The notes under the pieces: model-generated
What the model was told of the DNA's origin: nothing
Seen by the model: the letters and a program-made list of their open reading frames with translations, nothing else
Databases searched by the model: none
DNA from: an uncultured Nitrospirota bacterium
GTDB lineage: Bacteria > CG2-30-53-67
Direction: 5' to 3'
Assembly: GCA_947259355.1 (NCBI GenBank)
Contig: CAMYMF010000043.1
Location: forward strand, 1 to 51,661
DNA: 51,661 nucleotides
Shown: positions 1 to 51,661 of the stretch, in pieces
How positions within the stretch are numbered: the first letter of the stretch is position 1
How the letters are laid out: the number at the start of each line of letters is the position of its first letter
Program-made: the position numbers and the translations under genes

Positions 1-1133
1 AGGAAGTTGTGAAATGAGACGGCCGTCACAATGGTCACCAGGAAAAGCCCAATGATTGTATAACCCCCGGGCTTTACCACTATTTCTTCGTCCAAAACCT
101 GGGGTGGCTCTTTGGACACAAAGAGATTCATCACGATGGCCGGCACCAGCCAATTCACCACAGAAGGGATAAAGATTGCAAAGAATTCGGTAAAAGTCAC
201 CTTCCCTTTCTGCCATACCATCAGGGTGGTGATGTCTCCAAAGGGGGAGAAGGCTCCCCCGGCATTGGCTGCCACGACCACGTTAATGCACGCCAGGGTG
301 ACAAACTTTGTATTGGCCCCTCCCACAGCCATCACCACGGCTCCCATGAGCAATGCCGTCGTCAGGTTGTCCGCGATGGGTGAGATGAAAAATGCCAGCA
401 CACCGGTTACCCAGAAGACCATCCGCAAAGAGAATCCCTTAGAAACGAGATACGCCCTCAGGCGCTGAAAGATGTTCCGTTCTTCCATGGCATTGATATA
501 GGTCATGGCGGCCAGGAGAAAGAGAAAAAGCTCGGCGTATTCCAACAAACTGTGTTTAATGGCTTCATGAGGGGTGTGGGTATCCCCCATCCGAGCGTAG
601 GCGATGGAGACCAGGATCCAAATAATACCCGCGGCAAAAAGGACCGGCTTGCTCTTGCGGAGGTGGATGTTGTTCTCCAGGGGAACGAGAGAATAACAGA
701 GAACAAAGAGGATCACCGCGGCAATTCCATAGAACGTGGTGGTCAGATCAGGCGATTCGCCATGTCCTCCGCCGTGTTCGGCCGTTTGACCATGTACTGG
801 CTCCGTTGTCTCCTGGCTGTGCACCGACGCATCGGTACGGGCGAGCAGTATCTCCGATGCGGAATAGGTCGATTCCTGGTCGCGCTGCGGGGCATCTTGC
901 ATACTTTGCGCGAACGTTAGGGCGTGATGATATGACAGGTGTTCGTGAGCTACATTCCCAAAATCGTGCTCACCCACTGCGGCGGCGATCGGCGATCTTG
1001 GCAGCAGCACCAATAGAAACAATAGGAACAGGGTCCATTTTCTGTTGGAGAGAAAGAGAGCTTTTGCCGAAGTCACGAAAACCTTTGAAAATAGACTGAC
1101 GAGAGTCTCGGATCCTACCTCAGTGTGAGTCAT
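1..1133 (-). CDS. nhaD: Na+/H+ antiporter, NhaD type (3' end beyond window)
   Basis: Predicted inner-membrane Na+/H+ antiporter of the NhaD branch of the ion transporter superfamily. About 377 codons are visible and the frame runs off the window start, so the C-terminus is missing. It opens at an ATG behind a strong ribosome site (AAGGAGG, 7 nt upstream). There is a hydrophobic signal-like stretch at about residues 30-45, then a His/Glu-rich loop of about 70 residues, then successive membrane helices. The helix text ISPIADNLTTALLMG and the following SPFGDITTLMVW are typical of NhaD, including the conserved D-N and G-D-I-T elements. The exported N-terminal extension is longer than in the shortest family members. 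It is the last visible gene of a minus-strand block containing malic enzyme and fumarase, so it may help with Na+-coupled energetics of dicarboxylate use; that link is inference. Confidence 0.9.
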   Translation of the reverse strand, partial: MTHTEVGSETLVSLFSKVFVTSAKALFLSNRKWTLFLLFLLVLLPRSPIAAAVGEHDFGNVAHEHLSYHHALTFAQSMQDAPQRDQESTYSASEILLARTDASVHSQETTEPVHGQTAEHGGGHGESPDLTTTFYGIAAVILFVLCYSLVPLENNIHLRKSKPVLFAAGIIWILVSIAYARMGDTHTPHEAIKHSLLEYAELFLFLLAAMTYINAMEERNIFQRLRAYLVSKGFSLRMVFWVTGVLAFFISPIADNLTTALLMGAVVMAVGGANTKFVTLACINVVVAANAGGAFSPFGDITTLMVWQKGKVTFTEFFAIFIPSVVNWLVPAIVMNLFVSKEPPQVLDEEIVVKPGGYTIIGLFLVTIVTAVSFHNF

Positions 1134-1448
1134 CGCGCTGCCTCCTTGTCATCCAGCGAGTCCTTCTGACGGTTAGGTTCTAATTTACTAGGATTTCTTT
1201 CGGCAAAAAGAGAATGTGCCCTTTCAGGCGCAGTCAGACAAAACTTGGCACGTCGCTGCTCTGCCAGGCCCACGAAATCAGAGGTTGTCTGTGAGACAGA
1301 TGGTCCACGCCTTGATTGCTCATGCCTCGAGTCGTTCGTATAGGTCACACCGGCTGGAAGCCCCGCCAAGGGCTGGATCATCCGGCATCTCGAAAGTCCG
1401 CTTGAAAATCAGTTCTCGGATTGAAAACCGGGCGACACGGGCCCGGAT
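1134..1448. other. Intergenic region upstream of nhaD
   Basis: About 315 bases between malic enzyme and nhaD. I see no convincing gene: an 83-codon minus-strand frame reaches into nhaD but has no family resemblance and no ribosome site. The stretch just before nhaD is AT-richer and probably holds its promoter, but no box matches a consensus well. No terminator hairpin with a T-run was found after malic enzyme. Confidence 0.5.
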
Positions 1449-3194
1449 TCATCCATCGGCCACCGCCAACAAGGGAAGATACCGAGGCTGCCATTGCATC
1501 TTTTCAATCAGTCTTTCCAAACGGTGTTCTTCGTTATTATGCTGGAAGGTGCTGAAAGCACACGGCCCGCTCACTTTTTCTCTGATGGCCGCCAGCCCGA
1601 CAGCCAGAGCCACTTTTTGACTCACCCCACGGATCGCTTCCACCGGCGGCAGCAGCACCCCGGCACGGAGGTCTTCCAGGGGGACTGCATCGGCGACGGC
1701 CTTCGCCGCGTCTGCAAAGAATGAGGGCAATACCTTCTTGGCACCGGAGGCAAGTACCCCCAGACCGACGCCCGGAAAGATGAACACATTGTTACACTGC
1801 CCTGTTTGCATCGATTTGCCGCCGTATTCAACAGGCGGGAAAGGACTCCCCGTGGCAATCAGCGCCCGACCTGCAGTCCGGTGAACAATCTCTTCGGGTG
1901 TTGCCTCACATCTGTCGGTCGGATTGCTGAGCGGCAGGATCACCGGCCGATCCGAATTGGCCAGCATGGCCTCCACCGCCTCTTTCGTAAAATGACCCGT
2001 CTGTCCGGAGGTTCCGATGAGTACGGTGACCCGGGCCTTCTCGATGACATTGATCAGCTTACCGTCCTGGGGTTCCCGCAACCATGGAAGGGTTTGAGGG
2101 TCGCGGGCAAATTTCTTCTGATAGTCTCTTTCAAAGTTAGTCAGCGTGACCAGCCCCAGGCGGTCCAGGGTAAAGATCCGGTCCCTGGCATCCCTTTCGG
2201 ACAGTCCCTGTGTCATCAGGCCGGCCTCAATCTGTTCGGCAATCCCGATACCGCCGGCTCCGGCACCGTAAATCAGAAAGACCTGGTTCTCCAGGGGTTC
2301 TTCTTTAATTCTCGTGGCCGCCATCACGGCGGAAAGCGCGACGGCCCCGGTGCCTTGGATATCGTCGTTAAACGATATCAGATCCTCCAGGTAGGCGTCT
2401 CTCACATCAAAGGCTGTCTGCTGCGAGAAATCTTCCCACTGGCAAAGTGCGTTCGGAAACACGGCCTTGAACGCGTCGGCAAAGCGTTTCACGAAGGACA
2501 TATACTCGTCCCCCATGAGCCTCCGGTGGCGCCACCCGAGATAATTGGGATCTTCCAGCAACGCCTCGTTGTCCGTACCCACATCCAGCGAGATGGGCAG
2601 ACAGTGCCAGGGTGCAATCCCGGCGCCCTGGGTGTAGAGCATCAGTTTGCCGAGACAGATGGCAATGCCGCCCGCGCCCTGATCCCCGATGCCGAGGATC
2701 CCCTGGTTGTCGGTCACGACGGCGACGCGGATATCCCTGTGTGCGAAGGTTCCCAGGATCTTTTCGGCATCGTCGATGTTTCCGGGAAAGAAGTGTATGC
2801 CGTGGGCCGTGCGAAACATGGAAGAGTATTGTTGGCAGGCAACGCCTACGGTCGGCGTGTAAATGATCTTCATGTACTCGGCGATGTTGCTCTGGATCAG
2901 CGCATGGGCCAACGTGACATTTCGATCAAAGAGGGAGCGAATGAAGATGAACTTCTCGACATCATCCTGTTTTCTCTCTACTTTTTCAATGCTGTTACGG
3001 GTCTGTCGATCCAAGGAGCGCACAGCCGGAGGCAACATGCCGTACAATCCAAGATCGTGGCGCTCCTCTTCGGTAAAGGCCGACGCTTTGTTGATGTAGC
3101 TGTTGCGCATGGCGTCGATGCCGCGCGCGGCCACCTTGATGGCGCGAGTATTGCCGTAATCGTCAAATTGAAGATCATAGATTCTTTCAGGCAT
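1449..3194 (-). CDS. maeA: NAD-dependent malic enzyme
   Basis: Large (eukaryote-like) class of NAD-malic enzyme, 581 residues, a normal length. It oxidatively decarboxylates L-malate to pyruvate and CO2 in the cytoplasm. The N-terminal malic domain holds YTPTVGVACQQYS and the metal/substrate segment DNQGILGIGDQGAGG at about 160-175. The segment NDDIQGTGAVALSAV at about 275-290 is the family metal-binding block, and GAGAGGIGIAEQI at about 310 is the Rossmann nucleotide loop. The ATG is preceded by a G-rich ribosome site. Downstream of a small hypothetical gene and dodecin on the same strand, and near fumarase, it completes a fumarate-malate-pyruvate route feeding the pyruvate:ferredoxin oxidoreductase encoded at 42.7-45.6 kb. 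Choice of NAD over NADP follows the family and is not proven. Confidence 0.93.
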   Translation of the reverse strand: MPERIYDLQFDDYGNTRAIKVAARGIDAMRNSYINKASAFTEEERHDLGLYGMLPPAVRSLDRQTRNSIEKVERKQDDVEKFIFIRSLFDRNVTLAHALIQSNIAEYMKIIYTPTVGVACQQYSSMFRTAHGIHFFPGNIDDAEKILGTFAHRDIRVAVVTDNQGILGIGDQGAGGIAICLGKLMLYTQGAGIAPWHCLPISLDVGTDNEALLEDPNYLGWRHRRLMGDEYMSFVKRFADAFKAVFPNALCQWEDFSQQTAFDVRDAYLEDLISFNDDIQGTGAVALSAVMAATRIKEEPLENQVFLIYGAGAGGIGIAEQIEAGLMTQGLSERDARDRIFTLDRLGLVTLTNFERDYQKKFARDPQTLPWLREPQDGKLINVIEKARVTVLIGTSGQTGHFTKEAVEAMLANSDRPVILPLSNPTDRCEATPEEIVHRTAGRALIATGSPFPPVEYGGKSMQTGQCNNVFIFPGVGLGVLASGAKKVLPSFFADAAKAVADAVPLEDLRAGVLLPPVEAIRGVSQKVALAVGLAAIREKVSGPCAFSTFQHNNEEHRLERLIEKMQWQPRYLPLLAVADG

Positions 3195-3316
3195 GGGACA
3201 TCCCCCCAGAGCTGCTTTGTCACCTGGCTGTCTCTCGCCTGCCGTAGATGAACGACGGCATGCGTTCTACGCCACCCGCACCACGAGGCCAACCCGGACG
3301 GTTGGCATCCTTACAC

Positions 3317-3823
3317 TCAAGCGAAGTCGGTCGATATGGGCGTTGTCTCTTCTTCCGGTCGAGACCGCAGGTTCTTGTTGATCATAATGCGGGCGCAATT
3401 GTTCCACCGCAGGATGGCATCTTCATTACCACTGGGACGGACCTCTTCGGCCAGCTCAAACCACTTCAGGGCCTCCTGGAGTACCTCATAGGCGTCGAAT
3501 TCAGCGCCGGGGTAGCCTTGCCGAAGTTTGGCCTTGGCCAGCCGCTCGGAGCAGATCCCCGAATAATAGGGGCGCTGATACTTATCTTTGAGGCGTGAAA
3601 CAAATTTCATCGACTCCTTGAAGCGGGCCACTGGAGATGCGGTATATTGATCCGTAATCGCCAGTATCATCATGACCAGGGCGTCCTGGTTCTCTCTGTC
3701 CGTATTCAATATGTCTTGGCATATGCTCTCGGCCACACCGGGCTCATTCAATAGGCGGTAGCGTTCCGCCTTTGCCAAGGAACGGGCGATGGCCTCTTTG
3801 GAAAGCTTTTTTAACTCAAACAT
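3317..3823 (-). CDS. Hypothetical TPR-like helical protein
   Basis: 168 residues from the ATG at 3823, chosen because AAGGAGCC lies 5-7 nt upstream; a longer frame starting at 3871 has no such site. No signal peptide or membrane helix. The protein is almost entirely helical, and the pattern AERYRLLNEPGVAESICQDI followed by paired helices resembles degenerate tetratricopeptide repeats. The C-terminal part (LKWFELAEEVRPSGNEDAI) continues that pattern. It lies 44 nt after dodecin and 122 nt before malic enzyme on the same strand, so it may be co-transcribed with them. I do not recognise a specific family. Function unknown; a scaffolding or protein-binding role is only a guess from the fold. Confidence 0.7.
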   Translation of the reverse strand: MFELKKLSKEAIARSLAKAERYRLLNEPGVAESICQDILNTDRENQDALVMMILAITDQYTASPVARFKESMKFVSRLKDKYQRPYYSGICSERLAKAKLRQGYPGAEFDAYEVLQEALKWFELAEEVRPSGNEDAILRWNNCARIMINKNLRSRPEEETTPISTDFA

Positions 3824-3867
3824 GGGAGGCTCCTTAACGCTGGCGACATTTGAGGCGCTTAGACCAC

Positions 3868-4152
3868 TCACTCAGCGCCGACGTGCGTCCATCCGATAGA
3901 AGTCACCGACCACTCGACTTGCTTGACCTTGAAGGAGACGTGCACCCTGGATCGGTAGGCGGCCACTTTTTCTTTTTCTACCTTCAAATCGAGTTCTTTA
4001 ATCTCCGCCACTCTCAGGTCTCGCAGGCTCTTGCTGGCTGTTTCTACAGCGCTCCTCGCTGCTTCTTCCCAGGAAACGGGACGGGTGCCTGTCAGCTCAA
4101 TGACCTTGTACCCGGAGTCGTCCGCACGGATTTTCCTCTTGGATTGGGTCAA
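3868..4152 (-). CDS. Dodecin family flavin-binding protein
   Basis: Small protein of 94 residues with a complete dodecin core from about residue 15: YKVIELTGTRPVSWEEAA, then ASKSLRDLRVAEI, then the final strand with SRVHVSFKV. Dodecins form hollow dodecamers that bind flavins (FMN, riboflavin) or CoA for storage or protection. The usual aromatic flavin-stacking residue in the RW.EV segment is replaced here by RVAEI, so flavin stacking may be weaker or different. The core is extended by about 14 residues at the N-terminus and about 16 at the C-terminus compared with typical 65-75-residue dodecins. No in-frame ATG is available; TTG at 4152 is the best start, with only a weak GGTGG upstream. Probable operon with the two downstream genes. 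Confidence 0.85.
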   Translation of the reverse strand: MTQSKRKIRADDSGYKVIELTGTRPVSWEEAARSAVETASKSLRDLRVAEIKELDLKVEKEKVAAYRSRVHVSFKVKQVEWSVTSIGWTHVGAE

Positions 4153-4166
4153 CAGGGTGCCACCAT

Positions 4167-4274
4167 TTACAGACCGACCGGACCAAATCGGTTCAGCGCC
4201 ACCTCCACCCGCTTCTCCGGTTTCAACAGGAACAGGTTGGCAGGCACGACAGATTCACGATTGCATTGCGCCAT
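4167..4274 (-). CDS. Possible 35-residue leader peptide upstream of dodecin
   Basis: An ATG-started frame of 35 codons ends 14 nt before the TTG start of dodecin. The product begins MAQCNRESVVPANLFLLKPE and ends in a basic, hydrophobic tail. An in-frame TAA sits two codons upstream, so it cannot be part of a longer gene. There is no strong ribosome site and I recognise no family. It may be a translated leader that couples to the weak dodecin start, or a chance frame. Confidence 0.25.
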   Translation of the reverse strand: MAQCNRESVVPANLFLLKPEKRVEVALNRFGPVGL

Positions 4275-4386
4275 AAGTTCTTATTGTCGGCAAGCGACCG
4301 TCCAAGATACCAGGACCGCATGGTTTCGTCTTCGCCACAGCCCCCATGTGATCAAAGGGGGGCAGGATGGAAAACTTTGATCCGCT

Positions 4387-6003
4387 TCACATCAGAGCCT
4401 GGAAGAAGTCATTCCCCTTGTCGTCGATCAGGATGAAAGCAGGGAAGTCCTCCACCTCGATCTTCCACACTGCCTCCATCCCGAGTTCAGGATAATCGAT
4501 GCACTCTACCTTTTTAATGTTCTCTTCAGCCAGAAGGGCCGCCGGGCCGCCGATGGAGCCGAGGTAAAAGCCACCGTGTTTCTTGCAGGCCTCGGTCACC
4601 CGTCGAGAGCGGTTTCCTTTGGCAATCATGATCAGAGACCCGCCGTGGGCCTGCAGCAGGTCGACATATGCATCCATGCGACCCGCCGTCGTCGGACCGA
4701 AGGAACCGGAGGGCTTGCCCGGTGGGGTCTTGGCGGGCCCGGCATAATATATGGGGTGATTCTTTAAGTAATCGGGCAGCGGCTTGCCGGCATCGACAAG
4801 TTCCTTGAACCGGGCATGGGCCATGTCACGCCCGACCACGATGGTCCCCGTCAACAGCAGGGGGGTGGCGACGGGATGTCGGGTGAGCTCCGCGAGGATC
4901 TCCTTCATGGGACGATTCAAGTCGATTTTCACGCCCTGCGCATGTTTGCCGTGATACTCCTCCGGAATCAGACGGCCCGGGTCCCCGTCGAGGTCTTCGA
5001 TCCAAATGCCGTAGCGATTTATTTTGGCGAGGATATTCCGGTCGGCGGAACAGGAGACCCCCATGCCGACGGGGCAGGAGGCCCCGTGTCGCGGCAGGCG
5101 AATTACGCGAACATCATGGGCGAAGTATTTGCCGCCAAACTGAGCGCCGATGCCGCACTGCTGCGCGGCCTCGAGCAGCTTGTCCTCAAGGGCTACGTCG
5201 CGAAAAGCCCGGCCGTGATCGTTCCCGGATGTGGGAAGACAGTCCAGATATTTGGCGGACGCCAGTTTAACGGTCTTTAAACAAGCCTCGGCGCTCGTGC
5301 CGCCGATGACGAAAGCAAGGTGATAGGGGGGGCAGGCCGCTGTCCCCAGGGTCTTCATCTTTTCCACAAGGAACGGGAGCAACTTTTCCGGGTGGAGCAG
5401 AGCTTTGGTCTCCTGGAACAGGGAGGTCTTGTTGGCACTGCCCCCCCCCTTGGCGAGCAGCAAAAACCTGTATTCGTTGCCCTCGACGGCATAGAGATCG
5501 ATCTGGACGGGCAGGTTGGTTCCGCTATTCTTCTCCGTGTACATATCGAGCGCAACGGTCTGCGAATAGCGCAAGTTTTCCTCCTGGTAGGTTTTGTAAA
5601 CACCTTTGGAGAGCATCTCGGCATCATTGCATCCGGTCCAGATGTTCTGGCCCTTCTTGCCAATGATGGTGGCCGTGCCCGTGTCCTGACAGATGGGCAG
5701 TTCGAAACGGGCCGCCACTTCCGCATTTCGCAGGAAAGCCAGCGCGACCCCCCGGTCGTTGGCCGATGCCGCGGGGTCGCTCAGGGCATTCGCAACCTGT
5801 TCATTGTGCTCGGCACGGAGCAGGAAGGAAACGTCACGGAGGGCCTGGGCAGCGAGGAGGACCAGCGCTTCCCGGTCGATCTTGAGCACCTCCTGGCTGT
5901 CAAAATGGGCGATGCGCACATACCGCTGTGAGCCTTCGAGGAGCCGGTAAACGGTATTGTCTGTTTCCTGTGGAAAGGGCTCCTGATATCTAAACGCCAC
6001 CAT
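4387..6003 (-). CDS. fumA: Class I (iron-sulfur) fumarate hydratase
   Basis: Single-chain class I fumarase, 538 residues from the ATG at 6003 (GTGGGAG ribosome site; an upstream 27-codon extension has none). It interconverts fumarate and L-malate with an oxygen-sensitive [4Fe-4S] cluster. The N-terminal alpha-type domain holds [17 protein letters not shown] with the first cluster Cys at about 106. Further cluster Cys lie in [17 protein letters not shown] in the middle of the protein. The C-terminal beta-type domain carries [19 protein letters not shown] and [17 protein letters not shown], both diagnostic. The gene is monocistronic or leads the minus-strand block. A 40-bp element shared with the por operon lies about 200 bp upstream (6201-6240), suggesting specific regulation. 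Confidence 0.94.
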
Positions 6004-6176
6004 TGTCGTCTCCCACCCTACAAGGTAGTGCGCCGTGCTTATGTTTCGCCAGTGGGAATCGCTCGCACGGAAGGCACCCGTCAAGATGTGTCATTCATGG
6101 CGTATGCCCCGTCAGAGGCGCTCCCGCCTCTACACGCTTCGCTCGGATATTGCATGAAGTTGGGATTTTGTCGACT

Positions 6177-6244
6177 CTAATGGAAATAATGCACCTTCGG
6201 AAGTCGAATAATTCTGATTTTCGTGTAAGAAGATTTCTTACCAT
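6177..6244 (-). promoter_or_regulatory. Conserved 40-bp element and candidate promoter upstream of fumarase (copy A)
   Basis: Bases 6201-6240 match 46158-46197 at 37 of 40 positions; the first 19 bases (AAGTCGAATAATTCTGATT) are identical. The 3' part contains TAAGA-N5-TCTTA, extended here to a perfect 7-bp inverted repeat, GTAAGAA-N3-TTCTTAC. Read on the minus strand, a possible -10 box (CATTAG, 6177-6182) lies at exactly the same offset as TATTAT in copy B. The element would cover the -35 region and upstream, like an activator site. The rest of the 429-base gap between the response regulator and fumarase holds no supportable gene. Confidence 0.6.
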
Positions 6245-6432
6245 AGAAGCAAGGCGGGTATGCTGGAGTACTTGGGAGATCTCCGAAAGAGGCGAGAGGT
6301 GGCGGGGCCTCACTTAAGGGGCCGGTTTTGTTTTCCGCCACCGATTTCGTCGAGAATCACCGCGGGCGAGACGGGTGGATACTTTCCGGTGGGGAAACGG
6401 TCTTTCGAAAGGAGTGAGCGTGCCAAGCCCCA

Positions 6433-7074
6433 TCAAATTTCCACGAGATCATGCCGGATGGCGAATCGAGAAATATCCGCGTTATTACGGAGATTCAATT
6501 TCTTGAGAATACGAAGACGGTAGGTGTCCACAGTCTTGATGCTGATGTCGTAGGACTCTGCAATTTCTCGATTGGTCTGCCCCATGGCAAGACGCCGCAA
6601 CACCTGAATTTCCCGTTTGGACAGGCTGTCCAGAAGTGATCGCGTGCCTTTTTGAACTTCCGCCGCATGAACGGCCAACGCCTCCGCGGCCGCCGCACTT
6701 AGGTACCGACCACCCTGATAGACTTTCTTGATGGCGGCGACCAATTGTTCCGGCGCCGACTTTTTGGTCACGTATCCCTTGGCGCCAGCCTGGATCGCCC
6801 GGACGATATACTGGTCTTCCTCAAACATGGTGAGAATAATGATCGGCACGTCGCCGCAGGTCGCCACCACCTGCTCGATCACTTCCAGCCCATCCATTCC
6901 CGGCATGGAAATGTCTACCACGGCCACATCGGGTTTGGTCTCGCGGATCTTGCGCACTGCCTGACGGCCGTTTTCCGCCTCGGCGATCACGCTGATTTCC
7001 CGTGTCTCTTCCATGATTCGGCAGAGACCCGCGCGCACAAGGCGGTGGTCTTCGGCAATCAGTACTTTAATCAC
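6433..7074 (-). CDS. NarL/FixJ-family response regulator (DctR-like)
   Basis: 213 residues, normal for the family. The N-terminal receiver (residues 1-120) has the acidic pocket IAEDHR, the phospho-acceptor Asp in VAVVDISMPGMDG at about 55 and the Lys of GYVTKKSAPEQL near 105. The C-terminal LuxR-type helix-turn-helix (about 148-205) reads LSKREIQVLRRLAMG then TNREIAE and SIKTVDTYRLRILKKL. It is a cytoplasmic DNA-binding transcription factor, active as a phosphorylated dimer, and its gene follows its probable kinase by 124 nt. The pairing with a DctS-like sensor and the downstream fumarase and malic enzyme suggests control of C4-dicarboxylate metabolism. Sites of this family are usually 18-20 bp inverted repeats, which fits the element at 6201-6240; that assignment is inference. 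Confidence 0.92.
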   Translation of the reverse strand: MIKVLIAEDHRLVRAGLCRIMEETREISVIAEAENGRQAVRKIRETKPDVAVVDISMPGMDGLEVIEQVVATCGDVPIIILTMFEEDQYIVRAIQAGAKGYVTKKSAPEQLVAAIKKVYQGGRYLSAAAAEALAVHAAEVQKGTRSLLDSLSKREIQVLRRLAMGQTNREIAESYDISIKTVDTYRLRILKKLNLRNNADISRFAIRHDLVEI

Positions 7075-7198
7075 GATGGGATCCCCACATGCAGTGCGGT
7101 CTCAAGCCCACAACGGGGTGCTTGTCCACTCGAGAGTGGTTGCCAGGGCCGACGACAATCTTCGGCCCAAATATACCACAAACCGGCCCCCATTTGGG

Positions 7199-9667
7199 CT
7201 ATGCGCGCTCCTTTTGCAGCGGGAAGCGTACCTCGATCACAGCGCCTTCGTTGAGGACTGATTCAATCTTGACGGTGCCATCCAGGAGCTGTGCTCGTTC
7301 CCGTATGCCCGACAAACCCAGTCCTTCTGTCTCCCGCAGGCTATCGGTGTCAAATCCTCGTCCGTCATCCTTGACGCGCAGAATGATTTCGGTACCGTTT
7401 GACGTAAGCGAAACGTCGGCAAAGGTGGCCTCGGCGTGACGGGCAACATTGGTAAGTGCCTCCTGGGTGATGCGGTAGACCTCGGAAGCCGTCCCGTCCT
7501 GCAGGTCGGGTACATTGCTGTGTCTGAATCTGCACGGAATGGCCATGCGCTTTTCGAAATCGTGGACCAGCCATTCCAGCGCAGGAAGCAGCCCCAGGTC
7601 GTCGAGAACAACAGGACGCAGGCGCACCGCCATATTGCGGACCTCATCGATGGTCTTGTCAATGAGCTCACTCATGGCCGCCGATCGGCGGGCCATATCG
7701 TCACTGCGATCGGCCAGCCTCTTCTCGAGCCATGCGGCGTCCATTTTCAGCGCGGTGAGGGCCTGACCCAGTTCATCATGCAGTTCCCGAGCAATGGCAG
7801 TGCGTTCATTCTCCTGGCTGCTCAATAGCCTGTTGGACAACTGCTGCAATTTCTCCTGGGCCCTTTTCAACTCTGTAATATCTGTGGAGATGCCTCCCAG
7901 TCCAATGATCTGGCCCGCCTCGTCAAACATGGGGAATTTGACTGAAATATAAGTGTGGATGCCGTCCGCCTGGGGCACCTTTTCTTCAATCTGCAACGGT
8001 TCGCTTCGGGCCAGTACCTCTCTATCGTTCTTCTGAAACTGCTGCGCCGTGACCGGGTCGAAGACATCTTTGTCCGTCTTGCCCCGTATTTCGTCCAGCC
8101 CAATGTCGAAGAGTTTTTCGTATCGTGAATTGATGAGCAGATAACGGCCTATGGTGTCTTTCATATAGACCACCGCCGTTGTATGCCTGAGGATGCTCGA
8201 TATTTCACGAGTCCTTTCCCGGACCTGACGCTCCAGATTCCGGGAGTGGATGCGCAGCTCTTCGGTCGCTTCCTGGAGTTTCGCTTCTGCTTTTTTCAAC
8301 GCGGTGATGTCAACCAAGATGCAGAGGGAACGAGCGGTTTCCTGCCCGGCCTGCCGCTCTCGGACTGCGGAGAGCAAAACATCCCGAATTTCTCCCTCTT
8401 TTGTATAGAATTGATGGGCGATGTCTTTGCAAGAACCGGTTTCAAGTAATTTGGGAATGAGACACTCTTCTGAGGCCATCTGAAAATCGGGGGTCATGAA
8501 TTGCGTAATTTTGCGGCCGAGAACCTCCTCCCGGGAGTAGCCGAGGGCTGTGCACCAGTAGTCGCTGACCCGAACAATCCTGCAATTCGAATCGATGGAA
8601 TAGAGCATGGCAGGCGTTTGAAAGTAGAATCGTCTGAACCGTTGTTCACTCTCCAGGAGGGCCGCTTCAACCGTTTTGCGGCGTGTAATTTCAGAAAGGG
8701 CTCGCCAGTAGAGGTACACGACGATCGTGACGAGTGACAGCGAAAAGATGGTCATCAGGATGCCCGGGAGATGCTGGATGGGCGCCAGGATTGTTGCCCA
8801 TACGGAGGGCAGGGGGCGAAGGTAAACGATGCTCCATTCCGGAAAGGCTTCGATGGGTTGTTCATAAAACCCCATTTCCTGGTTGTCGGGACCGAGCACT
8901 CTGTGGTTCGCAGAGCTACGGGTGTACCCCAACCACTCCCAGGGGCCGTCGCCGAACTGCTGGGAGACGCCAAGGCGCTGCGTATCCCCGGGCGACAGGC
9001 GCCAGAGAGAGCGAAAGAGCCAATCCTTGCGGCTTGACGCAAAGATGATGCCGTGTGGATCCTTCAGCAGCAATGTCTCATCGCCCGTAATGAAGCGGGT
9101 GAATTCCTTCTCGCTCTCTGCGATGGAGGCTTTGATCACGGCCACGCCGACGGGCTGGCGATTCAGGGGATCCAGGACGGGATAGCTGTAATAGACACCC
9201 CGAATACCGCTGGCCGTTCCCAACGCCATGTAGATGGCGGACGTTCCTCGAATGGCCCGCTGAAAGTACGGCCGAAAGGCAAAGGAGAGCCCCACGAAGC
9301 TATCGGGCTCGCGACGATTGCTCGATGCGATCGTCATGCCCTTGTCATCCATCAGATAACAGACATTAGCGCCCAGCGTTGTCGCGAAGAGGTCAAGAAT
9401 TGCATTGGCATCCTTCGTGGTTTCGAGCGTTCTTTTTACGAAGACTCGTCGGATTTCGGACAAACCGGCCAACGTGCGTACCGGTTTGAGCTGCTCTCCC
9501 AGGAAGAAGCTGAAACGACTTGTCGTCTCAGCCACTTTGTTAACGGCTTCCTGATTGGCTTCATGGCTCAGGTCTGACTTGACATTGGAGTAAAAAAAAT
9601 ACCCGGCCAGCAGAGAAGAGACCAGCGCAATCGATGCGAGCGTGAAAAGGATCGGTTGTAGACGCAT
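7199..9667 (-). CDS. Membrane sensor histidine kinase with DctB/DctS-like sensor and two PAS domains
   Basis: 822 residues from the ATG at 9667; a GTG 13 codons upstream is possible but less likely. Order: membrane helix (about 5-25), a periplasmic double-Cache sensor (about 30-300), membrane helix (about 310-335), PAS (about 350-480), a short coiled coil, PAS (about 500-620), HisKA_3 dimerisation domain and HATPase. The sensor holds FRPYFQRAIRG, YMALGTASGIRGVYYSYPV and the later GIIFASSRKDWLFRSL, which match the dicarboxylate-binding sensors DctB/DctS. The phospho-acceptor His is in ENERTAIARELHDELGQAL, typical of HPK7 kinases that partner NarL-type regulators, as in the Rhodobacter DctSR system. 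The ATPase has VKDDGRGFD and GLGLSGIRERA. It likely senses a C4-dicarboxylate outside the cytoplasm. Confidence 0.92.
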   Translation of the reverse strand: MRLQPILFTLASIALVSSLLAGYFFYSNVKSDLSHEANQEAVNKVAETTSRFSFFLGEQLKPVRTLAGLSEIRRVFVKRTLETTKDANAILDLFATTLGANVCYLMDDKGMTIASSNRREPDSFVGLSFAFRPYFQRAIRGTSAIYMALGTASGIRGVYYSYPVLDPLNRQPVGVAVIKASIAESEKEFTRFITGDETLLLKDPHGIIFASSRKDWLFRSLWRLSPGDTQRLGVSQQFGDGPWEWLGYTRSSANHRVLGPDNQEMGFYEQPIEAFPEWSIVYLRPLPSVWATILAPIQHLPGILMTIFSLSLVTIVVYLYWRALSEITRRKTVEAALLESEQRFRRFYFQTPAMLYSIDSNCRIVRVSDYWCTALGYSREEVLGRKITQFMTPDFQMASEECLIPKLLETGSCKDIAHQFYTKEGEIRDVLLSAVRERQAGQETARSLCILVDITALKKAEAKLQEATEELRIHSRNLERQVRERTREISSILRHTTAVVYMKDTIGRYLLINSRYEKLFDIGLDEIRGKTDKDVFDPVTAQQFQKNDREVLARSEPLQIEEKVPQADGIHTYISVKFPMFDEAGQIIGLGGISTDITELKRAQEKLQQLSNRLLSSQENERTAIARELHDELGQALTALKMDAAWLEKRLADRSDDMARRSAAMSELIDKTIDEVRNMAVRLRPVVLDDLGLLPALEWLVHDFEKRMAIPCRFRHSNVPDLQDGTASEVYRITQEALTNVARHAEATFADVSLTSNGTEIILRVKDDGRGFDTDSLRETEGLGLSGIRERAQLLDGTVKIESVLNEGAVIEVRFPLQKERA

Positions 9668-10097
9668 GGCAGGCGAACTCCACTTTATGGCGGATAGCCC
9701 TCCCACGCCTGAGATGAAAGAAGCAGGTGCACCCCGTTCACAAGGACTCGTACCGTGTGGGGGTGTTGAATCCCTGGGGCAGGACTCACCGTTTGAGGAC
9801 TATTCGCCCGGGCATTGAAACGCTAGCAGTATCTTCCCTCGCTGTCAATACCAAGATCCGGGGGGCTATCGATTCTTTCTTGAGCATGGAGCCCAGGCGT
9901 CGGCCCTTCGGCCTGGCTCGGCTTCATGGGAGAAACGTTGCCCTCGGTCACGGGACCGGCGACGGAACGATGCGTCTCTTTTTGCTGTATGCCGGGAACC
10001 GCGGTGTGCTATATTCACCTCACAGCCGATCATGGATGGCGGCGAGCGGGGGCGCCGTGTTTGAGCAGCTGTGGAATCATAAGATACGAGGAGACTG
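9668..10097 (+). other. Divergent intergenic region with extended -10 candidate
   Basis: About 430 bases between the divergent kinase and C_GCAxxG genes. No frame looks like a gene. On the plus strand TG-C-TATATT at 10007-10015 fits an extended -10 promoter without a good -35, about 80 nt before the start codon at 10098. A kinase promoter on the minus strand was not recognised. Confidence 0.4.
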
Positions 10098-10532
10098 ATG
10101 AGCAAGATTGAACGGGCCGTGTCTTTGTTTAATGATGGATTTGCCTGTTCTCAGGCTATTCTGGCCACTTACGGAGAGGACTACGGGCTCGACCGACAGA
10201 CGGCCTTCAGACTGGGCGAGGGATTTGCCGGGGGCATGGGGGGGCTCGAGCTGACCTGCGGAGCCGTGATCGGGGCTTTCATGGTCATCGGACTGAAACA
10301 CGGGCGCACACTGGCCTCCGACCGGCGGGCCAAAGTGAAGACGGCCAAACTGGTGCGGGAGTTCGTCAAGCGGTTCGAAGCCCGGCATGAGACCACTGTC
10401 TGCAGCAGCCTGCTCTTACGGGACAGGGCTGCTTCCCGGAAGCGCTGGTTTTCGTTTCGCGGCAGCCGCTCGGCGGGGGTCTGCCCGAAAGTGGTTGAAA
10501 CGGCCGCCGAGATCATTGAAGAGATTCTTTGA
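10098..10532 (+). CDS. C_GCAxxG_C_C family redox-type protein
   Basis: 144 residues, cytoplasmic. It shows the conserved-cysteine pattern of the C_GCAxxG_C_C family: C17 in GFACSQAIL, C54 in ELTCGAVIGAFMVIG, C102 and C129 (GVCPKVV). The family is a small all-helical protein often annotated as a putative redox-active protein and frequent in anaerobes; the reaction is not established. A consensus ribosome site (GAGGAG) lies 6 nt before the ATG. It precedes the glycosylase gene by 9 nt, so the two are probably transcribed together. Confidence 0.85.
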   Translation: MSKIERAVSLFNDGFACSQAILATYGEDYGLDRQTAFRLGEGFAGGMGGLELTCGAVIGAFMVIGLKHGRTLASDRRAKVKTAKLVREFVKRFEARHETTVCSSLLLRDRAASRKRWFSFRGSRSAGVCPKVVETAAEIIEEIL

Positions 10533-10541
10533 GTCAGAGCG

Positions 10542-11117
10542 ATGATGCCCAAACGATGTGACTGGGTTACCCAGGATGACGTCTATATCGAGTATCATGA
10601 CGGCGAGTGGGGAGTCCCCGTGCATGAGGACCGGAAACTCTTTGAAATGCTGATTCTGGAGGGGGCCCAGGCTGGGCTCAGCTGGTTGACCATTTTGAAG
10701 CGGCGCGACGCTTATCGCGAGGCCTTTTGCGGATTCGACTATGAGGCGGTGGCCGCCTTCGATGCGGCCGATGAGGAGCGACTCCTGCAAGATCCGGGCA
10801 TTGTCCGGAACCGGTTGAAGATTCGCTCCGCCATCAACAATGCGACACGGTTTGTCGAAGTACGGCAAGCCTTCGGCACTTTCGATCGTTATCTGTGGCA
10901 GTTCGTCGATGGACAGCCCATCGTGAACCGCTGGAAGACGCAGGACGAGATCCCTGCGAACACCTCGTTATCTGATGCCCTGTCGGAAGACCTGAAGCGC
11001 CGGGGCTTCAATTTCGTCGGCAGCACCATCTGCTATGCCCTCATGCAGTCCATCGGCATGGTCAACGATCACACCGTCGATTGCTTCCGCCATGGGCCGG
11101 TGAGCCGCTTACGGTGA
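10542..11117 (+). CDS. tag: DNA-3-methyladenine glycosylase I
   Basis: 191 residues, the normal length of Tag. It excises 3-methyladenine from alkylated DNA in base-excision repair. Diagnostic elements: the N-terminal RCDWV and YIEYHDGEWGVPVHED with the zinc ligands Cys6 and His19, the catalytic Glu in LILEGAQAGLSWLTIL, and the C-terminal NDHTVDCF with the second His/Cys zinc pair. The helix-hairpin-helix-like middle (GIVRNRLKIRSAINNA) is also conserved. Two adjacent ATG codons at 10542 and 10545 are equally plausible starts. Confidence 0.95.
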   Translation: MMPKRCDWVTQDDVYIEYHDGEWGVPVHEDRKLFEMLILEGAQAGLSWLTILKRRDAYREAFCGFDYEAVAAFDAADEERLLQDPGIVRNRLKIRSAINNATRFVEVRQAFGTFDRYLWQFVDGQPIVNRWKTQDEIPANTSLSDALSEDLKRRGFNFVGSTICYALMQSIGMVNDHTVDCFRHGPVSRLR

Positions 11118-11260
11118 TGGCAGCGCTCCCCCCCTTTGTGAAAAACCGAGTATCCGGGCTCTGCAGCAGATCACTGACAGGGCCTCACTGGAGCTTTCCG
11201 AAGCAAGAAGTAGACGTCGAGCTGGTGACGCTCTTTTTGAAGGGGGAAGGGGATTGTCTC

Positions 11261-11620
11261 ATGATCGCGCTGATACCGATGAACGCGGACCATGTGGTCG
11301 GATTGCGAATTCGCGGCAAGATCGAAGTCAGCGACTTCGATGAGGTGGTCGGTCTTCTGGATGAAAAGTTCAAGCATCACGACAAACTGCAAATCTATGC
11401 CGAGATCGAAAGTATCGGTGGCATGTCGCTGGAGGCTTTTTTCAAAGACATTCAGTACAGCCTGAGAAATTTTCGACGCTTCGACAAGGAGGCCGTCGTT
11501 TCCGACAAGGCGTGGCTCAAGGCCTTCGTGTCGGTGGCGGACAAGCTCTTTCCCAGCATCGAAGCCCGGCACTTCTCCTTTGACGAGAGGAGCGAGGCGC
11601 AGGCGTGGATCGGGAGTTGA
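11261..11620 (+). CDS. SpoIIAA-like (STAS-fold) protein
   Basis: 119 residues from the ATG at 11261, which has GGGGGAAGGGG upstream; a longer frame from 11081 overlaps tag and has no ribosome site. The protein begins MIALIPMNADHVVGLRIRG and continues with EVSDFDEVVGLLDEKFKHHD and LQIYAEIESIGGMSLEAFF, the pattern of the SpoIIAA-like family (PF11964), a lipid- or ligand-binding variant of the STAS fold. It ends with FSFDERSEAQAWIGS, also typical. No partner kinase or phosphatase lies nearby. The role is unknown; the family is often stress-associated. Confidence 0.82.
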   Translation: MIALIPMNADHVVGLRIRGKIEVSDFDEVVGLLDEKFKHHDKLQIYAEIESIGGMSLEAFFKDIQYSLRNFRRFDKEAVVSDKAWLKAFVSVADKLFPSIEARHFSFDERSEAQAWIGS

Positions 11621-11794
11621 TCCGCCCTGGACGCGGTTAGGACGGGCGAGGAGAATCCCGGCGCGAGCAATAGATGCCTGCACTGCAGCGGCAAAGCGCC
11701 GGCCGGCATGCTTGACCGTTGAAACCCACCCACTCGATTGGTTTTTCATGCCGGCCACCGATGTCGTTCATCGCTCGGTTTACAATGGGGGAAA

Positions 11795-13054
11795 ATGAAG
11801 ACTCAGAAACGGAGAGTCCTCCTCGTCAATCCGAATCGCTACCGCCAGCCCCCTGTCGTCCCGCTGGGGCTGGAGTATCTCGCCCATGCCGTGCAACAGA
11901 AAGCCTTCGAGGTGAGCGTCGTCGACCTCTGTTTTTCGGAAGATCCCCATCGTGATCTGGCGGAGGCCGTCCGGGATTTCGCCCCCCATGCGGTGGGTTT
12001 GACCATTCGGAATATCGATTCGGTCCTCTATCCTGACACCGAGTTCTTTCTTCCCGAGATCAGAACGCTCGTGGATCAGGTACGCTCACTCAGCGAGGCC
12101 CCCGTCATCATCGGCGGCGCGGCCATGCCTGCCGATCCGGAAGGGATCCTGCGATTCGTCAAAGCGGACCTGGCCGTGATCGGTCCGGGCGAGGTCACCC
12201 TGCCGGCAATCCTGAAAGAGGGTATCCCCCCGTCGAAAAAGGGGCGGGTCCTTGTCGGCCAGCTGCCGGCGAGCTTCTGCGCGCCCCGCGCCGTCGGACT
12301 CGACTACGGACGCTACGTGGCGGAAGACGGATTGGCAGGTTTTGAAACCCACAAGGGTTGCTCGTCCCAGTGCGTCTACTGCATCGAGGCAGGGACAAAA
12401 GTGCGCCACCGGGAATGGGCCGATGTGGTCTGCGAGCTGAGACAGCTCGCGGAGCGGGGGATGGACCACCTGCACCTTTGCGACACGGAATTCAATGACG
12501 ACCTGGCGTACTGCCTTGCACTGTTGGAGGCTTGGAAGAAGGAGAGGCTGGGACTCCGCTGGGCACTTTACATGAAGCCGGGCAACCAGAATGACAGGCT
12601 CTTTGCGCTCCTGAGAGATACCGGCGCTTATCTCGTGACGCTCTCCGTCGACACATTCCGAAAAGAAAAGGCCTATTGGTCGGAGATCGAGGCCATGGTC
12701 GCGCGCTGCCAGGCGGTGGGTATCCGGATCAGCATCGATCTTCTAACAGGGTTTCCCTACGAGACCGACGGGGACCTCAACGGATGCCTCGATTTCTTCC
12801 AACGGATCGCGCCGGATGAGGTGGTGGTCAATGTCTATCTGCGACTCTACAGGAGTCTTGCCATCAGCCGGCTGATCGAAAGCGACCCGGCCCTGCAGCG
12901 GCATCTTGTACGATCCGGTGGGAACAAGGGCGCAGGCCTTGCGCCGATCTTCTACAATCACGTTCCGCTGAATTGGCTGCGACACCGTCTCCGGGAGGAT
13001 CCCCGCTTCCGGATTGCCGGTGCGGAAAAGGTGGTCAATTATCAGAAGTCCTGA
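11795..13054 (+). CDS. B12-binding-domain radical SAM protein
   Basis: 419 residues from the ATG at 11795 (GGGGG ribosome site). The N-terminal Rossmann-like cobalamin-binding-type domain (about 1-150) starts RRVLLVNPNRYRQPP and includes VIIGGAAMPADPEG and VIGPGE, as in BchE-like radical SAM enzymes. The radical SAM core follows, with the [4Fe-4S] cysteines C189, C193 and C196 in KGCSSQCVYCIEAG. The barrel continues through LHLCDTEFNDD and IDLLTGFPYETDGD. I cannot name the substrate: relatives act as methyltransferases or on tetrapyrroles and lipids. The neighbours (SpoIIAA-like protein, mscL) give no clue, and there is no obvious maturation partner. Confidence 0.85.
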   Translation: MKTQKRRVLLVNPNRYRQPPVVPLGLEYLAHAVQQKAFEVSVVDLCFSEDPHRDLAEAVRDFAPHAVGLTIRNIDSVLYPDTEFFLPEIRTLVDQVRSLSEAPVIIGGAAMPADPEGILRFVKADLAVIGPGEVTLPAILKEGIPPSKKGRVLVGQLPASFCAPRAVGLDYGRYVAEDGLAGFETHKGCSSQCVYCIEAGTKVRHREWADVVCELRQLAERGMDHLHLCDTEFNDDLAYCLALLEAWKKERLGLRWALYMKPGNQNDRLFALLRDTGAYLVTLSVDTFRKEKAYWSEIEAMVARCQAVGIRISIDLLTGFPYETDGDLNGCLDFFQRIAPDEVVVNVYLRLYRSLAISRLIESDPALQRHLVRSGGNKGAGLAPIFYNHVPLNWLRHRLREDPRFRIAGAEKVVNYQKS

Positions 13055-13091
13055 AACCGGGACGGGCCCGAAAGGTGTCGCAGTCCCTCGG

Positions 13092-13120
13092 TTGCGACGA
13101 TAAAACGCCTCTGGTATAGT
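13092..13120 (+). promoter_or_regulatory. Sigma70-type promoter candidate for mscL
   Basis: TTGCGA at 13092-13097, a 17-nt spacer and TATAGT at 13115-13120. It lies about 140 nt before the mscL start in a gap between genes. Match 4/6 at -35 and 5/6 at -10. Confidence 0.55.
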
Positions 13121-13259
13121 CCTTCCTTGAATCAGCCCGTAAGTTTCATCGGTCGTACATCACGGGGTGTTAACTTCAGAGACCGACTGTGCGCGAGTTC
13201 GGGGACCATGCGCAGCACAGGTTGAATGGATGGTTTGCACCAAAGATGGAGGGGATGCA

Positions 13260-13721
13260 ATGCTGAAAGAATTCAAAGATTTTGCAATGCGGGGCAATGT
13301 GGTCGACATGGCCGTCGGTATTATCATCGGCGGCGCGTTTGGGACCATCGTGAAGTCGCTGGTATCCGATGTGCTCATGCCGCCCATCGGTCTGTTGCTG
13401 GGCAACGTCGATTTCTCCAACCTCTTCATCACCCTGAAGGAGGGGAGCACGCCCGGTCCTTACAACGCGTTGGTCGAAGCGCAAGGCGCCGGCGCGGTGA
13501 CCCTGAACTATGGTGTCTTTTTCAACACCGTCATCAGCTTCATCATTGTAGCCTTTGCTGTTTTCATGCTCATCCGCTGGCTGAACAAACTGAAGAGAGA
13601 GGAGGAGGACAAGCCGGCGGAGCCGACGACCAAGGCGTGCGACTTCTGCAAGACGGAGATTCCCATTGCTGCAAGCCGTTGCCCGAACTGTACCTCTCAG
13701 ATTGAAGAGAAAGCTGCCTGA
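13260..13721 (+). CDS. mscL: Large-conductance mechanosensitive channel with C-terminal zinc ribbon
   Basis: 153 residues from the ATG at 13260 (GGAGGGG ribosome site; an upstream frame extension has none). It is the homopentameric emergency channel opened by membrane tension. The start [20 protein letters not shown], the TM1 segment [18 protein letters not shown] and TM2 near [18 protein letters not shown] are all typical. Unusually, the cytoplasmic tail carries four cysteines, C127, C130, C141 and C144 (CDFC and CPNC), a rubredoxin-like zinc ribbon in place of the usual C-terminal helical bundle end. This may tie gating or assembly to zinc or redox state; that is inference. A terminator follows directly. 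Confidence 0.95.
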
Positions 13722-13757
13722 TATTTTCTTCTCAACAAGCAGCCTCAAAGTGCTTGC

Positions 13758-13788
13758 AAGCGCCTCCGGGATCCGGGGGCGCTTTTTT
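13758..13788 (+). terminator. Intrinsic terminator after mscL
   Basis: GC-rich stem (AGCGCC... pairing with ...GGCGCT) around a short centre, followed by six T. It is 37 nt after the mscL stop. Confidence 0.85.
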
Positions 13789-13845
13789 GCACCAGGTGCC
13801 CCTTTGCAGGGATGCGGTGAGGAGGCAACGTCCAGCGCGCCGGTC

Positions 13846-14721
13846 TCAGGGTCCTGCTGGAATTACTTGTATCTCAAAGAGAGTCGGCCAGCGCTTTCCC
13901 GTCACAAAAAGGCGGTTGTTCGTTTCGTCGTAGGCGATGCCGTTCGCGACCCCCGCTCCCTGTAATCGCGCTTTGAAATCGGGGAGGCCGGCCAAATCGA
14001 TCCATCCGGTCACTCGTCCGCTGGCCGGATCGATCCGGGCAATTCGATCGCTTTGCCAGATGTTGGCAAAGATTTCCCCCCGCACATATTCCAGCTCGTT
14101 GAGCCGGGCCACGGGCTTTCCACCGTCGTGCACTTCGAGTCGACCGATCTCCTGAAAGGTTTCGGGATTGAGCCGATAGAGTCGGGCGGTGCCGTCACTC
14201 ATGATCAGGTCCCGGCCATCCCACGTGATGCCCCATCCCTCCGTACGGTAACGGAACTCCTGGAGCAGTCTGAATCGTTTCGGATCATAGATAAAACCGG
14301 TTTGAGACCGCCAGGTCAGCTGTATCAGCCGGTCTCCGCAGAGGGTGATGCCCTCACCGAAAAAGCGTGCGGGAAGCCGGTGGATCTTGACAATCCTGCC
14401 GGACTCCAGATCGACCTCCCGCAGGCTGGAGGCGCCATACTGCCCCGTCCCTTCGTAAAGTCTGCCGTCCTGGAACGCGAGTCCCTGCGTAAAGGCCTTG
14501 GGGTCGTGGGGGTAGCGGTTGACGATGCGATAGGTGTAGCGGGGCGCCGCCGGCACCGCGGTCGGCGCCTGGTCGGTCGTACTTTGCGATCCATGGACGG
14601 CGGTGCTCACCGCAACGATGATCAATACTGTGATACCGAAGAGGCCCTGAACGACTGAGTCAAGAGGGTTTGCAGTCTGTCTTTTGCCCACACAGCTTGT
14701 ACGGAAGTGTTCATCGGACAT
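13846..14721 (-). CDS. Glutaminyl-peptide cyclotransferase (plant/bacterial type)
   Basis: 291 residues from the ATG at 14721 (AAAGGAAG ribosome site; a 26-codon extension is poorer). It converts N-terminal glutamine of peptides to pyroglutamate. A membrane anchor or signal segment lies at about 25-45 (FGITVLIIVAVSTAVHG), so it acts outside the cytoplasm. The five-bladed propeller follows: YPHDPKAFTQGLAFQDG, YEGTGQYGASSLREVDL, FGEGITLCGDRLIQLTW, then LNELEYVRGEIFANIWQSD and the end NNRLFVTGKRWPTLFEI. These blocks are diagnostic of this family. The gene is 94 nt after the giant repeat protein on the same strand; modification of an exported N-terminus is conceivable but unsupported. Confidence 0.92.
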   Translation of the reverse strand: MSDEHFRTSCVGKRQTANPLDSVVQGLFGITVLIIVAVSTAVHGSQSTTDQAPTAVPAAPRYTYRIVNRYPHDPKAFTQGLAFQDGRLYEGTGQYGASSLREVDLESGRIVKIHRLPARFFGEGITLCGDRLIQLTWRSQTGFIYDPKRFRLLQEFRYRTEGWGITWDGRDLIMSDGTARLYRLNPETFQEIGRLEVHDGGKPVARLNELEYVRGEIFANIWQSDRIARIDPASGRVTGWIDLAGLPDFKARLQGAGVANGIAYDETNNRLFVTGKRWPTLFEIQVIPAGP

Positions 14722-14815
14722 CACCGCTTCCTTTGGCACAATGGCGTACCCGCAGATGAGCCTGCGCGCGCCCAGCACGCAGCTGTTACAGACTAGCACA
14801 AATCGCTACGTCCCA

Positions 14816-17800
14816 TCAAAGAATCCGCCGGAGGGGCTTGCGGCGTAAAAGCAACGGCATCAGGAGGATCAGCAGGGGCCATATGTCTGCCTCTTGGGCG
14901 GTCGTGCCGGACTTGATACGGCATCCGCCGCCACCGCCGCCTCCAGACACCGGCGCAGACGCTTGGTCATTCTGCGCGAGGCCGCTCACGCTGTCGGCGT
15001 CCCGGTAATCGGGCAGGCCGTCGTTGTCGTTGTCGGCCATCAACTCGACGCTGTCCGGGGATCCGTCCCCGTCGGAGTCGGCGTCGAGGGCATCGATGAT
15101 GCCGTCCGCATCGGAGTCGTAAGGATTCATTGGGTCGGGTCCCACTTCCGTGAAATCTGGCAGGCCGTCGTCGTCGGAATCGGGGTATGCCGGATCGGTT
15201 CCGAGAGCCCCTTCCTCTTCGTTGGTGAGGCCGTCGCCGTCAGGATCGGCCAGGCGGTGACTGTTAAAGGCATCACAGGGGTCTCCGGTGCCGTCCGCGT
15301 CGGCATCGGTCTGGATCTCATTGGGGAATTCGGGGCAGTTGTCCACATCGCCGCAGAACCCGTCACCGTCGATATCATTGTCGGGGTCATTTGGACAGGG
15401 GTCGTTACAATCGGCTATTCCGTCGCCGTCGCCGTCGCTCTCGGATACGTTGCATCCGCAATCCCCTCCGTCGGTCTTGGCGGGATCACTGGCGCAGAGG
15501 TCCATGCAGTCGGCCGTGCCGTCTTCGTCGGTGTCCGTATCGGCGCGACCGCAACCGCAGATCCCGCCAACGGTTTTGGACGGGTCCGTTGGGCAGGCAT
15601 CGTGGCAGTCGAGCGCACCGTCGCCGTCGGCGTCGGTGTCGGCCGTGCCGCACCCACAAACCCCCGGACTGATCTTGCCGAAGTCCGCGGGGCAGCTGTC
15701 GCGGCAGTCGGCGGTGCCGTCGCGATCCGTATCGGTGTCCGCCGCGCCGCACCCACAAATCCCCGGACTGATCTTGGCGGGGTCCAAGGGGCACGCGTCC
15801 ACACAGTCCGCTGTGCCGTCCCCGTCGTTGTCGGTGTCGGGCAGGCTGCAGCCGCAGAGGCCGGCGGTGGTCTTCTCCGGATCGTCAGGGCATTCATCAC
15901 GGCAGTCGGCCCAGCCGTCACGATCGGTATCGGTGTCCAGCGTGCCGCAACCACACTGGCCAGGGACAAGTTTGGTCGGATCGTTGGGGCACCCATCCAG
16001 ACAATTTGCCGTACCGTCGGCATCGGCGTCGTCGTCGGGACTACCGCAACCGCAGATGCCGGCGGTCTGTTTGGCTGGATCGTTGGGGCATTCATCCTGG
16101 CAGTCGAGGGTCCCGTCGGCGTCGCTGTCGCTGTCGGCCGTGCCGCAACCGCAGACGCCGGACTTGCTCTTGTGGGGATCGGCCGGGCAGCCGTCAATGC
16201 AATCGGGGAAGAAATCGCCATCCCTGTCGGTTTCGGGTACACCGCAGCCGCAGAAGAATGGGAGCCACTTGTCCGGATCGTCGGGACAGAAGTCGAAGCA
16301 GTCGGGATGCCTGTCGCCGTCGCGGTCCGTGTCGGCCACGCCGCAGCCGCAGGTGCCGGGGGCGGTCTTGTTCGCGTCCAGTGGGCAATCATCCAGACAG
16401 TCGGGCCAGCCGTCGTTGTCGGTGTCGATCTCCGGGATACCGCAGCCACAAACACCGCGAGCAATCTTGTCTGGATCCAGCGGACACTCGTCCAGACAGT
16501 CGGGGCGGCCATCTCCGTCGGCGTCGCTGTCGGAGATCCCACAGCCGCACAGACCTGGCGCTGTTTTGGCAGAATCCTGGGCGCACAAATCGAGGCAGTC
16601 GGGTGTCCCGTCGGCGTCGCTGTCGCTGTCGGGTACGCCGCAGCCGCAGACGCCTGCTACAATCTTGCCGGGGTCCTGGGGGCACTCGTCCAGGCAGTTC
16701 GGGGTCCCGTCGGCGTCGCTGTCCGTTTCGGCGACGCCGCAGCCGCAGGTGCCGGGGTCATTCTTTAGGGGATCCAGGGGACATTCATCGTGACAGTCGG
16801 CTGTGCCGTCCTGGTCGAGATCCCTGTCTGAGACGCCGCAGCCGCAGGTGCCTGCTACGGTCTTGCCGGGGTCCTGGGGGCACTCGTCCAGGCAGTTGGG
16901 GGTCCCATCGCCGTCGCTGTCCGTTTCGGCTATGCCGCAGCCGCAGGTGCCGGGGGTGATCTTTCCGGCATCGGTGGGACAGGAATCATTGCAGTCCAGG
17001 GTGCCGTCGGCATCGGCATCCGTATCCGGTAAACCGCAGCCGCAGATGCCCGGAACGATCTTACCCGAGTCCGACGGACACAGATCGAGGCAGTCCGAGG
17101 TACCATCGGCGTCGGAGTCTGTGTCAGGCATTCCGCAGCCGCAGGCTCCGGGGTCATTCTTCAGGGGATCCAGGGGACATTCATCGTGACAGTCGGCTGT
17201 GCCGTCCTGGTCGAGATCCCTGTCTGAGACGCCGCAGCCGCCATCGGGGTCGACATCCTGCAGACCGCAGCCGCACAGACCGGGCGCCGCCTTGGCGGGA
17301 TCGTCGGGGCAGCCGTCGAGACAGTCGAGCACGCCGTCACCATCGCTGTCGGTGTCAGCCACGCCGCAGCCGCAGACGCCGACGCTGATTTTTGCAGGAT
17401 CGTCGGGGCAACCGTCGAGACAGTCGAGCACGCCGTCACCGTCGGAATCGATGTCAGGCATGTTGCAGCCGCAAAGACCGGGGGTGATTTTGTCGTTGTC
17501 CCCGGGGCACAGGTCGTTACAATCGGCAGTGCCGTCACCGTCGCTGTCGGCGTCGACCACGCCGCAGCCGCAGACGCCGGCGAGGATTTTGTCGGCGTCC
17601 TGAGGACACAGATCGTGGCAGTCGGGCGTGCCGTCGGCATCGGCGTCGGTGTCGGGGATGCCGCAGCCGCAGATGCCGGCGACGATTTTGTCGGCGTCCT
17701 GGGGACACAGGTCGTGGCAGTCGGGCGTGCCGTCGGCATCGGCGTCGGTGTCGGGGATGCCGCAGCCGCACAGACCGGTATCCGTCTTCAGAGGATCGCT

Positions 17801-19270
17801 GGGGCAGCCGTCGGAACAATCATCCGGACCGTCTCCGTCCGAATCGACGGGGCAGGGGTCACAGAGGTCTCCCACCCCATCCTTGTCCGAGTCCAACTGA
17901 TCGGGGTTTTCTGTTTCCGGGCAGTTGTCGTGGCATTCGGGAATCCCGTCTCCGTCCAGTCGGGAATCCTCGTCGTCGGGCGTTCCATTGCAGTCGTCAT
18001 CAACACCGTCGCAGGTCGCATCGCCGGCTGCAGGGTGGATGTTCGGGTTGGTGTCGTCGCACTCCTCGAGAACCGTGTAGCCGTCTCGGTCCTTGTCCGG
18101 AGAAAGGAGAAAGGCTTCCTGATTGCCGTCAGGGTTGATGCCGTAGCCCGCTATCTGGCCTCTGTTGTTGATAGCCCGAACCTGCAACAGGATCCATCCA
18201 TCGCCACTTTCGTCAACCAGGCTTTCCAGGGGGACCATCCCGGTGGATGGCTCCCACAGAAAGGTGTCACCGTTGTAGTTGGCCGCGCGCAACCCGCTCT
18301 TGCCGATGACCTGCCCCAAGTTATTGATCCCATAGGCCTCACTGAATGCGGCGCCCGGCAGTCGCCCCAAAGGTTGCATACCCGTGTCGGGACTCCAGAG
18401 GAACGCTTCATTTTCGGTGCCCGAGTTGCTCCATCCTGCAATCTGTCCCAGGTCGTTGACGGCCCTGGCGACACTGCTGAAGGAGCCGCCGGGAAGATCT
18501 CCAAGGGCCTGCATGACTTCGGTCGTGGGACGCCAGAGAAAGCCCTCCTGTGTACCTCGGCTCGACGCGCTCGTGCCGACAACTTCCGATGCGGCATTGA
18601 TGCCGTAAGGTTCACTCCTGAAGACTCCCCCCATGAGTTCGCCCAGGCCACGCATGGCTCCGGTGGCCGGGTTCCACAGAAAGGCCTGCCGCTCATCGAC
18701 CCCGCCATAACCGTAGTCGGAGTAGCCAAAGCCAACGATCGTGCCGGTATCGTTGATGGCACGGGCTTCGCTGTAAAACCGACCGCCCGGCAGATCCCCG
18801 AGCGCGACCATCGTCCGGGAGATGGGCTCCCATCGAAAGGCCTGTATGCCCGAGGAACCGTGGCTCCATCCCACGACGATGCCCGCATTATTAATGGCCG
18901 AGGCCGTACTGCTGAAGTTGCCACCGTATAGGTCGCCGAGCCCGGTCATGGTTCGGGTCACCGGATCCCAAAGGAACGCCTCCAGTCCCCGTTGTTGGAT
19001 CCCGAAATCGGAAGCACTGGTGCCCACGATTTGGCCTGCATCATTGATGCCGCAGGCTTGACTCGAGAAGTCGTTCCCCGGGAGATCGCCCAACGGGGTG
19101 AGCGTGTAGGTCTGTGCCGGCGCGGAGAGGCTCGGCGTCGGTGAAAAGAGTGAGAGCAGCAGGAGGGCAACCACCGTCGTCATCGTCGACGGCCGCGACC
19201 AACGGAGGTACAGGGGAGCCCCGTTTCCTCCGATGTCGTGGCTGCTTTTCTCGTTCTTTATTGTGCGCAT
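14816..19270 (-). CDS. Giant surface protein: HAF repeats, Cys/Asp-rich 33-residue repeats, CTERM-like sorting tail
   Basis: About 1,484 residues from the ATG at 19270. Other starts at 19348, 19336 and 19183 are possible and none has a good ribosome site. A signal peptide runs to about SLSAPA. The first part (about 55-390) has seven or eight extracellular HAF-family repeats of the form INDAGQIVGTS / EAFLWDP / LGDLPGG. The second (about 400-500) has calcium-type Asp-rich thrombospondin-3-like repeats (DSDKDGVGDLCD). The third has about 24 tandem 33-residue units, CGCG..DTD.D.DG..DC.D.CP.DP.K...G, with four Cys each. The protein ends with Asp-rich repeats, a GGGGGGGC run, a hydrophobic helix and a basic tail (LLRRKPLRR), the layout of CTERM-type sorting signals. 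Likely a secreted, Ca2+-stabilised, disulfide-rich surface or adhesion protein. Function unknown. Confidence 0.9.
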   Translation of the reverse strand: MRTIKNEKSSHDIGGNGAPLYLRWSRPSTMTTVVALLLLSLFSPTPSLSAPAQTYTLTPLGDLPGNDFSSQACGINDAGQIVGTSASDFGIQQRGLEAFLWDPVTRTMTGLGDLYGGNFSSTASAINNAGIVVGWSHGSSGIQAFRWEPISRTMVALGDLPGGRFYSEARAINDTGTIVGFGYSDYGYGGVDERQAFLWNPATGAMRGLGELMGGVFRSEPYGINAASEVVGTSASSRGTQEGFLWRPTTEVMQALGDLPGGSFSSVARAVNDLGQIAGWSNSGTENEAFLWSPDTGMQPLGRLPGAAFSEAYGINNLGQVIGKSGLRAANYNGDTFLWEPSTGMVPLESLVDESGDGWILLQVRAINNRGQIAGYGINPDGNQEAFLLSPDKDRDGYTVLEECDDTNPNIHPAAGDATCDGVDDDCNGTPDDEDSRLDGDGIPECHDNCPETENPDQLDSDKDGVGDLCDPCPVDSDGDGPDDCSDGCPSDPLKTDTGLCGCGIPDTDADADGTPDCHDLCPQDADKIVAGICGCGIPDTDADADGTPDCHDLCPQDADKILAGVCGCGVVDADSDGDGTADCNDLCPGDNDKITPGLCGCNMPDIDSDGDGVLDCLDGCPDDPAKISVGVCGCGVADTDSDGDGVLDCLDGCPDDPAKAAPGLCGCGLQDVDPDGGCGVSDRDLDQDGTADCHDECPLDPLKNDPGACGCGMPDTDSDADGTSDCLDLCPSDSGKIVPGICGCGLPDTDADADGTLDCNDSCPTDAGKITPGTCGCGIAETDSDGDGTPNCLDECPQDPGKTVAGTCGCGVSDRDLDQDGTADCHDECPLDPLKNDPGTCGCGVAETDSDADGTPNCLDECPQDPGKIVAGVCGCGVPDSDSDADGTPDCLDLCAQDSAKTAPGLCGCGISDSDADGDGRPDCLDECPLDPDKIARGVCGCGIPEIDTDNDGWPDCLDDCPLDANKTAPGTCGCGVADTDRDGDRHPDCFDFCPDDPDKWLPFFCGCGVPETDRDGDFFPDCIDGCPADPHKSKSGVCGCGTADSDSDADGTLDCQDECPNDPAKQTAGICGCGSPDDDADADGTANCLDGCPNDPTKLVPGQCGCGTLDTDTDRDGWADCRDECPDDPEKTTAGLCGCSLPDTDNDGDGTADCVDACPLDPAKISPGICGCGAADTDTDRDGTADCRDSCPADFGKISPGVCGCGTADTDADGDGALDCHDACPTDPSKTVGGICGCGRADTDTDEDGTADCMDLCASDPAKTDGGDCGCNVSESDGDGDGIADCNDPCPNDPDNDIDGDGFCGDVDNCPEFPNEIQTDADADGTGDPCDAFNSHRLADPDGDGLTNEEEGALGTDPAYPDSDDDGLPDFTEVGPDPMNPYDSDADGIIDALDADSDGDGSPDSVELMADNDNDGLPDYRDADSVSGLAQNDQASAPVSGGGGGGGCRIKSGTTAQEADIWPLLILLMPLLLRRKPLRRIL
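15372..17770 (-). repeat. Coding minisatellite of 99-bp units
   Basis: About 24 tandem units with a 99-bp (33-codon) period inside the giant surface gene. One unit is truncated near 17,240: a DVDPDGG segment joins directly to CGVSDRD. The segments at about 16,752-16,850 and 17,149-17,240 are almost identical in DNA, while most other units have diverged. Both point to unequal recombination. The period is a multiple of three, so long stop-free frames also appear on the plus strand. Confidence 0.9.
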
Positions 19271-19858
19271 CGCTTGAATATAAGAGTAAGATGGAGACAA
19301 AAGGCCCCAGTAGCGTGAAACAGTCCTGAGATACATGGCTGGCCCCATGGCTTGCAATTTGAATGCCTTGATTGTCTGATTTCGATGCCCGCCCGACGGA
19401 TGGGGTTGTTTCGGTCATAAATCGTTGTGGTTTCATCCGCTTGCAGGCCTGTGCCGGAAGAACAATATTTTATTCCTGGAAAACAAAAAATGTGTAATTG
19501 ACCTTTTTCCTCGTTTCTTACGCAATTAATTACCAAATAATGGAAATATATTTCATATTTTATGAAAATTTGTTCTATAATTCGATAAAGCGTCTTTCAA
19601 GGAAATCTCTCAGACACGGTCGAGCGGCCAGGGGCTGACGGGGACGGCTTCAATCATCGGTGGACGGTGTCGGTGTAGAGTGGGCGCCGCCAATGGGAGA
19701 TCTTCGGGACGATGCAGCCCGGCGGTAAATGCGTTGGGGTCGCCGCGTGGGCCGTGCGTCGCGCCGACATAACCCTTGATTTTGAAAGGGCCATTTGCTA
19801 AGGTGCCTCTGGTTTTGAGCGCTGCAGGGAGCCCACGCAATCAACCTGGAATCGATGC
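19271..19858. other. AT-rich divergent intergenic region
   Basis: About 590 bases between the giant surface gene and the PHP gene. The part at 19,440-19,600 is strikingly AT-rich compared with its surroundings and probably holds promoters for one or both directions, but no pair of boxes is clear. The 19,620-19,850 part is GC-rich with no supportable gene; its minus-strand frames show no family resemblance. Confidence 0.5.
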
Positions 19859-20512
19859 ATGATCGATCTGCACACACACACCCTTTTCAGCGACGGCGTT
19901 CTCCTGCCGTCGGAATTGGCACGGCGGGCTGAGGTCATCGGTTATCGAGCACTGGCCTTTACCGATCACGTCGATCATTCCAATCTCGAGCATGTTCTGT
20001 CAAACATCGTGAAGGTCTGTGATGTTCTGAACGCCCACGGGTCTGTGCGGGTGATTCCGGGAGTTGAAATCACGCACGTCCATCCCGATGCGTTCGGGCC
20101 ACTCGTTGAGCGGGCCCGCCAACTGGGCGCCCAGGTGGTGGTGGCACACGGGGAGACGATGGTGGAGCCGGTGGCCCCGGGCACCAACCGGGCGGCCATT
20201 GAGGTGGGCGTGGACATCGTCGCCCACCCGGGATTGATCACGGAGCCGGAAGTGGAGTTGGCTGCCGCGCGAGGGGTCTATCTTGAGATTACGACGCGTC
20301 GGGGGCATTCCCTCACCAACGGTCATGTCGCTCGACTGGCCCTCGCTGCAGGGGCGCCTCTGGTGTGCAACACCGATAGCCATGGACCGGGCGATCTGGT
20401 CAGCCGTGAACGGGCGGCACGAATCCTGCGGGGATCGGGTCTCGCGCAGGAAGCGGTTGGACGGGTTTTCGGCAATTCCGAAGAATTAATGAAGAAGTTG
20501 ACCCAAGGGTGA
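19859..20512 (+). CDS. PHP-domain phosphoesterase (histidinol-phosphatase-like)
   Basis: 217 residues. The PHP metal motifs are complete: MIDLHTHTLFSDG at the N-terminus, FTDHVDHSN, then GVEITHVHPD, VAHPGL and NTDSHGPGD. It is a small cytoplasmic trinuclear-metal phosphoesterase of the histidinol phosphate phosphatase-like group, shorter than true HisK (about 260-280). No his genes are nearby, so a general phosphatase or nucleotide phosphatase role is as likely. Its stop is 11 nt before the next gene, which has GAGGAGG across the junction, so the two are coupled. The ATG lacks a strong ribosome site. Confidence 0.85.
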   Translation: MIDLHTHTLFSDGVLLPSELARRAEVIGYRALAFTDHVDHSNLEHVLSNIVKVCDVLNAHGSVRVIPGVEITHVHPDAFGPLVERARQLGAQVVVAHGETMVEPVAPGTNRAAIEVGVDIVAHPGLITEPEVELAAARGVYLEITTRRGHSLTNGHVARLALAAGAPLVCNTDSHGPGDLVSRERAARILRGSGLAQEAVGRVFGNSEELMKKLTQG

Positions 20513-20523
20513 GGAGGGCGGTC

Positions 20524-21171
20524 ATGACGAAAAAGGATGCCGAACTGCTGGAGACGGATGAGTTTCTAGCGGGCCTGCAGCGAGCTTACAAATACGTTCT
20601 GGAGAACATTAAATTTGTCGGCCTGATTGCAGGGGGCATCTTGGCTGGACTCCTGATTATTCTGCTCGTCCTCTACCAGGCCAGAGCCACCCGGGACCAA
20701 CAGTCCCTGGCGTTGAGCAATGCCGTGGCGGCTTACCACGACGGGCGCTACGACGATGCGCTGGCGGCTCTGAAGCCGTTCAGCGAAAAATCAGATGTGC
20801 ATGCCGCGCAAGCGGAACTCTACGAAGGCAATATCCTATTCGACCAAGGGGAATTCGAAGAGGCGCTGCCCCATTTCGAAAGGGCTCTGAAACTGGGCGC
20901 TGAGAAGAAAATCGACGTGCTTCAGGGTCTCGCCCTTCAGGGGATGGCCTTCAGCGAACGAGAGCTGGGGCGCCCCGAACGGGCGGAGGAACTGCTGGGG
21001 CGCCTTCGCGGCTTTCTGCCCGAAGTGGCGCTGATGGAACTGGCACGCCTCCATACCGCGCAAGGGGACAACGCAAAGGCCCGGGCCGCATTGGAGGAGC
21101 TGATCCGCGAACATGGGGATTCGCCCCTGGCCACCAGCGCCGAGACACTCAAGAACAACCTGATGCCGTGA
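20524..21171 (+). CDS. YfgM-like membrane-anchored TPR protein
   Basis: 215 residues from the ATG at 20524 with GAGGAGG 6-8 nt upstream. There is a short cytoplasmic N-terminus, one membrane helix at about 31-55 (FVGLIAGGILAGLLIILLVL) and then tetratricopeptide repeats, including YHDGRYDDALAALKPF and LFDQGEFEEALPHFERAL. This is the architecture of YfgM, an ancillary subunit of the SecYEG translocon that hands proteins to periplasmic chaperones. The gene overlaps the broken ppx/gppA by 4 nt (GTGA), so the three formed an operon with the PHP gene. Confidence 0.85.
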   Translation: MTKKDAELLETDEFLAGLQRAYKYVLENIKFVGLIAGGILAGLLIILLVLYQARATRDQQSLALSNAVAAYHDGRYDDALAALKPFSEKSDVHAAQAELYEGNILFDQGEFEEALPHFERALKLGAEKKIDVLQGLALQGMAFSERELGRPERAEELLGRLRGFLPEVALMELARLHTAQGDNAKARAALEELIREHGDSPLATSAETLKNNLMP

Positions 21172-22110
21172 TACAGGGCCTCCATGTCCCTGCCAAAGCG
21201 GATCCCCCGGACTGCGTGGCCGTCCTAGACCTCGGAACCAATACCTTCCGCCTTCTCATCGCAAGCTTGAACGCACGCCAGCAACTGCTCAGGCACCGTC
21301 TCGATCGGCGGATTGTCCGCATGGGCAGCCAGGTTGTCACCCGCTGCAGGAGCCCCGCGGATGCTATGACCAGGGGCGTTTGAGCGCTGCGCGCGCTTGC
21401 GGCTGTCCTCCGAGACTACCGTGTCACCCAGCTGACAGCGGTGGCGACCGGTGCCCTCCGGCATGCCGCAAACGCTGACGCGCCTCGCGGCAGCCCTTTC
21501 CTCTCCGATTCATGTTCTCGCGGGCCGGCAGGAGGGGGGCCATACGTTTGCCGGCGTGCGCGCCGGGCTCCCCGGCTGTGCAGAGGCTCCGGCGCTTGTC
21601 GTCGATGTGGGCGGCCGCAGCATCGAGTCTGTCCGGATTGCGCCGGATGGGAGGGCCTCGATTCAGAGTCTTCCCGTGGGCGTTGTTTATTTAAAGGAGC
21701 TTCTCGGGGGGCAGACGCCGGGGACCGACACCGATCTTGCGACGGCCCGTGCCCTGGAGAATATCGATTTCCCCAAGGGTTCCGTCTCGACGTTACGGTG
21801 CATTGGCACGGGCGGATCGATGACCACCCTGGCCTGGATGGCGCTCGGTCTGAAGCGGTACGATCCGGAAAGAATACACGGGTTTACGCTCACCAGCCCT
21901 CTGGTAGAGAACCCTCTGTCAGAGGCTGTGCGCCTTCCGTGCGAAGCATTGATGGATCGGTTTGGTTTGGAGCGGGGACGGGCGGATCTTGTCGTTTCTG
22001 GCGGGATGCTCACTGCGGCGTTACTCCGACGGCTTCCGGCGGAGACTCTGCGCGTCAGCGACTATGGACTGTTGGAAGGAATCGCCCTAGCCCGAATATT
22101 GCATGACTAA
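21168..22110 (+). pseudogene. Ppx/GppA phosphatase, broken by in-frame TGA and frameshift
   Basis: Reads as an exopolyphosphatase/pppGpp phosphatase with two lesions. From GTG at 21168 the frame gives AVLDLGTNTFRLLIASL (actin-like phosphate-1 loop) and IVRMGSQVV, then meets TGA at 21381-21383. The same frame continues with ALRALAAVLRDYRVTQLTAV and ATGALRHAANADA. Near 21480 homology moves to another frame, giving RLAAALSSPIHVLAGRQEG, then VVDVGGRSIESV (usually DIGGGSTE), GTGGSMTTLAWMALGL and a normal end at VSDYGLLEGIALARILHD. The total length would be about 310 residues, normal for the family. The catalytic Glu of the REEA motif is kept (RQEG) but the GGGS loop is altered to GGRS. Two lesions argue for a decayed gene, or sequence errors. 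Its 3' end is one arm of the inverted repeat at 22087-22270. Confidence 0.82.
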
Positions 22111-22270
22111 ATCTATTACGAGGCCGGATAAGGCGCCGTATGCGGCGTTGCAGAAGAATTTCCTGACTTCGAAATATTGCAATATGTCTTCAGCCAGAAA
22201 ATTTTCTGCGCCTTGCCTACGGCGCTTCTTCGGCATCTCATCACGATCAGTCATGCAATATTCGGGCTAG
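22087..22270. repeat. 184-bp inverted-repeat element at the ppx 3' end
   Basis: Perfect 22-bp arms, 22087-22108 and 22249-22270, enclose about 140 bp. The left arm encodes the last codons and stop of the broken ppx. The interior has smaller GC-rich palindromes (around 22132-22150 and 22206-22226) and a short AATATTGCAATAT-like core. It may act as a transcription end between the convergent ppx and lolD, or be a REP/MITE-type element. Part of it (22091-22128) recurs at 35227-35264. Confidence 0.75.
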
Positions 22271-22340
22271 CGGTTTTGAACGCCAGGCGGGCCCGCCGCT
22301 GAGCCATGCCGGGCCGCGGTGATGGATCGTCCAAAGGGGC

Positions 22341-23027
22341 TCAGTCAAAAATCTTACCGTCCACCATATGGATGATCCGGTCGCTCTTGCCGGCGAGTTT
22401 CTCGTTATGAGTCACGAAGACAAAGGCAACCCCTCGCTCCCGGTTGAGTTTCATCAGGAGTTGATGCACCGCTTCGCCTGTGGTGGTGTCGAGGTTCCCC
22501 GTCGGTTCATCGGCGAAAACGACTTTCGGATTCATGCAGAGCGCGCGTGCGATGGCCACACGCTGCTGTTCACCGCCGGAAAGCTCCCCCGGTTTGTGAT
22601 CGGCCCGGTCTGTCAATCCCACCTCGGCGAGTATCGCCAGACCCCGCTTAATGCTCTCCCCACGGGAATGTCCTGCGATCAGGCTCGGCATAATGACATT
22701 CTCTACGGCGGTGAACTCGGGGAGGAGGTGATGAAACTGGAAGACGAATCCCATGAAACGGCTTCGAAAATCGGAGAGGGTGTTTCCGTTCAGGGCAAAA
22801 ACGTCTTTGCCTTCGTAGAGGACACGACCCGACGTGGGGTTTTCCAGCGTTCCCAGAATGTGAAGGAAGGTGCTCTTGCCGACACCCGACGCGCCGCAAA
22901 TAGCCAGCATCTCTCCTGCGAGGATCTGGAAATCGATCCCCTTGAGGACGTCAATTGTCTTCTGTCCTGTTCGGAAAGACTTGGTGAGGCCTCGGACCTC
23001 AATGAGTACTCTCGGACTGTCGGGCAT
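22341..23027 (-). CDS. lolD: LolD/MacB-type ABC transporter ATPase (orphan)
   Basis: 228 residues, the length of LolD. Walker [10 protein letters not shown] is at about 44-52, the Q-loop region [18 protein letters not shown] is typical of LolD (QFHHLLP), the signature is [15 protein letters not shown], Walker B is [12 protein letters not shown] and the H-loop is VFVTHNEKL. LolD powers release of lipoproteins from the inner membrane through LolCE. No permease gene is adjacent: downstream is the inverted-repeat element and the convergent broken ppx, upstream a divergent peptidase. LolCE must be elsewhere if this works as LolD. ATG start, with a plausible GAGGAG site a few bases upstream. Confidence 0.9.
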
Positions 23028-23175
23028 CGTTGCTCCTCAAAGCTGCATTTCTATCACAGGGGTGATTTTAAAGTAAAGCGAGAAAGCGGCTATTCCTGTT
23101 GCCCCTGCGGCTGTCATGGATTAGACTGGTGTTGCCTCTGCCGATCCTGACGGCAAGGGCCGGAGGCACATCTGG

Positions 23176-24117
23176 ATGGGCCGATCATTTCTTACGTTGC
23201 TGGCGGGCTGCCTGCTCCTGCTCGCGCCCTGCCGCCTGCTCTGTGCGGACATGAACAGACTGGCTGACAAACTGATGTCCCATGTGACCGTGCTCTCGGA
23301 GGAGATCGGAGAGAGAAATGCCGGCCGGTACAGCGCACTGGAGCGGGCCGGTGCCTACATCGAAGAGAGCTTCCGACAGATGGGGTATGCCCCCGAGAGC
23401 CAGTTCTATGAGCTCGAAGGGCGGCCCTACCGCAATATTTACGTCACACTGCCGGGAAACCGCCTGCCCGAGGAGTTCATTGTTGTCGGCGCACATTACG
23501 ATACGGTTCCCGGGACACCCGGCGCGGATGACAACGCGAGCGGCGTCGCCGGATTGCTCGAGCTGGCCGGTCTGTTCGCCGGCAAAACGCAGGCAAGAAC
23601 GCTGAGGTTCATCGCATTTACCAATGAAGAGCCGCCCTATTTCCGGAGCCGAAAGATGGGAAGCCGCGTTTACGCCCGGGCCGCACGGGAGCGTGGCGAG
23701 AAGATCACCGCCATGCTCTGCTTGGAGATGATCGGCTATTTCAGTGACCAAAAGGGCTCCCAGTCTTATCCGCTTCCCTTGATGAGGCTGGCCTATCCCG
23801 ATGCCGCGAATTTCATCGCCGTCGTCGGGGATCTGCGCTCCCGCACGCTGGTCAAGCGTGTGGCGCGGGGACTCGCGAGCCAGACGGGCGTGGGCGTCGA
23901 GTCTCTGGCCACCTTCACCTTCGTGCCGGGCATCGATTTTTCCGACCACTACTCATTCTACAAGGAAGGCTATCGGGCTGTCATGATCACGGATACCGCC
24001 TTTTACCGTAACACCCACTACCACATGTCCAGCGACCGAGCGGCCACTCTTGATTACAGAGCGATGGCCCACGTGGTGGAGGGGCTCCGCCACAGCCTGC
24101 TCGATTTGGCTGAGTGA
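23176..24117 (+). CDS. Secreted M28-family zinc peptidase
   Basis: 313 residues with a clear signal peptide (FLTLLAGCLLLLAPCRLLCA; a possible lipobox LLCA could make it a lipoprotein). The co-catalytic zinc site of M28 aminopeptidases is complete: His and Asp in IVVGAHYDTVPGTPGADDNA, the catalytic Glu pair in FTNEEPPYF, and the final His in NTHYHMSSD. IDFSDHYSFYKEGYRAVM is also typical. It probably trims N-terminal residues from peptides in the periplasm or outside. The ATG has CGGAGG about 10 nt upstream. Divergent from lolD. Confidence 0.92.
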   Translation: MGRSFLTLLAGCLLLLAPCRLLCADMNRLADKLMSHVTVLSEEIGERNAGRYSALERAGAYIEESFRQMGYAPESQFYELEGRPYRNIYVTLPGNRLPEEFIVVGAHYDTVPGTPGADDNASGVAGLLELAGLFAGKTQARTLRFIAFTNEEPPYFRSRKMGSRVYARAARERGEKITAMLCLEMIGYFSDQKGSQSYPLPLMRLAYPDAANFIAVVGDLRSRTLVKRVARGLASQTGVGVESLATFTFVPGIDFSDHYSFYKEGYRAVMITDTAFYRNTHYHMSSDRAATLDYRAMAHVVEGLRHSLLDLAE

Positions 24118-24362
24118 AGAGCAAAACAAAGGGGTCAGGGATTCACGGAGCAAGGATGCGAGAATTTGCGTGAAAAAGACCGGAAAGGGATGCTCAGGAC
24201 AGGCTCCACGAAGAGTGTTTCTTGGCGCTCACTGATCCATAAAAAGTAAATTTTTTCAATCTATTAAAGCTGATTATATCATGTGTTACTCTAAGCACTA
24301 AATAGCCGATCCTTTCGGGTTGTCCACGCCAATCGGTGAAGGCTGCCCGAGCCCTTCTCTTT

Positions 24363-25385
24363 TCACATGACCTCGGGCAGACAGGTACCCAGGGCTGATC
24401 GCAGATCCTGCAGCTCGGGGTACTGGGCGAGGTTCTCCCGGACATAGCCGAATGTGTTGGGCAGGTAACGGAGGTACTCCTTTTTCCCTTTAACCACAGC
24501 CATGTAGCCGAAGGTGCCGGCGGCTTTGAGATTTCGTTGAATGGAGACCCAGTCGAACATCCTTCGGAATTCAGGGCGGTCCGTTTGCGTCCCTTCCATC
24601 CGATCTCGGCCGTCCAGATAGAGAGCAATCAGCTCGTCGACCACCTCCTCGGGCAGCCGGACATAGGAGTCCCGAAGCAGCGAGCAGAGGTCATATTGAA
24701 GCGGCCCGAGGCGAGCGTCCTGGAAATCAATGATACCGATGATGCCGTTGTGGACCATCAGGTTCCGGCTGTGGTAGTCCCGGTGGGTGAAATACTTCGG
24801 CTGCTCGGCGATTACGCGGCACAAGCGCTCAAAATGGCGCCGGATTCTCTCTGCATCGGCCTGAGCCACGCACCGTTCGAAATAACCCTGCACCGTGTGC
24901 TCCAGAAAGAAGTTGAGCTCCCACATTAACTTCTCCAGGTCAAAACTGAACCGGAAAGCCATACAATGTTCGCAACGCTTTCGCGTGCCGACAAGCTGCA
25001 GGGTCAGCAGTTCCTCAACGGCTTTGCGGTACAACGACAACGATGGGATGATCCCCCTGCGGCGGACGTGTTCCTCCAGGGTTGTGTCGCCCAAGTCCTC
25101 AAGAACGAGGAGGCCTTCGGCGGGATCGTAGTGGTGCAGTTCGGGTACCGGCACGCGGCAGATTCTCAAATGGTTCAGGATATTGATATAGGGGAGATCG
25201 TCCGGGTCTGCAGGGGCCGGCAGTGGTGGCGCCAACGCCATGACGATACGCGTTTGCCCCCCTGGAAGACGGGCGCGATAAAACTGGCGATCCGAGGCAT
25301 CTCCCGTCAGGCTTTCGAGGTCCACCTTTTCGGGTGAAATGCCCTCGGATGCCGCGAGGCTTCTTTGAATAGTACTCGTATTCAT
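24363..25385 (-). CDS. Aminoglycoside phosphotransferase-family kinase, AmgK-like
   Basis: 340 residues, cytoplasmic kinase fold. The N-terminal lobe has LTGDASDRQFYRARL, a hallmark of AmgK-type anomeric N-acetylmuramate/N-acetylglucosamine kinases. The hinge is LLVLEDLGDTTLEEHV, the catalytic loop FTHRDYHSRNLMVHNG and the metal site GIIDFQDARLGPLQYDLCSL, all intact. AmgK acts in cell-wall recycling upstream of the uridylyltransferase MurU; no murU is visible here, so the substrate remains inferred. A 245-base gap with no supportable gene separates it from the convergent M28 peptidase. Confidence 0.82.
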   Translation of the reverse strand: MNTSTIQRSLAASEGISPEKVDLESLTGDASDRQFYRARLPGGQTRIVMALAPPLPAPADPDDLPYINILNHLRICRVPVPELHHYDPAEGLLVLEDLGDTTLEEHVRRRGIIPSLSLYRKAVEELLTLQLVGTRKRCEHCMAFRFSFDLEKLMWELNFFLEHTVQGYFERCVAQADAERIRRHFERLCRVIAEQPKYFTHRDYHSRNLMVHNGIIGIIDFQDARLGPLQYDLCSLLRDSYVRLPEEVVDELIALYLDGRDRMEGTQTDRPEFRRMFDWVSIQRNLKAAGTFGYMAVVKGKKEYLRYLPNTFGYVRENLAQYPELQDLRSALGTCLPEVM

Positions 25386-25520
25386 GTGGCCCGGAAAAAC
25401 TGTGAGTAATCACTTAATATGCGAACGATAACCCTATGAATAGAGAAAGAATCCCGGTGTAAGATTTGAACAGAATCTTAACATTGGGTCCCTCCGATGT
25501 CAATTTATTCGCAGAGTGTG

Positions 25521-25553
25521 AAAAGTGGAAAACTCTGGGCAAAAAGTGGAAAA
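25521..25553 (+). promoter_or_regulatory. Phased direct repeats, candidate enhancer for the sigma54 promoter
   Basis: AAAAGTGGAAAA occurs at 25521-25532 and again at 25542-25553, spaced by 21 bp, two helical turns. A related inverted copy lies at about 25558-25567. They are 130-160 bp upstream of the sigma54 promoter at 25681, the usual place for activator sites. The rest of the 25386-25724 gap is AT-rich with no gene. Confidence 0.5.
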
Positions 25554-25680
25554 AGATTTCACTTTTGAGGAAATTCTTTTCTCCGGGTTCGGGATCTGGT
25601 GCGGGACTACGCATCCATTGACAAGTTAAAATGATTGAAAATAAAAGATATTAGATCTTAAAATAGATTATTCATTTTTA

Positions 25681-25696
25681 TGGCACGATTTCTGCT
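25681..25696 (+). promoter_or_regulatory. Sigma54 (RpoN) promoter
   Basis: TGGCACGATTTCTGCT: a perfect -24 TGGCACG, GG and GC exactly 10 nt apart, and CTGCT at -12. Transcription would start near 25707, just ahead of the GGAGAGG ribosome site of the next gene. Confidence 0.82.
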
Positions 25697-25724
25697 AAAA
25701 AATGCCTTCAGGAGAGGTGATAAC

Positions 25725-26372
25725 ATGATATTCAAAGGCTTAAATTTTTTCACGACAAAGAAGAAGGACTCCGGGAGACCGGTCCCGCCGAAGGAGGAGA
25801 ATCCCTACAACAAAGTGGCGGACGAGCTCAAAAAGAGCGCCGAGGAACTGGAACGGGCCACGCAAAAACTCCAGGTATCGTTTCAGGCCCGCCAGCAGGC
25901 AATCAAGAAGCTCGTGGCCATCAGCAGCACTTTGAACCGAGGGATCACCATGAAGGGGAGTCTGAACGGGAAGAGCGAGCGCAGGCATGGCCCGAAACCG
26001 ATGCCGACGTCGGGCGCGGTTCGAAAGATGAAGATGGCCGAGTCCCAGCTCTTCGAGGTATACCGGGAGGCGTGTCTTAATTTTATTCAAACCGATAAGA
26101 CCTATTATTTTAAAATTCGTAACCACTCCCCGTTCCTGAGCAGCATGTACAAACGCCATATGGGCAATCTGAGATACTACGATCAGGAACTCCGCAGGTT
26201 GAGCCGCACCGATTTGGCCCAATACAAGTTCAATGAGGCGGAGGCTTTCATCGCCCACCAGGTCATTATCGCTGTGAATCGAATGGGCCGGGAAAAGTTT
26301 ATCAAAGAAGGACACCAGGTTCTCTATAATCAATTGTGTGCCAAGTTTCTCACCAACCCATCCACACCATAA
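25725..26372 (+). CDS. Hypothetical protein under sigma54 control
   Basis: 215 residues from the ATG at 25725 (GGAGAGGTGAT ribosome site). No signal peptide or membrane segment. Residues 25-80 are charged helix, probably a coiled coil (VADELKKSAEELERATQ). A basic linker with SERRHGPKPMPTSG follows. The C-terminal part (about 105-210) is helical and rich in Tyr, Phe and Lys (TDKTYYFKIRNHSPFLSSMY). I recognise no family. The high Lys content and strong strictly spaced sigma54 promoter suggest conditional, possibly abundant expression. A strong hairpin follows the gene at 26406-26437, so it is monocistronic. Confidence 0.82.
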   Translation: MIFKGLNFFTTKKKDSGRPVPPKEENPYNKVADELKKSAEELERATQKLQVSFQARQQAIKKLVAISSTLNRGITMKGSLNGKSERRHGPKPMPTSGAVRKMKMAESQLFEVYREACLNFIQTDKTYYFKIRNHSPFLSSMYKRHMGNLRYYDQELRRLSRTDLAQYKFNEAEAFIAHQVIIAVNRMGREKFIKEGHQVLYNQLCAKFLTNPSTP

Positions 26373-26405
26373 CGCTTGCCTGTTGGACGTCAGATAGCAC
26401 GTCCA

Positions 26406-26437
26406 CTGCGGGGGTTTGAGGAGTCAAACCCCCGCAG
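26406..26437 (+). terminator. Perfect 14-bp hairpin after the sigma54-controlled gene
   Basis: CTGCGGGGGTTTGA pairs perfectly with the matching arm across a 4-nt GGAG loop, 33 nt after the stop codon. There is no T-run, so it may act as a factor-assisted terminator or an mRNA 3' stabiliser. Confidence 0.65.
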
Positions 26438-26852
26438 TCATTTGACTCAATGCTGCGCCACGCTCCGACGACGGATCGACGGTCAGACGGGGTCCGAAAA
26501 GGGCCTGAACCGGGACCAGGGGGGAAAATTGTGTCATTTCTTGTTGAAATGTGCCATAATGCGATGCCAAAAACAGCGACGAATCGAAAAGCCCTGCCCG
26601 TTCCATCTGGGGCTGCTCGGGTGGACAACATGGGGCGAGTGCATGAAACAGCGTCGGCGTCCGGGTCGGCGGTGTTTGAGAGGAGTGGGGGAGGTGATAA
26701 GCGCGCGTGTCATCATGCCGGACTTCTGGATGCCTTCGAAAAGATGACGTCTAAGACTCTGAAATAGCAGGAGCTGGCCATGCTTCGATCCTGAAACCTT
26801 AACAATGCGTGGCACTAGAAGAGGGGGTAGTTCCACCGGAAGAGAGGTCAAC
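26438..26852. other. Intergenic region with no recognised gene
   Basis: About 415 bases. Several frames of 90-120 codons exist on both strands, but none has a ribosome site with family resemblance. TGGCAC at about 26811 lacks the correctly spaced GC and is not a sigma54 promoter. I see nothing else in it. Confidence 0.4.
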
Positions 26853-27416
26853 ATGAGAACGCATTTTCTTCTGGCGGTGATGGTTGTGTTGGTGGTTTCC
26901 CTGCTGCCCGATGATCGAGTGGGCGCACGCTACGCCAACGATGGTATGGAGCTGATCAAGTTCACTACCCTGGAGAACTCGTTCTGCAGAACCGAGATTT
27001 TTCAAGAGTACAACAAGTACGACGAATTCAATAAGTACCTCAGCGTCGCCTTCGTTGTTTTCCCAAGCTTCCTACACCAGCGGCTTGGTATTTCGTGGAA
27101 CAATGACAGCTTTGACGGCCGTCAGAAAAGGCTGGAAATCCAAATTGTGTCGGAAAAGACTTTGAACGGACAGATCCGCCGGCGTTTCGGCGTTCGGCAG
27201 CAGGTCGAGGCCCTGTATGATCCGATGACAAACACGATATACATCTCCAAAGATCAGGACTTCCAGACGCTGGTGCATGAGTATTTTCACTTTCTCCGAG
27301 ACGTGTCCGGTGTGCAGATGGAGGACCGGTTGGAAGAAGCACTGGCAGACGAGTTCAGTCAGCTGATCGTGGAGCAGGTCGATCCCTATGCGGGGCATGT
27401 CCCATCTTTCATGTGA
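26853..27416 (+). CDS. Small secreted HExxH metalloprotease-like protein
   Basis: 187 residues from the ATG at 26853 (AAGAGAGG ribosome site). A signal peptide covers about residues 1-25 (LLAVMVVLVVSLLPDDRVGA). The mature part has a zinc-protease motif LVHEYFHFLRD (H-E-Y-F-H) at about 145 and a downstream LEEALADEFSQLI whose Glu could be the third ligand, so a gluzincin-like site. The predicted mature size, about 160 residues, is small for a protease. No family name is recognised. It is followed by the promoter of the amidase cluster and is probably transcribed alone. Confidence 0.75.
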   Translation: MRTHFLLAVMVVLVVSLLPDDRVGARYANDGMELIKFTTLENSFCRTEIFQEYNKYDEFNKYLSVAFVVFPSFLHQRLGISWNNDSFDGRQKRLEIQIVSEKTLNGQIRRRFGVRQQVEALYDPMTNTIYISKDQDFQTLVHEYFHFLRDVSGVQMEDRLEEALADEFSQLIVEQVDPYAGHVPSFM

Positions 27417-27454
27417 TTCGCTGGCCGCCAAGGCAGGCTGTGACCGCCGTCCAT

Positions 27455-27483
27455 TTGACACTCCTTTCAATTTGATCTATCAT
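27455..27483 (+). promoter_or_regulatory. Strong sigma70-type promoter for the amidase-rdgB cluster
   Basis: TTGACA (27455-27460), a 17-nt spacer and TATCAT (27478-27483): 6/6 and 5/6 matches. It lies 57 nt before the amidase start codon. Confidence 0.82.
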
Positions 27484-27539
27484 CGCGCCGCCCTGAAAGC
27501 GCTCAGTATCGATCTTGACGCAGCAGAATTGGACAGGCG

Positions 27540-28274
27540 ATGCGATCTCTTTTTCGGCCCATGGGGGGCTTCTTCTTTCAATGCATATTGGCCGCCGTGC
27601 TAATGGTGCTGGTCGGTCTTGCGGCTGACGTCAAGGCGGTCGACGATACGGTGATCTTTCTCGACCCCGGTCACGGCGGTGAAGACACAGGCATTGTGGG
27701 CGGCGGCGGGTTGACGGAAAAGTCGGTCTGCCTCGATCTGGCGAAGCGGCTCAAGCAAAAGATCGACGAGCGTCTCGGTTATCGCACCTATCTGACCCGG
27801 GGGGAGGACAAAAGCCTCAGTCTGGATGAACGGGCTGCGCTGGCAAACAACCATCGTGCCACCCTCTTTATCAGCATACATCTTGGCGCTTTTCCGGATC
27901 AACGGTACCGGGGTGTGGGTGTGTTCTACCCTGCGGGGAGGTTCCACGAGGCTGCCGGTCGGCCGCAACCGCTTCCGGAATGGGATGCGCTTCAGGCAAC
28001 CCACCGGGAGACATCGAAGGCCCTCGCCGGGAAGCTCCATCATGCACTGCTCCGGCGGTTTCCCGACGGCGGAGATCTTGGTGTGCATGCGCTGCCCCTC
28101 TATCCCCTGGCGGCGCTGAATATGCCGGCCGTTTTGGTCGAGCCCGCCGTGTTGAGCCGTGCCGCGGAAGAAGAGAAGCTTGGCAGCGAGTCGGTGCGGG
28201 ATGCCCTGGCCGAAGGCCTTTTTGAGGGGGTCGATCTCTTCCTGAAGAACGGTGTTGCCGGAGAACGGCCATGA
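27540..28274 (+). CDS. N-acetylmuramoyl-L-alanine amidase (Amidase_3)
   Basis: 244 residues. N-terminal signal or anchor at about 10-32, then a single catalytic Amidase_3 domain. It cleaves the amide bond between MurNAc and the stem peptide in the periplasm. The zinc ligands and catalytic Glu are visible: His in IFLDPGHGGEDTG, Glu in GGLTEKSVCLDLAKRL, His in LFISIHLGAFPD, and the final Glu in MPAVLVEPAVLS. There is no AMIN or SPOR targeting domain, so it is a minimal form. The stop overlaps the GerMN gene by ATGA. Confidence 0.92.
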   Translation: MRSLFRPMGGFFFQCILAAVLMVLVGLAADVKAVDDTVIFLDPGHGGEDTGIVGGGGLTEKSVCLDLAKRLKQKIDERLGYRTYLTRGEDKSLSLDERAALANNHRATLFISIHLGAFPDQRYRGVGVFYPAGRFHEAAGRPQPLPEWDALQATHRETSKALAGKLHHALLRRFPDGGDLGVHALPLYPLAALNMPAVLVEPAVLSRAAEEEKLGSESVRDALAEGLFEGVDLFLKNGVAGERP

Positions 28275-28864
28275 GTGCTCGGGCACGCGTCTTAGATTCT
28301 CGCCTCATCTGGGTCTTCCTGGCACTGATCCTTGCGGCGGCCATTGCCTTTTTTCTGTCACGACCGGATCGGCCGGGGCCTGTGGCGCGGCCTATGGATG
28401 AGATCTATCTTCCCGGCTATCCCCTCTATTCGGAAAGTGCGGAGCGGATGCCAGTACAGCTCTTTTTCCCTGATATCGATCTTGATCTGAAGATGGAGAG
28501 CCGGGAAATCTATCGCTCAGACGAAACGGCCGACCGTCTGCGGCAGGTGGTGGTGCTGACGCTTGGCGGCCCCCGTGCAGAGGGTCTGCTCAGACCCTTC
28601 AGCGAGGGTGTCCGGCTGCGGGAGCTCTATCTCTACGAGGGGACGGTTTACGTGGACCTGGACATCCCTGAGAAAGCGGCCATGCAGACAGGAACCTTCA
28701 TGGAACACCTGGCGGTTCGCGCCCTGGAGGCGTCGCTGGTTCAAGGGTTCCCGGAAGTGGAGCGGCTCCGTATCGTGCGAAATGGTCAGGAGGTGGAGAC
28801 CCTCTTTGGGCATATCGATGTCCGCTATCCCCGGCCGGCTTTTGCGGCAAGTCCTGCTGGGTGA
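28271..28864 (+). CDS. GerMN-domain membrane-anchored protein
   Basis: 197 residues. One membrane helix (about 12-30, LIWVFLALILAAAIAFFLS) and an exported GerMN domain: MPVQLFFPDIDLDLKMESRE, LLRPFSEGVRLRELYLYEGT and VYVDLDIP are typical. GerMN domains occur in spore germination proteins but also, as here, next to cell-wall amidases in Gram-negative anaerobes, where they may bind peptidoglycan. Translationally coupled to the amidase (4-nt overlap). The exact role is not established. Confidence 0.85.
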   Translation: MSARARVLDSRLIWVFLALILAAAIAFFLSRPDRPGPVARPMDEIYLPGYPLYSESAERMPVQLFFPDIDLDLKMESREIYRSDETADRLRQVVVLTLGGPRAEGLLRPFSEGVRLRELYLYEGTVYVDLDIPEKAAMQTGTFMEHLAVRALEASLVQGFPEVERLRIVRNGQEVETLFGHIDVRYPRPAFAASPAG

Positions 28865-28915
28865 CAGGGGAAGCAGCCGCGTTGTCGTTCACACCCCATT
28901 GGTAAGGAAGATCCG

Positions 28916-29710
28916 TTGAACCGTCCCATTGGCATTTTTGACTCCGGCGTCGGAGGACTGACCGTTTTTCACGAGGTCATGAAACGCCTCCCCCAGGAGG
29001 ACCTGCTTTATTTCGGGGATACCGCACGCGTGCCTTACGGTATCAAGTCCGCGGAAACCGTGACCCGTTATTCCATGGAAATCACCCGCTTCCTCATGGA
29101 ACAGCAGATTAAGCTGCTCATCGTCGCGTGCAACACCGCCTCCTCCGTCGCCCTTTCCGCACTCCAATCGGCCTTCACCATTCCCGTGCTGGGGGTGCTG
29201 CTTCCCGGGGCGAAGGCGGCCGTGCGATATTCGATCCACCACCGCATCGGGGTCATCGGCACGGAGGCGACCATCGGCAGCAGCGCCTATGTGGGGGCCA
29301 TCCAAGCGCTGGATCCCAGGGTCATTGTCCACACCCGGGTCTGTCCACTTTTTGTTCCATTGGCGGAAGAGGGCTGGGGCGCACACGCCATTGCGGAGGC
29401 CGTGGCTCGGGAGTATCTGGAAGATCTTTGCCGCACGGGTGTCGACACGGTGGTGCTCGGTTGTACGCATTACCCCCTGCTCAAGGGAGCCATCGGCAAG
29501 ATCATGGGGGAATCGGTGACTCTGGTGGACTCCGCGCGGGAGACGGCAACGGAGGTGCAGACTCTCCTGCTTGATCAGGGGCTTTCCCGCACGGACAACT
29601 CCGAGCCCTTGCGAAAATATTTTGTCACCGACGCACCGGAGCGGTTCCGCAAGGTGGGAGAGCGTTTCCTACAGCATCCCCTGCCAAATGTTGAAAAAGT
29701 GATCCTCTGA
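28916..29710 (+). CDS. murI: Glutamate racemase
   Basis: 264 residues, the normal length. It makes D-glutamate for peptidoglycan. Diagnostic segments: [17 protein letters not shown] with the conserved Asp-Ser, [13 protein letters not shown], the first catalytic Cys in [13 protein letters not shown] at about 74, and the second in [15 protein letters not shown] at about 186. The start is TTG at 28916 with AAGGAAG 6 nt upstream; no in-frame ATG is better placed. Its place between cell-wall and RNA/nucleotide housekeeping genes is common in deltaproteobacteria. Confidence 0.96.
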
Positions 29711-29898
29711 CGCATTTCCGGCTTCTTTCCTTCCATTTTTTCATGCGGGTGAAACGGAGTACACGAAATCTACTGCTGAAGCTCTTGACTCCGGTACCAA
29801 AACCCAGTATGGTTATATCCTTTGTGTGCTGGCGAACTTCGCTTGGGCTGCGACCGGGAAAGGGTTCCCGGGAGAAGCACGCGGACAGAATAGAGAAC

Positions 29899-30633
29899 AT
29901 GGTGCGAATAGACGGGCGCGCGAAAGATGCCCTGCGCGTAACCAAGATCACCCGGAACTATATCCGGCATGCCGAAGGATCGGTCCTCTTCGAGATGGGA
30001 GAGACCCGGGTGATCTGTACCGCATCCGTCGAGGATTCGGTACCGCCCTGGTTGCGAAACTCCGGGCAGGGATGGGTGACGGCGGAGTATGCCATGCTCC
30101 CTCGCTCGGCGGGTCAGCGGATCGTCCGGGAATCAGCCCGGGGAAGAATCGGCGGCCGGACCCACGAGATCCAGCGATTGATCGGGCGATCCATGCGGGC
30201 AATTGTTGACCGGAAGGCTCTCGGGGAGCAGAGCATCATTCTCGATTGTGATGTGATTCAGGCCGACGGCGGAACCCGAACGGCCGCCATCACCGGCGCG
30301 TTCATTGCGCTGGCCGACGCCTTGACCTGGATGCACCGGGGCGGATTGATCCCCCAAATACCGCTCGCCGATTTCGTCGCCGCCGTGAGTGTCGGCATCG
30401 TGGACGGCGAGCCGATGCTCGATCTGTGTTACGATGAGGACTCGCGTGCGGAGGTGGACATGAATGTCGTCATGACCGGCGACATGCGGCTCATCGAGGT
30501 GCAAGGGACAGCGGAAGGGGAGCCGTTCTCCCGGGCAGAACTCGACGGGCTTCTCACGCTTGCAGAAAAGGGGATCGGCGAACTGATCGGGATACAGCGA
30601 GAACTGATCGGTGATATCAAAAACGGAGGGTGA
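29899..30633 (+). CDS. rph: Ribonuclease PH
   Basis: 244 residues from the ATG at 29899, where conserved homology starts ([13 protein letters not shown]); an upstream 52-codon extension has no family support. It trims tRNA 3' ends by phosphorolysis. Landmarks: [35 protein letters not shown], the phosphate-binding segment [19 protein letters not shown] and [19 protein letters not shown]. Separated from murI by 188 nt and from rdgB by 9 nt. Five tRNA genes lie just downstream, though there is no evidence of linked regulation. Confidence 0.96.
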
Positions 30634-30642
30634 TCGCACCGG

Positions 30643-31248
30643 ATGGATTTGGTCATCGCAACGAAGAACCGCAACAAGCTGGAGGAGATTCGGCAGATCC
30701 TCGCGGGAACGGGCTTGCGGGTCCTGGGCTCGGCAGATATTCAGGCCCTTCCAGACGTGGTGGAAGACGGGCTGACCTTTGAAGAGAATGCTCGCAAGAA
30801 GGCCTTGACCATTGCGAAGCTCACGGGTCGGCTGACCCTGGCCGACGATTCGGGCCTTGTCGTGGACGCCCTGAACGGCCGACCAGGTGTTCTATCGGCA
30901 CGCTACTCGGGAGAGAACGCCACGCCTGCCGAGAACAACCAGAAACTTCTGGAAGAACTCAAGGATATTCCTATGAAAAAACGAACAGCCCGCTTTGTCT
31001 GCGTGATGGCGCTGGCACGGCCGTCGGGGAAGGTCTCCGTCGTGGAGGGGCGGGCCGAAGGGCTCATTACCAGCGAGTTGCGGGGCAGGGAAGGGTTCGG
31101 TTACGACCCGCTGTTTCTGGTTCCGGAAAAGGGCAAGACCTTTGCAGAGATGACGTCCACCGAGAAGAACAGGATCAGCCACCGAGCCGTTGCGCTGCAC
31201 AAAGCCGCAGAGATTCTGGGGGCCGTTGCCCGTCGGGAAAAGAGTTGA
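30643..31248 (+). CDS. rdgB: XTP/dITP diphosphatase (Ham1/RdgB)
   Basis: 201 residues. It removes inosine and xanthosine triphosphates from the nucleotide pool. Motifs: LVIATKNRNKLEEI, VEDGLTFEENARKKA, LTLADDSGLVVDALNGRPGV, SARYSGENAT and GREGFGYDPLF. The final SHRAVALHKAAEIL is also typical. The ATG sits 9 nt after the rph stop with GGAGGGTG upstream. Its stop codon lies inside the -35 box of the tRNA promoter. Confidence 0.96.
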   Translation: MDLVIATKNRNKLEEIRQILAGTGLRVLGSADIQALPDVVEDGLTFEENARKKALTIAKLTGRLTLADDSGLVVDALNGRPGVLSARYSGENATPAENNQKLLEELKDIPMKKRTARFVCVMALARPSGKVSVVEGRAEGLITSELRGREGFGYDPLFLVPEKGKTFAEMTSTEKNRISHRAVALHKAAEILGAVARREKS

Positions 31249-31273
31249 ATTCGGAGAAGAGAATCGCTATACT
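31245..31273 (+). promoter_or_regulatory. Sigma70-type promoter for the tRNA cluster
   Basis: TTGAAT (31245-31250), 17-nt spacer, TATACT (31268-31273). It overlaps the rdgB stop and is about 55 nt upstream of tRNA-Pro. Confidence 0.75.
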
Positions 31274-31328
31274 GCCTCTGTTTCGACCGGATCGGCCCCG
31301 GCTCTTGGCGGGAAATGTGACAAATCGA

Positions 31329-31406
<78 letters not shown>

Positions 31407-31488
31407 TAACTACGGGAAACAGGAAATAGAAATTGGAAAATGGCGATTACTATTTCCAATTTTCTAGTTCCCGTTTTCCATACTTGTG
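31407..31488 (+). repeat. Hairpin-forming tRNA spacer 1
   Basis: Purine-rich left half (GGAAATAGAAATTGGAAAAT) and pyrimidine-rich right half (CTATTTCCAATTTTCTA, then CCCGTTTTCC) can form a long imperfect hairpin between tRNA-Pro and tRNA-Arg. Confidence 0.65.
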
Positions 31489-31565
<77 letters not shown>

Positions 31566-31669
31566 GTAAGATCGGAAAATAGAAAGTAGAAAATAGAAAA
31601 GAGGGAACGACCTCGACCTGTCTTAGCTCTTACTATTTCCTATTTTCTATTTTCCAATTTCTGAATTGT
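31566..31669 (+). repeat. Hairpin-forming tRNA spacer 2
   Basis: Left half with repeated GAAAATAGAAA blocks, right half CTATTTCCTATTTTCTATTT. The inner text TGTCTTAGCTCTTACTATTT also occurs in spacer 4 near 32034, so the spacers are related to each other. Confidence 0.7.
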
Positions 31670-31670
31670 G

Positions 31671-31747
31671 GTGGGTGTAGCTCAGGTGGTTAGAGCGCAA
31701 GGTTGTGGCCCTTGAGGTCGGGGGTTCAAGTCCCCTCACTCACCCCA
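31671..31747 (+). tRNA. tRNA-His (anticodon GTG)
   Basis: Acceptor GTGGGTG/CACTCAC, anticodon GTG in loop TTGTGGC. The extra 5' G (31670) that pairs with discriminator C73, an identity element of tRNA-His, is encoded, and so is CCA. Confidence 0.96.
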
Positions 31748-31878
31748 TTCATTTCGAGATCAGGTTGATGGGAAGCCGGGAATTGGGGAAGCGGTATATG
31801 GGACGAGCCGGGGGACAGAGATTTCATAAGCAGGTGCACGGAGCCATTTTCCAGTTCCCCTTTTCCGGTTTCCATCTC

Positions 31879-31959
<81 letters not shown>

Positions 31960-32085
31960 GACATTTCAGGAAATAGAAAATAGAAATTAGGAAATGGGGA
32001 ATTACAAATTAGGAAATAGAAAATAACCAGCTTGTCTTAGCTCTTACTATTTCCCATTTTCCATTTACCATTTCCCATCCCCAGT
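31960..32085 (+). repeat. Hairpin-forming tRNA spacer 4
   Basis: Purine-rich blocks such as GGAAATAGAAAATAG on the left face TTTCCCATTTTCCATTTACC on the right. It shares the TGTCTTAGCTCTTACTATTT text with spacer 2. Confidence 0.65.
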
Positions 32086-32116
32086 TCGCAGGTTCGAGTG
32101 CTGCCGGGCGGTGCCA
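32086..32116 (+). pseudogene. 3' fragment of a tRNA-Arg gene
   Basis: Near-copy of the T-arm and acceptor 3' end of the tRNA-Arg(TCG) gene (compare 31929-31960), with one substitution (CGAGTG for CGAGTC) and one inserted base before CCA. No 5' half is present. It may be left by recombination between spacers or by an element that used the tRNA 3' end. Confidence 0.75.
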
Positions 32117-32162
32117 GTTAATTGGGGGATTGATACCCCATTTGAAGGTCGAAACAGAAGAA

Positions 32163-32290
32163 TTGATTCCGTCGCAAACAGTTTAGACGCAAGGCGCGAG
32201 ATTCTCGAGGAATGAGGCGTACTCACTGTACGCCGCAGTGACGAGAGGATCGATAAAACGCAGCAGATGGGCTGTTTGCGGCGGAATCAA
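32163..32290. repeat. 128-bp palindromic element next to tRNA-Lys
   Basis: Arms of 19 bp (32163-32181 and 32272-32290) pair with one mismatch. Inner palindromes include GGCGTAC/GTACGCC at about 32216-32234. The right arm ends 2 bp before tRNA-Lys. The layout resembles REP-like palindromes common in deltaproteobacterial genomes. Confidence 0.7.
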
Positions 32291-32292
32291 GT

Positions 32293-32368
<76 letters not shown>

Positions 32369-32377
32369 TGGAAGAGC

Positions 32378-32417
32378 AAGGGTCTTCAGGCACTCTTTAG
32401 CCTGAAGACCCTTTTTT
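32378..32417 (+). terminator. Intrinsic terminator after tRNA-Lys
   Basis: GGGTCTTCAGG pairs perfectly with CCTGAAGACCC around a 10-nt loop, followed by TTTTTT. It ends the tRNA cluster. Confidence 0.92.
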
Positions 32418-32927
32418 CTTTTCCGAGCACCCCGGCTCGGTTACGTATCTGGCACCGAAAGACCTATGTTTCGAATCAAGACTCGGTCGGGAGGGGGCTT
32501 GAACGAGAATTAATAAATGATAATTTCTTAGATGTGGTTTTCATAGGTGAAAAGGGTTGTTTAGGCTCAGATTGGCAAGGTTTTGTGGAAAAATAAGCCC
32601 TACATACAACAAGTTGCCTTGCTCCCGCCCGCCGAACCACCACCTCCAGAAATGACGGTAGGGCGACGCTTAGACATCTTGTTTCTTGACAACCATCGAA
32701 TTCTGCGTTATTTTCTTGAGTGCTATCGTACAGACAATCCCCATCAGTTTTTCGCGTGAAAAGCAATTTCCGGCCAGTGGGAGGCGATTCATCAGTCGTG
32801 AATTATCTCATTGAGCCAGGTATCAGTCCGTTGTGGCCCATGCTGCAAAATCCTGCCTGGGACATGACCGCCGGCTCAGACGATGTCCTCCAACGAACAG
32901 GCCATCTAAGGACGGTGCGAAACGCCC
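32418..32927 (+). promoter_or_regulatory. Gap before sulP with sigma70-type promoter candidate
   Basis: About 510 bases without a supportable gene; a 96-codon minus-strand frame at 32476-32766 has no family resemblance. TTGACA at 32686-32691, 17 nt, TATTTT at 32709-32714 is a candidate promoter, leaving a leader of about 205 nt before sulP. No known leader RNA was recognised. Confidence 0.45.
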
Positions 32928-35057
32928 ATGGAAATAACCCGTTTCTTACCACTGCTGGGGTGGTTCAAAGGGTATTCAAAAGCCAAGTTTCGAGCCGACG
33001 CTGTCGGCGGCCTGACCGTTGCCATGGTGCTGATTCCGCAGTCCATGGCGTATGCGCAGCTGGCGGGACTGCCCCCGTATTACGGGCTATACGCCGCATT
33101 TATTCCCCCCATGATCGCCTCCATCTTTGGATCCAGTTATCAGCTTGCCACCGGTCCCGTCGCCATTGTCTCTTTGATGACGAACACCGCCCTGGAGCCG
33201 CTGGCCACGGCCGGCAGCGACATGTTCATCGCGTATGCAATTCTGCTGGCCCTGACCGTGGGCACCTTCCAGTTTCTACTGGGTCTGTTTCGCCTGGGAG
33301 TCGTCGTAAACTTCCTGTCTCATCCAGTCATTCACGGCTTTACCAATGCCGCGGCCATCATCATCGCCACGAGCCAGCTTCCCAAGCTTTTCGGAGTTTA
33401 CGTGGACAAGGGAGAACACCACTACGAAACGGTTTACCGAGTGATCCTGGCCGCGCTAGATTACACGCACCTTCCCACTCTCGGGATGGGCGTGCTTGCC
33501 TTCGCGCTGATGCTGGGTCTGCATCGCTTCAAGCCCAAGCTGCCCTATGTTCTCATCGCGGTGGTGGTTTGCACGCTCCTTTCTTTTTTCACGGGGTTCA
33601 ACAACGACCATGCCGTCGATATTCAAAAGATAGAGTCCGAAGCAATCAGAAACATGATACAGGAATTCAACTACGACCATGCAAGAGAGAGCAACATGAG
33701 CAAAAGGCGGGTGTTGCTCGGCAAGGAACTCGATGACGTCGCAAGAAAGGAAGGAGCCCACGCCGCCAGCGCTCTCCAAGTCAAGCACAAGATCGCCTTA
33801 CAGAACGTGGAGATTGCGTTCATGAAGGAGAATCAGAAGCAGCTGAGAGAGGAACTCCGAGTGATTAGATTTCACGCTGTAGAAGGCTCGGAGGGCGACA
33901 TGAAATTCTATCCAGTGGACCAGGTGCCGCCGGGCGCGAAGATCCGAGGCGGACCGTGGCGGATGAACGTGGGCTACAAACCGATTGTGAAGAACCACAT
34001 TGTGATGATGGGCGGAGGCGCCATTGTGGGAAGAATACCGGCGGAACTGCCGGGCTTCAAAACCCCCGTTCTCGATATGAGGGTGATTCTCTCCCTGCTC
34101 CCCATGACCGTCATCATATCCATCTTGGGGTTCATGGAAGCCATTTCCATCGCCAAGGCCATGGCTGCCAAGACCCAGCAGCGTCTGGATCCCAACCAGG
34201 AACTGATCGGGCAAGGGCTCTCGAATATTATGGGCTCCTTTTTTAGGAGCTACACCGTCTCCGGCTCGTTTTCCCGTTCCGCGGTGAACCTTCAGGCCGG
34301 GGCCGAAACGGGACTGTCCAACGTGATCAGCAGCTTCGTGGTCGGCATCACCATTCTCTTTTTTACCCCTCTTCTGTACCACCTTCCGCAGGCGGTTCTC
34401 GCGGCCATCATCATGGTGGCGGTTATCGGTCTGCTTAATTTCAGCGGTTTTCAGCATGCCTGGCAGGTACAGAAATACGACGGCGCGATCAGCATGATCA
34501 CATTTATTGCAACGCTGTACTTTGCACCGCATCTCGACAGGGGCCTCTTTCTCGGGGTGGTGCTGTCGATCGGTTTGTACCTCCAGCGGAACATGAAACC
34601 CGATGTCTATATGCTTGCGAAATATACGGACGGGTCATTTCGGGACGCGAAAACCCATGGACTCGGCCAGTGCCAGCACATTGCGGTGATTCGCTTCAGC
34701 GGCCCTTTGTTCTTTGCCGATGTTTCATATTTCGAGGATATGATTCTGGAGGCCATCTCTTCCATGCGCGATTTGAGGCACGTACTGATCGTCGGGAACG
34801 GGATCAACGAAGTGGACGCATCGGGGGAGGAATTTCTCTACCGTATGATCGAGAATCTGCGCGAGTCAGGCTACGATGTATCGTTCAGCGGGTTGAATGA
34901 GTCGGTACTGGCAACGTTTCGGCGGACCAACCTTTACGAAATGATCGGGGAAGAGCACTTTTTCCGTAGTGTCGCTCAGGCGCTGGAGACCATTCACGAA
35001 CCGGCGCACATCCATTCCATTGAGAAGAATTGTCCGCTGAGAATGTGCCGGGCGTAA
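32928..35057 (+). CDS. SulP-family anion transporter with STAS domain and a large insertion
   Basis: 709 residues against a usual 550-600. The membrane core starts normally: GGLTVAMVLIPQSMAYAQLA, GLPPYYGLYAAFIPP, SSYQLATGPVAIVSLM and HPVIHGFTNAAAIIIA. After about residue 222 comes an unusual charged, helical segment of about 140 residues (to about 365) before the family text VGRIPAELPGF resumes. GSFSRSAVNLQAGAETGLSN is conserved, and a C-terminal STAS domain (from about 570, VIRFSGPLFFADVSYFEDMI) ends the protein. SulP proteins carry sulfate, bicarbonate or dicarboxylates; the substrate here is unknown. The start at 32928 lacks a strong ribosome site, but homology begins at once. Confidence 0.92.
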   Translation: MEITRFLPLLGWFKGYSKAKFRADAVGGLTVAMVLIPQSMAYAQLAGLPPYYGLYAAFIPPMIASIFGSSYQLATGPVAIVSLMTNTALEPLATAGSDMFIAYAILLALTVGTFQFLLGLFRLGVVVNFLSHPVIHGFTNAAAIIIATSQLPKLFGVYVDKGEHHYETVYRVILAALDYTHLPTLGMGVLAFALMLGLHRFKPKLPYVLIAVVVCTLLSFFTGFNNDHAVDIQKIESEAIRNMIQEFNYDHARESNMSKRRVLLGKELDDVARKEGAHAASALQVKHKIALQNVEIAFMKENQKQLREELRVIRFHAVEGSEGDMKFYPVDQVPPGAKIRGGPWRMNVGYKPIVKNHIVMMGGGAIVGRIPAELPGFKTPVLDMRVILSLLPMTVIISILGFMEAISIAKAMAAKTQQRLDPNQELIGQGLSNIMGSFFRSYTVSGSFSRSAVNLQAGAETGLSNVISSFVVGITILFFTPLLYHLPQAVLAAIIMVAVIGLLNFSGFQHAWQVQKYDGAISMITFIATLYFAPHLDRGLFLGVVLSIGLYLQRNMKPDVYMLAKYTDGSFRDAKTHGLGQCQHIAVIRFSGPLFFADVSYFEDMILEAISSMRDLRHVLIVGNGINEVDASGEEFLYRMIENLRESGYDVSFSGLNESVLATFRRTNLYEMIGEEHFFRSVAQALETIHEPAHIHSIEKNCPLRMCRA

Positions 35058-35226
35058 GCTCTTCGCGGAAAAAGGAAGAGTACAGGTTCCCCGGTGGGAG
35101 AACGTTTAAGCGAAAGCCAGCACTGGAAAAGAAGCCCGTCCTTTTTCTTCTTTCAGGAATGAATCAAACACTGGAACAGGGCCAAGGAGATTCTTCAGAA
35201 GACGATCCTTTGCATGGAAACACTGG

Positions 35227-35264
35227 CCCGGATATTGCGTGGGTAACTCTATTACGAGGCCGGA
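35227..35264 (+). repeat. Dispersed 38-bp repeat, second copy
   Basis: Matches 22091-22128 at 33 of 38 positions, including an identical run of 17 bases (TCTATTACGAGGCCGGA). It lies between the convergent sulP and cyclodeaminase genes, a gap of about 260 bases with no gene. Confidence 0.65.
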
Positions 35265-35319
35265 CTCGGGGGAAAGAAATTGAGGTCGTCAGCGAAATAA
35301 AGCGAGACACCTTTATCCC

Positions 35320-36378
35320 TCAGATCCGTATCCAGTTTTTCAGGTCGTCATGTTCGAAAATCGTAGCGTCCTGCAGGGTTAGCTCTTGACCCCGCCCCGC
35401 TTCTATCGCCCTCTTATACATGGCATACGCAATGGACACATCCACATAAGAGAGCCCCACGGCGTTGAAATATGTCCGCTCAGCCTCGGACGATCTCCCG
35501 GGCTTGTCCCCGGCAACCAGATTGTCCAGGTTGGCATAGATATCGCTGTCTTTGAGTTCTCCCGCCTGGTACATCCGGCTCAATGTCTGGGTGCGGTGTT
35601 TGACCGTTTCCCAGTCGTCACACACGATCTTATCAGACTGCTTGGCCACGGCGTATTCGTCTTCCCATCCACCGATGTGGCTATAAAAACTGCCGGGTTT
35701 CATCCAGGCAGCCTTGAGCAAAGGTGCCTGGGCACTTGTGGCGGTCACCACAATGTCGGCCCCCTTCACCGCATCTCTTGGCTCGGTGCCTGCCCTCTCA
35801 AAAACCATATCCGGAAAAAGTGGTTGCATTTCTCGGACGAATTTCACTTCCTCCCGACTGTATTTTGCAGCGACTCGACACTCCCGTAGACCCGGTAGGA
35901 CCGCCTTCATGGCGAAGAGGTGCATTTTGGCCTGCTCTCCGGCACCGATAAACCCGATGGTTTGGGCATCTTTCCGGGCCAGGTGTTTGGCTGCAACACC
36001 ACCCATGGCGCCGACGCGCATGTTGGAGCAGAGGGTGCCGTCCATGACGGCTATGGGAAAGCCCTTGTCGATTTCGGAGAGGACGATCACCGCCGTCAGG
36101 TTTTGCACCCCATACCTCTCCGGATTCAGCGGAAACACCGAGACCCATTTTACGCCGCATATCTTTTCGGAAACGAGCGTGGCCGGTAGGCAGTTGATAC
36201 GCTCCTGCGTCTCTTGATTGAATATCTGAACGGTTTTTTCAGGGAAATCCACCTCTCCCTTTCTAAACTGCAGCATGCTTGTTTCCGCCGCATCCATGGC
36301 CATCTTCATATCGAGGCATCCCGCGCGTAACAATTCTTGCTGCGAAAGGTAGAGAAAGGTGATTCGACTCTCACGCAT
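35320..36378 (-). CDS. Ornithine cyclodeaminase / mu-crystallin family protein
   Basis: 352 residues. NAD(P)-binding fold with TIGFIGAGEQAKMHLFAM at about 145-160 as the dinucleotide loop. The substrate region has the family segments VKWVSVFPLNPERYGV, GFPIAVMDGTLCSNMRVGAM and ADIVVTATSAQAPLL. The N-terminus (RITFLYLSQQELLRAGCLDM) resembles the subgroup often annotated tyramine oxidase subunit B. Possible reactions are ornithine cyclisation or imine reduction; the substrate cannot be told from sequence. ATG with AAGGAGCC about 8 nt upstream. Convergent with sulP; no amino-acid pathway genes nearby. Confidence 0.88.
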   Translation of the reverse strand: MRESRITFLYLSQQELLRAGCLDMKMAMDAAETSMLQFRKGEVDFPEKTVQIFNQETQERINCLPATLVSEKICGVKWVSVFPLNPERYGVQNLTAVIVLSEIDKGFPIAVMDGTLCSNMRVGAMGGVAAKHLARKDAQTIGFIGAGEQAKMHLFAMKAVLPGLRECRVAAKYSREEVKFVREMQPLFPDMVFERAGTEPRDAVKGADIVVTATSAQAPLLKAAWMKPGSFYSHIGGWEDEYAVAKQSDKIVCDDWETVKHRTQTLSRMYQAGELKDSDIYANLDNLVAGDKPGRSSEAERTYFNAVGLSYVDVSIAYAMYKRAIEAGRGQELTLQDATIFEHDDLKNWIRI

Positions 36379-36444
36379 AATCCCGGCTCCTTTTCATGGG
36401 TCCCGATTCGAATATCCGATAACGGTAGTGTAATGTGTTTAAGC

Positions 36445-36465
36445 TTCTACTTTCCCCCAGTAGAA
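36445..36465. promoter_or_regulatory. Inverted repeat upstream of the cyclodeaminase-family gene
   Basis: TTCTACT and AGTAGAA form a perfect 7-bp inverted repeat with a 7-nt pyrimidine centre, 67 nt upstream of the minus-strand start at 36378. Possible operator; no regulator gene is adjacent. Confidence 0.35.
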
Positions 36466-36606
36466 ACTCATCGCTCGTCAACGAAACGATGACGCTCAGA
36501 AGAGTTGGTCTTGTTGCATTGTTGCCTCAAGCAAGAGGGCAAAGGACATGCTAACTGAAAGGATCAATGGCTGCTTTCATCCCGAATCCCTCACGGTGAC
36601 GCCGCC

Positions 36607-36831
36607 TTAAGGACGGGGGCATGTTCTACAGGCAATTTGATGCGCATGGATTCTTTGATTTGGCTCACCAATTGAGCGCGCACAAGATTTAATCAAAAAG
36701 CGCCCGAAAATGCAAGGCTTTCCTCTTCGAGCAATAAACAAAGATTCACCGAGTGTCATTTTGATGGCAGCCAGCACTCCTGGTGTTCGTGTCTTTCGCC
36801 GCGGAATCTGCAAGCAAGTTGTAGCCATCAT
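36607..36831 (-). CDS. Doubtful 74-residue ORF
   Basis: An ATG at 36831 (or 36828) is preceded by AAGGAAG 3-6 nt away and reads to 36607. The product is basic and Cys-containing (CLQIPRRKTRTPGVLAAIKM, then a second half with IFGRFLIKSCARS). I recognise no family and see no signal peptide. It is the only frame in this gap with a good ribosome site. Confidence 0.25.
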   Translation of the reverse strand: MMATTCLQIPRRKTRTPGVLAAIKMTLGESLFIARRGKPCIFGRFLIKSCARSIGEPNQRIHAHQIACRTCPRP

Positions 36832-37341
36832 CGTCTTCCTTGTGCTATCTTCTTCTCTACAGCCCTTGGATCCCCCTTGGCTCGGCGTTTTGCACAGACA
36901 AGACATGCTGACCGACGTGGTGAGGCAGCGCGACACAGTTCGTTGGAGAAACTCTTCAGGATGATCCTAGGTATTGCGTGTATGGTCTGACCCGGGGGGC
37001 CGGTCCGTGCGCTCATTGGAGGGTAGGGCATTGGCAGAGCCGACACATTTCATCCGTTCGGCAACCATCCCAACCCAGGCCTGTTGCCGCTGTAGCCGGT
37101 TGCCTGCGGGACGGTATGGCTACGAGGAGGTTACCCATCTCCCTCGGTATCAAACGGATCTGGACCAGGGTTTCGTTTGCCCCCGTCCGGGTAGGTCTCA
37201 ACCGTCTTCAAACTGGGAAGAAAACCATCGGCGCGACGCTGACAACAAGGAGCCGCAAGCGTTAGAGGTACCTGTCGACAAAGTTTTAAAGAGCGGCACA
37301 GCGCTGTGAAGTTGCAGCCACACCACTTAACGGAGGAACAG

Positions 37342-38991
37342 ATGCCCCATGAGCGGATTTACGTCGTCGGACACCGGAATCCGGATACTGATTCCGTGTG
37401 CAGCGCCATGGCGTATGCTCGACTGCATCAACGTCAGGGCGTAGAGCATATCGAACCGGCCCGTGCCGGCAATATCAATCGGCAAACAGAATTCGTGCTA
37501 AGCGAACTCGGTCTGCCGGCCCCCCGTTTGTTGACCGATGTCTACCCCCGCGTGGGTGACATTGTGCGGTTTGAACCGATCACGATACCGGTCGGAGCGT
37601 CACTGGCAGAAGCGCTCGAGCTGTTTCATCAAAACCGTATCCGCTTGTTGCCGGTGGTTGCATCGGACAGCAGGCCGCTGGGTTTGCTGGTGCTGAAGAA
37701 TGTCACCGAACGTTTTCTGGTGCCCCGTGACGAGGCGGTGTTGCGTCGTCTGACCGCTTCGGTGGCGAGCCTCTGCCGCTGTCTCCGTGCCGAAGCGCTG
37801 ACAGGTTATGAAACGGAGCAGGTCGAGGAGCTCCAACTCTATGTCGGTGCCATGGCGAACACAACCTTTGCGGACATCATGGCTAACGTCGATCCGCGTC
37901 GGGTGGTGCTGATCACCGGCGACCGGGGGAATGTACAGCGCGAGGCGGTGGCGCGCGGCATGCGGGTGCTTATTGTCACCGGAAGCCTGCCGGTGAGCGA
38001 CAAGATTCTGGAATTGGCCCGAAAACACCGGGTCTCTGTTCTGTCGACCCCTTACGATACGGCCAACAGCGCCTGGCTGAGCCGACTCGCCGCGCCCGTG
38101 GAGAAGCTCGCCGCAGAGGATTTCATCACCGTCCAGCTGAGCGACCGGGTCGATGACCTGCGTCTGCAACTCATACACGCCAAGGATCCGGGCGCGTTGG
38201 TGCTGGACTCAGAGGGCTGCCTCGTGGCGGTGGTGACGAAGAGCAATCTGCTGCTGCCGTCACCGGTCAAATTGATTCTGGTGGATCACAATGAGCTCTC
38301 CCAGGCGGTCCCCGGTGCCGACAAGGTGGAAATCTTAGAGGTGGTTGATCACCATCGCCTCGGCAATTTCCACACCGACCGGCCCATACGGTTTGTCAAT
38401 CAGCCGGTCGGTAGCACCTGTAGCGTGGTGGCCACCCTCTATCGTCAGGCGGGACTCGATCCGGAACCGGAATATGCCGGATTGCTGCTGGCCGGTCTGT
38501 TGTCGGACACGGTGATTCTCAAGTCCCCGACGAGCACGGCCATTGACCAGGAGCTGTCGGAGTGGCTGGGGAAGCTGGCGGGACGGGATCCGCAGCAGTT
38601 CGGCAAACAGATTTTTCAGGCGGGATCGTCGCTGGCCGGCTACGCGTCACCGGCCGACCTGATTCAGGCTGATTTTAAGGAATTCAGTGCTGGGGACCAG
38701 CGCTTCGGTATCGGCCAGGTGGAGGTAGTCAGTTTTGCGGAATTTTACGAATTGAAAGCGGATATCGATGCCGAACTGCAGCGACTTCGCCGGGAGAAGG
38801 GGCTGGCGATGATCGGCCTGCTGGTGACGGACATCGTGCAGGGGGGGAGCGTTTTGCTGGCCCATGGCAGCCGTGAGCTCCCTTACGCCATCGGGTATCC
38901 GTCCCTGGAGCGAAACCTTTACGAGCTCAAAGGGGTCCTGTCACGCAAGAAGCAGTTGGTCCCCCACCTGCTGAAGGTACTCGGTGCGTGA
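37342..38991 (+). CDS. Mn-dependent family II inorganic pyrophosphatase with CBS-DRTGG-CBS insert
   Basis: 549 residues from the ATG at 37342 (CGGAGGA ribosome site). The catalytic DHH domain is split. The first part (YVVGHRNPDTDSVCSAMAYA) holds the His/Asp metal ligands. A regulatory insert then contains CBS1 (IRLLPVVASDSRPLGLLV), a DRTGG domain (VVLITGDRGNVQREAVARGM) and CBS2 (GCLVAVVTKSNLLL). The DHH domain resumes with LILVDHNELSQAV and EVVDHHRLGNFHT, and DHHA2 closes the protein with the substrate loop. CBS-PPases hydrolyse pyrophosphate and are controlled by adenine nucleotides; versions with DRTGG also bind diadenosine polyphosphates. All expected metal ligands appear present. Confidence 0.94.
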   Translation: MPHERIYVVGHRNPDTDSVCSAMAYARLHQRQGVEHIEPARAGNINRQTEFVLSELGLPAPRLLTDVYPRVGDIVRFEPITIPVGASLAEALELFHQNRIRLLPVVASDSRPLGLLVLKNVTERFLVPRDEAVLRRLTASVASLCRCLRAEALTGYETEQVEELQLYVGAMANTTFADIMANVDPRRVVLITGDRGNVQREAVARGMRVLIVTGSLPVSDKILELARKHRVSVLSTPYDTANSAWLSRLAAPVEKLAAEDFITVQLSDRVDDLRLQLIHAKDPGALVLDSEGCLVAVVTKSNLLLPSPVKLILVDHNELSQAVPGADKVEILEVVDHHRLGNFHTDRPIRFVNQPVGSTCSVVATLYRQAGLDPEPEYAGLLLAGLLSDTVILKSPTSTAIDQELSEWLGKLAGRDPQQFGKQIFQAGSSLAGYASPADLIQADFKEFSAGDQRFGIGQVEVVSFAEFYELKADIDAELQRLRREKGLAMIGLLVTDIVQGGSVLLAHGSRELPYAIGYPSLERNLYELKGVLSRKKQLVPHLLKVLGA

Positions 38992-39184
38992 GGCAGGTCG
39001 ATAGACATCGTCTCGCTACTGACCGTTAGGGGCAGCGGTGGGGTAGAGCCTGAACGACCCGCGACACGCGAAGGCAGACGGTCCCTGCAATACCCAATGC
39101 TGGACCGGTCAGAGGCTCGCGCAGTTTAGCTGCGTCGGCTCAACAATGCTCGGTCTAGCGTCATACATAGATGCCGGGGATCCC

Positions 39185-39931
39185 TTAGAACATATGCTGT
39201 CCGCCGTTTACTGAGAGGTTGGAGCCAGTGATGTAGCCGGCCGTATCCTCAGCCAGGAAGGTGACTACCCGGGCCACCTCACTCGGTTCCCCCAGTCTCC
39301 CCACCGGAATGTCCGAGACAATGGCCTCCCGGACGTGGTCAGGCACGGCCATGACCATTTTAGTGGCGATGTAGCCCGGCGAAACCGTATTGACGGTAAC
39401 ACCATGGCGGGCGACCTCCTGTGCCAATGCCTTGGTGAAACCGTGCATGCCTGCTTTGGCCGCAGAGTAGTTGGTCTGTCCCAGCTGTCCTTTCTGGGCG
39501 TTGACGGAGCTGATATTGATGATCCGGCCAAAGCCCTTTTCAATCATCGGATTGACGGCCAATCGCGTCATGTTGAAGAGGCTGTTCAGATTCGCGGTGA
39601 TGACGTCGTTCCACTTGTCCAGATCCATCTTCTTGAACATGGAATCTCGCGTGACCCCGGCGTTGTTCACCAGGATGTCAACGGGACCCGCGATCTCCAC
39701 CACTTCCTCGAAGGATTTCTTGCACGACTCGAAGTCCCGCACATTGCCATAGCTGATTCCGATGTCGTAGCCCTCCTCCTTCTGCTTCCGCTGCCACTCT
39801 TGGGCCCTTTCGTGCTTTCCGCCGCTGTAGTAACCGGCCACGACTTTGGCACCCCCTTGATACAGGTGCCTGCAAATCGCCGTGCCGATTCCCCCCGTGC
39901 CGCCGGTAACAAACGCCACCCTTCCTTTCAT
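39185..39931 (-). CDS. phaB: Acetoacetyl-CoA reductase (PhaB-type SDR)
   Basis: 248 residues, classical short-chain dehydrogenase: cofactor loop VTGGTGGIGTAICRHLY, NNAG, the catalytic Ser in IINISSVNAQKGQLGQTNYS and the Tyr/Lys of YSAAKAG. Family-typical PhaB text includes GVTVNTVSPGYIATKMV and the end YITGSNLSVNGGQHMF. It would reduce acetoacetyl-CoA to (R)-3-hydroxybutyryl-CoA with NADPH, for polyhydroxybutyrate or related metabolism. No phaA or phaC lies in the window, so it could also act as a general 3-oxoacyl reductase. It is 139 nt beyond the cytochrome gene, on the same strand. AGGTGCG-like ribosome site. Confidence 0.9.
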   Translation of the reverse strand: MKGRVAFVTGGTGGIGTAICRHLYQGGAKVVAGYYSGGKHERAQEWQRKQKEEGYDIGISYGNVRDFESCKKSFEEVVEIAGPVDILVNNAGVTRDSMFKKMDLDKWNDVITANLNSLFNMTRLAVNPMIEKGFGRIINISSVNAQKGQLGQTNYSAAKAGMHGFTKALAQEVARHGVTVNTVSPGYIATKMVMAVPDHVREAIVSDIPVGRLGEPSEVARVVTFLAEDTAGYITGSNLSVNGGQHMF

Positions 39932-40070
39932 AGCGCACCTCCGTTGAGTTGTAGAATGCTGGATTGATCTCTAAAATACCGCCCCCCTTATATTCTGTCC
40001 ATTGGATTTGCATTTTCCGTCCCGGAATGGAACGCCGGGCCTTGCTAGGGGAGGCTCACTTTCTGCCAAA

Positions 40071-41063
40071 TTACCCCAGAAATCCCCCCGGATCTCGGTA
40101 CTCATGACAGCCGGCGCAGATCTCCTGAGCCTCTTCCTTGCCGACCTTCCACTCATGAGGTGGGTGACAGGTCAGGCATTCCATGCCGACCATGTTGATA
40201 TGGATGTCATGTTTTCCGATCTTCTGGATCTTGCGGTGACAGCTGAAACAGCTAGCCTGGTCGGGGTTGATCTTTATCCCGTGGGGCTGGTGACAGGTGT
40301 GGCATTCGAACTGCATGGGTGCATCCGCAGTGAACTTGATGGTGGAGGACTTCTCCACCGTGTCAGGATCAGGTGTAAACCCTCCGCCATCTCCTCCAGC
40401 GAAGGCCAGCGAGATCTTCACCCGCGTTTTTACGTCCCCGTGACAGATAAGACATTTCTCACGGGTGGGCCTGATATTAGGGGCCTCGTCACTGTGGCAG
40501 GCCAGGCAGGCCAGCCCCTCCATGCCGATGCCGTGAACCTCTTTCGCCGTATGGCAGCGAAGACAGAAGCGCTCGTCCGGTATGAATTCGTGGAGACCTT
40601 CCTTGGACGCTGTCTGTATGTAGGCGTGACATTTGGAACATTCGATCTGCTCAATAAAGACATGTTTGGCATGGGTCGTCGATTTGGCGATGTTCGCGGC
40701 GGTCTGAAAATGCTCGTCCCGTTCCCAATGGCATTTGAAGCACATCTTCCAGGGCACGACAATTTTGCCGTGTCGGGGCTCGACGGCTTCCGGGTTTTGC
40801 AGAATCGTCATGATGAGCATCCGGTTTTGCTCACGGGGCGTCGCGTAATGACATTCGTGGCAGTTGACCGTGTTGTGGACGCTTTGCTCCCAGGTATCGT
40901 AGGCCATCTGCATCAGGTGACAACTCACACAGAACGTCGGATCATTCTCTGTGAAATCATGGATTTGGTAGGCGACGGTGGCACCGCCGACGAGGATCAC
41001 CAAGACAAGCGCCGCAATAATCAGGCGCCCCTTGGCCGAGATTGTTTGTTTAAAAATTTTCAT
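40071..41063 (-). CDS. NapC/NirT-type multiheme cytochrome c (11 CXXCH)
   Basis: 330 residues from the ATG at 41063; an upstream extension to 41255 would overlap the previous gene and lacks a good site. One N-terminal membrane anchor (about 13-33, LIIAALVLVILVGGATVAY) precedes the haem part. I count 11 CXXCH sites: CVSCH, CHECH, CFKCH, CSKCH, CLRCH, CLACH, CLICH, CHTCH, CFSCH, CLTCH and CAGCH. The first four follow the NapC/NirT tetrahaem pattern that takes electrons from menaquinol; the rest form an appended haem chain. It is a periplasm-facing electron carrier, 119 nt after the FAD/4Fe-4S gene on the same strand. The terminal partner is unknown. Confidence 0.92.
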   Translation of the reverse strand: MKIFKQTISAKGRLIIAALVLVILVGGATVAYQIHDFTENDPTFCVSCHLMQMAYDTWEQSVHNTVNCHECHYATPREQNRMLIMTILQNPEAVEPRHGKIVVPWKMCFKCHWERDEHFQTAANIAKSTTHAKHVFIEQIECSKCHAYIQTASKEGLHEFIPDERFCLRCHTAKEVHGIGMEGLACLACHSDEAPNIRPTREKCLICHGDVKTRVKISLAFAGGDGGGFTPDPDTVEKSSTIKFTADAPMQFECHTCHQPHGIKINPDQASCFSCHRKIQKIGKHDIHINMVGMECLTCHPPHEWKVGKEEAQEICAGCHEYRDPGGFLG

Positions 41064-41182
41064 GGAAGCCCCCGGATGTTGCGCCCAGAAGAGGAGAGAC
41101 TCGTCCCCCGGCAGTTCGTTTACAGGTCCTGTTCCTATAACCTCGTGGGTGTTTGGTTTTGAACCGAGTTCTGTAGAAATCC

Positions 41183-42741
41183 CTAGATTTCTTCGGGTAT
41201 CATCATGATCGCGCCGCAGGGACACTCCGACGGACAGAGTCCACAACCTTTGCAATAGTCATACTTGAATTCGAAACGATTGCCTGGACCCAGTTTCCTG
41301 ATCGCATTGTCGGGACATACCCCGTAGCAGTTATCACACTCAAAACAATTCCCGCACGACAGGCAACGACGCGCCTCAAAGGTAGCATTCTCCTGATCGA
41401 TGTCCCCAATGATTTCGGCGAAGCCGGACTGGCGTCGCATCACGCTCAGCATCGGTCGAACCGTTCGCGGTGCGTCGGAGTAATACCAGGTATTGAGCAT
41501 GTCGAAAGTAACCACCTCCTGTTTGTCTGCCGGCGCGTAGGTGGCACCTCGCAGATGGGGATCATGTCTCCACCGGCAAAGACGCCCGGAGCGCCGGTCT
41601 GCATGTCGGCGCCCACCTGCACCGTGCCTTCCACGACCGCGATACCGGAAACCCCATCCATCGAGACCGTGTCGACGTTTTGGCCCAGGGCCTGCACCAC
41701 GACGTCTGCCTCTATACTTTCGAACTGGCCAGTGGGTTGCGGCCAACGTCCTTCACCGGGCACCATCTTCTCCAGAATGACCTCGTTGCCCCGGACCTCC
41801 CGGATGGCCCGCAAGCAGATCAGCGTGGCGCCCTCCTCCCGGGCTTCGTTCACTTCGAAGATGTGCGCTGGCATATGTTCTTGCGCCTCAATCGCGACGA
41901 CACTGACGTCTCTTGCGCCCAGGCGGATGGCCGTCCGTGCGACATCCATGGCGGTGTTCCCGCCCCCGTACACCACGACCCGCCCGCGCAGGCCCGTCGG
42001 CTCCTCCAGTTCCATCTTACGCAAAACACTCACGGCATCGAGCATGACCACTTTTCCCTCGACGGGGATTTCCACGCGCTTCGGTAGTTGAGCCCCCAGC
42101 GCTAAGAAGGCAGCACTGAAATTTCCCTCGTTTCCAGCGGCCAGTATATCGTCAACGGGGGAGTTGAGTTGAATGTCGACGCCCATTTCTTGAATACGGA
42201 GGATCTCGGCATTGAGTTTTTCTCGAGGCAAACGGTAACGGGGAATGCCGTACCGTAACATGCCACCGGCCTGCGGCCAGGCATCATATATGGTCACATG
42301 GTGGCCCAAACGCCGCAGATGATAGGCCGCCGCCAATCCACCCGGACCTGCACCGACAATCATCACGCGCTTGCCGGTCTCTTTGCCCGGATTCATTCGC
42401 CATTCGTGCTTGATGGCCTGATCTCCCAGGAACCGCTCAACGGCGTTGATTCCTACGGCCTCGTCCAACTGCCCCCGGTTACAGGCACTCTCGCAAGGGT
42501 GATAGCAGACGCGGCCCATGACTGCCGGAAAAGGATTGTCATCCATGATCTGGCGCCAGGCTTCCTCGTAGCGGCCCTCCTCTGCGAGGTAAAGCCACCG
42601 CTGGATGTTCTCTCCCGCAGGACAGGCGTGATTGCAGGGAGGCAGGCGGTCGACATAGAGCGGGCGCTGGGTGCGCCAGGATCCGGTTTTGTTAAGGAGA
42701 CTGCTTCCAACATCAAGCGTTATGGCAAACGGGGCCTTCAT
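41183..42741 (-). pseudogene. FAD/NAD(P) oxidoreductase with C-terminal 4Fe-4S ferredoxin domain (frame broken)
   Basis: Reads as a GltD-like iron-sulfur flavoprotein fused to a ferredoxin domain, the electron partner of the adjacent por subunits. The first frame starts at 42741 (AAGGAGGA site, 4-nt overlap with porB). It carries an N-terminal Cys cluster (CNHACPAG, CYHPCESACNRG), an FAD loop (VMIVGAGPGGLAAAYHLRRL) and an NAD loop (VVVYGGGNTAMDVARTA), up to GVFAGGDMIP at about 41560. There the frame and a conserved stretch of about 25 residues are lost. A second frame resumes with DMLNTWYYSDAPRTV and ends with CLSCGNCFECDNCYGVCPDN and CKGCGLCPSECPCGAI. This implies a deletion of roughly 70-80 nt with frameshift, or an assembly error. 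Confidence 0.82.
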
Positions 42742-43736
42742 GACTGTCCTCCTTCCGAGCCGGCCAATCGGAACTTACGGATGTTTGCGTCGGCGATGGC
42801 CTGGATCTTTGCCAGCTGCTCCGGTTTCTTGAACACATGGGCGAAGCGCCGCTGGAGCTTGAGACACTCTGCCACGTCCGTACGGCGCCGAATCTTTGTC
42901 ACGCCGACGATTTCGCCATACTCCGCCTCGAACAGCGGATAGAGACCGGATTCCACAGTGAGGCGGGCTACCTTCATCGTGTCCTGGGGCTTTGAGCCCC
43001 ACCCCAGGGGACAGGGTACGAAGATCTGTATGTAGCGGGCCCCGCGAACAGCCATGGCTTTCTGAACCTTGGCCTCCAGGTCATGAAGATCGTGCACGCT
43101 GGCCGTGGCAACATAGGGGATATTGTGGGCCATGGCGATCAGCGGCACATTTTTGCCTTGATTGAAATCCGCCCCGGGATTCTCTCCCACCGGCATGGTG
43201 GTCGCCGTGCGCGCAGCCCCTGGGGTGGCACTGGAGCGCTGCACGCCCGTGTTCATGTAAGCCTGGTTGTCATAGCATATGTAAAGCACGTCGTCGTTGC
43301 GTTCGAACATGCCCGACAAGCAGCCAAAACCGATGTCCGTGGTACCGCCGTCGCCGCCCTGGGCAATCACCCGCACCTCGTCACGGCCCTTGACGCGCAT
43401 TGCCGCCGCGATCCCTGTGGCCACCGCTGCGGCATTGCCAAACAGCGAGTGCATCCACGGAATGCGCCACGCCGACTCGGGGTAGGGTGTGGTGAATACT
43501 TCCAGACAACCGGTGGCGTTGGCCGCGATGAGTTGATTGTTGGCCGCCCGCATGGCTGCGTCGATGGCATAGCGGGCGCCGAGCGCCTCTCCGCAACCCT
43601 GGCAGGCCCGGTGGCCCGAGTCCAGGGAATTGGAGCGGTCCGGCGTTGCCTGTACGGTGCGCATCTTTTCGTCCAGCAGTCGGTTGCCAACTGTCAGGGT
43701 CCCCGTCTGATAGAATTTTACATGCTGATTGGGCAT
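42738..43736 (-). CDS. porB: Pyruvate:ferredoxin oxidoreductase, beta subunit
   Basis: 332 residues from the ATG at 43736 (GAGGGGGGGAG site). Thiamine-diphosphate subunit: GHRACQGCGEALGARYAID with cluster-type Cys, NATGCLEVFTTPYPESAW, and the TPP motif GDGGTTDIGFGCLSGMFERN followed by YDNQAYMNTGVQRSS. The NATGC and TTPYP text favours a pyruvate-type enzyme over the 2-oxoglutarate type. It catalyses reversible pyruvate + CoA + 2 oxidised ferredoxin to acetyl-CoA + CO2 + reduced ferredoxin. It lies in the order porG-porA-porB, 13 nt after porA, and overlaps the next gene by 4 nt. Confidence 0.93.
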   Translation of the reverse strand: MPNQHVKFYQTGTLTVGNRLLDEKMRTVQATPDRSNSLDSGHRACQGCGEALGARYAIDAAMRAANNQLIAANATGCLEVFTTPYPESAWRIPWMHSLFGNAAAVATGIAAAMRVKGRDEVRVIAQGGDGGTTDIGFGCLSGMFERNDDVLYICYDNQAYMNTGVQRSSATPGAARTATTMPVGENPGADFNQGKNVPLIAMAHNIPYVATASVHDLHDLEAKVQKAMAVRGARYIQIFVPCPLGWGSKPQDTMKVARLTVESGLYPLFEAEYGEIVGVTKIRRRTDVAECLKLQRRFAHVFKKPEQLAKIQAIADANIRKFRLAGSEGGQS

Positions 43737-43749
43737 CTCGCTCCCCCCC

Positions 43750-45006
43750 TCAGATGGTATTGGCGGCATCGACGATGCCGATGTCGCTCAGGATGTTCTC
43801 GGCAATCGATCCGGAGCGGCGCATGCTCGCCTCGCGTTCCAGCTCTCGTTTGACGATATCCTTGTTCAGATCGAGGAAGTGTAAATCCTCGAGCCTGTCC
43901 TGAGTCGCCTCTGTGAAGAGGCGGTGGAGCGAGGCTTGTGTAATCGGTCGACCGCCGAGACCACCGATCACCGAATAGACGGGTGTCGAAAGCTCGCTCA
44001 GTGCCATGCGCACGTTGTTCGATACGATGCCGCCCAAGCCGACGGCGAGGCATTTTTCGAAGACGACCACCCGCTTTGCTTTGCCAAGAGCACTGCGCAG
44101 CGCTGCCGCCGGAAAGGGACGAAAGGAGCGGAGCGTCAGCGCGCCGATGGCCACGCCGTCCTCGCGCATCCTGTCGATGACCTCCTGCATGGTACCGATG
44201 ACGGAACCGAGCGTGACCACAATGGTCTCCGCGTCGTCGAGGCGATACTCCGATATCAGCCCGCCCGAGTCCCGCCCGAAGATCGCCTTGAACTCTTTGG
44301 CGACCTGGGGGATCAACTCCAGCGCCTGCATCTGTTTATGGTGCTCCAGGTAGCGCACCTCGGTGAAGGCCTCCGGGCCGACCATGGCCCCGATGGACTT
44401 GGGATTCGCCGGGTCGAGAACCTGGCGGGGCTCGAAGGATGGCAGAAATTTGTCGACCTGCTTCTGATCCGGTATATCGACGCGCTCGTAGGCATGGGTC
44501 AGGATGAACCCATCCATGCAGACCATCACGGGAAGGCTCAAAGCTTCCGCGATGCGAAAGGCCTGGATGTGTACATCAATGGCCTGCTGATTCGATTCTA
44601 CGAACAGCTGGAGCCAGCCGGCATCGCGCATCGACATGGAGTCGCTCTGATCGTTCCAGATGTTGATGGGGGCCCCGATGGCCCGATTGCCCACCGTCAT
44701 GACAATGGGCAGACCCAGCCCTGAGGCGTTGTAGACCGCCTCCGCCATAAACAGAATTCCCTGACTGGCGGTGGCTGTGTAGGTGCGCGCCCCGGCTGCC
44801 GAGGAACCGATGGCCACGCTCAGCGCGGCAAATTCGGACTCCACATTAATAAACTCGCAGCCTGACAGCTTACCGCTTTTGACCAGAAATCCGAGGTCTT
44901 CCACAATGTGTGTCTGAGGCGTAATGGGGTAGGCACAAATCACTTCCGGTCTGCAGAGCGCCACCGCTTCGGCGACCGCATGGGAGCCTTCGATCTGTTT
45001 GAGCAT
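43750..45006 (-). CDS. porA: Pyruvate:ferredoxin oxidoreductase, alpha subunit
   Basis: 418 residues. The pyrimidine-binding and core domains are recognised by MLKQIEGSHAVAEAVALCRP, ICAYPITPQTHIVEDL, FINVESEFAALSVAIGSSAA and TYTATASQGILFMAEAVYNA. GNRAIGAPINIWNDQSDSM is the family's cofactor-proximal loop. The C-terminal domain includes VVTLGSVIGTMQEVIDRM and GLGGRPIT. It forms the catalytic heterodimer with porB. Start 14 nt after porG, with AGGAGG upstream. Confidence 0.94.
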   Translation of the reverse strand: MLKQIEGSHAVAEAVALCRPEVICAYPITPQTHIVEDLGFLVKSGKLSGCEFINVESEFAALSVAIGSSAAGARTYTATASQGILFMAEAVYNASGLGLPIVMTVGNRAIGAPINIWNDQSDSMSMRDAGWLQLFVESNQQAIDVHIQAFRIAEALSLPVMVCMDGFILTHAYERVDIPDQKQVDKFLPSFEPRQVLDPANPKSIGAMVGPEAFTEVRYLEHHKQMQALELIPQVAKEFKAIFGRDSGGLISEYRLDDAETIVVTLGSVIGTMQEVIDRMREDGVAIGALTLRSFRPFPAAALRSALGKAKRVVVFEKCLAVGLGGIVSNNVRMALSELSTPVYSVIGGLGGRPITQASLHRLFTEATQDRLEDLHFLDLNKDIVKRELEREASMRRSGSIAENILSDIGIVDAANTI

Positions 45007-45020
45007 CTGCGCATCCTCCT

Positions 45021-45581
45021 TCAGTGGGTTTGGGCGCTTTCATAGGCCGCCTCGGCGGCATTGATGTTGGCCTCTCCTATCTTGCCGGGAAACTTCGTCT
45101 CAATGGCCTTTGCCACGGACTCCATCTTAATTACCCCGGTGACAGCGGCCAAGGCCCCCAGTAATGCTGCGTTGGGAACCGGGCGTTTCACGAATTTGAG
45201 CGCCAGTTCTGTGGCGGGAACACAACGTACATGTCCTGGAGGCAACCCCTTGACGGCCTCTGTAATGCCAAGCTCTTCGATGGTCCGTCCTGTGTTCACC
45301 AACACGTATCCCGTTGCCGACAGCCCTGCAAACACGTCTATGGCTGAAAAAAGGGTCGGGTCCTGAATGATCAGTGTGTCCGGTTCCAGCACGGGTTCGC
45401 GCAGCCGGACCTCTTTGTCGTCGATTCGGCAAAACGCGACCACCGGGGCGCCCATCCGCTCTGAGCCAAAACTCGGTACCGCTTGGGCGTGTTTGTCCTC
45501 CAGAAAGGCCGCCACCGAAAGCATCTCCGCCGCCGACACGACTCCCTGTCCACCCCGTCCGTGAATTCGAACTTGAAACAT
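45021..45581 (-). CDS. porG: Pyruvate:ferredoxin oxidoreductase, gamma subunit
   Basis: 186 residues from the ATG at 45581 (TGGAGG site; an upstream extension has none). The gamma domain is recognised by MFQVRIHGRGGQGVVSAAEM, QAVPSFGSERMGAPVVAFCR and the later LPPGHVRCVPATELALKF. It is the first gene of a four-gene run (gamma, alpha, beta, FAD/4Fe-4S). A separate small delta ferredoxin is absent; the C-terminal ferredoxin domain of the FAD protein probably replaces it. The conserved 40-bp element lies about 580 nt upstream. Confidence 0.93.
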   Translation of the reverse strand: MFQVRIHGRGGQGVVSAAEMLSVAAFLEDKHAQAVPSFGSERMGAPVVAFCRIDDKEVRLREPVLEPDTLIIQDPTLFSAIDVFAGLSATGYVLVNTGRTIEELGITEAVKGLPPGHVRCVPATELALKFVKRPVPNAALLGALAAVTGVIKMESVAKAIETKFPGKIGEANINAAEAAYESAQTH

Positions 45582-46133
45582 CGCTGAATACCTCCATATA
45601 GACGCCGACAGGGCCGCGGTGCGGATCACCAATGAGCCACTCGGCCAAACCGGTATTGGCGAAAAGCCTCATCGCAGTCGCGCCCGGCGCAAGACAACAC
45701 ACCGTTTGAATCTCTTTCTATTTCTATCCACCCGCCAGCGAGCGGCGAAGTCACCGCCATTCAAAGCCGGAAGGACGCGCATCGGCGCAAACACATCAGA
45801 CGACAGGATCGGTTTTTCCAGCAGGGTGGGGAAGCTCCTTGTTGCTGCCATTCTAGCGCGTAAGTCGAATCTAGTGGCACAAAAACCGGCACCTAATGAC
45901 AGCAAGAAGCGGTCAAGTTTTCAAATTCGGCTGCAAAGGCGCTCAAAGTCTCGCAAAGTTGAGAAGCCTTTTAAACAGCTACGGTACGGGTAGGCTTTCC
46001 GCTCCGGCCGTTCTTCAAACGCTTCTATGCTCCGCTGCCTGGGCGCCCGTAGTTTACCCCTCAGCCCAATGTGATGCGGAGATGACATAAAGCTTGTTGT
46101 TAGACTCAGCATGGATTGACGATTGTAGCGAAT

Positions 46134-46197
46134 ATAATACACGTGATTCTGCTTGGAAAGTCGAATAATTCTGATTCTCGTGTAAGAAAATCTCTTA
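46134..46197 (-). promoter_or_regulatory. Conserved 40-bp element and candidate promoter upstream of por (copy B)
   Basis: 46158-46197 matches 6201-6240 at 37/40. TAAGA-N5-TCTTA is kept, though the outer bases of the copy A palindrome are not. On the minus strand TATTAT (46134-46139) sits at the same offset as CATTAG in copy A and fits a -10 box. Confidence 0.6.
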
Positions 46198-46221
46198 GGG
46201 GTTGAGCCTACGGTAGGAGTT

Positions 46222-46261
46222 ACAGATCCATGGTTTCTTCGACGGCAACCATGGGGTCTGT
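46222..46261. repeat. Inverted repeat upstream of the por control region
   Basis: CCATGGTT and AACCATGG pair perfectly across 11 nt, and flanking ACAGA/TCTGT extends the stem with small bulges. No T-run follows on either strand. It may separate the two divergent transcription units. Confidence 0.5.
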
Positions 46262-46499
46262 CAAGTCCGCAGGTTGTCAAACCAGACACCGATCCAACCA
46301 ACAGCAGCCAATAAGAGGGCATGCTTAACCCGAATATGCCGGCGGATCCCGCATGCACGCACGGTGCTGCCGTGTGGCGTCGGAGGCCATGTTGCCCGAG
46401 CGCCTCGTTCGATTGACAGAAGAGTGCGCGGGAGCAATAATCAGATCAAATTGGAGGACGCCCTCAGAACCAAGGAAGTGCATCAGAGGGAGGTGGGTT

Positions 46500-46805
46500 A
46501 TGAGGATGCTGCTGAACATCACTTTTCCTGTGAACGAGTTCAACCGAGCCGTCAAAGACGGCAGCGTCGGGCAGAAAATAAAGGCGATTCTGGAGCAGAG
46601 CAAGCCGGAAGCCGTCTATTTTACCGAGCAATTCGGCCAGCGTGCAGCCGTGGCGATCGTCAATGTGGAGCAGCCATCACAGGTCCCCGCATTTGCCGAG
46701 CCGTGGTTTCTGCAGTTCAACGCGAGCGTCGAGTTTCGTATTGCCATGACGCCGGCCGATCTGGAAGAATCGCATTTGGAAGAGCTCGGCAGGAAATGCG
46801 CTTAG
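46500..46805 (+). CDS. Small conserved hypothetical protein
   Basis: 101 residues from the ATG at 46500, behind GAGGGAGGTGGG. It begins MRMLLNITFPVNEFNRAV and includes KIKAILEQSKPEAVYFTEQF, VAIVNVEQPSQVPAFAEPWF and a final helix. This pattern fits a conserved family of about 100-residue proteins, probably a dimeric alpha/beta barrel, that databases often call panthothenate synthetase without evidence. No signal peptide or cofactor motif. The function is unknown. The next small gene is 112 nt downstream on the same strand. Confidence 0.8.
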   Translation: MRMLLNITFPVNEFNRAVKDGSVGQKIKAILEQSKPEAVYFTEQFGQRAAVAIVNVEQPSQVPAFAEPWFLQFNASVEFRIAMTPADLEESHLEELGRKCA

Positions 46806-46917
46806 CGCTGACCGGGGCGGGATAAAAGCTCTCTGCGTAAGCGGATGCGAAGTGGAGCGCTGAGAATCGCTCTCATTTGAATATGGGAGAAAGAGAGGGG
46901 GCAAAAAGGAGTCTCAA

Positions 46918-47112
46918 ATGGCACGCAAATATATCGACTGCAGGGATTACCCGGGTCCTGTGAAGTGCACCGTGGCGCTCTCTGCAGACACGGAAGAAGA
47001 ACTGCTGGAGGCCGTCGTGCAGCACGGCACCCAGGTCCATGGCTACTCGGACACACGAGAGTTCAGGGAGAAAATCCGCAAAGAATTCAAGGGGGGAAGG
47101 CCCGCAAACTAA
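46918..47112 (+). CDS. DUF1059 domain protein
   Basis: 64 residues, typical length. The sequence MARKYIDCRDYPGPVKCTVA, followed by ADTEEELLEAVVQHGTQVHG and a short basic end, is the DUF1059 pattern, with conserved Cys at about positions 8 and 17. AAAGGAG lies 6 nt before the ATG. Function unknown; members are small cytoplasmic proteins of two strands and a helix. Confidence 0.9.
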   Translation: MARKYIDCRDYPGPVKCTVALSADTEEELLEAVVQHGTQVHGYSDTREFREKIRKEFKGGRPAN

Positions 47113-47140
47113 GCCCTGCTAGGAGACCGATGGTGGGAGC

Positions 47141-47169
47141 AAACGCCCTCTGCCAATCGGGGGGCGTTT
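47141..47169 (+). terminator. Hairpin after the DUF1059 gene
   Basis: AAACGCCC pairs with GGGCGTTT across 13 nt, followed by a weak T/A stretch. The rest of the 47113-47438 gap (326 bases) shows no supportable gene. Confidence 0.6.
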
Positions 47170-47438
47170 AACTTATCTGCAGAGCCGTGGGCCATCCGAC
47201 AGCCCTTGTCTCGTGACAGGGACCCGGGGGGTTCAGCAGAAATTTCGGAAACCGATCCTCCGGTTGTTACAAAGGCCGACAGCTGTTTTGGATTGTTTCC
47301 ATCAGATCGTGGGGCCTACCTCTTGAGAGAACGGCAGAGTTGCGGTGGCGTAACGCACTTTGGCAAATCTCCGGACGAAATGTGTGTGGGTTGTGTTTGT
47401 TATACCGATGCATTCAAACGAGCGGAAGGAGGCAAGGG

Positions 47439-48560
47439 ATGGCTACATTGTTTGAACAAACAGCGATCAACGGGATGACACTCGCCAACAGAATGGTTCG
47501 CTCTGCCACCTGGGAGGGCATGTGCGAGGAGAGCGGACGACCCACGCAGCGGCTGATCGATTACTACCGAACCCTCGCGCAGGGGGGCGTTGGCCTCATT
47601 ATTTCAGGGTATGCTTTCGTCCGTCCGGATGGAAAGCAGCTGCCGGGGAAGATGGGCATTCACACTGATGGTTTTTCAAATGCATACAAAAGCCTCTTCA
47701 AAACCGTCCACGACGCTGGAGGCAAGATAGCGGTGCAGCTCGTCCATGCCGGTGGCCAGACCGACTCCCAGAATGCCGGGCGCCGTCCCTTGGCCCCCTC
47801 GGCCGTCAAGGTAGATCAATTTCCTGAGTTACCCGAAGAACTCAGCCAAGATGAAATCGGAGAAATCATTGCCGCCTTTGCGGCTGCCGCCAGACGGGCC
47901 AAAGAGTGGGGTGCCGACGCCGTGCAGCTGCACGGCGCCCATGGCTACCTGATCAGCCAGTTTCTCTCTCCCCTGACCAATCGCCGCACGGACGAATACG
48001 GTGGAGCGATCGAAAACCGCAGCCGCTTTCTGCGGGAAGTCTATGGCCAGGTGCGCGACGCTGTCGGTGCCGAATATCCCGTCCTCATCAAACTGAATGC
48101 CGCGGACAATCTGGAAGGCGGTCTTTATGCTGAAGACGGGCTCTACGCGGCACGGACACTGGCCGACGCCGGCATCGATGCCATCGAGGTTTCCACCGGA
48201 ACGCCCGCTTCCGGAGAAGAAGGTCCGGCTCGCACGAAGATCAACACCCCGGATAAGGAGGCGTACAACCTGGCGTTGGCCAGGCACATCAAGGAAGCGG
48301 TGCCGTGCCCAGTAATGGTGGTGGGGGGATTCCGCTCATACGAAGTCTCGGAACGAACCATCCGGGATGAAGGCCTCGATTATGTTGCCCTGTCGAGGCC
48401 TCTGATTCGGGAATCGGACCTTCCCAACCGCTGGCTGCGGGGTGAGCGCAGTCGGGCGAAATGCATCTCGTGTAATGGCTGCTTCAAACCAGGGCTCAAG
48501 GAGGGCGGCATTTATTGTGTGGTGGAAAAGAAGGAACGTGAAAAGGCAACCAAGGAGTGA
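47439..48560 (+). CDS. NADH:flavin oxidoreductase, old yellow enzyme family
   Basis: 373 residues from the ATG at 47439 (GGAAGGAGG site). FMN-binding TIM barrel: N-terminal LANRMVRSATWEGMCEESG, AVQLVHAGGQTDS, the substrate His pair and loop in AVQLHGAHGYLISQFLSP, LTNRRTDEYGG, and the phosphate-binding end VMVVGGFRSYEV / DYVALSRPLIRESDL. The C-terminus has a short Cys-rich tail (KCISCNGCFKPG), resembling the cluster-binding tail of the multidomain 2,4-dienoyl-CoA reductase branch, but no FAD domain follows. It likely reduces an alpha,beta-unsaturated carbonyl; substrate unknown. Rhodanese gene starts 3 nt later, so the two form an operon. Confidence 0.92.
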   Translation: MATLFEQTAINGMTLANRMVRSATWEGMCEESGRPTQRLIDYYRTLAQGGVGLIISGYAFVRPDGKQLPGKMGIHTDGFSNAYKSLFKTVHDAGGKIAVQLVHAGGQTDSQNAGRRPLAPSAVKVDQFPELPEELSQDEIGEIIAAFAAAARRAKEWGADAVQLHGAHGYLISQFLSPLTNRRTDEYGGAIENRSRFLREVYGQVRDAVGAEYPVLIKLNAADNLEGGLYAEDGLYAARTLADAGIDAIEVSTGTPASGEEGPARTKINTPDKEAYNLALARHIKEAVPCPVMVVGGFRSYEVSERTIRDEGLDYVALSRPLIRESDLPNRWLRGERSRAKCISCNGCFKPGLKEGGIYCVVEKKEREKATKE

Positions 48561-48563
48561 CAC

Positions 48564-49022
48564 GTGCAGTTTCTCGAATGCATGAGAACCCACATGATGC
48601 GTCACAGCTTGTTTATCGTCACCTTGCTGCTGGTCTTCCTCTGCGTGCTTCGCTCGGAGGCATCGCAGAGGTCGCCCAAGCACATCACGCCTGAGCAGCT
48701 TTTTCAACTGATCCATGTCGGGGCGCCGCCGCCGATCGTGGATGTACGATCGGCCGCTGAGTATAAGCGGGGCCACGTCCCCGCGGCCCTCCACATACCG
48801 TTCTGGCGCATTCTTGGTAACACCGCACAGCTTGCCACTTACAAAGACCAACCCATCGTTGTCTACTGCGAGCATGGTCCCCGGGCGGCTCTTGCCAAAG
48901 CTGCCCTGCGCCTGTCAGGATTCAGCAAAATACTCTATCTCCAAGGGCATCTGCGCGCCTGGAGAGAAGCGGGCCTGCCACTGGTTCGTGGGCCGTTTCA
49001 TCCGCCCTCTCCGAGCCCCTGA
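48564..49022 (+). CDS. Exported rhodanese-domain protein
   Basis: 152 residues from the GTG at 48564, behind AAGGAGTG; internal ATGs give shorter versions. A signal peptide or anchor lies at about 13-33 (LFIVTLLLVFLCVLRSEA). The single rhodanese domain includes PPIVDVRSAAEYKRGHVPAA and the active-site loop VVYCEHGPRA, whose Cys would carry a persulfide. It acts outside the cytoplasm, probably in sulfur transfer or thiol metabolism. Coupled to the OYE-family oxidoreductase. Confidence 0.88.
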   Translation: MQFLECMRTHMMRHSLFIVTLLLVFLCVLRSEASQRSPKHITPEQLFQLIHVGAPPPIVDVRSAAEYKRGHVPAALHIPFWRILGNTAQLATYKDQPIVVYCEHGPRAALAKAALRLSGFSKILYLQGHLRAWREAGLPLVRGPFHPPSPSP

Positions 49023-49169
49023 GCGAGCCTCTCTGCGCTGAGATGGTGGTTCGAGGTGGGCCGTGGCCAGCCGGACAGCGAATCTAGGCTAAGGTCAGAC
49101 GCCAAATTTCCTCATTTTATCCAGTAATTCCGCCAGAATCAACGTTTTAAGACGATTTTTGCTGTATCG

Positions 49170-49178
49170 TGTTATACT
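49170..49178 (+). promoter_or_regulatory. Extended -10 promoter of the riboswitch transcript
   Basis: TG at 49171 onward in GTGTTATACT: an extended -10 (TG-T-TATACT, box 49173-49178). No good -35. Transcription would begin near 49185, just before the candidate GEMM RNA. Confidence 0.6.
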
Positions 49179-49196
49179 GGAGATACAAATAGATAG

Positions 49197-49284
49197 ATCG
49201 CACCAATAGAAAAGCAAATCCCGGGCAACCGGGTGGCGCAAGACCGCCTGTCCCTGATGAGCGGGGATCGAGAGGTTGTCCAAG
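49197..49284 (+). ncRNA. Candidate GEMM-I cyclic-dinucleotide riboswitch
   Basis: The leader of the HD-GYP gene follows the GEMM-I plan. GCAAA (49214-49218) is followed by stem P2, CCCGG with a GNRA loop GCAA and CCGGG (49220-49233). TGGCGCAA (49234-49241), matching the conserved GACGCAA, comes next, then a second stem closed by TCCC/GGGGA, and GGTTGTC, which can pair with GCAA. The base before GCAAA is A; c-di-GMP types have G there and the cGAMP-responsive Geobacter subtype has A. The position that usually holds the ligand-contacting C near the 3' end is not clearly conserved, which lowers confidence. Confidence 0.5.
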
Positions 49285-49304
49285 TGAGAATGCAAACGCC
49301 TGGT

Positions 49305-49343
49305 CTGGCCCCCTCGTGGTTCGCGGGCTTTTTGGGGGTCCAG
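49305..49343 (+). terminator. Possible expression platform after the GEMM candidate
   Basis: CCC.CG / CG.GGG hairpin (49311-49327) followed by C and TTTTT (49329-49333) could terminate. The same C-run can instead pair as CTGG.CCCC (49305-49313) with GGGG.CCAG (49335-49343). The two structures are mutually exclusive, as expected for a transcriptional switch. Confidence 0.4.
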
Positions 49344-49414
49344 CGCTACGGGACCAATTCGACCTTCCTTCAGAACAGAGGAACGCTACTTTTCTCTCCG
49401 GCGGGACAGAGATC

Positions 49415-50980
49415 ATGATTGAACTTGAACGGATTCTTGTGGTGGACGATGATCCCATCATCTCTGAGGTGCTCAGTCAGACCCTGGGAGATGAGGGGTA
49501 TTCCGTCACGGTGGCCTCCCGAGGCGATACGGTCAGCCAGGAACTCGAAAAACAGGCCTACGATCTTGTCATGCTGGATCTGATGTTGCCCGGCATTCAC
49601 GGGTTGCAAGTCTTTCAACAGATTCGCAACCGATTCCCGGAGACGGACGTGATCATCATGACGGGGTACGCCTCTTTGGAGTCCGCCCTGGAGGCGGTCC
49701 GGCTGGGCGCCCAGGAGTATCTGACAAAACCCTTTCACGATCTGGAAATCGTCAGCCGGATCGTGCGGAAGATATTTGAAAAACGCCGGATCCTGGAGGA
49801 GAACAAACGCCTCACGAAACATCTCAAAAAGAAGACGGTTGAACTTGAAAGAGTTGTGCAGGCGCTCTCGTCCATTAACAGTATGGGAAAGGCGTTGCAT
49901 TCCATTCTGGAAATCCAGGAGCTTCTTGATTTCCTCGTCGAGCTGATCGCCTCTCATACCGGGGCGACAAGGGTCTCCCTGATGCTGTCGGATCCGCAGA
50001 GCGGCGAGATGAAGATCGGAGCTGCGGTTGGCATCGACGGGGAGATCGTTCAGAACCTGCGCGTGGCGAGGGGCGAGGGGATTGTCGGCAGAGTTGCCGA
50101 GTCGGGTGAGCCACTTCTGGTTGAGGATATTGTTTCAGATCCGCGTTTCGAAAAACAAGCAGACCGCACATATTCCGGTGACTCCTTTATCTCCGCACCG
50201 GTCGTCCTCAGCGTCCCCATTCGATATCAGCAACAAACGCTGGGTGTAATCAATCTCAACAACAAAAGCGATGGCGGTGTCTTCAGCAAGAATGACCTCG
50301 ATTTCGTCACGCTGCTGGTCAGTCAGGCTGCCATCGCGATCGAAAAGGCCCGCCTTTTCGAAGAACTCAAAGAGACCCATTTCCAAGCCATTACAGCGCT
50401 TGCAGAGGCGCTTGAAGCGAAGGATGCAGCGACCGGGCGGCACAGCGATCGTCTGCTTCGGCTTGCTCTTAGGATCGCAAAATATCTCGACTTGTCAGAA
50501 GAACAGACAGAGAACCTTCGTTACGCGGCCGTCCTTCACGACGTGGGCAAAATAGGCATATCTGAAGCGATACTGCGTAAACCGGGACCGCTCACACCGG
50601 AGGAGTTCAGGGAAGTCCAGAAACATCCTCAGATCGGGGCGGAACTTGTCAATAAGATCAAGTTCCTCGAACCGGTGGCCGCGATCATCTGCGCGCACCA
50701 CGAGTGGTATGATGGCCAAGGCTATCCCAATGAATTGGCGGGGGAGGGGATCCCCATAGAGGCTCGCATCGTCTCCGTCCTCGACACCTACGATTCCATC
50801 ATTTCTGACCGCCCCTACCGTCGAGCACTGGGAAAAGAACAGGCCATTCAGGAATTGCAGGCATATGCGGGAAGACAATTTGATCCCAAAGTGGTTGATG
50901 CGTTGCTGGTCGTTCTCGCAGAAGGCGATATGGAGCCAGCGGAAGCCGTTGTGGACCCAGGCATTCAGGTCGGCCGTTGA
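49415..50980 (+). CDS. Response regulator with GAF and HD-GYP phosphodiesterase domains
   Basis: 521 residues from the ATG at 49415. Receiver (1-120): ILVVDDDPII, phospho-Asp in LVMLDLMLPGIHG at about 55, EYLTKPFHDLE. A coiled coil leads to a GAF domain (about 150-310, GATRVSLMLSDPQSGEM). The HD-GYP domain (about 325-500) has LHDVGKIGISEAILRKPG and HHEWYDGQGYP, so the HD pair and the GYP triad are intact. HD-GYP enzymes break down c-di-GMP, and some cleave 3',3'-cGAMP. Immediately upstream is the GEMM-I-like leader and downstream, 15 nt away, a GGDEF gene, so a cyclic-dinucleotide control circuit is likely. Confidence 0.93.
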   Translation: MIELERILVVDDDPIISEVLSQTLGDEGYSVTVASRGDTVSQELEKQAYDLVMLDLMLPGIHGLQVFQQIRNRFPETDVIIMTGYASLESALEAVRLGAQEYLTKPFHDLEIVSRIVRKIFEKRRILEENKRLTKHLKKKTVELERVVQALSSINSMGKALHSILEIQELLDFLVELIASHTGATRVSLMLSDPQSGEMKIGAAVGIDGEIVQNLRVARGEGIVGRVAESGEPLLVEDIVSDPRFEKQADRTYSGDSFISAPVVLSVPIRYQQQTLGVINLNNKSDGGVFSKNDLDFVTLLVSQAAIAIEKARLFEELKETHFQAITALAEALEAKDAATGRHSDRLLRLALRIAKYLDLSEEQTENLRYAAVLHDVGKIGISEAILRKPGPLTPEEFREVQKHPQIGAELVNKIKFLEPVAAIICAHHEWYDGQGYPNELAGEGIPIEARIVSVLDTYDSIISDRPYRRALGKEQAIQELQAYAGRQFDPKVVDALLVVLAEGDMEPAEAVVDPGIQVGR

Positions 50981-50995
50981 AGGAGTCAGGCAAGC

Positions 50996-51661
50996 ATGCG
51001 AGAAAAGCAGGGCAGCATACTGCTCATTGACGATGAACCGGTGATCATCGATTTTTTGCGCGCCATTCTGGAGGCCGATTATTCGCTCCGTTATGCAACG
51101 AATCCCTTCGACGGGCTGGCCCTTGCTCGGGCCAACCAGCCGGACCTTATTCTCCTGGATATCGCAATGCCCGAGACCGACGGCTATCACCTGTGTCGTA
51201 CCTTGAAAGCCGATCTGCTGACCCAGTCCATTCCGATCATCTTCATCACCGCTCTCACGTCGCCTGATGATGAAACCCGCGGACTCGAGGCAGGTGCGGT
51301 GGACTACATTGCAAAGCCCATCAATGCCAGCGTCGTCAAGGCGCGGGTCGGCAACCACATGGAACTGAAAAGGCAGCGGGATTTTCTCGAAACCCTTGCT
51401 TCCGTGGACGCATTGACGAGCATCCCCAACCGCCGGGGCTTCGACGACTACCTCGACCGGGAGTGGCGCCGCGCGGCGCGCATTCAAACCCCCCTCTCAC
51501 TCCTGATGATTGACATCGATTACTTCAAGGCATACAACGACAATCACGGCCACCTTGCCGGAGACGACTGTCTTAAGGCCGTTGCCCGACACTTGAGAAG
51601 TGTGCCCCGCCGAGGGGGCGATTTCGTCGCACGGTTCGGCGGTGAGGAATTCATGGCCGTG
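50996..51661 (+). CDS. Response regulator with GGDEF cyclase domain (3' end beyond window)
   Basis: About 222 codons are visible; the frame runs off the window end. ATG at 50996 with GAAGGAG 9 nt upstream. Receiver: SILLIDDEPVIIDF, phospho-Asp in LILLDIAMPETDG, and AKP. The GGDEF domain starts at about 135 (VDALTSIPNRRGFDDYLD), has the metal Asp in LMIDIDYFKAYND and the signature RFGGEEF. This is a PleD/WspR-type architecture with one receiver, and the active site appears intact. GGDEF proteins make c-di-GMP; some hybrid-promiscuous members in deltaproteobacteria make cGAMP, distinguished by a residue in the substrate pocket that I did not assign. Confidence 0.92.
   Translation, partial: MREKQGSILLIDDEPVIIDFLRAILEADYSLRYATNPFDGLALARANQPDLILLDIAMPETDGYHLCRTLKADLLTQSIPIIFITALTSPDDETRGLEAGAVDYIAKPINASVVKARVGNHMELKRQRDFLETLASVDALTSIPNRRGFDDYLDREWRRAARIQTPLSLLMIDIDYFKAYNDNHGHLAGDDCLKAVARHLRSVPRRGGDFVARFGGEEFMAV

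Follow-up and report, generated by a model that had tools for sequence, protein, structure and literature searches.

The DNA stretch analyzed here (the window, C43:1-51661, 51,661 nucleotides) belongs to a genome of 3.1 Mb in 94 contigs that is about 90% complete. On the minus strand, the window encodes a class I fumarase (4387-6003, with a checked ATG start at 6003) and, further downstream after a gap of about 0.5 kb, a malic enzyme (1449-3194) that is perhaps co-expressed with it. A response regulator (6433-7074, minus strand) and a histidine kinase (7199-9706, minus strand) are located on the other side of an intergenic region that holds an element of 40 to 41 bp (6201-6241, minus strand). 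A second copy of this element (46158-46197, minus strand) is located upstream of the por operon (39185-45632, minus strand), which encodes the gamma, alpha, and beta subunits of a 2-oxoacid:ferredoxin oxidoreductase, a GltD-like FeS flavoprotein, a multihaem cytochrome c, and an SDR reductase. A preliminary description of this DNA had reported that positions 6201-6240 and 46158-46197, both noncoding, are identical at 37 of 40 positions. Alignment within the window gave the same count with both segments on the same strand, the identity stops abruptly at both edges, and no pair with three or fewer mismatches was found in 100 dinucleotide shuffles of the window. Gene calls also bore out that both copies are intergenic and have the same orientation to the minus-strand genes behind them, fumarase in one case and the por operon in the other.

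We looked for scattered copies or a mobile repeat, the outcome named in advance as counting against a regulatory role, and BLAST and pattern searches of the whole genome returned exactly three copies, all in promoter position and in one orientation. The third copy (C23:2900-2940) has the same orientation to its genes as the window copies and sits 3' of a pyruvate:ferredoxin oxidoreductase gene. The operon behind it begins with a Peripla_BP_6 solute-binding protein, a TAXI-type TRAP solute-binding protein, and a fused TRAP permease, continues with a putative UspA-like protein and a malic enzyme, and then encodes the cytochrome b and flavoprotein of a succinate dehydrogenase/fumarate reductase (sdhC-sdhA). 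Its malic enzyme is 73% identical to the one behind fumarase. A copy of the element therefore precedes each of the two malic enzyme genes found in the genome. Weaker core matches on contigs C36 and C1 lacked the palindrome described below and were set aside, as was another (C23:76403), in which the TAAGA/TCTTAC stretch is incomplete and spaced differently. Across eight genomes of the phylum, the pattern search returned the three copies above and one in a sister species (G001); in the other genera among these genomes we found neither a copy of the element nor close relatives of the regulator. An exact 18-mer core had 15 matches across GTDB r220, while the whole element was found only in L063, which is G001 ('uncultured Nitrospirae bacterium' CG2-30-53-67). 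The remaining matches contain the core alone, are AT-rich, and look like chance.

We found that a -10 box of the form TANANT is located exactly 21 bases downstream of the element, with no gaps, at every copy including that of the sister species (p about 3e-4, shuffle test). The boxes are TAGAGT upstream of fumarase (6174-6179, minus strand), TATATT upstream of the por operon (46131-46136, minus strand), TATAGT at the third copy, and TACAGT in the sister species. The preliminary description placed a box at a common offset but named CATTAG and TATTAT, while the conserved box is 3 nt further downstream: read at the earlier offset, only 3 of 6 bases of the third copy agree with TATAAT, and after the correction the agreement of the three promoters is 4, 5, and 5 of 6. 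Of the 40 element positions, 36 are identical in all three promoters, compared with 3 of the 21 spacer positions and 4 of the 6 positions of the -10 box. The hexamers 17 nt upstream of the -10 boxes are poor (TTCCGA, TTTCCA at por, and TTTTCG), which fits with activator-dependent promoters, and a simple promoter scanner on its own picked TTTCCA-N17-TATATT at por. Our data indicate that the element is most likely the part of a sigma-70-type promoter that binds an activator, spanning about -73 to -34 from the predicted transcription start. The 5' leaders predicted from these starts are about 165 nt for fumarase and about 540 nt for por. Folding of the fumarase leader was no better than that of shuffles, and no convincing short gene was found in the por leader (45600-46124, minus strand). 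The fumarase leader contains a perfect 7-bp hairpin (AGAGGCG-GGAG-CGCCTCT, 6114-6131, minus strand), and the corresponding place in the sister species reads GAGAC-GGCGCA-GTCTC.

In the sister species, the only copy occupies the orthologous position upstream of fumarase, and the order kinase, regulator, element, and fumarase is kept. Conservation of the element was compared between these two species: relative to the fumarase promoter of the window, 38 of 40 positions of the element, all 21 of the spacer, and 5 of 6 of the -10 box are retained, whereas the surrounding intergenic sequence has mostly diverged. At the protein level, the regulators are 93% identical, the kinases 75%, and the fumarases 85%, and the best match of the regulator in other genera is 44%. 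In the sister species, fumarase is followed by a PAS-containing NhaD-type transporter and then by sdhC-sdhA, so that the one copy of this species precedes functions that are spread over separate copies in the genome studied here. This NhaD-type antiporter (L080:3166-5313), located between fumarase and sdhC, is an unusual transporter-sensor fusion. The sister genome was also searched for the por gamma subunit, the solute-binding protein of the third operon, and the malic enzymes; none has a close relative there, and the promoters of these genes therefore have no counterpart for comparison.

The regulator adjoining the first copy consists of a receiver and a LuxR/GerE helix-turn-helix domain and is closest to UvrY/SirA/GacA. 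It scored 192 bits against NCBIfam NF007018 (UvrY/SirA/GacA), below the 280-bit equivalog cut-off, and is the top match to this model within its own genome, as is its counterpart within the sister genome. Its identity is 42% to Escherichia coli UvrY and 27% to NarL, and its recognition helix, KTVDTYRLRILKKLN, is similar to that of UvrY, KTVNSYRYRMFSKLN. The kinase contains a dCache sensor of the DctB-like type, two PAS domains, and a HisKA_3 transmitter, which stands beside a LuxR-type regulator and not in the DctB arrangement of a HisKA transmitter paired with NtrC-type DctD. The sensor matched the DctB structures 3by9 (E 2.6e-25), 2zbb (4.5e-19), and 3e4o (8.6e-19), indicating homology to the periplasmic double-PDC domain of DctB, and the match to 3by9, of the Vibrio DctB type, covers the membrane-distal part. 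At the positions aligned to the ligand contacts of Sinorhizobium meliloti DctB, which we take to be Arg152, Thr171, Ser173, and Lys197, the kinase has the same four residue types. In DctB itself, the membrane-distal PDC is the part that senses C4-dicarboxylates (PMC8534201).

The TAAGA-N5-TCTTA inverted repeat pointed out in the preliminary description is real, and its fuller form is the palindrome GTAAGAA-N3-TTCTTAC with perfect 7-bp arms (6225-6241), centered at about -66 from the predicted start. The exact TAAGA-N5-TCTTA sequence occurs in the 3.1 Mb genome only inside the three copies of the element. The UvrY site of E. coli csrB is TGTGAGAGATCTCTTACA, and the consensus of the 18-bp UvrY box is TGTAAG-N6-CTTACA (PMC4682653). 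We found that the palindrome matches the csrB site at 14 to 15 of 18 bases with one gap, corresponding to one extra spacer base (none of 2000 shuffles equalled any copy of the element), a comparison picked once the palindrome had been seen, while the family placement of the regulator came from a separate analysis. The half-sites are thus like those of the UvrY box and the spacer is N7, not N6. About 24 invariant bases adjoin the palindrome within the element and are as well conserved as the palindrome itself.

The earlier proposal that the adjoining regulator binds the element is backed by the DctB-like sensor of its kinase, the UvrY-like family of the regulator, and the UvrY-like palindrome, and we consider this regulator the probable protein acting on the element. 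A dicarboxylate/TCA regulon had also been proposed; the third copy, heading the TRAP transporter, malic enzyme, and sdhC-sdhA genes, supports it, but por belongs only loosely to the TCA cycle. The best reading is a dicarboxylate/TCA regulon that is specific to this lineage and governed by a two-component system. We hypothesize that the DctB-like dCache domain senses extracellular C4-dicarboxylates and that the kinase then phosphorylates the UvrY-like regulator, which would bind GTAAGAA-N3-TTCTTAC near -66. The invariant bases reaching the poor -35 region would help the regulator to recruit RNA polymerase. Activation would switch on together fumarase (and perhaps the malic enzyme behind it), the por operon, and the operon of solute-binding proteins, TRAP transporter, malic enzyme, and sdhC-sdhA. 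The transcription starts, the ligand, the binding, and activation over repression are predictions within this scheme, and we consider it likely that the scheme, from two-component system through palindrome to joint activation of three operons, is correct as a whole.

Several alternatives bear on this explanation. The element may be a composite operator, in which the regulator occupies the palindrome and a second factor occupies the invariant ACGAAAATCAGAATTATTCGACTT reaching -35, with both signals needed. The invariant block far exceeds the length of one NarL-type dimer site, but no known site was recognized in the ACGAAAATCAGAATTATTCGACTT part, and this part could instead be a degenerate second site for the same dimer (8 of its 14 positions agree, which is not significant, p = 0.21). 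A composite operator can be accommodated as a refinement of the explanation above, and we regard it as possible without expecting it. Somewhat more doubtful is the more specific proposition that, in an uncultured lineage, a UvrY/GacA-like regulator with a DctB-type sensor directly controls central-carbon operons by way of a rigid composite operator of 40 bp, in which a second factor occupies one half. It is unlikely, though still to be taken seriously, that the element is a genuine shared operator bound by a different regulator, with the adjacent system controlling something else. This could be an unrelated factor or a NarL/LuxR-type protein such as the one encoded at C27:3524-4153, whose recognition helix, SIKTISTYRTRLLEKL, is similar and which has a counterpart in the sister species; the invariant bases outside the palindrome also leave room for another protein. 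However, in both genomes it is the adjacent regulator that best matches UvrY/GacA and whose gene adjoins the element, and the C4-dicarboxylate-type sensor of its kinase fits the target genes.

The high identity of the copies is unusual for three unlinked operators, and it could suggest that they are left over from mobile or repetitive DNA (MITE or REP-like) that inserted near genes by chance. The -10 boxes in register 21 bases from all copies argue for a promoter element and not a mobile repeat, as do the low copy number, the single orientation, the related functions of the genes, the retention of element and promoter in the sister species, and the absence of the element from the viral contigs and plasmids scanned. 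We therefore rejected this explanation as highly improbable. The least probable explanation, that the element acts within the transcript as a riboswitch or leader motif, as the long predicted leaders might suggest, was rejected since an Rfam search of the element gave no match and the element, being upstream of the in-register -10 boxes, would be outside the RNA.

The proposed system resembles BarA-UvrY/GacS-GacA in its NarL/LuxR-type regulator, similar recognition helix, and near-identical palindromic half-sites, but the spacer is 6 there and 7 here. The UvrY box is located at about -180 at the csrB and csrC small RNA genes, while the predicted site here is at about -66 of metabolic operons, and BarA is a hybrid kinase while the kinase here is not of the BarA type (dCache, PAS, HisKA_3). 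With DctB-DctD of rhizobia and Vibrio it shares the homologous extracytoplasmic sensor domain; DctD is an NtrC-type sigma-54 activator, whereas a LuxR/NarL-type regulator and a sigma-70-like promoter are found here. Dicarboxylate two-component regulons are known as a kind, including DctBD, DcuSR, and DctSR. DctS-DctR of Rhodobacter capsulatus is a C4-dicarboxylate two-component system whose LuxR/FixJ-type regulator serves a TRAP transporter. By analogy, the system here would likewise join C4-dicarboxylate sensing, a LuxR-type regulator, and a TRAP transporter target, although its predicted targets add fumarase, malic enzyme, SDH, and por and its transporter is of the TAXI type. MctS-MctR, which governs rhizobial carboxylate uptake, ranks second among the NCBIfam matches of the regulator and first among those of the kinase, but both matches are far below the curated cut-offs, and that of the kinase covers the transmitter only, its sensor being DctB-like. 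In the open-access literature we found no description of the operator, the pairing of sensor and regulator, or the predicted set of targets. A full, testable circuit of signal, sensor, regulator, operator, and three target operons is predicted from sequence alone in a poorly known uncultured lineage. This suggests that UvrY/GacA-type regulators, reported mainly as direct activators of regulatory RNAs, can directly switch C4-dicarboxylate metabolism.

Elsewhere in the window, a c-di-GMP-I riboswitch aptamer (49203-49283, plus strand; 43.3 bits, above the gathering score) is located upstream of a 554-aa open reading frame starting at 49316, and five tRNA genes are clustered at 31329-32365 (plus strand). 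The gene at 14816-19357 (minus strand) encodes a protein of 1513 aa that carries thrombospondin type 3 repeats, and some of its DNA is repeated exactly within the gene, such as 17613-17671 and 17712-17770.

Follow-up and report, generated by a model that had tools for sequence, protein, structure and literature searches.

Which cyclic dinucleotide does a GEMM-I riboswitch sense when the bases that read its ligand have both been changed? The question is raised by a leader close to the right-hand end of the window, as we call the whole stretch of 51,661 nucleotides that was analyzed (contig CAMYMF010000043.1 of an uncultured Nitrospirota bacterium). A first-pass annotation, made from the letters and the open reading frames, had placed a GEMM-I-like riboswitch there, before HD-GYP and GGDEF genes, and had taken the A at its ligand-discriminating position as the mark of a 3',3'-cGAMP sensor. 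The features of the locus are listed in Table 1. The papers cited by PMC number are represented by excerpts, and what is attributed to them holds for those excerpts.

The leader element is a genuine GEMM-I riboswitch aptamer by fold. The covariance search with RF01051, by which the first-pass annotation had proposed to check the element, gave a match on the + strand at 49203-49283 with 43.3 bits against a gathering cutoff of 35 (E 3e-5, window search); in the organism's own genome (G000; 3.1 Mb, 94 contigs, 89.7% complete) seven of eight RF01051 matches at E ≤ 0.001 lay above the cutoff. Among the competing related models, RF03168 (c-di-GMP-I-UAU) was the top scorer at the site, but at 51.1 bits its gathering cutoff of 65.9 was not reached and position 20 is A, not U, which leaves the window aptamer outside that family; for the counterpart in the sister genome G001, RF03168 was also the best model, at 57 bits and under the same cutoff. 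The order of the GEMM-I motifs was as claimed, with GCAAA at 49214-49218, the GNRA loop GCAA at 49225-49228, GGCGCAA at 49235-49241, and GGTTGTC at 49274-49280, and P2 with its GNRA loop, G21-C46, A47, and P3 were all in place. In an alignment of 24 aptamers of our own picking, RNAalifold predicted 18 P2 and P3 pairs, 14 of them with pair-keeping changes on both sides. The minimum-energy fold of the aptamer alone was only slightly better than those of shuffled sequences (z -1.5; 17 of 200 shuffles equally stable) and thus lends no support by itself. A GEMM-I junction is closed by a P1 that includes upper pairs; in the window aptamer these are absent, with U14/C93 and A13/C94 unpaired and only the outer CAC/GTG left.

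Table 1. Features of the riboswitch leader and operon (positions in the window)
Feature	Position	Strand	Basis
Extended -10 promoter element TGtTATACT	49170..49178	+	Read from sequence; TGcTATACT in sister leader
GEMM-I (c-di-GMP-I) aptamer	49201..49286	+	RF01051 and RF03168 scores, P2/P3 covariation; outer P1 CAC/GTG only
A20, first base to read the ligand	49213	+	Alignment; G in sister ortholog
P2 CCCGG-GCAA-CCGGG, GNRA tetraloop	49220..49233	+	Sequence, RF03168 match, RNAalifold covariation
A47, base stacked between both ligand bases	49240	+	Alignment; role per PMC9049102 (excerpt)
P3, GACC/GGUU base and distal UCCC/GGGA stem	49242..49277	+	RF03168 match, folding, covariation
U92, second base to read the ligand (most GEMM-I have C)	49279	+	Alignment; U in sister too
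Possible intrinsic terminator CCCTCG-TGGTT-CGCGGG-CTTTTT	49311..49333	+	Scan match 49313-49327; sister hairpin
REC-GAF-HD-GYP protein, 521 aa	49415..50980	+	Pfam PF00072, PF01590, PF13487
REC-GGDEF protein, continues past window end	50996..51661	+	Pfam PF00990, PF00072; Asp (GHLAGD), GGEEF

Vc2 numbering was transferred through the RNAalifold pairs and published structural descriptions, not by aligning the Vc2 sequence. In these descriptions, position 20 directly precedes the first P2 pair G21-C46, which A47 follows immediately, and position 92 is the last base before the 3' strand of P1 (PMC6274999, PMC9049102). The placement of position 20 is anchored by the first P2 pair (columns 23-50), which was G-C in 24/24 aptamers. 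The alignment bore out that the base before GCAAA is an A at Vc2 position 20; U92 in place of C and the unpaired top of P1 were both absent from the first-pass annotation. Since A20 and U92 replace G20 and C92, the guanine-reading pair of GEMM-I, the window aptamer is a GEMM-I member by fold and not by pocket.

This combination of bases is rare. Positions 20-47-92 of the 24 aligned aptamers were G-A-C in 13, G-A-U in 8, A-A-C in 2, and A-A-U in the window aptamer only. All 37 phylum aptamers at E ≤ 0.001, from the seven genomes having any (G007, the eighth, gave no GEMM-I match at this threshold), were read by script and eye, position 20 of L060 and L037 by eye, and comprised 26 G20/C92, nine A20/C92, one G20/U92 (the sister), and one A20/U92 (the window). 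A scan for the U92 type with position 20 left free covered 84,980 bacterial and archaeal species, possibly leaving out records near the window's genome, and returned 15 stretches, eight of which were confirmed by covariance models and seven not. The confirmed aptamers came from the sister, another Nitrospirae bin, four Geobacteraceae, a Desulfuromonas, and a Marinobacterium; all eight were G20, none was A20/U92, and the U20 of the Rfam UAU consensus occurred in 0/8. The scan pattern was strict, so divergent members would be missed. Two phylum-wide pattern searches for A20/U92 aptamers, which reached one genome each, returned nothing, and none of 18 matches in viral contigs was aptamer-like by eye, all looking like coding sequence. 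A literature search on variant families, C92U, U92, and c-di-AMP, with most of the key papers outside its coverage, yielded no description of a natural A20/U92 GEMM-I. In most of the G20/U92 aptamers from Geobacteraceae and one Nitrospirae bin (L099, L106, L107, L111, and L112), J1/2 is by eye shorter by one base, and a clear terminator follows closely.

The HD-GYP protein has an ortholog in G001 only, with 85% identity over the full length; in the other six genomes, the (near) full-length matches listed reached at most 35% and shorter ones up to 47%. The sister operon (G001:C22) has the same upstream neighbors as the window operon, a rhodanese gene and a gene that by eye is oxidoreductase-like. 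The first-pass annotation had staked its claim on the structure recurring in orthologous leaders, and a GEMM-I aptamer was indeed present in the sister leader. Between the two leaders, the aptamer core was identical at 58/67 positions (87%), compared to 54/108 (50%) upstream and 76/131 (58%) from the aptamer to the start codon (core versus the two long flanks, Fisher P 8e-7), and as this identity lies far above that of the flanks, the core looks selected. Identity was 15/21 in the -10 region, 6/13 in the 13 bases 5' of the aptamer, 7/13 in the P1 5' strand with J1/2, and 6/7 in the P1 3' strand. The sister aptamer is G20/U92; U92 is present in both leaders and A20 was seen in the window only. 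P1 is topped by C-G and G-C pairs in the sister and has lost them in the window, and P2 pairs better in the window (CCCGG/CCGGG) than in the sister (CCAGG/CCGGG).

The position of the riboswitch 5' of HD-GYP and GGDEF genes was corroborated by Pfam matches. The substrate pocket of the GGDEF domain, suggested earlier as a check for a hybrid cyclase, did not show the Ser/Thr of the Hypr type at the base-reading position and has Asp instead; Asp together with GGEEF is the combination reported for a plain diguanylate cyclase (PMC6456294). The substrate of the HD-GYP protein is not readable from its sequence, and the proposed feedback circuit of HD-GYP and GGDEF on the signal is a guess. A DACNV protein with a weak DAC domain is encoded some 11 kb 3' of the aptamer on its contig (L097:12017-13387), and a similar protein is also found downstream of the operon in G001. 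Elsewhere in the window, between 31404 and 32292, repeated AT-rich stretches (gaaatagaaaatagaaa and complements) occur in the spacers between five tRNA genes, and the tRNA at 31883-31956 seems to have its 3' end duplicated at about 32086-32117.

The other regulatory parts proposed for the leader fared unevenly. The extended -10 promoter sequence is there and the sister has kept it, but a consensus scan, which needs a -35 element, did not call it on the + strand. The terminator-like hairpin exists as well, although 0.5 scan matches per shuffle are expected on both strands of the region, and the sister hairpin has the same loop with seven U compared to five in the window. The antiterminator that was to oppose it, a pairing of the P3 3' strand with the 5' arm of the hairpin, was found by eye in both species and was no better than chance, as 22% of shuffles for the window and 25% for the sister paired equally well, and is therefore not used as evidence. 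In unconstrained folds of both leaders, J1/2 also paired with the distant terminator tail; this pairing was matched by 36% and 7% of shuffles and, if real, would explain A20 as a compensatory change. The fold energies were -44.7 with the antiterminator versus -40.2 with aptamer and terminator in the window, and -33.7 versus -33.4 in the sister. Because of these relative energies, an OFF switch is our guess from the modeled folds.

The signal enzymes of the lineage were surveyed in the eight phylum genomes. The DAC (c-di-AMP cyclase) domain was found in 8/8 and a classical c-di-AMP riboswitch in 1/8, which is not the organism's own. GGDEF domains gave 112 matches, and 75 distinct segments, taken from 96 loci (20 loci were without a segment, and the weakest matches lay outside the sample), had Asp in 65, Ser in 5, and Asn in 5 at the base-reading residue. 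The Asn residues belong to a conserved set with GGEEF (GH..GN) that has members in four relatives as well as in the own genome (L014, L171, L178, L184, and L186). The Ser-type proteins are Hypr, GacA-like GAF-GGDEF orthologs, one per genome in 5/5 other family genomes (L220:2787-4223 in G001 and L225-L228 in G002-G005), 73-74% identical to the G001 copy and all with the GGDEF motif, the sole motif seen with Ser/Thr in the excerpted survey (PMC6456294). In G001, a dCache-HAMP-HD-GYP gene lies directly 3' of the Ser-type gene. The closest solved chain is 6d9m, titled as a response-receiver, GAF diguanylate cyclase fused to endolysin, which we take to be GacA of Geobacter metallireducens; the GSQ motif is common to both. 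These GacA-like proteins probably synthesize cGAMP in the lineage. A Ser-type GGDEF was not found in the own genome at 89.7% completeness, where the surrounding 7 kb block is missing too; an assembly gap is likely there, as the rest of the block gives only weak, paralog-like matches.

A group of A20/C92 aptamers in six genomes starts with CTTTGCTCAGAGCAAACC (L006, L007, L050, L051, L052, L058, L059, and L064). Several lie 5' of genes for secreted fn3-like proteins, their P3 often contains long hairpin inserts, and their P1 3' strand overlaps a strong terminator, an ON-switch layout by eye. A literature search on cGAMP signaling in Nitrospirae-like bacteria, of the same limited coverage, found no mention of this lineage, in which such signaling can be tested through the GacA-like cyclases and this aptamer group.

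For the window aptamer, the reading of A20 as the mark of a cGAMP-type GEMM-Ib riboswitch was not supported. A20 is there and C92 is not, U92 standing where the Geobacter cGAMP RNA has C75 (= C92), which pairs with the ligand (PMC9262584), and the sole ortholog found is G20. A20 with U92 is the pair that was engineered into Vc2 for c-di-AMP, with a structure solved in complex with that ligand (PDB 3MUV; PMC7288161), so cGAMP does not follow and c-di-AMP is at least as likely. The same double change left Vc2 with a c-di-GMP Kd of 4900 nM compared to 0.011 nM in the wild type (PMC9049102). If the pocket rule applies, the window pocket would read an adenine on either side, and the sister pocket on one side only. 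By this analogy c-di-AMP is, tentatively, the leading single ligand, followed by cGAMP; affinity for the usual signal c-di-GMP should be low, and the window riboswitch probably does not sense it. The covariance matches, the conservation of the core, A20/A47/U92, 3MUV, the 4900 nM Kd, and the DAC domains in all eight genomes count in favor of c-di-AMP. Counted against it are the 7/13 identity of J1/2 and the P1 5' strand with the sister, the lost upper P1, the own genome without a classical c-di-AMP riboswitch, the engineering of the pair in a Vc2 with intact P1, and the switching pairing within chance; in addition, since all eight other confirmed U92 aptamers are G20, A20/U92 is without an independent natural parallel.

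With c-di-AMP as the ligand, the riboswitch in the leader would control a two-gene operon whose products, an HD-GYP phosphodiesterase and a GGDEF cyclase, are response regulators. Its pocket would have been re-coded on both sides, at position 92 first (common to the sister) and at position 20 later (in the window lineage only), and would prefer adenine at both ligand bases. Ligand binding might then let the hairpin at 49311-49333 terminate transcription, and the signal might lower HD-GYP/GGDEF expression, coupling c-di-GMP turnover to another cyclic dinucleotide. More doubtful is the full scenario, in which a natural GEMM-I was switched to c-di-AMP by the very changes engineered in Vc2, with the sister half-way (G20/U92, cGAMP expected) and separate c-di-GMP-type and cGAMP-type switches in the same genome.

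The operon could instead answer cGAMP from a Hypr GGDEF, A20 or U92 letting the pocket take the mixed dinucleotide. A20 is the Geobacter cGAMP type, which A20G shifts to c-di-GMP (PMC6456294), and C92U alone is reported to permit cGAMP (PMC12032345). The Ser-type cyclases of the five other family genomes also fit, the block in the own genome being probably lost to an assembly gap; the window, however, has both bases changed and lacks the C92 that the natural type keeps, the nine A20/C92 phylum aptamers are better cGAMP candidates, and no Ser-type GGDEF was found in the own genome. We consider cGAMP unlikely as the ligand. A tolerant, low-affinity c-di-GMP sensor, whose changed bases still pair guanine by other geometries, would suit the canonical c-di-GMP enzymes encoded by this turnover operon and the G20/U92 aptamers conserved in Geobacteraceae, and natural A20 and U92 variants of Vc2 are said to bind c-di-GMP by alternative pairing; the Kd of the Vc2 double change makes such a sensor improbable nonetheless. 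Position 20, for its part, was called a selectivity factor and not a hard filter (PMC9262584).

As the top of P1 is lost, the aptamer may also be decaying, regulation being lost in the window lineage with A20 and the missing upper P1 as first steps. We think this unlikely too: the core is conserved far above the flanks, the -10 element is kept, and P2 pairs better than in the sister, against which stand a J1/2 conserved no more than the flanks, an expression platform within chance, and an A20 that the sole ortholog does not have.

The fold and genomic place of the window riboswitch are ordinary and its pocket is unusual. Should the pocket rule hold, three second messengers would be served by a single aptamer fold within one lineage, and the order of the changes, U92 before A20, would offer a natural test of riboswitch ligand change; a c-di-AMP switch, if true, would be a ligand change caught between two species of one genus. 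If the rule fails, the lesson of the locus is that cGAMP riboswitches must not be annotated from A20 alone.

In comparison to the c-di-GMP-I riboswitch (RF01051, GEMM-I; Vc2), the window aptamer has the same fold, GCAAA, P2 GNRA loop, G21-C46, A47, and above-gathering score, and differs in A20/U92 for G20/C92, in the missing upper P1 pairs, and in having no recognized 11-nt tetraloop receptor (by eye). U92, A47, and a similar P3 and P1 region are shared with c-di-GMP-I-UAU (RF03168), from which it is set apart by A20 instead of U20 and by its score below gathering. The GEMM-Ib cGAMP riboswitches of Geobacter have A20 in common with the window aptamer and C92 in contrast to its U92. The engineered Vc2 G20A/C92U (PDB 3MUV) carries the same ligand-reading bases, A20 and U92, but keeps its own J1/2 and an intact P1, whereas the window aptamer is natural and its P1 is altered.
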